DNA from: a virus
IMG/VR virus record: IMGVR_UViG_3300017951_000032
Coordinates: 1-41,353 of that record
Direction: 5' to 3' (one strand)
Length of the DNA: 41,353 bases
A program made the translations under genes and the position numbers. Under the pieces are notes generated by a model. It ran no database searches. It saw nothing but the letters and a program-made list of their open reading frames with translations, and was not told the DNA's origin. Shown piece after piece: positions 1-41,353 of this stretch; within the stretch, counting starts at the first letter, position 1, and each line of letters opens with the position of its first letter.

Positions 1-78
1 ACGTTCGAAGTCATTACTATCTAATTCGTCTACCGTTTCAACTCCTTGACTAGTTTTCCAATTGATGTATCTAATCAT
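1..78 (-). CDS. Partial leftward gene, unknown function (N-terminus only)
   Basis: An open frame reads leftward from an ATG at 78-76 to the window edge, giving 26 residues beginning MIRYINWKTS and ending in an acidic stretch (DELDSNDFER). The leader on the minus strand is AT-rich with no Shine-Dalgarno, like the other starts here, which supports the start choice. No function can be assigned from 26 residues. Its direction is opposite to the rightward block beginning at 1185, so the region between is a divergent intergenic region. A chance open frame is possible at this length. Confidence 0.55.
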   Translation of the reverse strand, partial: MIRYINWKTSQGVETVDELDSNDFER

Positions 79-163
79 AATGATATAGTTTTAAAATGTA
101 ATAGGTGTAAAAAAGTCCCTGCAAGCTTTCAGCTTACAGAGACGCCAAATAAGGCTATTTAAG

Positions 164-182
164 GCCATCAAATTTTGATGGC
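164..182. repeat. Perfect inverted repeat (9-bp arms)
   Basis: GCCATCAAA and TTTGATGGC flank a single central T. No T-run follows on either strand, so it is not a typical intrinsic terminator. It lies between the leftward partial gene and the possible small rightward ORF, so it could be a protein-binding site. The role is inferred only. Confidence 0.5.
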
Positions 183-184
183 GT

Positions 185-463
185 GTGTCTATTCATTTCC
201 CCTTAAAGTCAAGCGTATACCGCAAGGATAAGGGTTTAGGGGCGTGCTTATGTTCTCCGTCCTTCTATGCCTTAGAAGTGTACGACGGTGGCCACGCTCC
301 GTGTGCGTCTCAATACGTCAAAGAACTAGACAACCTATTGACAAGCAAGGGTGTACCCTGCCTAGGCTTCGCAGTGGACTGGATGCCTTTTGTCAATTCG
401 TCCGGGCTCTCTAAATGTGACCTTTTTCGTTGGTCACATTACAATAATATTGTTACTTATTGA
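185..463 (+). CDS. Possible small Cys-containing protein, doubtful
   Basis: A GTG-started frame of 92 codons containing five cysteines (for example in GACLCSPS and GVPCLGF). I recognise no family, see no membrane segment, and the only start is GTG directly after a hairpin. In its favour, the 185-463 stretch is less AT-rich than the flanks and no competing frame is open on the other strand. Against it, there is no adjacent gene to form an operon and the start context is poor. It could instead be a structured RNA or chance. Confidence 0.3.
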   Translation: MSIHFPLKSSVYRKDKGLGACLCSPSFYALEVYDGGHAPCASQYVKELDNLLTSKGVPCLGFAVDWMPFVNSSGLSKCDLFRWSHYNNIVTY

Positions 464-516
464 TAATAACAAATGAATAACAAACTTTTTTTAGTTATGG
501 GTGAAATTGGTAAAAA

Positions 517-534
517 TTAGGCCAAATGGCCTAA
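517..534. repeat. Palindrome TTAGGCCA-AA-TGGCCTAA
   Basis: Perfect 8-bp arms with a 2-bp centre. A 17-base core including most of it (515-531) recurs exactly at 4900-4916, inside a lysine-rich coding sequence. That makes a specific DNA-binding site more likely than a random palindrome. No T-run follows, so it is not a terminator. Confidence 0.5.
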
Positions 535-577
535 AAGTAGTATAAACCGCTTATTATGTTTAGATGTGTAGTAATAC

Positions 578-621
578 ACGAAAACATGAACTTTTGCGTA
601 TGCTATATTACCTGTTTTCGT
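578..621. repeat. Inverted repeat ACGAAAACA / TGTTTTCGT
   Basis: Perfect 9-bp arms at 578-586 and 613-621 separated by 26 bp. It could be a split operator or form a long-loop hairpin. The function is unknown. Confidence 0.45.
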
Positions 622-1013
622 AATTTATCATTTCCCCTGAGAGAGTTAAATAACAGTTGCACACACAAGCATATGACCCTACACAAAAACATGCATACAA
701 GCGTATAGGATGCGATTACTGGCACTTGGTTCGAGTCCTGTAAGACTTGAATATGTGGCAACATTCAAAAATTGGCCCCACCCCATCACGGGAAAAGCGG
801 TTTTTTCTTTTGACCGGTGGGGGGGATCTCTATCTATCGCTTACTCTCTTAAAGTGCCTAAAAACTATTTTTTGGGACGTTTCTCCAGGTAGCACCAGGG
901 ACGCACTACCCCTCCATTTTCAATTATTTTCGACGTCCATTACACACTTTACCCTAACTTTGTGACAAAAAAGCCTTGATTTTACCCCTATTTTCACCAT
1001 TTTTTCACTATCC

Positions 1014-1048
1014 TGGGTTACACCAAAATTATTTTCCACTATAACCCA
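1014..1048. repeat. Inverted repeat TGGGTTA / TAACCCA
   Basis: Perfect 7-bp arms at 1014-1020 and 1042-1048 around a 21-base AT-rich spacer, about 50 bp upstream of the candidate -33 box at 1098. It could be an operator for the early promoter. The short arms mean chance is possible. Confidence 0.35.
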
Positions 1049-1097
1049 CTGAGATTCAGTCCCTTAGAAATTAATTTGCTAACGCTTGCACTTAACG

Positions 1098-1129
1098 TTT
1101 GTTAATTAAAGATTATTTATTCTCATTTG
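1098..1129 (+). promoter_or_regulatory. Candidate early promoter (TTTG-N20-CTCATTTG)
   Basis: TTTG at 1098-1101 matches the Bacteroidetes -33 element. Twenty bases later CTCATTTG (1122-1129) matches the TTTG half of the -7 consensus TAnnTTTG. The -33 box sits in TTTGTTAATT, which recurs at 6929 and 14051. Initiation near 1136 would leave a leader of about 50 nt before the first rightward gene at 1185. Confidence 0.45.
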
Positions 1130-1184
1130 CATCAGAACGAACGAAATAACCGGGGGCATCCCCACTACACAAAACGACTGTTAT

Positions 1185-1457
1185 ATGGCAAATCAAGAAG
1201 TATTATCACTAGCCAACCAAGCCTACGAGGTTGAGAGATTGGCTAACGCGTCTCACAATGGCGCTCATTTACACAATGTTGCTCGGGGCATCCCTGGCCG
1301 TCTCTGGATAGCAACGAATGTATTATCTGGGCTTATCGCGGCTGACAGTCTGGGTGCGGTTCCAGCTATCGAGCGCAACTTAGTAGATCTCTCGTTGGAG
1401 TATGCTGACGCTTTGATTGTTGCTCATGTGTCTAATCCTATTAAGGTATCGGAATAA
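1185..1457 (+). CDS. Small unknown protein, first gene of the rightward early block
   Basis: A 90-residue protein, mostly alpha-helical in character (Ala/Leu-rich, for example SLANQAYEVERLANASH), without membrane segments or recognisable motif. The start at 1185 is the only ATG, preceded by an AT-rich leader (ACTGTTAT). Its TAA overlaps the ATG of the next small gene by one base, an arrangement typical of translationally coupled phage genes. A single copy of each hydrophobic heptad suggests a short helical bundle, but this is inference. I do not recognise a family. It probably belongs to the first transcript from the promoter near 1100. Confidence 0.75.
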   Translation: MANQEVLSLANQAYEVERLANASHNGAHLHNVARGIPGRLWIATNVLSGLIAADSLGAVPAIERNLVDLSLEYADALIVAHVSNPIKVSE

Positions 1458-1600
1458 TGAAAAGAGTTTATTCATTAGACGAGGCGATGATGTGGTTTAT
1501 GGGCCATAGTTCTGGGAGTGTCATTTGCGTATCTGGCGACCGGGAGAGGGAGGTAAGTTGTTACCCTGATGCAGTTACATTTTACAAATCATTAGTATGA
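1457..1600 (+). CDS. 47-residue small unknown protein
   Basis: ATG at 1457 overlaps the preceding TAA (TAATG). The frame runs 47 codons to TGA at 1598-1600, which itself overlaps the next ATG at 1597 (ATGA). Tight coupling at both ends is the strongest evidence that this is real despite its size. The sequence starts MKRVYSLDEAMMWFMGHSSG and has two cysteines (VICV, VSCY). There is no clear membrane helix or domain. It may be a small regulator or inhibitor, but nothing in the sequence proves that. Confidence 0.7.
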   Translation: MKRVYSLDEAMMWFMGHSSGSVICVSGDREREVSCYPDAVTFYKSLV

Positions 1601-1944
1601 AAAAGCCATTAGAAAAGATGATCCTTGCTGGCTTGTGGGGAGAGATGATGTCTACGAAGCTTTGGCAGTTCCGTAAGCGCCGGAGGTTAATCCGGGAGTA
1701 TAGGAGGAAGTTGGGGTTGTATATGGTACGTCATGGGGAGGTATTGGAGTATGTTGAGAGGGATTTATGTGCTTTGGCGGAGAGAAGTGATAGTGACGAG
1801 GTAGCGAAGGCTGCTATGCGGAGATTGCGCCGGGAGTATGATGGTAGTTATGGGTGGTGTAGGGAGTGTGATGGTTTGGTGGTGAAGGAAGATCATTGTT
1901 GCCTTAACTGGATTGATACTGGAGAGGACGTTTCATTTGAGTAA
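1597..1944 (+). CDS. Basic unknown protein with C-terminal Cys/His cluster
   Basis: 115 residues. The first half is strongly basic (WQFRKRRRLIREYRRKLG, about residues 24-41), suitable for nucleic-acid contact. The C-terminal part carries a CxxC and an HCC (WCRECDG at about 92-98 and DHCCLNW at about 102-108). This could be a small zinc-binding knuckle, although spacing is compact compared with classical zinc ribbons. The start overlaps the previous stop by four bases. Codon use is rich in G and T in this gene and the next ones, unlike the late genes. The family is unrecognised; a nucleic-acid-binding role is inferred from charge and Cys/His content. Confidence 0.75.
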   Translation: MKKPLEKMILAGLWGEMMSTKLWQFRKRRRLIREYRRKLGLYMVRHGEVLEYVERDLCALAERSDSDEVAKAAMRRLRREYDGSYGWCRECDGLVVKEDHCCLNWIDTGEDVSFE

Positions 1945-1957
1945 AAACTGAGAAATC

Positions 1958-2173
1958 ATGAATAAAAGAGAGAAACAGATAAATATGTTGTTTGAGGGTT
2001 CTATACTGTTTGTGTTGAGCCTGATGGTTCCTTATGTGATTGTGGCTTTCATCTCCCTGGAGTTGTTGTTTTGGGAGTGGCCTGTTTATGTACGGGGAAT
2101 AGTAGTCACAGCTAATATCTTCTGTTTGGGCATGTCTCTTATCTACTTAGGAATAAAATATACGCAATCATGA
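1958..2173 (+). CDS. Small two-helix membrane protein
   Basis: 71 residues with a basic N-terminus (MNKREKQ) and two hydrophobic segments, roughly residues 14-38 and 46-66, connected by a short loop containing WEWP. The topology is probably N-in/C-in at the inner membrane. The leader GAGAAATC before the ATG has the A(-3) and C(-1) context common here. Its end overlaps the start of the next gene (ATG at 2170). Holin or superinfection-exclusion roles are possible for small phage membrane proteins, but no lysis gene lies beside it, so I do not assign one. Confidence 0.7.
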   Translation: MNKREKQINMLFEGSILFVLSLMVPYVIVAFISLELLFWEWPVYVRGIVVTANIFCLGMSLIYLGIKYTQS

Positions 2174-2490
2174 CCAGATCAAAGGCTATGGAGATAGGCA
2201 AGCGAATGTCTAACGCTGACATTTGGGAGACGCTGAAGCGTGCGCGTGTGGGCATTGTGGATTGGGAGAAGGCGAGTAAGGGGAATACCTCTATGAGTCT
2301 GGGTGCGACCTTCAATTTGTTTGTGCGTGGCTTACGGAGGTATGATGAGTTGGGGCGGGACATGCACAATCTGGCGAAGCGCAATGTAGTGTATGAGTTT
2401 TGGCGTTTTTTGCCGGAGGGGTTTTATGTGAGGCCCAGGAAGCGTGTTGCTCCGGAGGTTACGATGCACGAATCACCGATAGAAATTTAA
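2170..2490 (+). CDS. Unknown basic early protein
   Basis: 106 residues, soluble, with alternating basic and acidic helices (IGKRMSNADIWETLKRARVG) and a basic Arg/Lys patch near the C-terminus (VRPRKRVAP). The ATG overlaps the preceding stop by four bases, supporting the start. The gene is strongly G-rich on the coding strand, like its neighbours. No recognised motif. It could bind host protein or nucleic acid, but nothing visible proves it. Confidence 0.75.
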   Translation: MTRSKAMEIGKRMSNADIWETLKRARVGIVDWEKASKGNTSMSLGATFNLFVRGLRRYDELGRDMHNLAKRNVVYEFWRFLPEGFYVRPRKRVAPEVTMHESPIEI

Positions 2491-2494
2491 AACT

Positions 2495-2704
2495 ATGTCT
2501 ACACAATCACATAAAGATGTTGAATTGGGTGGTATCCAGGCCAGGATAGACCGTATTCGGGCGGTGGGGATTGACGAGGGGTTGTATCGTCTGCGTATGG
2601 AGGGGGAGATATCTGCGATTGTTGTGGGTGTTGAGGCTTTATGGGATGTTCGGAGGATGGTGGAGATGTATGATCGTTATGGTGTTATTTTTCAACGGTG
2701 TTAA
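2495..2704 (+). CDS. Small unknown protein
   Basis: 69 residues starting MSTQSHKDVELGG, mainly helical and mixed-charge (IQARIDRIRAVG, VRRMVEMYDRYG). It follows the previous gene by four bases with an AT-rich leader (TTTAAAACT) and stops 11 bases before the next ATG. It has a single C-terminal cysteine and no membrane segment. It is part of the same G-rich gene cluster. Function unknown. Confidence 0.65.
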   Translation: MSTQSHKDVELGGIQARIDRIRAVGIDEGLYRLRMEGEISAIVVGVEALWDVRRMVEMYDRYGVIFQRC

Positions 2705-2715
2705 AAAGAATAATT

Positions 2716-2994
2716 ATGTCACTACAACTTACAGAACATGAGCAGCAGCGCCGGAAGCTATGGTGTGATGCCTGGGTAGCGGTAGCGAATGCTTATAACT
2801 CCAGGACTCCAGAAGTGGCGACTGGCTGGGCAGATGCCGCACTAGCTGGCTTTGATGAAAGGTTTGAGTCACCGTTCTCCCGCTTAAATCGGCTGAAGTC
2901 TGAGCGCTGCAATTGCGTGAAACCTATTCCTAGCAGCGATGGTGAGGTCGTCACCTGTGGGAGATGTGGATTAGTAATGGAAGAAAACGAATAA
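2716..2994 (+). CDS. Small protein with C-terminal zinc-ribbon-like Cys motif
   Basis: 92 residues from the ATG at 2716. An upstream GTG at 2698 would overlap the previous gene, and the ATG has the better AT-rich leader (AAGAATAATT). The N-terminal 65 residues are helical with two Trp-containing helices (LWCDAWVAVANAY, GWADAALAGF). The C-terminus has CNC and CGRCG separated by about 15 residues, a four-cysteine arrangement like a zinc ribbon. Zinc ribbons commonly bind nucleic acid or stabilise small domains. The specific role is unknown. Confidence 0.7.
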   Translation: MSLQLTEHEQQRRKLWCDAWVAVANAYNSRTPEVATGWADAALAGFDERFESPFSRLNRLKSERCNCVKPIPSSDGEVVTCGRCGLVMEENE

Positions 2995-3003
2995 ACAATA
3001 GTC

Positions 3004-3942
3004 ATGGAAAAAGTTAAAAAATTCAAAGAGTACATGGAGGGTAGATACTTTCGGACGGTAGACGGTGAGGATAATATGCTTAGCATTGCCTCCATCCACC
3101 GGGAGATTGATCGTTTTATTAAGTATTATCCTGACTTGAATGAGCTTCTTGTGAATCCTAATCAGGAGAAGCTGTTTGAGGATGATAGAGTAGAGACGAA
3201 GTACCGTGATTATCATGGTAGAGTTATCTGTATTGGGGATGATATTTTGATTGAGTTCTGCCGTGGTGGCAGCTGGGAGAAGTTCGTGGATGTGAAGGCA
3301 AGTCATATTTCCGATGATGGGGACCTCGTATGTGTAGATGTTGTAGGAACGGCATTTCTTCTGTCTGGCTTCTTGGGGGTGGATTACCATCGCGTTATTT
3401 CTAGGTATCCTTCTAATGATAACCTGGTAACAGCAGAAGCCCCTACGACATACCGTGATGATAGAGGTAATCTGATCAAATATGGACATAATGTGAAGGT
3501 ATATAGGCAGTTTCCATTTTCCGGCAGGGAGCCCTACGTAACCGGTATTGTGGGATATGATGATCGCCTGGGGGTAATTATTGTGGATGATATGCGTACC
3601 AAGCACGTTCTCCAATATCTGGTTGCCTCCGATGATTATCGTGTTGAGATTGATGGTGGGGTGATTGAGGAAGTTCCCCAGACGTTTGGAGATACCCAGG
3701 GAGAAAACTGGTTGACAAGTGGTGCTATAAATTGGGGAGCCTCATTTGAAGGGATGTCTAAGATATTATCAAAATACCTCGTCATCGAGAGCGATCCCGA
3801 CTATGGCATCCGCGTCTCCCCGGCAGACGACTACGATGTGGCGTGTAGCAAGGCCTATGAGAGTGACTGGGAGAATGTGGGAGTATTTGATACCAATGGT
3901 ACTGAGTATGATTGGGAAGATAATCTGGAGGTAGTGGTATGA
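3004..3942 (+). CDS. Unknown protein with internally duplicated beta-type module
   Basis: 312 residues. Two related segments are visible: YRDYHGRVICIGDDILIEF from about residue 67, and YRDDRGNLIKYGHNVKVYR from about residue 150. Each is followed by a short hydrophobic strand and an acidic turn ending in VCVD or IIVDD. The spacing of about 83 residues suggests a tandem beta-barrel-like (SH3/KOW-like) repeat, an inference from alternating strands. The N-terminus is helical, and the C-terminal 60 residues are acidic and aromatic (ESDWENVG, YDWEDN). The last codons overlap the next gene (ATGA at 3939). No family recognised. Confidence 0.8.
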   Translation: MEKVKKFKEYMEGRYFRTVDGEDNMLSIASIHREIDRFIKYYPDLNELLVNPNQEKLFEDDRVETKYRDYHGRVICIGDDILIEFCRGGSWEKFVDVKASHISDDGDLVCVDVVGTAFLLSGFLGVDYHRVISRYPSNDNLVTAEAPTTYRDDRGNLIKYGHNVKVYRQFPFSGREPYVTGIVGYDDRLGVIIVDDMRTKHVLQYLVASDDYRVEIDGGVIEEVPQTFGDTQGENWLTSGAINWGASFEGMSKILSKYLVIESDPDYGIRVSPADDYDVACSKAYESDWENVGVFDTNGTEYDWEDNLEVVV

Positions 3943-4310
3943 CAGCAATATTCCCTAGCCTGAGCATAGTGACGTTTGGCCACAACATAGTGGTAACGAC
4001 GAACGTCCGCAAAAAAGACAAGGATGGTGTCTACCGTCTGATCTACCTCCAGGAGCATCTTCTGTGTGGCGAGAATGATAAGGATGAAATACTGATGGCT
4101 GCGGTCAATAACATTAATAGACGGGCATACAAAGCATATTGTGAAGAGGACGTCGATGATAGTGTGTATGAAACCGGCCCAGCCAAAGATGCTCACAAGT
4201 ACCCAAAATGTAACTCCTGCGACCGCAACGGAAAGCAGCAAAGCAACTTTGAAAGATATCGTATTGAGGTACCCAGGAAATCTCCGGATCCCCTACCCTC
4301 AATACACTGA
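3939..4310 (+). CDS. Unknown protein with CxxC motif
   Basis: 123 residues, beginning MTAIFPSLSIVTFGHN. The start ATG overlaps the preceding TGA, indicating translational coupling. The first 50 residues look beta-rich (IVVTTNVRKK, YRLIYLQEHL). A CNSCDRNGK motif near residues 94-102, plus Cys near 43 and 68, could bind metal, but the pattern is incomplete. The C-terminus is Pro-rich. It is the last gene before the hairpins at 4315-4388, so it probably ends the first transcript. Function unknown. Confidence 0.7.
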   Translation: MTAIFPSLSIVTFGHNIVVTTNVRKKDKDGVYRLIYLQEHLLCGENDKDEILMAAVNNINRRAYKAYCEEDVDDSVYETGPAKDAHKYPKCNSCDRNGKQQSNFERYRIEVPRKSPDPLPSIH

Positions 4311-4314
4311 TTAA

Positions 4315-4330
4315 ACCCGCCCCACCGGGT
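4315..4330 (+). terminator. Weak hairpin after the first gene block
   Basis: ACCCG and CGGGT arms with loop CCCCAC, five bases after the stop at 4310, followed by the mixed sequence AGTTCTTTTC. The stem is short and the T-run poor. It may protect the 3' end or be incidental next to the stronger terminator at 4362. Confidence 0.35.
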
Positions 4331-4361
4331 AGTTCTTTTCGATCTGTAATTCAAATTTCGG

Positions 4362-4388
4362 AGAGGGGACGAAAATCCCCTCTTTTTT
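4362..4388 (+). terminator. Intrinsic terminator AGAGGGGA / TCCCCTCT + T6
   Basis: Perfect 8-bp arms at 4362-4369 and 4376-4383 with a 6-base loop CGAAAA; the last T of the stem begins a T6 run. It lies only 16 bases before the next ATG. That gene therefore needs read-through, a very short separate leader, or regulated termination. An almost identical hairpin sits before the gene at 7069. Confidence 0.8.
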
Positions 4389-4404
4389 CAAAACCTTAAA
4401 AATC

Positions 4405-4794
4405 ATGAGTGATAATAATAAAACAATCAACCAACTGAGAGATAAGGCCTACACTACCGCCCTGGAGAAAGGATGGTATGAGAACGAGGACCAACTGGGT
4501 ACCCGCCTCGCACTTATCCACTCCGAAGTGTCTGAAGCCTTGGAGGCTGACCGTAATGGCCTGCATTGCCGGAAACAGGACCTTGACCTGGTGCTGGCCA
4601 TCGAAGACGACAATGAATTTAAGAAGGCCTTTAAAGCGCTCGTCAAAGACCGCTTCGAAGATGAGCTGGCAGACGTCATAATTAGAATCCTCGATATGTC
4701 CGGTCGCCTCCTGATTGACCTCGATGGACATATCGCAGCCAAGATGAGGTACAATGCCATGAGAGAATATAAGCACGGAGGGAAGAGGTATTGA
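4405..4794 (+). CDS. MazG-like nucleotide pyrophosphohydrolase
   Basis: 129 residues. Family knowledge: MazG-like all-alpha NTP pyrophosphatases cleave (d)NTPs to NMP and pyrophosphate using paired acidic motifs ExxE and ExxD that hold magnesium. Seen here: EVSEALE (E41-E44), then FEDELADVIIRILD (E87-D90), and a C-terminal IAAKMRYNAMREYKHGGKRY tail typical of phage members. The two motifs are about 43 residues apart, with an acidic insertion near residues 59-75. A phage enzyme of this kind could purge non-canonical nucleotides, recycle nucleotides or blunt host alarmone signalling; which applies is inference. The start has leader TTAAAAATC directly downstream of a terminator hairpin. Confidence 0.85.
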   Translation: MSDNNKTINQLRDKAYTTALEKGWYENEDQLGTRLALIHSEVSEALEADRNGLHCRKQDLDLVLAIEDDNEFKKAFKALVKDRFEDELADVIIRILDMSGRLLIDLDGHIAAKMRYNAMREYKHGGKRY

Positions 4795-4796
4795 TC

Positions 4797-5033
4797 ATGG
4801 CAAAGAAAAGTAAGCCAAAACCCAAACAGAAGCTTAAAGGAAGCCAGAAGAAACCAAAAAAGAAGAAAAGCTTCCAACGAAAAAAGCCTACCAAAGCAGA
4901 ATTAGGCCAAATGGCCCAAATTGAGGTGGGTAGGCTGGAGTGTGAGCTTATTGAGACTCCCTGGTATAGACCACTGTACCGTATGTGGTGTCGTCAGCGA
5001 ATCAAGAGAATTAAAGAGATCTATAAGCTATGA
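4797..5033 (+). CDS. Lysine-rich small basic protein
   Basis: 78 residues. The first 35 are almost all Lys/Pro/Gln/Ser (for example KPKPKQKLKGSQKKPKKKK), probably disordered and nucleic-acid-binding. The remainder is a helical tail with a Trp-Tyr cluster (ETPWYRPLYRMWCRQRIKR). I use the ATG at 4797, two bases after the preceding stop; the in-frame upstream codon at 4791 lies inside the previous gene. The 17-base palindromic core seen at 515-531 recurs at 4900-4916, encoding ELGQMAQ. Possibly a histone-like or packaging-associated protein, but this rests on composition only. It overlaps the next gene by four bases. Confidence 0.7.
   Translation: MAKKSKPKPKQKLKGSQKKPKKKKSFQRKKPTKAELGQMAQIEVGRLECELIETPWYRPLYRMWCRQRIKRIKEIYKL
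4900..4916. repeat. Second copy of the 17-base palindromic core
   Basis: AATTAGGCCAAATGGCC is identical to 515-531. Here the palindrome is broken at one outer position (TTAGGCCA / TGGCCCAA). It is within a coding sequence, so the match may be partly fortuitous, but 17 exact bases in 41 kb is unexpected by chance. Confidence 0.45.
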
Positions 5034-5266
5034 TTGAAATATATAAACTACCCAAACACTACCAGGCATTGATATTTGCCATAGCAATATTACTTTTTTC
5101 TATAATATTTTCTATTGCTGACTGTGGCCTGGATATGGAGTGCTGGAGGCTGAAAGTCCATCGTAAGATGATTATTGGAGCCTTCGGTGTTATGGTGGTA
5201 GTGATGATTATTTCTTTGCTGATTGAATTAGTTTTACTTATAAAAAATGGAACCCATGAACTTTAA
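5030..5266 (+). CDS. Small two-helix membrane protein
   Basis: 78 residues with two strong hydrophobic segments: about residues 11-30 (HYQALIFAIAILLFSIIFSI) and about 47-71 (MIIGAFGVMVVVMIISLLIE). A short polar loop between them contains two cysteines (DCGLDMECW), possibly a periplasmic disulfide. The ATG overlaps the previous stop (ATGA), and its 3' end overlaps the next start by 20 bases. The placement in an accessory cluster is compatible with exclusion or host-membrane modulation, but no specific role is supported. Confidence 0.75.
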   Translation: MIEIYKLPKHYQALIFAIAILLFSIIFSIADCGLDMECWRLKVHRKMIIGAFGVMVVVMIISLLIELVLLIKNGTHEL

Positions 5267-5696
5267 CCTTAACGGAACAAAACCCGACTTTTTGACACTC
5301 GAAAGATTATTCGAAGCTTGGACAAAGGAGGCGGGAGCAGAAAACCTGACCTTCAAAGAGTGGCTGGTATCTACTCACTTCACTCAGATAAGATTCGATA
5401 AAGAGTGGGCCAATACTATTGCCGGACGTCTACTCCAGAAAGGCTACGCCGCAATCGCCTTCAGAGATGGTGCTGGATGGTGGATAGGAATAGACCCTAC
5501 CGACGATATGGCAGACGTTCCCAGACCTCCAAAGACGGAAAAGATCGTTGAATCCCTCATTCGCCAGGGCTGGGCAATAAAACAGGGCTCCCTCGGATAT
5601 GCCGTCTTTGAGAAAGGTGGAAAAATCCAGGTGATCGGAGACTATCTCCCCCTCCCCCCACCTATTGATAGTGATGTTGTGATCGGAGATATTTGA
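5247..5696 (+). CDS. Unknown soluble protein
   Basis: 149 residues. The first 60 residues are helical (LERLFEAWTKEAGAENLTFKE). The middle has an aromatic GAGWWIGIDP segment. The C-terminal 45 residues contain a second helix-strand unit (TEKIVESLIRQGWAIKQGS, YAVFEKGGKIQVIGD) that resembles an earlier one (ANTIAGRLLQKGYAAIAFRDG), suggesting a duplicated small alpha-beta unit. Alternative starts are ATG at 5247 and 5256; both overlap the membrane gene upstream. It ends just before the hairpin at 5734. No family recognised. Confidence 0.7.
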   Translation: MEPMNFNLNGTKPDFLTLERLFEAWTKEAGAENLTFKEWLVSTHFTQIRFDKEWANTIAGRLLQKGYAAIAFRDGAGWWIGIDPTDDMADVPRPPKTEKIVESLIRQGWAIKQGSLGYAVFEKGGKIQVIGDYLPLPPPIDSDVVIGDI

Positions 5697-5703
5697 AAAT
5701 TCG

Positions 5704-5719
5704 ATTAATTTTTATTAAT
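5704..5719 (+). promoter_or_regulatory. AT-rich box resembling GTTAATTTTC-TTAAT
   Basis: ATTAATTTTTATTAAT differs at two of 16 positions from the box at 35098-35113, and is also related to 14054-14069. All three lie in short intergenic gaps ahead of transcription-unit starts. It may be a promoter UP-like or -33-region element; no good -7 element follows at the right distance here. Confidence 0.3.
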
Positions 5720-5733
5720 TAATATTCGTTCTT

Positions 5734-5789
5734 TGGGGGTATCAGCAACTTCTTTCAGTGGATTACTAATTTTCATGATACCCCCATCT
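5734..5789 (+). terminator. Long-loop hairpin TGGGGGTATCA / TGATACCCCCA
   Basis: Perfect 11-bp arms at 5734-5744 and 5776-5786 around a 31-base loop, then TCTTTTT. The stem is very strong and a partial T-run follows, so termination after the gene ending at 5696 is likely. The large loop is unusual for an intrinsic terminator and could carry a second function. Confidence 0.65.
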
Positions 5790-5810
5790 TTTTACCTAAC
5801 ACACTAAAGC

Positions 5811-6083
5811 ATGAAAGCAAGACTACTAACAATCGCATTTCTTCTGCTGGCATCGGGCGTTTTTGCCCAGGTACAGGGAGAGGAAGTTCCCAAAGATACC
5901 CTCTGTGATGACCTGAAGATGGGCGTTTACCAGACAAGCCACAACCACCCTTCAGCAGATGCTATTCTAATGATGAAGATCCGGGAAGAGATAAACATCC
6001 TTCTCAACGATGCAATTACAGCCACAAAAAAGTATTTTGTATATGAAGAGAAGCACATCACAAATACGCAAAAAGATAAGTAG
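5811..6083 (+). CDS. Small secreted protein with Sec signal peptide
   Basis: 90 residues. The N-terminus has the full signal-peptide pattern: basic MKAR, hydrophobic core LLTIAFLLLASGV, then FAQ as cleavage site (residues about 18-20), the usual Bacteroidetes ending. The mature part has one cysteine and a long helix (AILMMKIREEINILLNDAI), so it is not a lipoprotein by a lipobox. A periplasmic role such as spanin-like, anti-receptor or inhibitor is possible, but no motif decides. The start is preceded by ACTAAAGC. The 3' end overlaps the next gene by about 40 bases. Confidence 0.75.
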   Translation: MKARLLTIAFLLLASGVFAQVQGEEVPKDTLCDDLKMGVYQTSHNHPSADAILMMKIREEINILLNDAITATKKYFVYEEKHITNTQKDK

Positions 6084-6264
6084 AGCCCTCAATAAAGGCC
6101 AAAAAGTATTCTCCGACACCGTAGAGCCACAGGATCGGGTGTATGCCGTTCGGGATAATAATGGAGTAGATGAGTTCCAGGTGGTCATCAACGGTAAGGA
6201 GCTCTGGCTGGAGATCGCTGATACAAGAATCTTTCATGTTGTCTCAGAGCAAATTCTAACGTAA
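6043..6264 (+). CDS. Small unknown protein, start uncertain
   Basis: 73 residues from ATG at 6043 (MKRSTSQIRKKISRALNKGQ). A further in-frame ATG at 6010 would give 84 residues but more overlap with the secreted-protein gene. The N-terminus is basic; the rest forms a compact beta-like unit (RVYAVRDNNGVDEFQVVING, LWLEIADTRIFHV). The out-of-frame overlap with the preceding gene is about 40 bases. Function unrecognised. Confidence 0.65.
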   Translation: MKRSTSQIRKKISRALNKGQKVFSDTVEPQDRVYAVRDNNGVDEFQVVINGKELWLEIADTRIFHVVSEQILT

Positions 6265-6272
6265 CTTCAGCC

Positions 6273-6518
6273 ATGGCATATAAGCTGGTGATCACCGCCC
6301 CCGGCCAGGGCCAGATAAAAGAAGATGATAACATCCTCTATACTTGGTTTATGGTCCCGTCCGAAGAGGGCTGGTACTACCGTATCTTTGAAGGCGCTGA
6401 GCGAATGGGAAGTAAGATCCGGAAGATCACTCCCCGGTACCCGCAGCAAAGCTATTATGACCTTCTGAACTACGTTCGTGCCTGGTTGAAGGAAGATATC
6501 TCCTTAAAACAATCCTGA
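6273..6518 (+). CDS. Small unknown protein
   Basis: 81 residues starting MAYKLVITAPGQGQ. Alternating strands in the first half (LYTWFMVPSEEGWYYRIFEG) and a helix near the end (YYDLLNYVRAWLKEDI) suggest a small alpha-beta fold. It begins eight bases after the preceding stop with leader CTTCAGCC before the ATG, which fits the C(-1) context. No recognised motif. Confidence 0.7.
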   Translation: MAYKLVITAPGQGQIKEDDNILYTWFMVPSEEGWYYRIFEGAERMGSKIRKITPRYPQQSYYDLLNYVRAWLKEDISLKQS

Positions 6519-6558
6519 TATTTTTTTTACATTTTGAATTAACATAAGTTAACTACCA

Positions 6559-6876
6559 ATGAGTAACGAACATACTGACATTTCAGGCATTTACGGCGTA
6601 CCCGATGATTTTGAAGTCATACCGGCAACTCCCCTACGTGTAGATTGGACAGCAGGCAACTCGGGACAAATTGTCACGCCTATCCCCAACTACAATCCAG
6701 GGGATGTCTCGATGATCCATGAAGATTTTAAGCCTGCCTTCGAAATTTTCAAGGATCTTATCCTCCAGCAGCAAAAAGAAAAGCCTTCTGAGCTCAACAG
6801 AGAAAAGATAAAGCAGTTTGCCTCCCTGGCCAAAATGGCAGCAGAGGTGTTCAGTGAAGATTTCCCAGCCGTGTGA
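6559..6876 (+). CDS. Unknown protein, last gene before a strong terminator
   Basis: 105 residues. The first half is extended and Pro/Gly-rich (VIPATPLRVDWTAGN, TPIPNYNPGDV); the second half is helical with Lys/Glu (FKDLILQQQKEKPSELNREK, FASLAKMAAEVFSEDF). The leader AACATAAGTTAACTACCA precedes the ATG. A clear terminator starts 17 bases after the stop, so this closes the transcription unit. Function unknown. Confidence 0.7.
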   Translation: MSNEHTDISGIYGVPDDFEVIPATPLRVDWTAGNSGQIVTPIPNYNPGDVSMIHEDFKPAFEIFKDLILQQQKEKPSELNREKIKQFASLAKMAAEVFSEDFPAV

Positions 6877-6892
6877 GGCTTGGGGGTTCCAG

Positions 6893-6927
6893 ACCTGAGT
6901 CCCTGCAATTTGCATACTCAGGTTTTT
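6893..6927 (+). terminator. Intrinsic terminator ACCTGAGT / ACTCAGGT + T5
   Basis: Perfect 8-bp arms at 6893-6900 and 6916-6923, with an internal TGCAA/TTGCA complementarity, followed by a T-run at 6923-6927. It ends two bases before the promoter-like TTTGTTAATT box at 6929. Confidence 0.85.
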
Positions 6928-6928
6928 A

Positions 6929-6959
6929 TTTGTTAATTAGCGATTCTTAACTACGTTCT
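6929..6959 (+). promoter_or_regulatory. Candidate promoter TTTG-N19-TACGTTCT
   Basis: TTTG at 6929-6932 (inside TTTGTTAATT) and TACGTTCT at 6952-6959 match four of six fixed bases of the Bacteroidetes -7 TAnnTTTG, with 19-base spacing. Initiation near 6966 would place the 24-codon leader ORF at 6991 and the hairpin at 7026 in the leader of the membrane-protein gene. Confidence 0.45.
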
Positions 6960-6990
6960 TTCTTTCTGATTTATTAACCTTTAACAAATC

Positions 6991-7065
6991 ATGAGAGACG
7001 CAATGAATGTAGGCATATCAACAGCAGAGGGGGGAGTTGAATTCCCCTCTTTTTTAAACCAATAA
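6991..7065 (+). CDS. 24-residue putative leader peptide spanning a terminator
   Basis: ATG at 6991 with the preferred leader (TTTAACAAATC) opens a 24-codon frame, starting MRDAMNVGISTAEGG and ending SFLNQ, that stops three bases before the next ATG at 7069. The frame reads straight through the terminator-like hairpin 7026-7055. That is the geometry of a leader peptide whose translation could disrupt the hairpin and couple expression of the downstream gene. No run of one regulatory codon is visible. It may instead be a chance frame. Confidence 0.45.
   Translation: MRDAMNVGISTAEGGVEFPSFLNQ
7026..7055 (+). terminator. Terminator or attenuator AGAGGGG / CCCCTCT + T6
   Basis: Arms 7026-7032 and 7044-7050 form 7 perfect pairs around an 11-base loop, then TTTTTT counted from the last arm base. 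It lies 13 bases upstream of the ATG at 7069 and inside the 24-codon ORF. It strongly resembles the hairpin at 4362-4388 in arms, T-run and position before a start codon. Confidence 0.7.
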
Positions 7066-7068
7066 GCC

Positions 7069-7476
7069 ATGAATAAATTTTTCATCCAGTATCGAAAAGA
7101 AATTATGCTCCTGATCAGCTTATTGCTGGTAACGTTTGGTATTACTGCACTCCAGAATACCGTTTCTGTACCGGTAGGACTCCTTTTGGTAGCCATAATG
7201 GTTATCGTCTATCTGACAGTAGACTTTGTGCTTCCCAAAAATGAGGTGGCAACAAGATCCCTGACAGAAGAAAAGGACGTTTCCTTATGGGCAAAGACCA
7301 GGACATTTATCGTATATATCGGATCGTTCGGGCTGGGATTAGTTGTTTTCCTCCTGTCTGGAGAAGAACCCGCCCCCGGATTGATACCAGGGCCATGGGG
7401 GTCAGTCGCATTGGTGTTGACATTCGCACCTCCATTAGTATATAGCATCCTATGGAATAGAAACAGTCGTAAGTAA
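7069..7476 (+). CDS. Integral membrane protein, four predicted helices
   Basis: 135 residues. Four hydrophobic segments: about residues 11-28, 33-53, 80-98 and 107-127. A cytosolic charged loop (LPKNEVATRSLTEEKDVSLW) lies between the second and third, and a basic C-terminal tail (RNSRK). There is no recognisable catalytic motif. The gene has its own candidate promoter and attenuator and is followed by the terminator at 7514, so it is a single-gene unit. Candidates are envelope modulation or superinfection exclusion, both inference. Confidence 0.75.
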   Translation: MNKFFIQYRKEIMLLISLLLVTFGITALQNTVSVPVGLLLVAIMVIVYLTVDFVLPKNEVATRSLTEEKDVSLWAKTRTFIVYIGSFGLGLVVFLLSGEEPAPGLIPGPWGSVALVLTFAPPLVYSILWNRNSRK

Positions 7477-7513
7477 ACATGGGTCAATAGACCTCCCTTA
7501 TTTGTGTAACTAG

Positions 7514-7542
7514 CCGGGTACTTGGAAGAGGCCCGGTTTTTT
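7514..7542 (+). terminator. Terminator CCGGG / CCCGG + T6
   Basis: Arms at 7514-7518 and 7532-7536, extended by a G-T pair, with a T-run at 7537-7542. It sits between the convergent gene ends at 7476 (rightward) and 7541 (leftward). The T-run suits only the rightward transcript. Confidence 0.75.
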
Positions 7543-7918
7543 ATATGTAGTAGGGTAGTAAGCCACACAAACACATGAAAGCCCTTAGCCTGAAGTCAAA
7601 GCTGAGATTCGCCGTGGTAGTCCTGGACTGAGCAAAGAAATGGTAATCAGGGACGTCAAGGGCTCTCCTGCCCTCGTAGTAGAACCCATTATGAAAGTAT
7701 GGCCACATCAACACCATACTGATCAGGTGGCTCACAGCCTCCCAGAAGGGCTCTTGGTAGACGGCAAACATGAATAGTATCCCTAACACCATTCCCCGCG
7801 CTGGATTCATGTAGACATGGATGTTATACGGGTGTCTTGTGTTGTTGTAGGCGAAGGTCTGAGCGTCCCGTAATCCCTCTAGCATGGCATAAAGCGCCCA
7901 TAAGCATTGATATAGCAT
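7541..7918 (-). CDS. Putative small membrane-associated protein (leftward)
   Basis: 125 residues reading leftward from ATG at 7918. It is rich in aromatics and methionine, with hydrophobic stretches about residues 43-55 (GMVLGILFMFAVY) and 60-75 (EAVSHLISMVLMWPYF), and a polar C-terminal part. It overlaps the end of the HNH gene by 95 bases in another frame, which is large for this genome. One of the two ends might therefore be extended by chance. Protein-like composition, a normal start and the otherwise empty space downstream support it. Function unknown. Confidence 0.6.
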   Translation of the reverse strand: MLYQCLWALYAMLEGLRDAQTFAYNNTRHPYNIHVYMNPARGMVLGILFMFAVYQEPFWEAVSHLISMVLMWPYFHNGFYYEGRRALDVPDYHFFAQSRTTTANLSFDFRLRAFMCLCGLLPYYI

Positions 7919-8345
7919 GTCTCTTTTTGTTATCTATGACCGGACGTATTAAAATTCTCTCTCGATCCCCAAACTCATACTCCCGATGGCAAGCAGGACA
8001 GATGAGGTCTATGTTTTCTTTGTCGTAGCGTAAGTGTGGAGCCGCGCCCTTTGAGCGTCGGTGGGAGAATAGGTGCGATATGGGTAGTCCTTTCGATGTT
8101 AAAAATGATCCCAGGGGCTTCCGGCAGTAGGCGTTCTCACATATATGTGGTCTTTCGTTCCATATCTCCATCCAGACTTCCCGATCTCTCTCCATCTTTA
8201 GTTTTTGCTTGACGCTGATCGCTCGGATCGTTTTTTTAGGCTTTCTTCTTAATTGTATGGCGTAGTGGTAATTGCAGTATCCCTTCTTTGCAAATCCCGC
8301 CCATGACTGACATCTCGGCTCCTTGCATAATTTAACTTTTGTCAT
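7824..8345 (-). CDS. HNH endonuclease with N-terminal zinc finger
   Basis: 173 residues, leftward. A CxxxxC...CxxH finger (C7, C12, C24, H27) at the N-terminus is followed by a basic segment. The HNH core comes next: HICENAYCRKPLG (about 67-79), then ISHLFSHRRSKG with the metal-site histidines (about 89-100), and NIDLICPACHREYEFGDR (about 111-128). These are the beta-beta-alpha-metal elements of phage HNH nucleases. Family knowledge: such enzymes act as free homing endonucleases or, when near terminase genes, as packaging-associated nickases. This one lies 1.3 kb from terL but in the opposite direction, so either is possible. Confidence 0.85.
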   Translation of the reverse strand: MTKVKLCKEPRCQSWAGFAKKGYCNYHYAIQLRRKPKKTIRAISVKQKLKMERDREVWMEIWNERPHICENAYCRKPLGSFLTSKGLPISHLFSHRRSKGAAPHLRYDKENIDLICPACHREYEFGDRERILIRPVIDNKKRHAISMLMGALCHARGITGRSDLRLQQHKTPV

Positions 8346-8369
8346 TTTTCAACTTTATAATTAACTTTC
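8338..8369 (+). promoter_or_regulatory. Candidate late promoter TTTG-N20-TAACTTTC
   Basis: TTTG at 8338-8341 and TAACTTTC at 8362-8369 match TTTG / TAnnTTTG in nine of ten fixed bases with 20-base spacing. This is the best Bacteroidetes-type promoter I see. Initiation near 8375 gives a leader of about 29 nt for the gene at 8404. Its -7 box lies in the left arm of the inverted repeat 8355-8394. Confidence 0.55.
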
Positions 8370-8394
8370 GTAAATTAATAAAGGTTAATTATAA
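8355..8394. promoter_or_regulatory. Operator-like inverted repeat in divergent promoter region
   Basis: TTATAATTAACTTT (8355-8368) is complementary to AAAGGTTAATTATAA (8380-8394) over 14 pairs with one extra G. The right half overlaps a leftward promoter candidate (minus-strand TTTG at 8398-8395, TAATTTAC at 8377-8370). The left half overlaps the rightward -7 box. A dimeric regulator bound here would control both genes. This is inference from geometry. Confidence 0.5.
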
Positions 8395-8403
8395 CAAATT
8401 TGT

Positions 8404-9075
8404 ATGACAAAACCGATATCAAAGTGGTTGCGCCGTCACTTCCTGGTGATCCCCCATCGTGAAAATGAAATTGCACTCCAGGGTCCCAACGGAGAGAAGG
8501 TGTCACTCATCATTCATCATGCTTTTGAGAAGGTAAGGGAAGGAACGGTGTATGCCGCGCCCTACAACCCCAAATATGACGTCATGAGGTACGTTCGCAT
8601 GATGAAATCTGATGTAGAGGCTATCAAACTGACGCATAAGACCGTCGAGAGCCCCATCAAAGAGGGTGATGTTATCGGATTTGCCATGAACCAGGTCAAA
8701 GATGACCAATTTGAGAATAAAGTGACCTTCCTAGACTGCGACGAGGAACTTTATGAGGTAGACTTCTCCACCGTCTTTTACTGGAAGCCCAAGGGAACGA
8801 AAGAAATTAAGGTAACTCCCGGCTGGGCCATCATATCCATGGAAAAACAGCAGATGGAGAAGTATGGCAACCTCCTTTTGTTCAAAAAAAACGATTACGT
8901 CCCCACAAAAGGGGTAATTGAGTACATCTCGGAAGGTGAAGGGGGGAGCTCAGAATTTGGGCTGAAGCCAGGCGACAAAATTATGTTCACCAAAGACATG
9001 AACGTGGCCGTAGAAATAGATGGACGGACGCTATTTATGATCGCTCACTCTCAAATTCTGGGTACCTATGAGTAA
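8404..9075 (+). CDS. Tandem GroES-like co-chaperonin candidate
   Basis: 223 residues. Domain 2 (about 138-223) follows the GroES layout. It has a mobile-loop-like YGNLLLFKK (about 154-162, cf. GroES GGIVLTG), TKGVIEYISEG (cf. TRGEVLAVG), FGLKPGDKIMF (cf. LDVKVGDIVIF), and a C-terminal RTLFMIAHSQILG (cf. EEVLIMSESDILA). Domain 1 (about 12-127) has a degenerate equivalent: ENEIALQG loop, REGTVYAAP, IKEGDVIGFA, EVDFSTVFYW. Two such domains in one chain resemble chloroplast Cpn20. Phage co-chaperonins such as T4 gp31 pair with host GroEL to fold the capsid protein, and the position at the head of the late module fits. It overlaps the next gene by eight bases. Confidence 0.7.
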   Translation: MTKPISKWLRRHFLVIPHRENEIALQGPNGEKVSLIIHHAFEKVREGTVYAAPYNPKYDVMRYVRMMKSDVEAIKLTHKTVESPIKEGDVIGFAMNQVKDDQFENKVTFLDCDEELYEVDFSTVFYWKPKGTKEIKVTPGWAIISMEKQQMEKYGNLLLFKKNDYVPTKGVIEYISEGEGGSSEFGLKPGDKIMFTKDMNVAVEIDGRTLFMIAHSQILGTYE

Positions 9076-9670
9076 TTACTTCCTAAATAAAGCGGAGACG
9101 GTATTCGATAAGTACCCCAGGCTAAAAAATCTGGCCTGCTTCAAGAAAGACTGCGAGGGAGCCCAGAATTACAGTGACTCCGAGTGGAAGGCGATATGTA
9201 AGTATGTCGTCTACCGCGTGGACCGTGATAGCCCCATCGCACAGCTCGCAGATGAGCAGCAAGCCAGAGAAACGGCAGTTCGTGAGAGTTATCTGCCGGC
9301 CAACATCGCAGACTTGATCAGGAAGGAGGACGATGAGATCCTGTTCATCAATGACATGATCGTTGAGTTTTTGCTTCTCGTCCGTGACTACCGTATGCAG
9401 GAGCTTGTCTCCATCCGGGGGATACTCAGGAAGATTATGATGTCGTCCATCTCCCCAAATATGGAGATGCAAGTGTCGTCGAAGGGCGATGCCAGCCACC
9501 ACTTTACGATGATACGATCCCTGGAGAAGTTTCCGGATCTCTCAAAAAGGGCCATCGAGCTTGAAAGAGAGCTATTTGGACTCCACCAGAACGACAAGGA
9601 AGAAGAAAAAGGCTCCGGATGGGAGGTGGCAAGTATTTCTGAGCGAATGGCAAAGCAATCATTATACTAA
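9068..9670 (+). CDS. Unknown protein upstream of terL, possible small terminase
   Basis: 200 residues, mostly helical and mixed-charge. Segments include DEQQARETAVRESYLPANI, a hydrophobic helix ILFINDMIVEFLLLVRDYR (about 98-116) and an acidic C-terminal DKEEEKG. Position directly before terL, overlapping the previous gene by 8 bases and followed by terL with no gap, is where a small terminase subunit is expected. I see no clear helix-turn-helix, so this rests on context alone. A head-morphogenesis helper is an alternative. Confidence 0.7.
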   Translation: MSNYFLNKAETVFDKYPRLKNLACFKKDCEGAQNYSDSEWKAICKYVVYRVDRDSPIAQLADEQQARETAVRESYLPANIADLIRKEDDEILFINDMIVEFLLLVRDYRMQELVSIRGILRKIMMSSISPNMEMQVSSKGDASHHFTMIRSLEKFPDLSKRAIELERELFGLHQNDKEEEKGSGWEVASISERMAKQSLY

Positions 9671-11761
9671 ATGAAGGGATATAAGCGAGAATATGGCAAA
9701 AGATCGAAGGAAATCACCGTTGGTGAGGTTACTTTCCAATTGCCCGTTCCACCGCTTAGAAAGGAGATAGCCAACCATGGCATGAAGAAGCGCCAGCAGA
9801 AGTTCTATCGGACAGAACGACCCAAAAATTGGGGTAGCATGTCCAAAGATGAGCGCATGGACTTCATTTATGAAGAGTGGAACCGTAGGGAACAAGGATA
9901 TTGGTTTTTCAACAATGGAGAACCTACCTACATCACTGGCACCCACTACTTCTTCCTGAATTATTGGCAACCCAACAACGAACCACTAGAATATCGATAT
10001 ACAGACAGGGAATTTTTCCTGCTTTGGGATTATATCCTTCACAATCAACAGATTCATGGCCTCCTGTATATCAAAAGAAGAAGGGAGGGAGCAAGCACAA
10101 AGGCTGGCTGCATCAACTATGACATGGTTTCACAGTACAAGAACGTGAAATCAGGGATTCAGTCCATGGAGGAAGGCCACGCTCAGATGTTGTTCACTGA
10201 GATGATTGTGAATCCTTTCGTTAGGCTGGCTACCCTGGCACCATTCTTTAAGCCCCGTCACTCCGGGAAGGTGCGTCCGAAGGATATGATCAATTTCATC
10301 ATCCCCCCGGATACGATGACCAAGAAGAAGCTGAAGGAAAATGCCTCTGAGATGGATGAGTGGGGGGATACATCTTTTGGTCGTGATGATGCAAGTTTGG
10401 AGTCTCAAATCACCTTTGGGCCGGCCAATGAAAAGAAATACGATGGATGGCAATTATTCTTCTATTGGGCAGATGAGATTGGGAAAACGGGTGGTAAGAT
10501 CAATGTAGACCGCCGTCATGAAGTGTGCAAGCACTCAGTAGAGAAAAATGACCAGATCGTTGGCAAGATGCTCTATACATCCACCGTCGAAGAGATGGAA
10601 AAGGATGGTGCCAAGCATTGCAAGCAGATGTGGGACGACTCTAGTATTACTGACGTTGATGAATACACTGGCCAGACACGTTCTGGCCTCCTTCGCTATT
10701 TTAACCCTGCATACAGAGGATATAAGATCGATGAGTACGGAAACGACAAGATATTGCCAGATGGTAGAGTTGAAGGTAGGGTGATACTGGAGGCAAAAAG
10801 GCAACAGCTACGTGAGGCGGGGAACAGAAAGAAGCTCAACGCCTTCATGCGTAAGTTTCCATTTACGATCAATGAGGCCTTCCTTCCTGAAGCACATGAA
10901 TGTCTCTTCGACTCATTGAAGATTGATGAACGTCAGCTAGAAATAACCGACCTTGAAGCATTGGGAGCAGCACCATACGTCCGTGGCAACCTGTCATGGA
11001 AAGGAGGGGTATCGCCGAGGGGTGATCAGCGCGACCTGAAGCCTGAAGTAGTGTGGGAGCCAGATCCCGAAGGGCGATTCCAATTGTCCCGAAAGTTCCG
11101 AATAGATGATAAGAATGACGTCGAGTGGTCTAATGAGATGGAGAAATGGATGCCAGTCTCTACCCATAAGAAGATCGCTGGCGTAGACCCATACGATTAC
11201 TCCAAAACTACCAATGCCTCTACCGAATCGAAAGGTGCCGGCGTAGTGCTTACCAGATATAACCCACTGGAAGAGGAAGAGTCCGGCAGGTTTGTCATCT
11301 GCTACAAGGAGCGCCCCAACACCAACAAGGACTTCTATGAGGATATGATCAAAATGGTTGTATTCTGCGGTTGCGAGGCCGTCATAGAGAAAAATAAACT
11401 AAGATGTTTAGATTACTTCTATGATCGTGGCTTTGGAGCCTTCGTTGCTGGCAAACTGAAGATGGGACCCAATGAACGAAGGAAGAGGGATCGCATAGAA
11501 ACCAAAGGTGGGGAGTTCACCACAATATCTAAGAAACAAGCCATGGCAGAGGTCATTGAAACCTACGTTTTCTATTTCTGCCACATGATAGACTTCCCGG
11601 ACATCCTGGAAGAGTACCGCATAGTATCGATTGAGGAAGCCAATAAGTTTGACCTCTTTATTGCTACCGGCCTCGCCCTCCTGGGGAATATCCACGCCAA
11701 AAAACGAATTATCTCAAAACAACAACAGGTCTATAACCTGGTACAAACATATAAGCTATGA
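9671..11761 (+). CDS. terL: Terminase large subunit
   Basis: 696 residues: packaging ATPase plus headful nuclease, driving DNA into the prohead through the portal. The ATPase half has a degenerate Walker A-like YIKRRREGASTK (about 132-143) and Walker B LFFYWADEIGK (about 260-270) with the catalytic DE. The RNase H-like nuclease half shows IAGVDPYDY (Asp about 506), EAVIEKNK (Glu about 573) and KFDLFIATGLALLG (Asp about 659). Length and motif order are typical for TerL of podovirus-like Bacteroidetes phages. The start ATG follows the upstream stop directly (TAAATG) with leader TCATTATACTAA. The stop overlaps the portal start by four bases. Confidence 0.93.
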   Translation: MKGYKREYGKRSKEITVGEVTFQLPVPPLRKEIANHGMKKRQQKFYRTERPKNWGSMSKDERMDFIYEEWNRREQGYWFFNNGEPTYITGTHYFFLNYWQPNNEPLEYRYTDREFFLLWDYILHNQQIHGLLYIKRRREGASTKAGCINYDMVSQYKNVKSGIQSMEEGHAQMLFTEMIVNPFVRLATLAPFFKPRHSGKVRPKDMINFIIPPDTMTKKKLKENASEMDEWGDTSFGRDDASLESQITFGPANEKKYDGWQLFFYWADEIGKTGGKINVDRRHEVCKHSVEKNDQIVGKMLYTSTVEEMEKDGAKHCKQMWDDSSITDVDEYTGQTRSGLLRYFNPAYRGYKIDEYGNDKILPDGRVEGRVILEAKRQQLREAGNRKKLNAFMRKFPFTINEAFLPEAHECLFDSLKIDERQLEITDLEALGAAPYVRGNLSWKGGVSPRGDQRDLKPEVVWEPDPEGRFQLSRKFRIDDKNDVEWSNEMEKWMPVSTHKKIAGVDPYDYSKTTNASTESKGAGVVLTRYNPLEEEESGRFVICYKERPNTNKDFYEDMIKMVVFCGCEAVIEKNKLRCLDYFYDRGFGAFVAGKLKMGPNERRKRDRIETKGGEFTTISKKQAMAEVIETYVFYFCHMIDFPDILEEYRIVSIEEANKFDLFIATGLALLGNIHAKKRIISKQQQVYNLVQTYKL

Positions 11762-14031
11762 CAACATTTGGAATACAGGGCGAAAGAAACTATCCCCCAG
11801 ACGATATCTCCCCAAAAAAGAAAGGGAAGGATTGGTGCCTGAAGGCGGCAAAAGCCATCCATGGGGATTACTATAATTCTGCTTTATACAAGTACCAGCA
11901 GAAAATTCCGGAACTGAGACGGTATGCCAAAGGGAAGCAGAACACCGACAAGTACCTGAAGCTGATGGGCATCAAAAAGGATGCTTCCTTCGTCAATTTG
12001 AACCAGGAAGCCCTGAAGATCGGAGCCAAATATACAGACCTGGCAGTAGGGATGCTCTCCAAGGTGCAACTGAAGCCCAGCTGTACGTCCGTAGATCCGA
12101 ATAGTATCGACGCTAAAACCCAGCATGAGTTCTACCTGAAAAGCATGAATTTTATGGGTGAAAATACAAAGTCTCCCATCCTCCAGGATATCATGTCCCG
12201 GATTCCAAACGGCGAATATGAGGTGCGTAGGTACCTGGAGACGGACTACAAGCAGGCAATCGAGATGGACATGGAACGGGGCATTGATATGACCCTGTAC
12301 CAGAACAATTGGAGCGAGATTGAGAAGGGCATGAAGCGGGACCTCGTTGAGTCGGGGGTGGCTTGTGACCACACCTACGTAGATAATACGGGAATGGTGC
12401 GTATGCGTAAGGTAGACCCTCAATTTTTGGTTGTTCCTCCCGTTCAGAACGCTAACTATAAGGATGCCAGGTACATCGGCGAGATGCAGTTCCTTACTGT
12501 CGCCGATCTAAGGATGCTGGACGTCAACAATGACTTGTCAGATGAGGATTGGAGAGATGTGATCGATCACCATACGTCTGGACCCAAAACGCAGCACGCC
12601 AATAATGGTGGCCTCATGACTTGGAAGTATGAAAACTATGACTCTCGCAGAGTAGAGGTCATGAACTTTGAGTACATGAGCTATGATCAGATCGTCCACG
12701 AAGAGAAAGACACCAAGTACGGAACACCCACCGTCAATCGCCGGGATATCAACTACCGGACACCCAAAAAATCCAAGTATAAGAGAAAAGAACTGCGATC
12801 ACGCTTCAAGGTGTGGTACAAAGGGATATGGATCGTAGGCACAGATTACATTCTCGCCTACGGAAAGTGTGATTATCAGGTTCGGGGAAATAGAAGCCAG
12901 GGGAAACTGGCAGATGCTAAGAGTAGCTACTGTCCTTACGTCTTGGGGTTATCTGAAGGAAACAATACTCCGGTCTCCCTGGTAGAGAGGATGATCCCAC
13001 ACATTGACGATCTCCAGCTTACATGGTTAAAGATTCAAAACACCAAAGCCAAAACAAGGCCTAAAGGTGTTAAGTTCGACGTCGATCAGGTGGCAGCGGT
13101 CGCAGCGAAACTGGGAATGGGGGAAAATGATGTTTACACGGTGATGTCGTACTTCGACGCTACCGGTAATCTCCCCTATTCTTCTAGGGCTAATGCTATG
13201 CTGGCAGCAGAAGGATATCTCAACCAGCAGGATCCTATCTCTGAGCTCGACAACGGACTTCCAAAAGACTACCGCGTGATGGTAGAGGATATGTTCAACG
13301 CTATCCGCATGATCCAAGAGGTAACAGGGATCAATGATGCCGTAGATGCTTCCAACGTGGACTCCAATCGTCCGGTAAAGACGTCCCAGATGGCAGCGAT
13401 GGCCGCAGGAACCGCTATGTGGAACATCCTGAGTGCCTACGAGCATATCTTCCTGAACACTTGTAGATGTGTAGCCAAGAAGTTACAGCAAGTGGTGTCC
13501 TCAAAAGGGCCTATCTCGGGCTATATCCGAGCGCTCGGAGAAGGTAAACTGATGACGTTCAAACTATCGAAGGAAATCTCATACGTTGAGTTTGAACTGA
13601 TGGTGACCTCCATGCCAGACGATGATGAACGTCAACTCCTGAACGATTGGATCATGAAGTCCCTCGCAGCAAGGCAGGCGCAAGGTGGTCGAGGTGGCAT
13701 TGACATCGGAACGGGAATGAAAGCTTTCCGGATGGCCAAATATAGCCCACGCGATGCCGAGACTTACCTGATACAGCAGATCACCAAGCAAGAGCAGATA
13801 GATAGGCAGGCGGAGCTTGAAAATATCCAGATGAACGCCCAGGTACAGCAGCAGTCAGCAGCACAAGCACAGCAGGGCCGCAACCAGGAGAAGCGGATGG
13901 ATGCCCAGACGAAGATGGCCCTCGCACAGCAGCAAGGCCAAGATAAAATGGACCAAATACGTCTCCAGAAGGGTCTGGAGGGCATAAACACCCTCTATGC
14001 CAACCGTCAGGCAGCACAGGTACCAGCGTAA
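11758..14031 (+). CDS. Portal protein
   Basis: 757 residues. Portal dodecamers form the DNA entry/exit pore at the capsid vertex and dock terminase. Support: immediate 4-base overlap with terL, large size, and an N-terminal helical region (ELRRYAKGKQNTDKYLKLMG). Further support comes from the central mixed alpha-beta body with RKVDPQFLVVPP and a long helical stem (RVMVEDMFNAIRMIQEVTGI). The C-terminal ~80 residues are Gln/Ala-rich (AQVQQQSAAQAQQGRNQEKR), a barrel-type tail often seen in Bacteroidetes phage portals. I infer function from context and these traits rather than an exact motif. It is followed by a terminator at 14034. Confidence 0.88.
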   Translation: MTTFGIQGERNYPPDDISPKKKGKDWCLKAAKAIHGDYYNSALYKYQQKIPELRRYAKGKQNTDKYLKLMGIKKDASFVNLNQEALKIGAKYTDLAVGMLSKVQLKPSCTSVDPNSIDAKTQHEFYLKSMNFMGENTKSPILQDIMSRIPNGEYEVRRYLETDYKQAIEMDMERGIDMTLYQNNWSEIEKGMKRDLVESGVACDHTYVDNTGMVRMRKVDPQFLVVPPVQNANYKDARYIGEMQFLTVADLRMLDVNNDLSDEDWRDVIDHHTSGPKTQHANNGGLMTWKYENYDSRRVEVMNFEYMSYDQIVHEEKDTKYGTPTVNRRDINYRTPKKSKYKRKELRSRFKVWYKGIWIVGTDYILAYGKCDYQVRGNRSQGKLADAKSSYCPYVLGLSEGNNTPVSLVERMIPHIDDLQLTWLKIQNTKAKTRPKGVKFDVDQVAAVAAKLGMGENDVYTVMSYFDATGNLPYSSRANAMLAAEGYLNQQDPISELDNGLPKDYRVMVEDMFNAIRMIQEVTGINDAVDASNVDSNRPVKTSQMAAMAAGTAMWNILSAYEHIFLNTCRCVAKKLQQVVSSKGPISGYIRALGEGKLMTFKLSKEISYVEFELMVTSMPDDDERQLLNDWIMKSLAARQAQGGRGGIDIGTGMKAFRMAKYSPRDAETYLIQQITKQEQIDRQAELENIQMNAQVQQQSAAQAQQGRNQEKRMDAQTKMALAQQQGQDKMDQIRLQKGLEGINTLYANRQAAQVPA

Positions 14032-14033
14032 TT

Positions 14034-14053
14034 CAACTTTTAAGTTGTTTTTT
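14034..14053 (+). terminator. Terminator CAACT / AGTTG + T6 after portal
   Basis: CAACTTTTAAGTTG (14034-14047) folds into a 5-6 bp stem with a tight loop, followed by TTTTTT (14048-14053). It sits three bases after the portal stop and adjoins the TTTGTTAATT box. A weak AT-rich stem, but with a good T-run. Confidence 0.6.
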
Positions 14054-14080
14054 GTTAATTTTCTTTAATAAATCATTATT
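14051..14080 (+). promoter_or_regulatory. Candidate promoter region before scaffold/capsid genes
   Basis: TTTGTTAATT (14051-14060) equals the -33-type boxes at 1098 and 6929 and follows a terminator, as at 6929. GTTAATTTTCTTTAAT (14054-14069) also matches 35098-35113 in 15 of 16 bases. The expected -7 zone (14074-14082, CATTATTAA) is only a weak match to TAnnTTTG. A dedicated promoter for scaffold and capsid would make sense for high expression. Confidence 0.4.
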
Positions 14081-14098
14081 AATTCATAAATTTAAACC

Positions 14099-15229
14099 AT
14101 GAGTACGAACACACTTGATAGCGTTTATGCCCAGATGAATGATGGGAACCCTGCACCACCCCAGCCGGTTAGCGATCAGCAGCCCCCGGTGAGTAAAGGA
14201 AACCCAGCACAAAGTCAGGATGTAAGCCAAGTAGTACCAGCAGTCGAAGGCGCTCAGCCAAAAGCCCCGCAACAGACGGATCAACAGCAAGCACAACAGC
14301 CCTTCGATTGGAGTTCTTTTGGAGAGGGGATTGATTCCCCAGACGCCTTAAAGGAGCATTTTTCAGCACGAAACACCGAAAACGAGCAGTTGCGAGGTGA
14401 GTTGGAAGCACTCAAAGGTAAAAATCCATTTTCACATGAGCTTGTAGCGAAGCTGAATGAGTACGTAGGCATGTCGGACGATCCTGAAAAGGCCATCCGT
14501 CAGTACCTCGACTTGCAGGCGCGTGATTTTTCATCCATGTCTGAAGATGATCTCATCAAAGAGATGATGATGCGGGAGACGGGATTGAATAGTGGTCAGG
14601 TTGATCTCCTGTTTAACAACCAATATTCAACGAAAGATGAAGATCCTGGTGAGATGCCGGATGATGTAGAAGAATACCAGCAATGGCTTCAGCGCAAGTC
14701 GGATATCGCTAATCGCAAGCAGTTGGCAGCAGTCAACAAGGCGGCAAAAGCAAATGAGGCCCGGAAGTATTTCCAGAACCTCAAAGAAAAGACGAAAGTC
14801 CCCGAAGCTTTTGCCAAGCGCCAGGCAGCAGAAGCAGCGCAAGCTCAGAAAAAAGAAGTTTTCCTCAAATCCCTTCCTCAGATGGTTAAGGGTGCATCCC
14901 TCGACTTTGGGTTTGGTGAAGGAAAGAAAAGTTTTCAGTTCGCAATAGACGCAGACTCGATGACTGAGATTATGGGAGTCCTTCCCAACGTCCCAGGCAT
15001 AGAAAATATGGACAAAGCAGGCCTCATGAATACCGTTGAGGTTCTGGCCCTGACGCAACCGCAAACAAAACAAAGGTTGCTGGCGGCAATGTGGAAGCAC
15101 ATCTCTAGCCAGGAGATCAAAGAATTACATGGTGATCTTGGCATCAACGGAGACGTCACCCCAAAGCCAACAGGCCAACGTCCAAATCAAGGAGAGTCAG
15201 CCGCGTATAGTGCGATCTATGGTCAATAA
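14099..15229 (+). CDS. Scaffolding protein candidate
   Basis: 376 residues, between portal and capsid gene, the usual place for scaffold. The N-terminal ~75 residues are Pro/Gln-rich and likely disordered. A coiled-coil-like helix (ARNTENEQLRGELEALKGK, about 82-100) follows, and Gln/Lys/Ala-rich helices at about 208-260 (QLAAVNKAAKANEARKYFQN). The C-terminus ends in a flexible PTGQRPNQGESAAYSAIYGQ tail, suitable for capsid contact. Scaffold proteins typically show this low-complexity, helical make-up. Leader ATAAATTTAAACC precedes the ATG. Functional call by context and composition. Confidence 0.78.
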   Translation: MSTNTLDSVYAQMNDGNPAPPQPVSDQQPPVSKGNPAQSQDVSQVVPAVEGAQPKAPQQTDQQQAQQPFDWSSFGEGIDSPDALKEHFSARNTENEQLRGELEALKGKNPFSHELVAKLNEYVGMSDDPEKAIRQYLDLQARDFSSMSEDDLIKEMMMRETGLNSGQVDLLFNNQYSTKDEDPGEMPDDVEEYQQWLQRKSDIANRKQLAAVNKAAKANEARKYFQNLKEKTKVPEAFAKRQAAEAAQAQKKEVFLKSLPQMVKGASLDFGFGEGKKSFQFAIDADSMTEIMGVLPNVPGIENMDKAGLMNTVEVLALTQPQTKQRLLAAMWKHISSQEIKELHGDLGINGDVTPKPTGQRPNQGESAAYSAIYGQ

Positions 15230-15248
15230 TACCTAAATCGTAACAACC

Positions 15249-16655
15249 ATGTCTAAGATTGTAACAACCCCCGGTAATCCTTCAGGTCACGGTTCCGTCA
15301 TTGGTGCCAGTTTGATCCATGCAAGTGATTTGCACAAGCCGGAATATGATAGCCAGTACTACAAAAGGTACAAAGGCTTTGATTTCATCGCATTGATGGA
15401 GTCTTTGGGCCGCAAGACAGCGATCCGCAACAAATTTATCTCACACTTCGAACGCCCACGTACTGAGAAGGCTTTTCAGGTAGGAACCGGAACAGCTGGA
15501 TCTGCGGGTGCTTTGAAGCAAGTGGCTATCCACGCCAACAGCCACAACAGCAACGGTCAGTCTTTCCCTATCGTGGGAGATATCGTGATGTTCTCCAATG
15601 GAGTACAGGCCAAAGTCGTAGCCAAGGACACCACCGCCAATGCTAACACCATTGACTGTGTGCCTTTGATTTCTACTGAGCTTGTCCCTGCATTGACAGC
15701 GCTGGACTATGTGATCGTCATCTCTCAGGTGAGTACCACTGGTTCATCTGCCCCTGGTTCTCGCAAGTGGGAGCCTTTCAAGGTAGACTCTTACCTTCAG
15801 ATCATCCGTGCCAACCATACCATCGATAACTCCGCAACTCTCTCTGAGGCTTGGGTGAATTTCACCTTGGAGGATGACGATCCCCTGGTAGGCAATGGCA
15901 TTTTCCGCGCTGGAAACTATAAGTTCCTGGCAGACGAGGCGCACACATACGAGCTTTTCCAGATCCAGCGTGAGTTGGCATTGGTGTTCGGTGTGCAGGC
16001 AGACAACACAACCATCACTTCCCCAGGAAATGACAAGGAGCAGTACACGACCCATGGTTTGATCCCATCCATCAAGGATCACGGCATCAACCCAGCAGCT
16101 TACGTTGCAGGCGCATACGCTCTGTCCAACCTGGAAACCGTTACTACCCAGCTTCTCCAGAACGGTGGTGGTAATGAGTACCTGAAGCTCTGTGGTATCA
16201 CTTTGAGCCAGGAGATGAACGCATTTATCCACAACCTCTTCCAGAACGGTGGCGTCACTTATGGTGCTTTCGGTGGAAGCAAAGATCGTGCTGTGGAGTA
16301 TGGTTTCTCTTCATTCAAAGTGGACGGTGTGACCATGCACAAGAAAGTATACAACGTATTCTCCAACCCTGAGTTGTTCGCAGCAAGCGGATTCTCTTAC
16401 CAGGGTGATGCGATGTACTTGCCGATGGATACGGTTATGGATGCTAAGTCCAACAAGCGTATCCCATCTCTCCGCCTGATCTATCGTGGTGACGGTAGCT
16501 ATGACCGTGACATCCAGACTCAGATCGGTGGTGGTATGCGCCCAGGTATCAATCCTACCACTTCTGATGACATCCTCTCAGTGGATTACTTGTCAGAGTG
16601 TGGCCTTCAGACAATCGCGTTGAACCGATTCGTCTACCAGGAAAGAACCACATAA
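15249..16655 (+). CDS. Major capsid protein
   Basis: 468 residues. The gene follows scaffold, uses a strikingly uniform, C-ending codon set (for example AAC, ATC, CTG, GGT) unlike its neighbours, and has the leader TAACAACC. This is the pattern of the most abundant protein. The chain starts MSKIVTTPGNPSGHG and contains EPFKVDSYLQIIRANHTI and FRAGNYKFLADEAHTYELF segments reminiscent of the E-loop/spine regions of HK97-fold capsids. I assign the HK97 fold by family knowledge of tailed phages, not by a diagnostic motif. A hairpin follows at 16670. Confidence 0.88.
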   Translation: MSKIVTTPGNPSGHGSVIGASLIHASDLHKPEYDSQYYKRYKGFDFIALMESLGRKTAIRNKFISHFERPRTEKAFQVGTGTAGSAGALKQVAIHANSHNSNGQSFPIVGDIVMFSNGVQAKVVAKDTTANANTIDCVPLISTELVPALTALDYVIVISQVSTTGSSAPGSRKWEPFKVDSYLQIIRANHTIDNSATLSEAWVNFTLEDDDPLVGNGIFRAGNYKFLADEAHTYELFQIQRELALVFGVQADNTTITSPGNDKEQYTTHGLIPSIKDHGINPAAYVAGAYALSNLETVTTQLLQNGGGNEYLKLCGITLSQEMNAFIHNLFQNGGVTYGAFGGSKDRAVEYGFSSFKVDGVTMHKKVYNVFSNPELFAASGFSYQGDAMYLPMDTVMDAKSNKRIPSLRLIYRGDGSYDRDIQTQIGGGMRPGINPTTSDDILSVDYLSECGLQTIALNRFVYQERTT

Positions 16656-16669
16656 GATTGAATCTTCAT

Positions 16670-16697
16670 AGGGGTGGTACAATATCGTACTACCCCT
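16670..16697 (+). other. Stable hairpin after the capsid gene
   Basis: AGGGGTGGTAC (16670-16680) pairs with GTACTACCCCT (16687-16697), 11 pairs with one G-T, loop AATATC. No T-run follows, so it may not terminate. It may instead protect the capsid mRNA 3' end or act as a processing site that sets capsid expression above the next gene. Confidence 0.6.
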
Positions 16698-16711
16698 TAA
16701 CTACAAATACG

Positions 16712-17548
16712 ATGAGCAATAAGAATGTAGTATTCTACCACATACGTAGACGCGAAAACCCACATTTGAAAGGGCATATCATGGCCCCTGCACTCTATCA
16801 GGCACCTACGACCTCCAGGAAATTCAGGCAGATGCCCGATGGCCCGGTGCAAGATGGTGTTACCACTTATAGCGATCCCCGTTTGGTGGGCCATCGCCAG
16901 CAGCAAGTGGGTGGGGCTATCGTCTCCGTTGAGGTAGATAGAACGGCAATCACGTTCAACAACCGTGGAGAACTGTTCGTTCCTGCGTCCAACAAGAAAC
17001 TGGTCCAATTCATGCGTAATCACGAATTATGCCAAGGATCCCTGGCCAACCAAGTGACGCAAGCGCGACCAAAATTCTATGAGTACAATCCGGAGCAGGC
17101 ATTTGAAAATGAAATGCTGGCAATCGAGAACCTGGCAGCAGTAGTAACTCACATCAAAGACCTTAACAAAGAGCAGTTGGTGAACTACGCCCGTCAGTTT
17201 AATCTGCCGATCGTTCGTCCTGAGAACATGGACCTGAAGCGCTTGCAGCAGGCGCTATTGATTCAGGCAAAGATGTCCCCGGAGCGCTTCATGGTACCCG
17301 AGACAATCACCTATGGTGAAGTGATCACGGACATCAAGAAGTGGCAGAAAAGTAAGGTCATCACCTTTTTCGGTGGTGGCAGAGGAAAAACCCCGGAATG
17401 GAGATGGAACACTCTGTACCAGCCAGAAGGGGCAGATCGCGTGATCCTGGAAATGAAACCGGGACAGGATAAATACCTTGTTTTTGCGGAGTTCTTAGCG
17501 AAAAATGAGATCGTCCAGGATACTATCCGGGAGGCCGCAGGGACATAA
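16712..17548 (+). CDS. Head protein, possible head-completion or auxiliary protein
   Basis: 278 residues from ATG 16712. An upstream GTG frame to 16598 would overlap the capsid gene and its hairpin, so I reject it. The middle has a short helical LNKEQLVNYARQFNLPI motif (about 164-180), similar in pattern to HeH/SAP-type two-helix elements, which often bind DNA or protein. A basic region KKWQKSKVITFFGGGRG lies near 221-240. The position after the capsid gene suggests a capsid-vertex, auxiliary or connector function. Exact role unknown. Confidence 0.75.
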   Translation: MSNKNVVFYHIRRRENPHLKGHIMAPALYQAPTTSRKFRQMPDGPVQDGVTTYSDPRLVGHRQQQVGGAIVSVEVDRTAITFNNRGELFVPASNKKLVQFMRNHELCQGSLANQVTQARPKFYEYNPEQAFENEMLAIENLAAVVTHIKDLNKEQLVNYARQFNLPIVRPENMDLKRLQQALLIQAKMSPERFMVPETITYGEVITDIKKWQKSKVITFFGGGRGKTPEWRWNTLYQPEGADRVILEMKPGQDKYLVFAEFLAKNEIVQDTIREAAGT

Positions 17549-17560
17549 AAAAGAAAAACC

Positions 17561-19138
17561 ATGGCAATCAGTTATACGGCCAACTTTGACTATAATACCC
17601 AGCAGCTAGTTCTGACTGATACTCGGGACTATGCTGGTGAGGGGCTTGCGTCCGGCGTTGGCATCTTTAAGGTCACCGATCCCCTGGGAAATGTGATCTA
17701 CAAAAATACAGGCTACGATTCTGACAGTTTCGTGTCCGGTGATGTCATTTATGGCACAAGCACTACCCATGCCGTTGCTCTCCCCTTGGTGAGTGGCGCA
17801 ATAGTGGAAGGGGTATATACCGTATCAATGAAAAACCAGGTATCATCACCTGTCGTTGAGACGGAACTTACTCAGACGTATAACTTTGCCAACCCAACAG
17901 CAACAGTTGATATTGATGTTACAGTTAATGTCAATACGCCATCGATATTAGCCGAGGATAGTACGGTCTATGGCTCTGGTGCCTCCGTGGTGAGAGCCTG
18001 GACTGTATTTTATCCCGCCTCCCTGGCGCTGACGTCGATTACGGGAACCGCTGGCTCCATTCTGATTCAGGCCCCAACCGACATTTATACGGGATCCTAC
18101 GAAGCGCAATTGGTGTCTACCGTTACCTATACAGTAGCATCTGACGCTACGCTGGGAACGGCAGCACATACCATGGCAGTAGTATTTACTACCGTCAAGA
18201 AATTTGTGGTTGACTCCAGCACCCTTTGTGCGGCCTATGACTGCGTGAAGGCGATGGAGGCACACTACCAGACGCTTCTGAGCTCAAATACCAATACAGC
18301 AGCAGACTTCAAGCCTCGATTGGATGAGGCTATCCGCTTGTTGGCGCTGATCCTGACGGGAATTTCCTGTGGCCAGGATACGTCAACCCTCTATGCGGAT
18401 CTGAAGGAGGTCTATGACAACTGTTCCTGTGATGGTGATTGTGCCTGTGACCCTACGTCCAACGATGTTCCGACATTGATTACCCCCACATCCTCTGACC
18501 TGATCATCTACGATGTCGCTCCAGGGACGGGAATCGATGTTACTCCAGTAGTAGTCGGAAACACAAAGACCTGGACAATTTCGTTGTCACCGTCAACAGT
18601 TTTCACTGTGGCTCTGAATAACGGCACTCCTGATGAGCTTACCATCCAAAGTACAGGCTCCGGAAACAACTTTGCGTGGACCATTTCACACAAAGCTCCC
18701 GATCCGTGGGTAGAAGTGGATAGCTTCCTAGATGCAGACTATGTGAAGATCACAACCGAGTCTTATCTGGGGAATGACTTTTCTCCACTGAAGTACAGAA
18801 TGGAACGAAAATACACCCGGTCAGATGCTCAAAGTAGTGCATTGGTGCGACTGAGTGGCCAGATTCGCCTAAATAGGACGTCTGGAGCGTTCCTTGCTGA
18901 TGATGTATTCGATATTCCTGGCACAACAGGGACAAGGTATCGCCCTCAGTTTGTTGAGACGGTACAGGCATCTCTTTTTACAGGTACAGGTACAGTCCCC
19001 TTGGGGATTATCATCCGTCCTGATGGCCGTGTTAATATCGAGGACCCAACAGACCTTTCGTCGTTGACAGCCTATTCCGGGACGTACTTCATTGTTTCAG
19101 TAGAAGCTACTTACGAGGCTATTGAGCCTGTACCATAA
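17561..19138 (+). CDS. Ig-like head-decoration or fibre protein with Cys cluster
   Basis: 525 residues, Thr/Ser/Val-rich with long runs of beta-like strands (YTVSMKNQVSSPVVETELT, TYTVASDATLGTAAHTMAV), as in Ig-like modules of phage surface proteins. A helical linker at about 221-285 (CVKAMEAHYQTLLSS) is followed by a compact cluster CSCDGDCACD (about 287-296), a possible metal-binding or disulfide knot. A second beta-rich half ends in IVSVEATYEA. Immediate position after the head genes supports a capsid fibre or decoration role. The leader is AAAAAAGAAAAACC. It overlaps the next start by one base. Confidence 0.72.
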   Translation: MAISYTANFDYNTQQLVLTDTRDYAGEGLASGVGIFKVTDPLGNVIYKNTGYDSDSFVSGDVIYGTSTTHAVALPLVSGAIVEGVYTVSMKNQVSSPVVETELTQTYNFANPTATVDIDVTVNVNTPSILAEDSTVYGSGASVVRAWTVFYPASLALTSITGTAGSILIQAPTDIYTGSYEAQLVSTVTYTVASDATLGTAAHTMAVVFTTVKKFVVDSSTLCAAYDCVKAMEAHYQTLLSSNTNTAADFKPRLDEAIRLLALILTGISCGQDTSTLYADLKEVYDNCSCDGDCACDPTSNDVPTLITPTSSDLIIYDVAPGTGIDVTPVVVGNTKTWTISLSPSTVFTVALNNGTPDELTIQSTGSGNNFAWTISHKAPDPWVEVDSFLDADYVKITTESYLGNDFSPLKYRMERKYTRSDAQSSALVRLSGQIRLNRTSGAFLADDVFDIPGTTGTRYRPQFVETVQASLFTGTGTVPLGIIIRPDGRVNIEDPTDLSSLTAYSGTYFIVSVEATYEAIEPVP

Positions 19139-19788
19139 TGACAATCAACGAACTACGAAATATCATCAATACGCTGGCTAATCAGAACTCATTCGGGGAC
19201 ATCTCTCCGGATGACTTTAATACAGCGCTCCATCAGGCACATGAGGAATACTTCAGTGATAAGCTGGACGAATTTGCCAAGGGCCAGAAGGAGAATGATG
19301 ATATGAACGTCCTCAAAGAGAGGGTGTCACTAAATGTGGGTTCTTATGGTGTGGTGTCAAAGCCTTCCAATTACGCCTATGGCCTCGCCGTTAGATTGGC
19401 GACCGGCGCAAACCAAAAAGAGGTAGAAGTAGAGATCCTGAGTGATGCAGAGTGGGCAAACCGTTCATCCTCTGCATTGATCAGTACCGACGAATACCCT
19501 ATTGCCAGGATCGACAATGATGGGATTCAGGTCGACGGAGTATCAGATAGGATTATCCTGTACTACTTACGGAAGCCAGTGACTCCATCATGGGGATATA
19601 CAAGTACGGCGGTACCCAACAGTATCTATGGGCGTCCTACCTATAATTCTGCGACAACCGTAGAGTCCGACTTCCAGGATAGCCCAACAGCCATGAGGAC
19701 TATTTTATATAAGGTGGCACAAATTCTGGCCATCCCTATTCAGCGCCAGGACCTATTGCAATTTAGCGCAGCAAAAGAACAGTCATGA
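19138..19788 (+). CDS. Tail ring/adaptor-type structural protein
   Basis: 216 residues. The N-terminal helices (TINELRNIINTLANQNSFGD, DFNTALHQAHEEYFSDKLDEF) and the later beta segment IDNDGIQVDGVSDRIILYYL lead to KPVTPSWGYT and YNSATTVESDFQDSP. I associate this pattern with portal-proximal adaptor/ring proteins of crAss-like and related short-tailed phages. The stop codon of the previous gene overlaps the ATG (TAATG), so expression is coupled. Function is inferred from context and character. Confidence 0.7.
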   Translation: MTINELRNIINTLANQNSFGDISPDDFNTALHQAHEEYFSDKLDEFAKGQKENDDMNVLKERVSLNVGSYGVVSKPSNYAYGLAVRLATGANQKEVEVEILSDAEWANRSSSALISTDEYPIARIDNDGIQVDGVSDRIILYYLRKPVTPSWGYTSTAVPNSIYGRPTYNSATTVESDFQDSPTAMRTILYKVAQILAIPIQRQDLLQFSAAKEQS

Positions 19789-20408
19789 AGATCACAAAAA
19801 GTCAATTAAATGAGTCTATTCGCAGATTGTTGGCCGGGGGCAATGTCTCCACCGATCATCCTGTGCATACCGTTGATATTGACGTCCTCATTACTGATGT
19901 AGGCCTAGACATGCTCTCTGAGTTTATTGAAGAGTATCGCCGAAGAGAGGGGCAGAGAACAATCCCTGGGCATACGCTTGTCCCCAAAACGGGAATTGCA
20001 GTCACAACAGATGGGGAAAGGTGTTTCGCCGAGCTCCCCTTCCGTGTGGTGGATCTCCCCAATGATGAAGGTGTGTATAGGGTGAGCAGGGCCGGATCAA
20101 ACGCTATGGTCAGAGTATGTCCCTTACACGAAACAATATACCAGGGAACGATTGCCGGTCAGACTTCGATGGTGGAGAACTTCCATGTAGAAGGTGACCG
20201 AGTATATTTTTCAAACCTGACAGGGGACCTTGCTTCAGTGAACATGATGTTGCTGGGCATCCCCAATGATCAAGACGCATCAATCAACGTTCCGGCAGGC
20301 TGGAAGGATAGATTGAGAGAAATTGTACTATCTAGGGCCAACCTTATTGCAAGCCGCCCTGAAGATATGAGACTGAACAGAAAAGACGATACAAATGTCG
20401 CTAATTAA
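19785..20408 (+). CDS. Tail/neck structural protein
   Basis: 207 residues starting MKITKSQLNESIRRLLAGG; start overlaps the previous stop (ATGA). Mixed alpha-beta composition, with a helix (LDMLSEFIEEYRRREGQRT) near residues 42-60 and strands RCFAELPFRVVD and RVYFSNLTGDLAS. No catalytic motif. Its position between two ring-type proteins supports a neck or adaptor role. It overlaps the next gene by 14 bases. Confidence 0.7.
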   Translation: MKITKSQLNESIRRLLAGGNVSTDHPVHTVDIDVLITDVGLDMLSEFIEEYRRREGQRTIPGHTLVPKTGIAVTTDGERCFAELPFRVVDLPNDEGVYRVSRAGSNAMVRVCPLHETIYQGTIAGQTSMVENFHVEGDRVYFSNLTGDLASVNMMLLGIPNDQDASINVPAGWKDRLREIVLSRANLIASRPEDMRLNRKDDTNVAN

Positions 20409-21180
20409 GATCGATCAAATAATCCGGAATGTGACCATGGACCCTGCGTATTCATGGGACAACTACAACCGATACCTGGCGTATGCTATTCGCGGTGTCA
20501 GGGATTTGTCTATCCATGCGGCAACACCTAAGTCAACGTACCTTACGCTCGACAATGCGAAGGTGGCCACTCTCCCCAATGACTTCATGAGGCTTTCAAA
20601 GCTCGGAATTGTCGTTGATGGCCGGATAGAGATGCTTACCGTTGACCCACATATCGTCAGCCCGAAAGGGACGCTATGGACTTGTGAGAATGGAGAGGTA
20701 ACAACTACTCCCCCTCCTGGCACTAACACTCCCGTTCAGTATTTTACCCCCTTCACTACGGGGTATGGCCTGAACTATGGCTGGCCCCAGGCGATCTATG
20801 GTTATGGTAAGGGTAAAAACCCAACAGGCCTGTATCGCATCGATTACAACAACCGTCAGATACAGTTCTCCAGCAATGTCACCGAAGGTACGGAAGGCCT
20901 TGTGATGGAGTATATCACCAATGGCCTGGCAACGGAGCCGGATGGACATACATACATCGATGAAAGGGCATTTGAGGCGGTAGAGGCATTTATCAAGTGG
21001 AAGGAAGAAGAAGGTAAGCCATCACAAAAGGCAAAAGCCATTGACAGAAGTTACTGGCGAACAAGATATCAATCAGCCAAAGCTGACTACATAACAAGTA
21101 AGTTCGGAATGACGATGCAGGATCTTACGTGGTTCACAGACTCCGCATATAGCCTGACACCTAATCGTCCGATGCTTTAA
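20395..21180 (+). CDS. Ring/adaptor-type tail protein
   Basis: 261 residues. The N-terminus has the pattern YSWDNYNRYLAYAIRGVRDL followed by KSTYLTLDNAKVATLPNDFMRLSKLGIVVDG. Recognised from crAss-like phage neck proteins by memory of the family, this is a 'helix then conserved PNDF and G[IV] strand' unit. A helical C-terminus (ERAFEAVEAFIKWKEEEG) follows. The start ATG is within the previous gene; the stop is two bases before the nozzle gene's ATG. The assignment as ring protein is by analogy, moderately secure. Confidence 0.72.
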   Translation: MSLIKIDQIIRNVTMDPAYSWDNYNRYLAYAIRGVRDLSIHAATPKSTYLTLDNAKVATLPNDFMRLSKLGIVVDGRIEMLTVDPHIVSPKGTLWTCENGEVTTTPPPGTNTPVQYFTPFTTGYGLNYGWPQAIYGYGKGKNPTGLYRIDYNNRQIQFSSNVTEGTEGLVMEYITNGLATEPDGHTYIDERAFEAVEAFIKWKEEEGKPSQKAKAIDRSYWRTRYQSAKADYITSKFGMTMQDLTWFTDSAYSLTPNRPML

Positions 21181-21182
21181 AT

Positions 21183-24100
21183 ATGGAATATGTTGACAAA
21201 ATACTATTTGGGGGATTAAACAGTGATGATGAGGAAAGGAGCTTTCAGCCTGGAGATTATCGCGCTGCCCAAAATTGCCGGATCGCAATAACCGATAGCG
21301 GTGCCGATGGGGCAATGGTGAATATCCCTGGCACCCGAGACACTAATGTTGAGTTCACAACAGACTCTACATACACGGTAATCGGAACGTATGAAAAGAG
21401 AGACGGCACTACCATTTATTTTGTCCACAACTCATCCACTGACGACCATAGAGTAATTCAATATGATCCTACAACTTCCACCGAAGGAGATAGTCAGATT
21501 CTCCTTCAGAATGACCCCAACGGCTCCACAGATGTTCTCCAGTTCGACAGCCAGCGACTCATCTCTGGTGTGGAAGTGGTCGATGACAACCTGTTCTGGA
21601 CCGACGACAACAATGGGATACGTCATCTTAACATAACAAAAGCGCAGCGCTACGGCAAAAGCATAGAAGTGGAGATCGTTTTTGGTGTGCCCGAAGATGG
21701 CTCCAACGCCGTTTTTGCTAATGGCGACACCTATTCCTTTGAGGCCTTCAATGAAACGGGAGCCACACAAACAGGTGGTTCTGTCCTTATTCTTACCGCC
21801 AATGGCTCCTATGAGGATGACCTGGAGGAAGGAGCAGTAGAATTTGCTGCCGCCTTCAATACTAATGGTACAGTAAATAGTTTGTATCAGGCAGAGGCCA
21901 GGGGGAAATCCGTGTTCCTTACTGAAGTGGGATCAACATCAAGGAGAGATGGCCTGAGTCCCACAGTAGCAGTAAATACTACGAGCTCAGCACCCGTATC
22001 GTGGTACTACACCAACGTATATCCTTTGGCGATCTCTGAGCAGATGATTAGCCTCGCCAAATATCCTCCCGTCCAGGCACCTTCAGTTTCATTCATTAAG
22101 GATGCCAATAAGGAAGGAAATTTCGTAAATGACAGCATTTTTCAATTTCAATATAGATACGTCTATGATGGTAACTTTAAGTCTGCATGGAGCCCTATAA
22201 GTGATGTGGCCCTTCAGTCTCCCAGTTGCTATGATGGCCATGACTACAATGGCATAGAAGTAAACTTCACAGATGCCGTCACTGCCAGCAGAAACCTAAT
22301 GAATGAGATCGTTAGGATTGAAGTTGGAGTAAAAGAACATAACACCGGTGACTTACGCCTGGTAAAATCTATACCCAGGAATGAGGTCGGGCTTCATAAG
22401 TCCTTTATCTACTTCTATAATGATCAGGAATATCCCGTTGTAGATCCGGTAGATGCGGCAAAGCTTTACGACTCCGTTCCTATCAAGAGTCGTTCGCTCA
22501 TTGGTACCCTCCAGAACAACAATTCTGACCAACGGCTGATGTTGGGCGGAAACCTGGAGGGGTATGACAATGTACCAGTAAACGTAGACATTACCCCGAG
22601 CCTTACGCCTATTGTGGATTGCGCGGGTAGATATACCGTTGAATTTACTCTGAAAATTGAAAACCTTATTAACTCCGATATTGGGGCCGTTCACCAACAC
22701 GAAAATGATATATGGCCTACATTTGGAGGTATCAAACCCTCCGGATCTTATGTCTCTGGTGTAGGTACAGATTACCTCCAATATCTTCCGGAGGGTGGCT
22801 TTGTGGGGTATCTCGCAGGCACCAACCATTTTGCTATTTCTACCCAGGATGAGGACGCCGCAATCTCAGCGTACAGTGACTCCGAAAAAAATATCTATGA
22901 TTCATCGACGTCTGGATTGAGAAATGATATCGAAACGGCAATTACTACCGGCACGCTGCGCCAGAACTTCTCTATACCCAATGTGAAGCCAGGGCGATAT
23001 GTGATCAGAATAGCCTCCCATTGGTGTTCCTTTGGGGACAAGCTCGGAAAGGGTGCTGATTATGACCTTAACAATGGCCGCAGGTACCAGACGACCTCCA
23101 GTTATGTGGATGGAGTAGATACTGGAGGTGGCGTTGTCTTTGGAACAGAAATTATCGTAGACCTCCCACATATCGGGGCCGGATCTACATCCACGGTAAA
23201 TGCTGGGGAGTTTGTTCTGAAAGACCTTACCGATCCCAGCGTAGGTGGAACGGCAGATGCCCTCCATGGATACCTGTTAGACGCAAAGGGATCTTCAGAT
23301 ATCGAAGATTTGCAGTCAGGGATCAGAATGGAAAAGAGGATCGTAAATGCCTATGATAGCAGTACGTCCCTCGGAAATACCAGAACAGACCATAATGGGT
23401 TCTTTTTCTGGACATCCTCAAATCCATTCACATACCTTAGAATAGGAATTGAGGACCAGGCAGGCAACGAAACCGTCTCCAGCACATCTTCCTTCCATTA
23501 TGAGGGTGGACTATTGGAATTGGCTGATGGTACCTTGGCCACCAAGCAGAAAAATTATATCACTTCCGGAACGAATGCTTTGAAAGAGGCAATCGTATGG
23601 AATGAGAATGAGTCTTTCAGAGACACTTATGCCACCTTCATTACGGGTAGGCTCCTTAACACAACGACAAGTGAGCCCATCAAAGGAATGAACGTGGTAG
23701 TATCTGGCGTGGGAAGGACCAGTGTTACAGATACAAAAGGGGAATATCGTATTCTGGCTTATACAGATGGGGCCACTACCCTGCTCACCGGATCATCTAA
23801 CTTCTCCAATAACTCGGTATGTTGTATGACCATCTCCCCCAACGCTAGGGTATTATCCCTTACAGGGATGGGGACTACATACACGCTGGAGAATATTTAT
23901 AGGGATACTGACGTCAACTTGGCAGTATCAAGCTCCAGCCTCATCGATGGCTTTCGCTTTAAGCGGGGTGGTCGCGTACAGTTGGGTATCGTCTATTATG
24001 ACGCTGCCGGACGTAGTGGCTTTGTGAATACCGTAGACTCGATGATTGTGGAGACTCCCTGGTGGGAAACGGTGAATGGAGATTCCTTCAATAACCTTAC

Positions 24101-25889
24101 CTACCAGATACACCATACTCCCCCGGTCTGGGCTACACACTACCAGATCGTAAGGACCAAAGATCAAGTGTACCAGGATTATAGACAGTTGGTGATCGAT
24201 AACGCGCAGTATGTTTCAGGCTATGACTCTGCAACAGATACCCCCAACTATGTGTCTTTTGGTGATCAGATGCAGGAAGTGCACATCTCCCTGGCAACAT
24301 TGACCAAGTATGCAGAGGAAAATGCCGGCAGCAGGCTAAGCTATCAGTACGTCGAAGGCGATCGTATCCGTCTTGTCCGTCAGGCCGATGGCACATATTA
24401 CGATACCCTGTTTGACTATCCTATCAAGTCGCAACGTGGCGGCAACCTGGTTATCGACATCTCAAATGATATTCCAGAGCTTGAAGAAGGAACCTGGATA
24501 GAAATATATACTCCCAGGGCATCTGGGGAGACAAAGTTATTCTATGAGTTTGGCTTCAGAGATGCCATTGGAGATGCGGGATTGAGTACACGCTACCATG
24601 AGGCCCCCGTAATTGATCAGACGTCCTCACTGCCTGCTACGGGCCTTATGTTTGAGGGTAATAGTTATCTTCGGAAACGCCAGATGACGACCACCACCGG
24701 CAAGATATACGAGGCCCTGGTAGAGTCTCCGTCCAGGTCTGACTTTTACCTTTCCGACGATGAAAATATAGGCCGCGTAAATACGGTCAACAGAGATGCC
24801 CGGCAGCAGCAAAGGACCTCCCACTTACGTTTCTCTGATCCCTACTCCGTGGATCTGAATGTAAATGGCCTTTCCAGTTTCCAGGCACTCAATGGAACGT
24901 CCTTCCCGGCAGACTATGGTAGGCTGGAGGCCCTTGTGTGGGCAAAAAATGTGATGCTGGCAATATTCAATAATGAGACGATTGCAGTATATGTCAATGA
25001 AACGGTGATTTCCGATGCCTCTGGAACGCAAAATCTTCTGGCGGTAGGCGATAAGGTTTTGGGATACTGGCGTCAACTGGCCGGTGGGCATGGTACTTAT
25101 CACCCTGACTCCGTAGCTGAAGCTGATGGGGACGTATATTGGTATGATTATCGCCGTTCCAGGGTGTCAAGATACTCCAACGATGGCATCACGGAGATTT
25201 CTGCTAATAAGATGCGCAAGCACTTCGATGATCGCTCTGCCTACATGGATAAGAGGGATAATGGATCAGCGGCAATAGGCGTATTTGACAAGAAACACCA
25301 GGAGTACATCCTGACATTGTTCTATGATGATGTTCTTACTGCGGATACCATCGTCTACAATGCGAAAGCAAAGAGATGGGTATCTCTCGTTTCCTATGTT
25401 CCGGAATATTACTCCAGGACTGACGGTGATCGATTGCTGTCCTTCGTAGATGGCCGTCCATACCTTATGAATGAAGGCGCGGAATATGGCAACTTCTACG
25501 GCACAAGATATGATCAGTATGTTACTATTGTAGCCAACGGCAATCCAGATATACAGAAAGTGTATATGTCCCTGGCGGCACATGCCAACTTTGTGGATGC
25601 TTCGCTTGGCCTTTGGTATGCCCCGACAATCATCGTCAAAGACAGTGAGACGGGAGCAAATAAGCTCAGTGAATTGGTGGAGTCAGACTTCGAACATGAA
25701 AGCGGTGTGTGGCGGTCAAAGTTCCTGCGTGACGTCAATACGGTGGCCGTAACAGATCCACTATTCAATGGGGATCGTTTGAAGGGTAAAACATTGGAAA
25801 TCAAGTTATTGAATAGTAATTATAATTATGTAATTATCAATAATTTGCTTATATTTTCAAATTCAGATTATTTATCAATACCGCAATAA
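21183..25889 (+). CDS. Tail nozzle/muzzle protein with CarboxypepD_reg-like domain
   Basis: 1568 residues, probably the distal tail tube of a short-tailed phage. The N-terminus MEYVDKILFGGLNSDDEERS followed by DYRAAQNCRI is the typical opening of nozzle-type (T7 gp12/P22 gp4-like in role) proteins in Bacteroidetes phages. Long beta-rich sequence follows. At about residues 817-860, FITGRLLNTTTSEPIKGMNV then SVTDTKGEYRIL match a carboxypeptidase-regulatory-like beta-sandwich. Later WYDYRRSRVSRYSNDGI (about 1319-1335) and DKKHQEYILTLFYDD (about 1363-1377) resemble beta-propeller blades. The final ~30 codons are unusually AT-rich (NSNYNYVIINNLLIF). Function by context and character. Confidence 0.78.
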   Translation: MEYVDKILFGGLNSDDEERSFQPGDYRAAQNCRIAITDSGADGAMVNIPGTRDTNVEFTTDSTYTVIGTYEKRDGTTIYFVHNSSTDDHRVIQYDPTTSTEGDSQILLQNDPNGSTDVLQFDSQRLISGVEVVDDNLFWTDDNNGIRHLNITKAQRYGKSIEVEIVFGVPEDGSNAVFANGDTYSFEAFNETGATQTGGSVLILTANGSYEDDLEEGAVEFAAAFNTNGTVNSLYQAEARGKSVFLTEVGSTSRRDGLSPTVAVNTTSSAPVSWYYTNVYPLAISEQMISLAKYPPVQAPSVSFIKDANKEGNFVNDSIFQFQYRYVYDGNFKSAWSPISDVALQSPSCYDGHDYNGIEVNFTDAVTASRNLMNEIVRIEVGVKEHNTGDLRLVKSIPRNEVGLHKSFIYFYNDQEYPVVDPVDAAKLYDSVPIKSRSLIGTLQNNNSDQRLMLGGNLEGYDNVPVNVDITPSLTPIVDCAGRYTVEFTLKIENLINSDIGAVHQHENDIWPTFGGIKPSGSYVSGVGTDYLQYLPEGGFVGYLAGTNHFAISTQDEDAAISAYSDSEKNIYDSSTSGLRNDIETAITTGTLRQNFSIPNVKPGRYVIRIASHWCSFGDKLGKGADYDLNNGRRYQTTSSYVDGVDTGGGVVFGTEIIVDLPHIGAGSTSTVNAGEFVLKDLTDPSVGGTADALHGYLLDAKGSSDIEDLQSGIRMEKRIVNAYDSSTSLGNTRTDHNGFFFWTSSNPFTYLRIGIEDQAGNETVSSTSSFHYEGGLLELADGTLATKQKNYITSGTNALKEAIVWNENESFRDTYATFITGRLLNTTTSEPIKGMNVVVSGVGRTSVTDTKGEYRILAYTDGATTLLTGSSNFSNNSVCCMTISPNARVLSLTGMGTTYTLENIYRDTDVNLAVSSSSLIDGFRFKRGGRVQLGIVYYDAAGRSGFVNTVDSMIVETPWWETVNGDSFNNLTYQIHHTPPVWATHYQIVRTKDQVYQDYRQLVIDNAQYVSGYDSATDTPNYVSFGDQMQEVHISLATLTKYAEENAGSRLSYQYVEGDRIRLVRQADGTYYDTLFDYPIKSQRGGNLVIDISNDIPELEEGTWIEIYTPRASGETKLFYEFGFRDAIGDAGLSTRYHEAPVIDQTSSLPATGLMFEGNSYLRKRQMTTTTGKIYEALVESPSRSDFYLSDDENIGRVNTVNRDARQQQRTSHLRFSDPYSVDLNVNGLSSFQALNGTSFPADYGRLEALVWAKNVMLAIFNNETIAVYVNETVISDASGTQNLLAVGDKVLGYWRQLAGGHGTYHPDSVAEADGDVYWYDYRRSRVSRYSNDGITEISANKMRKHFDDRSAYMDKRDNGSAAIGVFDKKHQEYILTLFYDDVLTADTIVYNAKAKRWVSLVSYVPEYYSRTDGDRLLSFVDGRPYLMNEGAEYGNFYGTRYDQYVTIVANGNPDIQKVYMSLAAHANFVDASLGLWYAPTIIVKDSETGANKLSELVESDFEHESGVWRSKFLRDVNTVAVTDPLFNGDRLKGKTLEIKLLNSNYNYVIINNLLIFSNSDYLSIPQ

Positions 25890-25892
25890 AAA

Positions 25893-26633
25893 ATGCCACT
25901 TCCATTAGCAGCCATAGCAGCATTAGCTGGCCCAGCCATGAAAGCCGGAACGTCCATTTACCAGGGCATCCGAGCGAAGCAGTTGAGGGATAGAAACCCG
26001 CGTCCGACATACAGGATACCGGGAGAAGTGGGTGAGGCAGCAGCAGCAGCGAGGTTGGCATATAATGACCCCAACCTGTACGCTCGAAATATTGCTGCCC
26101 GTCAGTTAGAAGCAGGCACAGCCGCCAATGCTGGCAGGGCTATCGATATGGGCAGGGGTGGTAATGAGGTATTGGCAACAATCGCAGCCCTCTCCGGAAA
26201 TCAGAATAGAGCGCTGGAGAACCTGGCAGTAGAAGGGGATCTTGCCCGTAATCAGCGTTTTGGGCAGATGAATAGAGCGCTGAACCAGGCGGCAAGGTAT
26301 CGTGACTATGCCTACCAGGAAAACCAAAAAGAGCCTTATACCCAGGCACAGCAGGCAGCAAGCGCACTGGCTGGAGCATCTATTCAAAATATGTATGGTG
26401 CTACGTCCGACTTCTCAGATATTGCCACTAAGCTTTTGCCGATTGGTGATCTGAAAGGCAACAATACTGGCACCATGTCCAATATTGGAGGTAAGCTGAG
26501 TAATGATGACCTGGGACGTCTGGTGCAATCACTGATCGCCAGATCCGGATTGGCTGGAATAGGAAAAGGTGCTGAAATAGGAAAAGGTGCTGAAATAGGA
26601 AAAGGTGCTGGAATAGGAAAGGTGCTGGAATAG
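25893..26633 (+). CDS. Internal virion protein, truncated by frameshift in 18-bp repeats
   Basis: 246 residues as read. Ala/Gly/Arg-rich, starting MPLPLAAIAALAGPAMKAGT, with helices throughout (NIAARQLEAGTAANAGRAID), as in ejected core proteins of short-tailed phages. The C-terminus is a repeat of six residues (GIGKGA). The fourth DNA repeat lacks one A, so the frame ends at a TAG at 26631. Restoring the missing base continues the frame to TAA at 26693-26695, adding a GVVGATLAKNILDGAY tail and ending just before the next ATG at 26698. Small Gly/Ala-rich internal proteins fit ejection or core roles. Confidence in gene reality is high, in the true end low. Confidence 0.75.
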   Translation: MPLPLAAIAALAGPAMKAGTSIYQGIRAKQLRDRNPRPTYRIPGEVGEAAAAARLAYNDPNLYARNIAARQLEAGTAANAGRAIDMGRGGNEVLATIAALSGNQNRALENLAVEGDLARNQRFGQMNRALNQAARYRDYAYQENQKEPYTQAQQAASALAGASIQNMYGATSDFSDIATKLLPIGDLKGNNTGTMSNIGGKLSNDDLGRLVQSLIARSGLAGIGKGAEIGKGAEIGKGAGIGKVLE

Positions 26634-26659
26634 GAAAAGGTGCTGGAGTGGTGGGTGCT
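26556..26659 (+). repeat. 18-bp tandem repeat array with a one-base deletion
   Basis: Five copies of GGAATAGGAAAAGGTGCT-type units (first base pair varies GGA/GAA), plus a degraded sixth (26645-26659). The fourth copy (26610-26626) is 17 bp, with AAA instead of AAAA, changing the reading frame. Encodes GIGKGA or EIGKGA. Confidence 0.85.
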
Positions 26660-26697
26660 ACTTTGGCTAAAAATATACTTGATGGGGCATATTAACA

Positions 26698-28083
26698 ATG
26701 GCAGTAATGAACGGACTCGACGGATTATCAAGGATAGGTGAAGCAGTTGTCCTTCCAACCAGGGACAATGGAGCCCCTATTGATAACTATTTGGAGAGAA
26801 GGGATAAGGCACAAGCTGAGCTTAATCCTACTAACTCCCCATTTGCCGAATCTCCTGCCGTTGAAGGCCTGTTCCCTGATGACTACCGTGACATTATGGG
26901 AAGATACTACGATGTGAGTCGTTTGGCATCTGACTATATGAGGAAGGGGTATAACATCTCCAATCCTACTACCTCAGAAGAGTTTCAGCTTCGAACACAG
27001 CTAAGGGAGTTGCAAGCGCAGATTGAATATGATGAGCAATATGCGCGTCAGGGGAAGAGTCTCTATGACCAAGCTCGCAAGGCAGCACTCTCTGGGAAGT
27101 ATGATATCAACCAGTGGAATGAGCTGGAGCGTCAATACTTTGATGATCGAGCCCGCATGGACTTCGGGCAAAGGCTCGACCTTGGATTACCTACGGTTTC
27201 ACCCAAGCAAAATCCTTATGTCTTTGCTGATGAGTTTAACCGCCTGAAGTCGAATATCCTGCCGGAGAAAGATACAAACCTTTTCCAGCAGGGAACACTT
27301 TATGGTGAGGAAACAACAACGTCCTACACCGAGCAGAGCCGGAAGAATATGGCCATACAGCTGATCTCAGATCCTCGCGGCCAGGAATACCTTTCCACTC
27401 AGTTCAATCAGCTTCCCAAAGAGCAGCAAGACAAGATCACTAAGTCAGCAACAGAAAAAGGAACTAGCCCACTATATGAATATAGCCTTTCAGTGGTTAA
27501 CAAAAATCTGGGCCAGGTACAGAAAGACGCAACCTATAAACAGAAATCAGCGGCGTGGGATAGATTAGGTATCGAAAGGGGTAATTACGAATACTTATCA
27601 GAAATGTTGCTTCGCAATATGGCGTTATTGGCGTCTGGAAAAGCGATGGAGGGCGGATCCTATGGCCCCGGCACTCCAGGTCTGTATGCGGGGATGAAGT
27701 TTGGCGGTGGCGATAAGACAATCGTCCGCGTGGACCAAAATGCTAACCAGGACGGACTTTTGATTCTGGTAGAATACCGAAATAAGAGTGGTTATGGTGT
27801 TAAGCATGAATATATCCCTATTACCAATGAGAATATGTGGACTCAGTTTATCACTCAAATGGTAAAAGAGAACTTTGGCTCGGATGCCGATAGGGTCCTT
27901 CATGAAATGAGCAAGCGTTATCAGCAGCAGTACAAGGGAGATCTGAAGAACTTCAGGTGGCAGAATATCTTCCCAGGAAACTCTTCAGGATCACAGCCCA
28001 ACACTAACAGTAGTGGAGTACAATGGCAATCAAGTGGTGGTAAGAGTAGTTCAAGTAGTGCTTCAGGTATAAAGTGGAAATAA
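26698..28083 (+). CDS. Internal virion protein candidate
   Basis: 461 residues. The middle is helical with Gln/Glu/Arg (LRTQLRELQAQIEYDEQYAR, about 99-118; WNELERQYFDDRARMDFGQR, about 140-159). The C-terminus is a Ser/Gly/Gln-rich tail (SSGVQWQSSGGKSSSSSASG). It lies between another internal protein and the giant cargo protein, so I infer a virion-internal or ejection-associated role. The ATG is two bases after the restored stop of the preceding gene; the stop overlaps the next ATG by one base. Confidence 0.72.
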   Translation: MAVMNGLDGLSRIGEAVVLPTRDNGAPIDNYLERRDKAQAELNPTNSPFAESPAVEGLFPDDYRDIMGRYYDVSRLASDYMRKGYNISNPTTSEEFQLRTQLRELQAQIEYDEQYARQGKSLYDQARKAALSGKYDINQWNELERQYFDDRARMDFGQRLDLGLPTVSPKQNPYVFADEFNRLKSNILPEKDTNLFQQGTLYGEETTTSYTEQSRKNMAIQLISDPRGQEYLSTQFNQLPKEQQDKITKSATEKGTSPLYEYSLSVVNKNLGQVQKDATYKQKSAAWDRLGIERGNYEYLSEMLLRNMALLASGKAMEGGSYGPGTPGLYAGMKFGGGDKTIVRVDQNANQDGLLILVEYRNKSGYGVKHEYIPITNENMWTQFITQMVKENFGSDADRVLHEMSKRYQQQYKGDLKNFRWQNIFPGNSSGSQPNTNSSGVQWQSSGGKSSSSSASGIKWK

Positions 28084-31000
28084 TGAACGAAGAACTGAAC
28101 AAATACTATGAGTATCTGAAAGGGGCTGGAGCAGATGTTCCGGATTCCTTTGATTCTTTTTCCAATACCCTTTCCGATGAAGGTAATAGGGAGACGTATT
28201 ACAACTACCTCCGTAATGAGGGGTATGATACGCCCGAAACATTTGAGTCCTTCAATTCCACATTATTTGGAACCGTAAAAAAAAAAGACGATACTCAGGT
28301 TTCTCAACCTTCTTTGGACGAATCTCCAGAGCCTTTGGAAGAAGCCGAAAACGACCAAGGCCTAGAGGGACCATTAGCCTTAGAAAATCCATGGGATAAG
28401 ACACTGGAGACTGCGAACATGCAGCCACCAGAAGTACAGCCCCAATGGCAAGAAGCGCTACCCGATGGCTCTATGACCGAGGGGATGGAAGTTCCTGAAG
28501 TGAGCATGGATGACGTTGGGAAGATCGAAAGTGGGCCTATCGGTCCAGATAATCCCTACCGTCCAGACCTGAAAGGCTTCGTCCTGGCCGAAAATCAAAT
28601 CAAATCAAGGTTAAATAATGACAAGATCAAGCCGTGGATGTTCTCCGGCACAAATGATCCTGGCTCCGATGTGACTCCATCGGGTAATCCTGCCTATGAG
28701 GGGACAACAGAGCAAGAGCTTCCCAGAGACTTATCCTGGGAGGACCTGGCAGAGCAAGTTGAAAATGCTGAAGGCCAGGATGTGAAGGCCGGAATGGATA
28801 AATACCTGAACTATGAGGGCCGTCAGATGCTTGAATACGTTCTCCAGAAGCGTGCCGATGATCGCATGAGGGTACGCAATATGCTTATTGAGCATGATGA
28901 GGACGTCCTTCTTCCTATTGAGGGTACAGCCGGCGAAAGTGATGGAGTCGAACTATACGATCTCAATACCTTTGGAATGACAAAAGTCACCAAGGCGGAT
29001 ATCAAAAGCTACCTCGATGGATCAGCAAAGAGATTGTTCGGCGAAGAGTCCCTGGACGATCTCCCGGAAGATCAGAAGAAATTTATACTCAGATCATTCG
29101 CAGAGAAATACAGTGACCGTGAAACGGTAGAAACCATGTTCAAAGATTCAGGAATGGACTTTGACGTTTCTCGCCTACAACACATATATGGTGCCTTCAC
29201 TAAGGGAGCATACGGCATGCTGGAGGGATCAGCGAAACAGACAATGAGGGCGCTTGATCCGGAAGATGGTTATATCAATACCATTAGAAAGTTTGTTTTC
29301 GGGGAGCCAGACATGCACCCATTGGCAGAACAGCGATACTGGGAAGATAAAAATATTGCCTTAAACAAGGACTTTAGTGCCCTGGAGAAGAAGCAACTAG
29401 GATGGATTGGCGCATATAAGTCAAATCCCAAATACCAAAACTCCTTCCTTTCTAATACCATCCCTTCAGCATTGGGTAGTGCCGTGGGCATTGTCGCCGG
29501 TGGTGGTGGTACGCCTTTGGGTATGGGGATTATCGGTTCCGGTGCCGGTGGTGATATGCAGGCAACAGCAGCATTTCAGAAAGGTGCAGATCTGGATGCA
29601 GCATTTAAGGCCCAGGTAGTAGGAATGGGAATAGGTGCTTCCGAAGCATTCCCGTTCATTAATATTTTTAATCGATTCAGTTCTGGAGCAAAGGGGTCAA
29701 TCCTCAAACGTATAGCAATGTCCTCTGGAGAGGAAGGCTTACAAGAGATATTTGCTGGGGCAATGAATAACTGGACAGCCCAACAGCTATATGACGAGAA
29801 GCAAAGGATCATAGACGACAAGACACTGGAGGAAGGTGCTGCCGGTGCAATCGTAGGATCTCTATTTGCTGGAGCCGGGGCCCTGGTGGAAGGGCGCCAG
29901 AAGAATAAGCAGCCTAAGCTTACAGAGGAACAATCCCGAGAAAAACAGGCTAATCTCCGCAAATTGTATGAGGATGCGAACCCAGAAAAGGTCGCAAAAG
30001 AGCAGGAGGCCGAGCAGGCGAAGCTCAAAAAGCTGTATGAGTCTGCCCAGCCAAAAGAGGAAGCAACAACCGAAGAGGGGCCACAAGCGAAGATTCCCGT
30101 ATCTCCGCAGCCTACTAATGAAGTAACCGATGTAGTAGAACCAATAAATCAAGAAGAAAATGCCGGACTTCCCGAAGATCAAAAACCCGAAGAGGAAATC
30201 ATCGAAGCTCAAAAAGACGAAGCCCAAATCGAGCCAACAGAAACGGTAGACAATACTGAAGAGGTGGTTGAAGAGGTGGTTGAAGAGGAAGCCGCTGAGC
30301 CTAAGTTTGATGTCCAGGAGGGTGAATCTTTAGGAGAGTTGACGTCCAGGAAGAAAACCAAGACGGCTACGGCAAAGCGCATCAAGAAGCTGAAGAAAGA
30401 CCATGCAGTATTTTCCACTAAGAAGCATACCATCGTCAGAGATAGAGATGGGCTCCATGTGATTAAAAACAAAGAAAATGCTCCCGAGGACCGCACGAAG
30501 AAAGTGTATCGGGAAGTGGTGAAGCAATACATCGCCGAGAACTTTGAGTCCATGGAGAACGCCGATGAGATTGTAGAAGTGGCAATGGTCTGGGATGCGA
30601 ACCGCCCACTACGGAAGGGTGCTGGCCGTGCTGATATGGGGGTAGACGATGTTATTGCCAGTGAGATAGGGGGTATGAGCCGTGCTGATTTCGCCCGTTA
30701 TGGAGATCCTAATGCGATCACTGAACAGATGGCCAAAGCTTATGGTATGGACGAGAAGGCTGATGGCATTGATGCTGATATTGAAGTTGCTAGTGCTTCC
30801 AATTTTGGGGGAAGGGATGATGCAATCACACCAGAAGATGTCGTTGATTTTATGATTCGATTCCCAGGAGGCCCAAAAGACTTCAGGGCTCACGCCAAAA
30901 AGGCAAGCGCTGAAGCTGGATTTGGGATTGACTTGGACGCAAGGGATGAAGCTGCCAGGAAGTTCAAGGAGTTGACAGGATTGGATATCGGCGAAAGCAT

Positions 31001-34000
31001 CACCAACCAGATATTCACTGAGGATGCCAAGCGTATCCAGCGTGACCCCATCGAGGAAGCCAAGAAGAGTGCCGCCGATGAACTGGGGCAGGCAGACGCA
31101 GCATTAGCTGAAGAGGCAGCACGCCAAGAGGCCTTTGAGCAAAAAGCAAAGGAGGCATCCACAGTTAAAGGAGAAGGGAAACCTGAAGTAAATAAGTCTG
31201 CCAGGGATTACAAGTCGTCTGAGGGAACGAGGGATACTTCCAGAAGCCGGGAACGCCAATACCTTAATCGTGCATTGGAGGACCCGATGACGCCGAAAAA
31301 GGTGAAAGATCGTCTCTCCACAAGGAAAAGAGAATATACCCAGCAGGAAAATGAGGAAACTAGGGATATCGCCTTGGCCGCAATCGCCGCAATGCGTAGG
31401 GCCGGGAATACCTTTTCGGAGATATTCGATATTGCAGCAACCGATGGCATCCTTCCTAACCTATTGGATCGCATGGCTATTGCTATTGTTGTCCGGAACA
31501 ACGTTCAAAATAGTGACCCTGGGCTGGCGTCAGCAATCGATACGTGGATAGACCAAAAGTCACGGGATGCTGGGCAGGCGATTCAAATACTCGATGCGGT
31601 AATGCCAGAATCCCTTGTTAGAAGGGAACGTAATCGCATTGTAGATAACCAGAAATTCAAGCTTGAGAGGAAGAAAGGAAAATCCGGAAAAACGCTGGAC
31701 GCCGAACTTGATCAGGTGATCGAGGAAGTAAAAACCAAGAAAGCAGATGTCGAGCAGGCCTTTGAGTCTGTCCAGGGCAAAATTCCTGGTCTTGGGGATC
31801 CGGAAATTATTGCAGATCCCGGCGCTCAGAAGCGCGTTCAAAAGTCAGATGCCAGAAAGAAAAAAATCAAGGAGGGCAAGAAGAAAGTGAATGAAGGGCT
31901 GAAGTTGCTGAAGGGATTGCCCCCAACGGCAAATATGACTCTTTCTGGACTTACCCCCTATCAGGTAAAAGGATTGCGTCTCATCGGCCAGGGCCTTATT
32001 GAGCAGGGATACTACCGTTTCGCTGAGTGGAAGGCGAAGTTGGCAGCAGCATTAAAGGGGTATAGCCTGGACATGGATCGTGTGGCCGTAGAGCTTTGGA
32101 ATGACACCAGCCTGGGACCAAGGAACTTGTCGGCAGACGCAATGGACGAACGTCGAGACGAAGCCGTTGAGGAACTTGCAAGTAAGATTGTGGCCAGGGC
32201 AAAAGATAAGGCTCCAAAGGAAAAAGATCTTCTTGATATGGTCGTCTCCGAGCTATATGGAAAAGCGGCGGAAGTTATCCCCACAGAAAAAAGGAAGAAG
32301 CAGTCACCATCCGAGATTGTGGCTGAGATGATTCGCAATAAAGATGTGGCTGAAGATGTGTGGGCCGCAGCGAGGGATCGCGTGAAAGCAAAAATCCAGG
32401 AAAACCCCAAGTACACCGAGGATCAGAAACTCGACATGGAAGCGAGGCTGGACGACTACTTTACACTCGTCAGTGACGTTCCGTTTGGACATACCAGGGC
32501 GCGGCAGGCCATTCGTGAAGGTGCGAGGGATATCGGTGCTGAGATCAAAGATATTGCCATCCAACACTACACCAAAGCTGAAGCCTCCAGAACGACATTG
32601 GCACAAAAGCTGGTGGCGAGGGTAGGTCTTACTGGTCAGGCAGCACTTGACTTACAGCAGGCCTTTGTAGATGAGCTTCGCGCAATGAACGCTGAGCAGC
32701 AAAAGAAGATACTGGAACGTCAGCTGGGGCCAGCAGTAACACCCAAAGCGAAAAAACGACACAAGAGAATCGTAGAGCGTGCCGTGGATCAGATCAATAT
32801 GGGAGCGCTGAATGATACCCGTTTCAAGGGATTGTTCGGAGAGAAGTATGGCTTCGCAGAAATTAACCCTGAAGTGGAAGCTGAGCTCCTGGAAATCGTA
32901 CGTCTCATTAACTTGGTAGATGGTGGTGAGTATAAACGCCGGAAGATGGCTGAGTTTACGAATATTCTGGATAGGCTCGACAACCAGCACACCGCATACC
33001 ACACCATGCAGGCGCTTACAGAGCATTTCTACGTCTCTATTCTGTCTGGTGTCACAACATTATTTCGTGCTGGTATGGGAGCAGCAATGACGCAGACAGC
33101 CAATGTGGTGGCCAACACTGTATCCCACATGGCCCGGGACATCACCAAAGGCAGGAACCCCATGGCCATTGTTGGTCGTGGTATGCAGGCCTATTGGCGC
33201 GGAGCAATGAAAGGCGCTCCATTTTATCGTGGTGTCCTGAGAACGGGGTATTCAGAACTGGAATCCACCGGCGATCAGGGGAACTACTCTCCATTGAGGG
33301 AAGTAATAAATACACCGTTTTCTGAAACGATACGCCAGATAAAGAACGCCAAAAACAATAAGAAAAAAGCTAAAGCGGCAGGAAACCTCGTTTATAAGAC
33401 CCTGTTCCAGCCAATGACAATGGTTTTCCGGAACCTTATCGCCTTGGATGCAATATTCCACTATGGCCAGAAGGAATATTTCACGATGGTCGAGGAACAT
33501 AATAAGCTCCTGGCAGAAGGGGTGTTTGATAAGAGAGATACTGCGTTTTGGACTGAGATCCATAAGCGAATGGTAGAAGGTAAAAACTTCCGGGATCAGG
33601 CAGAAATCCAGGTAGACGAAGAACTTCAGATATTGGAGCAGGCCGGACAGAAGCAACCAAAGGAATACCGCAAAAAGCGTATTACTGAAATTATCGAATC
33701 TCTGAGGGATGAGGATATCCAGAATTATGCCCGTCAGAAAGCATTGGAGGGAACCCTTACCAATAAGCCGAGATATGTTCTTGGAAATAGGCTATATAAC
33801 AATTTGGCAAAAGCAATTACGATAACGAAGGAAGATGATGGGCCAGATACAATCGCTGGAATGATGTTGAAGGCTGCATTGCCTATCCTCCGTGTGCCTA
33901 CTAATCACATTAATATGTGGTTGGATTATACCCTTTTAGGATTAGTTAGGGCCAAGTATCAGCTGAGAAAAGGCGATGGTGTGTCAGAGACAATGCGCTC

Positions 34001-35081
34001 TGATGAAAGGCTAGAACACATCATGAAGGTTGCTTTTGGTACAGGCGTTTATGCATTACTTGCATATTCAATCTTTGACTTCAATGAAGATGATGAACTA
34101 GTTCTGCAAAAAGATCCATGGATAGAGTTTAGCGGGTCCGGTTGGCAGAAAAATAGAGGGTATCTATATGACAAGGCGAATAGTAAGAATTTTAAAGATT
34201 TTAGTGTCCGCGTAAAACTACCCTGGGACACAAGTAGGTATGGTGAGTGGATATCTTATCGTGATATGCCTCTAGGGTTCATGTTCGCTTCCTTGGGGTA
34301 TATGAGTGATGCCATTAAATATAACCAACGGGAAGATAAGCCAAAGCTTACCGATGCTGAGGAGTTTTTATCCTTCTACTTCCAGAAAGGTATGATGTCT
34401 CCAATATTTATGGTTAGGGAGCAGAACTATATGCAGGGGCTTGATAAGTTGCTTAATGTTGTAAGTGAAAGGGGAACGTTAGATGCTGCAATGGGGTTTG
34501 CAATGAAGCCTGTTACAGCGATGATGCCCAACCTATACAAACAGGTTGGTAAGTCCACAAGGGCTATTCAAGGCAAGCAGGCACCTAGAGCAGCGAAATA
34601 TAAGGATGACTTCCTCCTGGCGCTGAAGCATGAGATGTATAAGAATTTTCCATTCATGGATCAGTACATCACCGATAAGCAGCATGATCAGCTGGGGTAT
34701 CCTATTGACGTCAAGTTTGAGATACCTTATACACCGGACTCCTTCTTCAACTACGCTAAAAAGATCGCAGACAGCCAGAACACTCCAGAGAAGAAAGGAT
34801 GGGAATTGGTATATAAATATCCTGAAGTCACACTAGGAAATTACATCTCCATCCAATCCATGAAAATTGGTGGGGAGGATGTAGATATTACCCGAGAAGA
34901 TAAAATATGGTTTGAGAAAACTGCCGCTGATGACTTTAGGACAAGGCTGGAAGGTTCTTACCGTGATCTTCAGTCATTCGGTCCAGAAGAATTGCAAAAA
35001 GAAATCAATGCAATAAAAAATGAAGTAAGGGAATACACAAGAGCCTTATTTTATGATAGAAAAATTAAGGATATAAAGTGA
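28083..35081 (+). CDS. Giant internal (cargo/polyvalent-type) virion protein
   Basis: 2332 residues from ATG 28083, which overlaps the previous stop (TAATG). Residues 5-62 hold two related ~28-residue units (YYEYLKGAGADVPDSFDSF; YYNYLRNEGYDTPETFESF). A Gly-rich hydrophobic region near 455-600 includes EEGLQEIFAGAMNN, then acidic coiled coil around 615-755. KGLRLIGQGLIEQGYYRFAEWKAKL near 1296-1320 resembles LPD-type segments of large polyvalent phage/plasmid proteins. Hydrophobic helices such as LPILRVPTNHINMWLDYTLLG (about 1933-1953) lie in the C-terminal third. Such giant proteins are packaged in the capsid and ejected with DNA. I see no DxDGD RNA-polymerase or lysozyme motif. Confidence 0.75.
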   Translation: MNEELNKYYEYLKGAGADVPDSFDSFSNTLSDEGNRETYYNYLRNEGYDTPETFESFNSTLFGTVKKKDDTQVSQPSLDESPEPLEEAENDQGLEGPLALENPWDKTLETANMQPPEVQPQWQEALPDGSMTEGMEVPEVSMDDVGKIESGPIGPDNPYRPDLKGFVLAENQIKSRLNNDKIKPWMFSGTNDPGSDVTPSGNPAYEGTTEQELPRDLSWEDLAEQVENAEGQDVKAGMDKYLNYEGRQMLEYVLQKRADDRMRVRNMLIEHDEDVLLPIEGTAGESDGVELYDLNTFGMTKVTKADIKSYLDGSAKRLFGEESLDDLPEDQKKFILRSFAEKYSDRETVETMFKDSGMDFDVSRLQHIYGAFTKGAYGMLEGSAKQTMRALDPEDGYINTIRKFVFGEPDMHPLAEQRYWEDKNIALNKDFSALEKKQLGWIGAYKSNPKYQNSFLSNTIPSALGSAVGIVAGGGGTPLGMGIIGSGAGGDMQATAAFQKGADLDAAFKAQVVGMGIGASEAFPFINIFNRFSSGAKGSILKRIAMSSGEEGLQEIFAGAMNNWTAQQLYDEKQRIIDDKTLEEGAAGAIVGSLFAGAGALVEGRQKNKQPKLTEEQSREKQANLRKLYEDANPEKVAKEQEAEQAKLKKLYESAQPKEEATTEEGPQAKIPVSPQPTNEVTDVVEPINQEENAGLPEDQKPEEEIIEAQKDEAQIEPTETVDNTEEVVEEVVEEEAAEPKFDVQEGESLGELTSRKKTKTATAKRIKKLKKDHAVFSTKKHTIVRDRDGLHVIKNKENAPEDRTKKVYREVVKQYIAENFESMENADEIVEVAMVWDANRPLRKGAGRADMGVDDVIASEIGGMSRADFARYGDPNAITEQMAKAYGMDEKADGIDADIEVASASNFGGRDDAITPEDVVDFMIRFPGGPKDFRAHAKKASAEAGFGIDLDARDEAARKFKELTGLDIGESITNQIFTEDAKRIQRDPIEEAKKSAADELGQADAALAEEAARQEAFEQKAKEASTVKGEGKPEVNKSARDYKSSEGTRDTSRSRERQYLNRALEDPMTPKKVKDRLSTRKREYTQQENEETRDIALAAIAAMRRAGNTFSEIFDIAATDGILPNLLDRMAIAIVVRNNVQNSDPGLASAIDTWIDQKSRDAGQAIQILDAVMPESLVRRERNRIVDNQKFKLERKKGKSGKTLDAELDQVIEEVKTKKADVEQAFESVQGKIPGLGDPEIIADPGAQKRVQKSDARKKKIKEGKKKVNEGLKLLKGLPPTANMTLSGLTPYQVKGLRLIGQGLIEQGYYRFAEWKAKLAAALKGYSLDMDRVAVELWNDTSLGPRNLSADAMDERRDEAVEELASKIVARAKDKAPKEKDLLDMVVSELYGKAAEVIPTEKRKKQSPSEIVAEMIRNKDVAEDVWAAARDRVKAKIQENPKYTEDQKLDMEARLDDYFTLVSDVPFGHTRARQAIREGARDIGAEIKDIAIQHYTKAEASRTTLAQKLVARVGLTGQAALDLQQAFVDELRAMNAEQQKKILERQLGPAVTPKAKKRHKRIVERAVDQINMGALNDTRFKGLFGEKYGFAEINPEVEAELLEIVRLINLVDGGEYKRRKMAEFTNILDRLDNQHTAYHTMQALTEHFYVSILSGVTTLFRAGMGAAMTQTANVVANTVSHMARDITKGRNPMAIVGRGMQAYWRGAMKGAPFYRGVLRTGYSELESTGDQGNYSPLREVINTPFSETIRQIKNAKNNKKKAKAAGNLVYKTLFQPMTMVFRNLIALDAIFHYGQKEYFTMVEEHNKLLAEGVFDKRDTAFWTEIHKRMVEGKNFRDQAEIQVDEELQILEQAGQKQPKEYRKKRITEIIESLRDEDIQNYARQKALEGTLTNKPRYVLGNRLYNNLAKAITITKEDDGPDTIAGMMLKAALPILRVPTNHINMWLDYTLLGLVRAKYQLRKGDGVSETMRSDERLEHIMKVAFGTGVYALLAYSIFDFNEDDELVLQKDPWIEFSGSGWQKNRGYLYDKANSKNFKDFSVRVKLPWDTSRYGEWISYRDMPLGFMFASLGYMSDAIKYNQREDKPKLTDAEEFLSFYFQKGMMSPIFMVREQNYMQGLDKLLNVVSERGTLDAAMGFAMKPVTAMMPNLYKQVGKSTRAIQGKQAPRAAKYKDDFLLALKHEMYKNFPFMDQYITDKQHDQLGYPIDVKFEIPYTPDSFFNYAKKIADSQNTPEKKGWELVYKYPEVTLGNYISIQSMKIGGEDVDITREDKIWFEKTAADDFRTRLEGSYRDLQSFGPEELQKEINAIKNEVREYTRALFYDRKIKDIK

Positions 35082-35097
35082 TTTCTGTGACTTTTTA

Positions 35098-35113
35098 GTT
35101 AATTTTCATTAAT
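35098..35113 (+). promoter_or_regulatory. AT-rich box before tail-fibre gene
   Basis: GTTAATTTTCATTAAT matches 14054-14069 in 15 of 16 bases, in a 46-base gap before the fibre gene ATG at 35128. A weak hairpin (AAAGT/ACTTT, 35075-35094) with T-run precedes it, repeating the terminator-then-box layout of 14034-14069. No convincing -7 element fits before the start codon. Confidence 0.35.
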
Positions 35114-35127
35114 TTACAAATTGTAAT

Positions 35128-38100
35128 ATGCTTATATTAGTCAACATAAAGAAGCCTGAAGCACAGAGCTATGTGGAGAAGCGGATAGATACCGCCGAAA
35201 TCCTCTATGCAGGGGAAGAGAACGGGCTCTTAATACTCCACCAGGCGAACTTCAATAAGCTTATTCCATTAAACTGTTCCCAGGACCTTGCTACCGTCCA
35301 GGCATTGATCACAGATGGTAGTCTCCGTCCGGTAGATGTCTTTGATACAGACGGTAATGGGGGGACGTCTACTATCCTTCTCAACGGTCGCAGCATTGAG
35401 TCGTTGGTGGCTTATGCTTCTGGAACCCTTGCGAAATGTAGACTCAACGATATCTCCAAGGAATTTGTGATTGACGATACTCCGGCAAACCTTCAGTCCT
35501 GGTTCAATGCCTCCTTTACGGGTGGTGTTACTGATCATGGGGCTTTGACAGGCAATGGAGATGATGATCACCCACACTATCTCACTGAGCCGAGGGCATT
35601 AACATGGCTAGGCACAAGGACTACCGACGACCTCCCGGCAAGCGGAACCAACCTATACATGACCACGGCGGAGAGATCCAAACTGGCGGGTATCGAGGCT
35701 GGAGCTACGGCGGATCAAACGGCTAGTGAAATTGAGGCCCTGTATGACAGTCTTGTACCACAGGTTACCGTTGGTGAATATACTGCCGGGACATTAACAG
35801 ATAAGAGGACCTGGAGCCCTGATGACATCGCCAAAGCGGCAGCGATCCATACTCTTACCGATCATGGGTCAATAACAGGGCTGGGAGATGATGATCACAC
35901 GCAATATCATACAGATGGTAGGGCTCTTGCCTGGTTAGGAACAAGAACAACTGACGACCTTCCGGAAGGAGCAACAAACTTATATTTTACGCTTACTGAG
36001 CGTACCAAACTTGGAACGATTGAAACGGGAGCTACCGCAGACCAGGGGGCTTCTGAAATCAAGACCTTATATGAAAGCGTAACATCGCAAGTGAGTACCG
36101 CTGAAAAAATAGCAGGATCCCAGACCGCACTCAGGACGTTTAGTCCCAAGGATATCGCGGATATGGCGGTCACTCATGGTGGTGGTGGCGGTGGTGGTGT
36201 GACTACCCTCGCAGCCCTTACCGATACAACCGTCTCTTCTCCGGCAGATGGCCATCTCCTGTTTTACAATTCGGGAAGTTGGACCAATGCCGCAATGAGT
36301 GGAGAAGGGGCCGTGGATGCAGCTGGAAACTTTACGCTTTCTACGACAGGTGTTGCTGGCGGTACGTATGGTTCTGCGACACAGGTAGCACAAATCACCG
36401 TCGATACAAAAGGCCGGATCACCGCTGTTTCGGATGTAACAATCTCTGGTGGTGGCGCATCATTAGTATCACTTACAGACACAGATATAAGTACACCATC
36501 AGCAGGAGATATGCTTCTGTATGATGGTACTGACTCTTTTGATAATGTGGCAATGTCTGGTGAAGGATCTATCACTTCTGGTGGTGTCCTTACGCTGGAT
36601 AATGCTTCTGTCATCGGGAAAGTATTAACGGGATGGACGTCTGGTTCAGGGTCGGTTCTCGCAACGGATACGATCCTCCAGGGGATGCAAAAGATTGATG
36701 GTAATGTTGCTTTAAGGGAGCCAGCGATCACCGCGGGAACGTCCCTGCAATACTACCGTGGCGACAAGACCATGCAGACGCTAAATACTGCTGCGGTGGC
36801 GGAGTCAGGGAATTTATACTTTACTGAAGCGAGGGTAAGGAGTACGGTACTTACAGGATTGAGTACAGGTACCGCTACTGCCGTTGTGGCTACTGATAAT
36901 ATGCTGGTGGGTTTGGGGAAATTGCAAGCACAGATCAATGGAATTACTCCAGGTGTTGATCAGCTTGTGAATCTTACAGATACAGATGTAAGCACTCCCG
37001 TTGGTGGAGATATGCTTCTTTGGGATGGCGTAGACTCATTTGACAACCAGGCTATGTCTGGAGGTGGAACATTGAGTGCTTCAGGTGTCCTGACGTTGAA
37101 CAATGCCAGTGTAACAGGACAAGTCCTGACAGGCCTAAGTACCGCTACTGCGACTCCCGTTGTTGCGGGAGATACTATTCTACAAGGAATAGGAAAACTC
37201 CAGGGCCAGATCAATGCACTACCTACTATTCCAACCGAACTTACAGACCTCTCTGACGTCAATACGTCCACTCCTACAAATAGGAATGTCCTTGTAGCAG
37301 ATGGGACGGATTGGGAGTCAAGAGCATTGGGAACAGCTGACATTCAGTCTGGAACATTTGTAGATGGAAGGATTGCTGCGTCTAATGTGACTCAGCACCA
37401 GGCTGTATTGGCGATCAATATGAGCCAGGTGAGTGGTAATCTTCCTGTCTCTCAGTTAAACAGTGGTTCAGGCGCTTCTTCATCAACTTTTTGGCGGGGC
37501 GATGGAACATGGGCGTCTCCGGCTGGTGGTTTTGCTAACTTTGATACCAAGTCTGACTCTGGTTCCGATCAAACAGTAAACTCTGCGGACATCCTGGAGA
37601 TAGCCGGTGGCACAGGGCTTACGGGTACGATCTCTAAAGCTGCAACAACTGTTACAGTTTCGTTGGCACTTGATGATACAGCAGTAACACCAAATAGCTA
37701 TGGTTCGGCAACTCAATACACAAGTATTACGGTTGACCAACAGGGCCGAATTACTAATGCTTCATCGGCAAATATCCAAATTGCTACCGGTCAGGTAACA
37801 GACTTAGGTGAATTTATAGAGGACACTGTTAATCTTGCGCTACTTAGCTCTGACAATTCTCTAACTAAAACATATAACGATCCAGCAGGAACTATTGACC
37901 TGGTGGTAAATCCAGCCAATGTTGATCACAATTCCCTTAGTAACCTTACGGTGGGAGATGTCCATACCCAGTATTCCTTGATTAGCTCTCAGGGCGGCGC
38001 ACCATCGAGTACGCCAACAAGGGTTGGATTAATAAATGTCGATACTACTGGAGAGGTTCCTTATATCTCGGTAGGGACCACTAATAGTGGTGATTGGTTT

Positions 38101-39471
38101 AGCCTATCAGGAGGCGGTGCCACTCAGCTTAGTGATTTATCTGACGTTGGAACTACAACAGCTACCAACCTAAATGTACTGGCAGCAGACGGCACCGATT
38201 GGGACTCAACTGCATTGACGGCAGCACACATCCAATCAGGAACGTTTGCAGACGCCAGAATAGCAGCATCTAATGTTACCCAGCATGAAGCGTCATTGGC
38301 TATCACAATGAGCCAGGTGAGCGGAAATCTTCCGGTATCTCAACTTAATGGGGGTTCCGGGGCATCCTCTTCTACTTTTTGGAGAGGGGACGGGACATGG
38401 GCTTCGCCAGCTGGAGGCTTCGCCAACTTTAATGTGGGTGGTGATAGCGGGTCAGACCAAACGGTAAATTCTGGAGATCTGCTGGATATTGTGACTGGCA
38501 CAGGTCTTATCTCTACTGTTTCAAAAGCATCCACCACAGTCACATTAAATGTTGCTCTGAGCCATCTCGGAATAGAGTCTTTGTCCGACCCAGGGGCGGA
38601 TAGGTTGATGATGTGGGATGATAGCGCAGGGAATACCGCATGGATGACAGTTGGGAGTGGCCTTAGTATTGCCGCCACAACACTGTCCCTTGACACATCT
38701 GGGGATTGGGCGGGAACCTTTGATGGGCAGGAAGGATCCTATTACCTGAGCAGAGCCAATCACACTGGCACACAGACCCTAAGCACTATCAGTGATGTGA
38801 CAGCGAGTGCCGCTGAAGTAAATGCCGTTGCCGATCTGTCAGGCCTAACAAGTGGCTGGGTGTATCGTGCTACAGGAACCGCAGCTGCTTCATGGGGCGC
38901 TTTGAATTTATCCCAGTTAGGAGACGTAAATGTTTCCTCCCTTGCGTCAAGTGAAGTCCTAATGTGGAGTGGGTCCAATTGGTACAATGATTATGTGGCT
39001 GCATTGGGTGTGACATGGGTAGGCGCTGGCCGTCCATTGACATCATCTGATACTACCGTCCAGGCAGCATTGGAAACAGTAGAAGATGCCGTGGATGCTA
39101 TTGATACAACTACAACAGTGGTAGTAAATATTGTGAGTCCAGATGAGGATATCACAGCATCTACGAACTATAATTTTCCCTTTGAGATGCCCTCTAAACT
39201 CAATGGAAAGAATATCACTGGGTACAATATCTATCACAATGTTGCTGGGGCTGGAGATGGTACTGATGCAATGTTATATAATGTCACTGACTCAGTGGAT
39301 GTAGCAAGTGCAGATGTGACAATCGCGGCAGGTGCAACCAAATCCGGAGCCGCGACAATCAATACATCAAATGACGATATCGATACGGACGACCTCTTCA
39401 GGATTGAAGTGGGGCCAGCATCGTGGACAACGCCTCCAAAAGGGCTATACATCATCTTTACAACGAACTAA
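35128..39471 (+). CDS. Repeat-rich tail fibre / tailspike-like protein
   Basis: 1447 residues, likely trimeric fibre or side appendage that contacts the host. The N-terminal ~130 residues (MLILVNIKKPEAQSYVEKRI) probably anchor to the tail. After that, fibre repeats recur: a ~104-residue unit TDHGxxTGxGDDDH...TRTTDDLP twice, 'LTDTDxSTP' units three times, and a ~144-residue unit with STFWRGDGTWASPAGGF twice. A seven-Gly linker sits near residue 353. The C-terminal ~115 residues (YNFPFEMPSKLNGKNI, YNIYHNVAGAGDG) form a separate domain, probably receptor-binding. Gene order after internal proteins supports the call; exact host target unknown. Confidence 0.82.
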   Translation: MLILVNIKKPEAQSYVEKRIDTAEILYAGEENGLLILHQANFNKLIPLNCSQDLATVQALITDGSLRPVDVFDTDGNGGTSTILLNGRSIESLVAYASGTLAKCRLNDISKEFVIDDTPANLQSWFNASFTGGVTDHGALTGNGDDDHPHYLTEPRALTWLGTRTTDDLPASGTNLYMTTAERSKLAGIEAGATADQTASEIEALYDSLVPQVTVGEYTAGTLTDKRTWSPDDIAKAAAIHTLTDHGSITGLGDDDHTQYHTDGRALAWLGTRTTDDLPEGATNLYFTLTERTKLGTIETGATADQGASEIKTLYESVTSQVSTAEKIAGSQTALRTFSPKDIADMAVTHGGGGGGGVTTLAALTDTTVSSPADGHLLFYNSGSWTNAAMSGEGAVDAAGNFTLSTTGVAGGTYGSATQVAQITVDTKGRITAVSDVTISGGGASLVSLTDTDISTPSAGDMLLYDGTDSFDNVAMSGEGSITSGGVLTLDNASVIGKVLTGWTSGSGSVLATDTILQGMQKIDGNVALREPAITAGTSLQYYRGDKTMQTLNTAAVAESGNLYFTEARVRSTVLTGLSTGTATAVVATDNMLVGLGKLQAQINGITPGVDQLVNLTDTDVSTPVGGDMLLWDGVDSFDNQAMSGGGTLSASGVLTLNNASVTGQVLTGLSTATATPVVAGDTILQGIGKLQGQINALPTIPTELTDLSDVNTSTPTNRNVLVADGTDWESRALGTADIQSGTFVDGRIAASNVTQHQAVLAINMSQVSGNLPVSQLNSGSGASSSTFWRGDGTWASPAGGFANFDTKSDSGSDQTVNSADILEIAGGTGLTGTISKAATTVTVSLALDDTAVTPNSYGSATQYTSITVDQQGRITNASSANIQIATGQVTDLGEFIEDTVNLALLSSDNSLTKTYNDPAGTIDLVVNPANVDHNSLSNLTVGDVHTQYSLISSQGGAPSSTPTRVGLINVDTTGEVPYISVGTTNSGDWFSLSGGGATQLSDLSDVGTTTATNLNVLAADGTDWDSTALTAAHIQSGTFADARIAASNVTQHEASLAITMSQVSGNLPVSQLNGGSGASSSTFWRGDGTWASPAGGFANFNVGGDSGSDQTVNSGDLLDIVTGTGLISTVSKASTTVTLNVALSHLGIESLSDPGADRLMMWDDSAGNTAWMTVGSGLSIAATTLSLDTSGDWAGTFDGQEGSYYLSRANHTGTQTLSTISDVTASAAEVNAVADLSGLTSGWVYRATGTAAASWGALNLSQLGDVNVSSLASSEVLMWSGSNWYNDYVAALGVTWVGAGRPLTSSDTTVQAALETVEDAVDAIDTTTTVVVNIVSPDEDITASTNYNFPFEMPSKLNGKNITGYNIYHNVAGAGDGTDAMLYNVTDSVDVASADVTIAAGATKSGAATINTSNDDIDTDDLFRIEVGPASWTTPPKGLYIIFTTN
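35530..36168 (+). repeat. Tandem 104-residue duplication in fibre gene
   Basis: 35530-35841 and 35857-36168 (312 bp each, offset 327 bp) encode the same pattern: TDHGALTGNGDDDHPHYL versus TDHGSITGLGDDDHTQYH, then TRTTDDLP, ERxKLxxIExGATAD, and (S/T)P(D/K)DIA. DNA has diverged while the protein pattern is kept. Confidence 0.8.
37240..38559 (+). repeat. 144-residue repeat pair in fibre gene
   Basis: 37240-37671 and 38128-38559 (432 bp each, offset 888 bp) encode LSDVxTxTxTNxNVLxADGTDW, IQSGTFxDxRIAASNVTQH, GNLPVSQLN and the identical FWRGDGTWASPAGGFANF. Codons for the identical stretch differ at many third positions, so copies have been long separated or selected against recombination. Confidence 0.8.
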
Positions 39472-39473
39472 TT

Positions 39474-39959
39474 ATGGCAACATATAACCAGATAAAAAAC
39501 TATCTCAATGGACTCCCTGGAGTCAATGTGTATCAACAGGAAGAGGTTGAGCATGCCACCGTTGGTATCTATGGCGGTAATAACTTTAACGAAAGGTTTC
39601 TGGACGTTTCTAAGCGCCAGGTAACTCTACTCATCGATCTAAAGCAAGGTCGAAAAATGATCACATTCTTTGTTTATGTGAGTGATCCTGGTACGGGCAG
39701 CGAGGAAGCCTTCTTGGAGACTCCTATTCCGGAGCTTTTCCAGAAGGAGGTTGAATCCTTCATTGCTGGGGTTTCTGGCGTTCTTAACTACAAAATAGAT
39801 GAAATAGACGAGGTTAATCGCTATGCGGTAGTTACTGGTTACTTTGAGAATACAACACCAAATCCAGACATCATCGAAGGTCGTCAGTATTTCATCTATG
39901 ACCAGGGTACAATCACATCTCCAAACCTCACCGCTGATCGCTGGGGTGGTATCGTATAA
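39474..39959 (+). CDS. Small tail-associated unknown protein
   Basis: 161 residues from ATG 39474. A longer in-frame extension to 39423 lies inside the fibre gene and has no suitable start context. The N-terminus is helical (MATYNQIKNYLNGLPGVNVY). Strands then alternate (VEHATVGIYGGN, RQVTLLIDLKQGRKMITFFV, VNRYAVVTGYFEN). It is two bases after the fibre stop and three before the next gene, so co-expressed with both. A fibre chaperone or baseplate accessory is plausible. No motif recognised. Confidence 0.65.
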   Translation: MATYNQIKNYLNGLPGVNVYQQEEVEHATVGIYGGNNFNERFLDVSKRQVTLLIDLKQGRKMITFFVYVSDPGTGSEEAFLETPIPELFQKEVESFIAGVSGVLNYKIDEIDEVNRYAVVTGYFENTTPNPDIIEGRQYFIYDQGTITSPNLTADRWGGIV

Positions 39960-39961
39960 GC

Positions 39962-41062
39962 ATGGCCTGGTATAACGGAAGTTGGACATATCGAGTACAG
40001 GTGACGATTGATCACACAAAGGTAGACTCAGACCTTACTGACTTTCCTGTATATGTAGATCTTTCAGACCTTCCGGCTGGTTTCTTTACCAACGTGTTAA
40101 GTAGTGGTGCTGATATCCGAGTAACACGATCAGACGGTACAACTGAGTGTCCCTTTGAACTTGTGTTTATCACTACGGGTTCATCCATTGGGGAATTGCA
40201 TTTCAAAGCGAATTTCATCTCTAGCACTTCTGACACGTCATTCTATATTTATTATGGAAATGGTAGTGCATCAGCATATAGTTCCACAGATACTTACGGT
40301 CGTAATAATGTGTGGACGAATGGATTCGTTTATGTGAATCACATGCAGTCAAACACTGCTGCAGATTCTACGGGTAATGGTGGGGCTGCAACAGCTTCAG
40401 GTAGTCCAAGTGCGGTGGCGGGTAAGTTAGCAGGCAATTCTATTGAGTTTGGGGGAACAAATCACATGGAACATACCTCTTTCTCTGAATTAGGGGGTAT
40501 GAGCATTTTTGGGTTTAGTTGTTGGATGAACGCAGATAGTGTTTCAGGTGGTCGGCAGTTTTTGTCAAAAGCGAGTTCATCAAATACAAACAGGTGTTTT
40601 TGGGTTCAGATTCATCCCACGCTTGGGTTTATTGCCTTATTGTCGTCTGATGGCACCTCTTCGAATCGAGGATATTATTCAGAAAACGGAGCCACAAGTT
40701 TGCCAACAGGGTCATGGACACATATATACAGCCATATAGACTTTAGTACAGATGCCGTTGTTCTTCATTTTGATGATGTGTCTCAATCTACCACTAATGT
40801 TGAAAATGGAACAGGTTTCCCTTCTTCTACCAGATCAACCTCTGAGTCTTTCTGGATTGGTGAAAGGAATGACAGTAAATTAGGATTTGATGGAGAATTA
40901 GATGAGATAAGATTATTTGATGCGGCAAGGTCTACTGGGTGGATATCAGCAGAATACGATAATCAGGATAGCCCATCAACTTTTTATACCATAGGATCGC
41001 AGGAAACAGATAGTGGCGGCGGTGGCGGATCCTCATTTTTACCAAGTGTAATCTTTATGTAA
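39962..41062 (+). CDS. DUF2341 + LamG-like lectin tail protein
   Basis: 366 residues. The N-terminal ~95 residues show the DUF2341 pattern: NGSWTYRVQVTIDHTKVDSD, LTDFPVYVDLSDL and ADIRVTRSDGTTEC with YIYYGNGSAS. From about residue 140 a concanavalin/LamG-like sandwich follows: SIEFGGTNHMEHTSFSELGG, FSCWMNADSVSGGRQFLSKA, GSWTHIYSHIDFSTDAVVL and LDEIRLFDAARSTGWISAEY. The C-terminus ends in a GGGGGSS linker and a hydrophobic SFLPSVIFM tail. LamG folds bind carbohydrate or protein; next to the fibre gene this is a good receptor-binding candidate. Codon use is more T-rich than the structural genes. Confidence 0.82.
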   Translation: MAWYNGSWTYRVQVTIDHTKVDSDLTDFPVYVDLSDLPAGFFTNVLSSGADIRVTRSDGTTECPFELVFITTGSSIGELHFKANFISSTSDTSFYIYYGNGSASAYSSTDTYGRNNVWTNGFVYVNHMQSNTAADSTGNGGAATASGSPSAVAGKLAGNSIEFGGTNHMEHTSFSELGGMSIFGFSCWMNADSVSGGRQFLSKASSSNTNRCFWVQIHPTLGFIALLSSDGTSSNRGYYSENGATSLPTGSWTHIYSHIDFSTDAVVLHFDDVSQSTTNVENGTGFPSSTRSTSESFWIGERNDSKLGFDGELDEIRLFDAARSTGWISAEYDNQDSPSTFYTIGSQETDSGGGGGSSFLPSVIFM

Positions 41063-41074
41063 TTAATAAATACC

Positions 41075-41353
41075 ATGAGCAAAAAACCAACAAAAGTAAA
41101 AGACATCAAAACCAAAACTGAAGTAAAGGTTGAAGAACTTTTCTCAGGTGAGAAGCATTGTGTAGCCGTTCAGCTTACCGATGGGAAATCAGACGGATTT
41201 ATCTATACAGCTCAATACGGACCAGATGGAAAACCAGGTAAAGTGGCTCTCGCGGAGAAAGTCCACAGCAACGCAGACTTCCTCCGTGCAAAAAATGTAT
41301 GTGAGGCCTATGCAAAGTTCGTGGACTTCCGTTCATACCCTCCAATTGTAGAT
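41075..41353 (+). CDS. Unknown protein, truncated at window edge
   Basis: 93 codons from ATG 41075 run off the right end. Leader AATTAATAAATACC fits the local start context. Starts MSKKPTKVKDIKTKTEVKVE, basic and Lys-rich, then a beta-like region (HCVAVQLTDGKSDGFIYTAQ) and a helix (KVHSNADFLRAKNVCEAYA). Follows the lectin gene by 13 bases. Function unrecognised; too little remains. Confidence 0.65.
   Translation, partial: MSKKPTKVKDIKTKTEVKVEELFSGEKHCVAVQLTDGKSDGFIYTAQYGPDGKPGKVALAEKVHSNADFLRAKNVCEAYAKFVDFRSYPPIVD

Follow-up and report, generated by a model that had tools for sequence, protein, structure and literature searches.

Does the loss of a single base in a short tandem repeat near the 3' end of a phage gene constitute a genetic device that governs the C-terminus of the encoded protein, or is it an ordinary lesion, i.e. 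a mutation or an error in the sequence? The question is raised by an uncultured virus contig from IMG/VR, which was analysed over its full 41,353 bases (the window). According to the original prediction, a one-base deletion in an 18-bp repeat array truncates the gene of an internal virion protein, and sequencing or assembly error, real mutation, and phase variation through repeat slippage or frameshifting were offered as possible causes. The answer depends on the following features:

21183-25889, + strand: upstream gene, encoding the muzzle protein (Pfam PF25731 crAss_MUZ, E 9e-21)
25893-26633, + strand: present ORF of 246 aa with a TAG end, encoding a candidate virion/cargo protein (phmmer matches to same-position genes)
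25974-26417, + strand: conserved core, approximately residues 28-175, untouched by the lesion (phmmer alignments)
26553-26641, + strand: tandem array of five units, encoding (G/E)IGKGA repeats
26607-26623, + strand: unit 4, 17 bp, short by one A (AAA at 26618-26620)
26631-26633, + strand: TAG stop in unit 5, reached only through the lost base
26634-26695, + strand: putative coding sequence of a former C-terminal tail, -1 frame, with a TAA end (codon-usage score)
26698-28083, + strand: next gene, 461 aa, in the second cargo-type position (gene order)

The units of the array measure 18, 18, 18, 17 and 18 bp. Units 1 to 3 lie at 26553-26570, 26571-26588 and 26589-26606, and unit 5 (26624-26641) is followed by a partial unit, GCTGGA. 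The array itself is real, and with a Tandem Repeats Finder score of 169 it is the top-scoring one in the window (the runner-up scores 74), but it starts three bases ahead of position 26556, where it had been placed originally. Unit 4 reads GGAAAGG at the place where the other units read GGAAAAGG, and is, except for the lost A, the same as units 1 and 5; in units 2 and 3, GAA (Glu) replaces GGA (Gly). Reading the array unit by unit thus bears out that copies 1-3 and 5 hold AAAA and copy 4 holds AAA, and a common frame for units 1-3 and 5 requires that unit 4 be counted as 18 bp. Because unit 4 is one A short, the ORF that begins at 25893 indeed meets the predicted TAG in copy 5. In the -1 frame, the sequence past unit 4 reads GKGAGVVGATLAKNILDGAY and ends at the TAA at 26693-26695, leaving two bases before the ATG of the next gene at 26698, which agrees with the claim that the undeleted frame would run to 26695. 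Elsewhere in the window, short degenerate repeats at 30055-30288 correspond to a Glu-rich stretch inside a 2335-aa gene, the frame of which is intact.

The late genes of the window (GroES-like, TerL, portal, ring-type, muzzle, the 246-aa gene, the 461-aa gene and giant genes) are arranged as in Bacteroidota podoviruses. In Cellulophaga phage phi38:1 and the Flavobacterium elemo phages, the order is GroES-like, TerL, portal, ring-type, muzzle, a small Gly/Ala-rich protein, a protein of ~450-550 aa and a giant protein; phi38:1 gp99 and elemo gp20 occupy the same place as the 246-aa gene and are of similar length. The latter gene has the muzzle gene directly on its 5' side, and a gene of the ~450-700-aa type and then a giant gene on its 3' side. 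In crassvirus phicrAss001, the cargo protein gene gp45 follows the muzzle gene (PMC10172136), and cargo proteins C1 (gp45) and C2 (gp46) likewise come after the muzzle gene and ahead of further cargo-size genes, although the protein has 246 aa here against 90.8 kDa for gp45 and no solved structure matched it. Searches of PHROGs, Pfam and PDB with the 246-aa protein yielded no match, and its AlphaFold model (pLDDT 39.5) was left out of the evidence. The label 'virion protein' nevertheless appears reasonable, because a muzzle gene of the crassvirus type precedes the gene, which has weak matches among same-position genes of related contigs. The original wording, 'internal virion protein', is in line with position and weak homology, and phi38:1 gp99, which holds the equal position, carries the annotation 'virion structural protein'; the 246-aa protein may be an ejected cargo protein.

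Further observations concern the surroundings of these genes and two relatives. The two giant late genes (28074-39471; 2335 and 1447 aa) have no Pfam or PHROGs match and sit where crassviruses have RNA-polymerase-associated cargo genes of similar size. The early/late border (7476-8404) contains no long gene on the + strand but overlapping ORFs on the - strand (7541-7918 and 7824-8345). One in-frame TAG was reported for the muzzle-profile matches in the two relatives, on G038:C1:13713-13970 and G024. A search against Rfam gave no match anywhere in the window.

For comparison we used 22 counterparts, that is, same-position genes from 19 IMG/VR contigs and three named phages. Only five of these (L124, L123, L122, L118 and L121) were matched by the 246-aa protein in phmmer (E 1e-9 to 6e-6), over approximately residues 28-175 and at 23-27% identity, which is a weak similarity; the other counterparts were assigned by position alone. 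Pairwise comparison of the 246-aa protein with phi38:1 gp99 and elemo gp20 detected no similarity, so that its detected links are with uncultured contigs and not with phi38:1 or the elemo phages; relative to the gp99/gp20 family, the 18-bp array occurs only in this contig. The C-terminal ends of the counterparts vary in length and sequence, and the array lies past the conserved core in this variable part. Gly-rich or GxxxG C-termini give a mixed picture among the counterparts and were not counted as evidence.

TerL is 27-29% identical to that of Cellulophaga phages, Flavobacterium phages and an uncultured podovirus, and at most 34% identical to that of IMG/VR contigs. No close relative was found in viral contigs via the 246-aa, 461-aa, capsid-type, TerL and portal proteins, in genome contigs via TerL and muzzle, or in phages and plasmids by DNA search, where it should be kept in mind that near-identical records may be missing from the searched collections. 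Searches with degenerate peptide patterns showed the array and tail peptides to be absent from other viral contigs; a match of the repeat pattern on L135 was rejected, as it lies antisense within an unrelated gene. Because no close relative with the array was found, no intact homologous copy was seen.

Which of the two frames evolved as the coding frame can be read from codon usage, spacing and stop usage. We scored codon usage with a model trained on the 15 other late genes, the reference distributions being obtained by leaving out one gene at a time. In the -1 frame, the 17 codons past the array (the tail AGVVGATLAKNILDGAY) score +6.5 bits, a value that is reached by 25.9% of true in-frame windows and by 2.3% of antisense windows; of the open windows, 0.10% reach it in one wrong frame and 0.30% in the other. 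The frame that is now read scores -7.7 bits, which is typical of non-coding frames. At present, 64 nt separate the stop from the next gene, versus 2 nt in the tail frame, and among the 22 counterparts this distance ranges from -1 to 32 nt (median 9.5). By itself, the 64-nt gap is suggestive but not decisive, because the window has a second late gap much like it, of 67 nt, downstream of the portal gene. As for the stop codon, which is TAG here, TAA closes 21 of the 22 counterparts and TAG a single one. Among the 15 late genes of the window that are intact (8404-41062), 12 stop at TAA and three at TGA, but none at TAG, which serves as a stop elsewhere in the window only in a predicted early ORF (5811-6083). 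The codon signature of the tail, the gap and the stop usage together imply that the frame reached 26695 until recently, and they agree with the prediction that the loss of one base truncates the gene. In the comparison with related phages, to which the original prediction had looked for an answer, the gaps and TAA stops of the counterparts fit the longer frame, while no relative carrying the array turned up.

The proposals that assign a function to the present arrangement have to account for the same data. Phase variation, in which the array would toggle the tail on and off, is extremely improbable: the gain or loss of 18-bp units leaves the frame unchanged, which largely excludes switching by repeat slippage and leaves that part of the original prediction largely unsupported, and the forward switch would need a rare one-base deletion in an A4/A3 tract, too short a run to slip often. 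If only the 17-bp unit were lost, the frame would be restored, so that the lesion may revert easily, but such reversion does not make the array a two-way switch. There is likewise next to no chance that the gene ends naturally at the TAG and that the tail is an open sequence by coincidence; the conserved core does not need the tail to be complete, but the coding signature of the tail, the 64-nt gap and the fact that TAG is unused in intact late genes all speak against it. Recoding of TAG was considered and rejected: reading it as Q lengthens no conserved late gene and no tRNA gene was found, and TAG looks avoided in late genes rather than recoded. Programmed or corrective -1 frameshifting, with a slip at GGA_AAG (A_AAG, 26618-26621) that yields a minor, C-terminally longer protein, we consider very unlikely, even though several of its elements are at hand. 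The A_AAG lies in the reading frame and at the right place, a slip there restores exactly the amino acids of the repeat, the TAG follows four codons later, a hairpin is possible at 26641-26667, and the codon signature is kept in the tail. The latter signature is predicted equally by a programmed shift, and in this respect it counts against the explanation that we prefer, a non-programmed loss. However, A_AAG arises automatically once a unit loses an A, and the intact late genes contain 58 in-frame instances of it; the heptamer is absent; and the hairpin is unremarkable (10 of 200 shuffles fold as well) and begins ~20 nt past the motif, a distance that exceeds the usual spacing between motif and stimulator. 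In E. coli, A_AAG is the strongest tetramer motif given a strong downstream stimulator or pseudoknot, whereas tetramers without a stimulator shift at ~0.15%, near background (PMC4066793). The resemblance to gp10A/10B of phage T7 is that here, too, a -1 shift close to the C-terminus would add a minor, extended form of a virion protein; the difference is that the contig offers a bare tetramer, without a well-placed stimulator, in a motif that follows automatically from the deletion. Phage T7 produces gp10A/10B by -1 frameshifting. For the present locus, the frameshifting of the original prediction is thus possible but gains no positive support, and it is very unlikely that the deletion is fixed and that slippage at A_AAG gives a small share of longer cargo protein, and hence two C-terminal forms.

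By far the most probable explanation is that unit 4 recently lost one A in a single, non-programmed event, either a mutation or a sequence error, and that this shifted the frame. Since the lost tail still resembles protein-coding sequence, the locus points to such a recent event and not to a new genetic device. An artefact, in which the virus has the base and the sequencing or consensus building dropped it, has a chance somewhat short of even. It is consistent with the source being an uncultured virus contig, with a tail that shows no decay in codon usage and with the position of the lesion in a tandem repeat, as assembly graphs tend to retain odd paths at such repeats. An error would, however, need to have struck a short A4 run, and over the 30,363 bases of the 15 intact late genes all 377 homopolymer runs of at least four bases are unbroken: 272 of four bases, 86 of five and 19 that are longer. 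The data are therefore not generally prone to homopolymer errors, but this tally bears on the general error rate and not on a single event in a tandem repeat. The unbroken state of longer homopolymers favours a real one-base deletion, carried by the virus that was sampled or by much of its population, as does the location of the lesion outside the conserved core, in a region where the C-termini of counterparts vary in length and sequence; a real deletion would be tolerated, as it costs the protein no more than a variable C-terminal extension. A second sequence with the same deletion was not found, and the probability of a real mutation, too, falls a little below one half. Because no close relative was found, we regard mutation and sequence error as about equally likely.

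Under the preferred explanation of a simple loss, the array would be a young, in-frame 18-bp repeat near the 3' end of a cargo or virion protein gene, of which the evolved product would have extended through the array to the TAA at 26693-26695, directly ahead of the next gene. The lost A would exchange the last ~24 residues for Val-Leu-Glu and the TAG stop, and the truncated protein, with its conserved core intact, would retain most of its function. The lesion, real or artefactual, is an ordinary one, and it falls in a C-terminal extension that is not conserved, in what is probably a cargo/virion protein. For the interpretation of this virus, it follows that the annotated end of the 246-aa gene probably differs from its evolved end, and that the array should not be taken for a phase switch. 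Should the deletion be fixed and the tail nonetheless be produced, the locus would be a modest case of corrective frameshifting within a virion gene of a phage.
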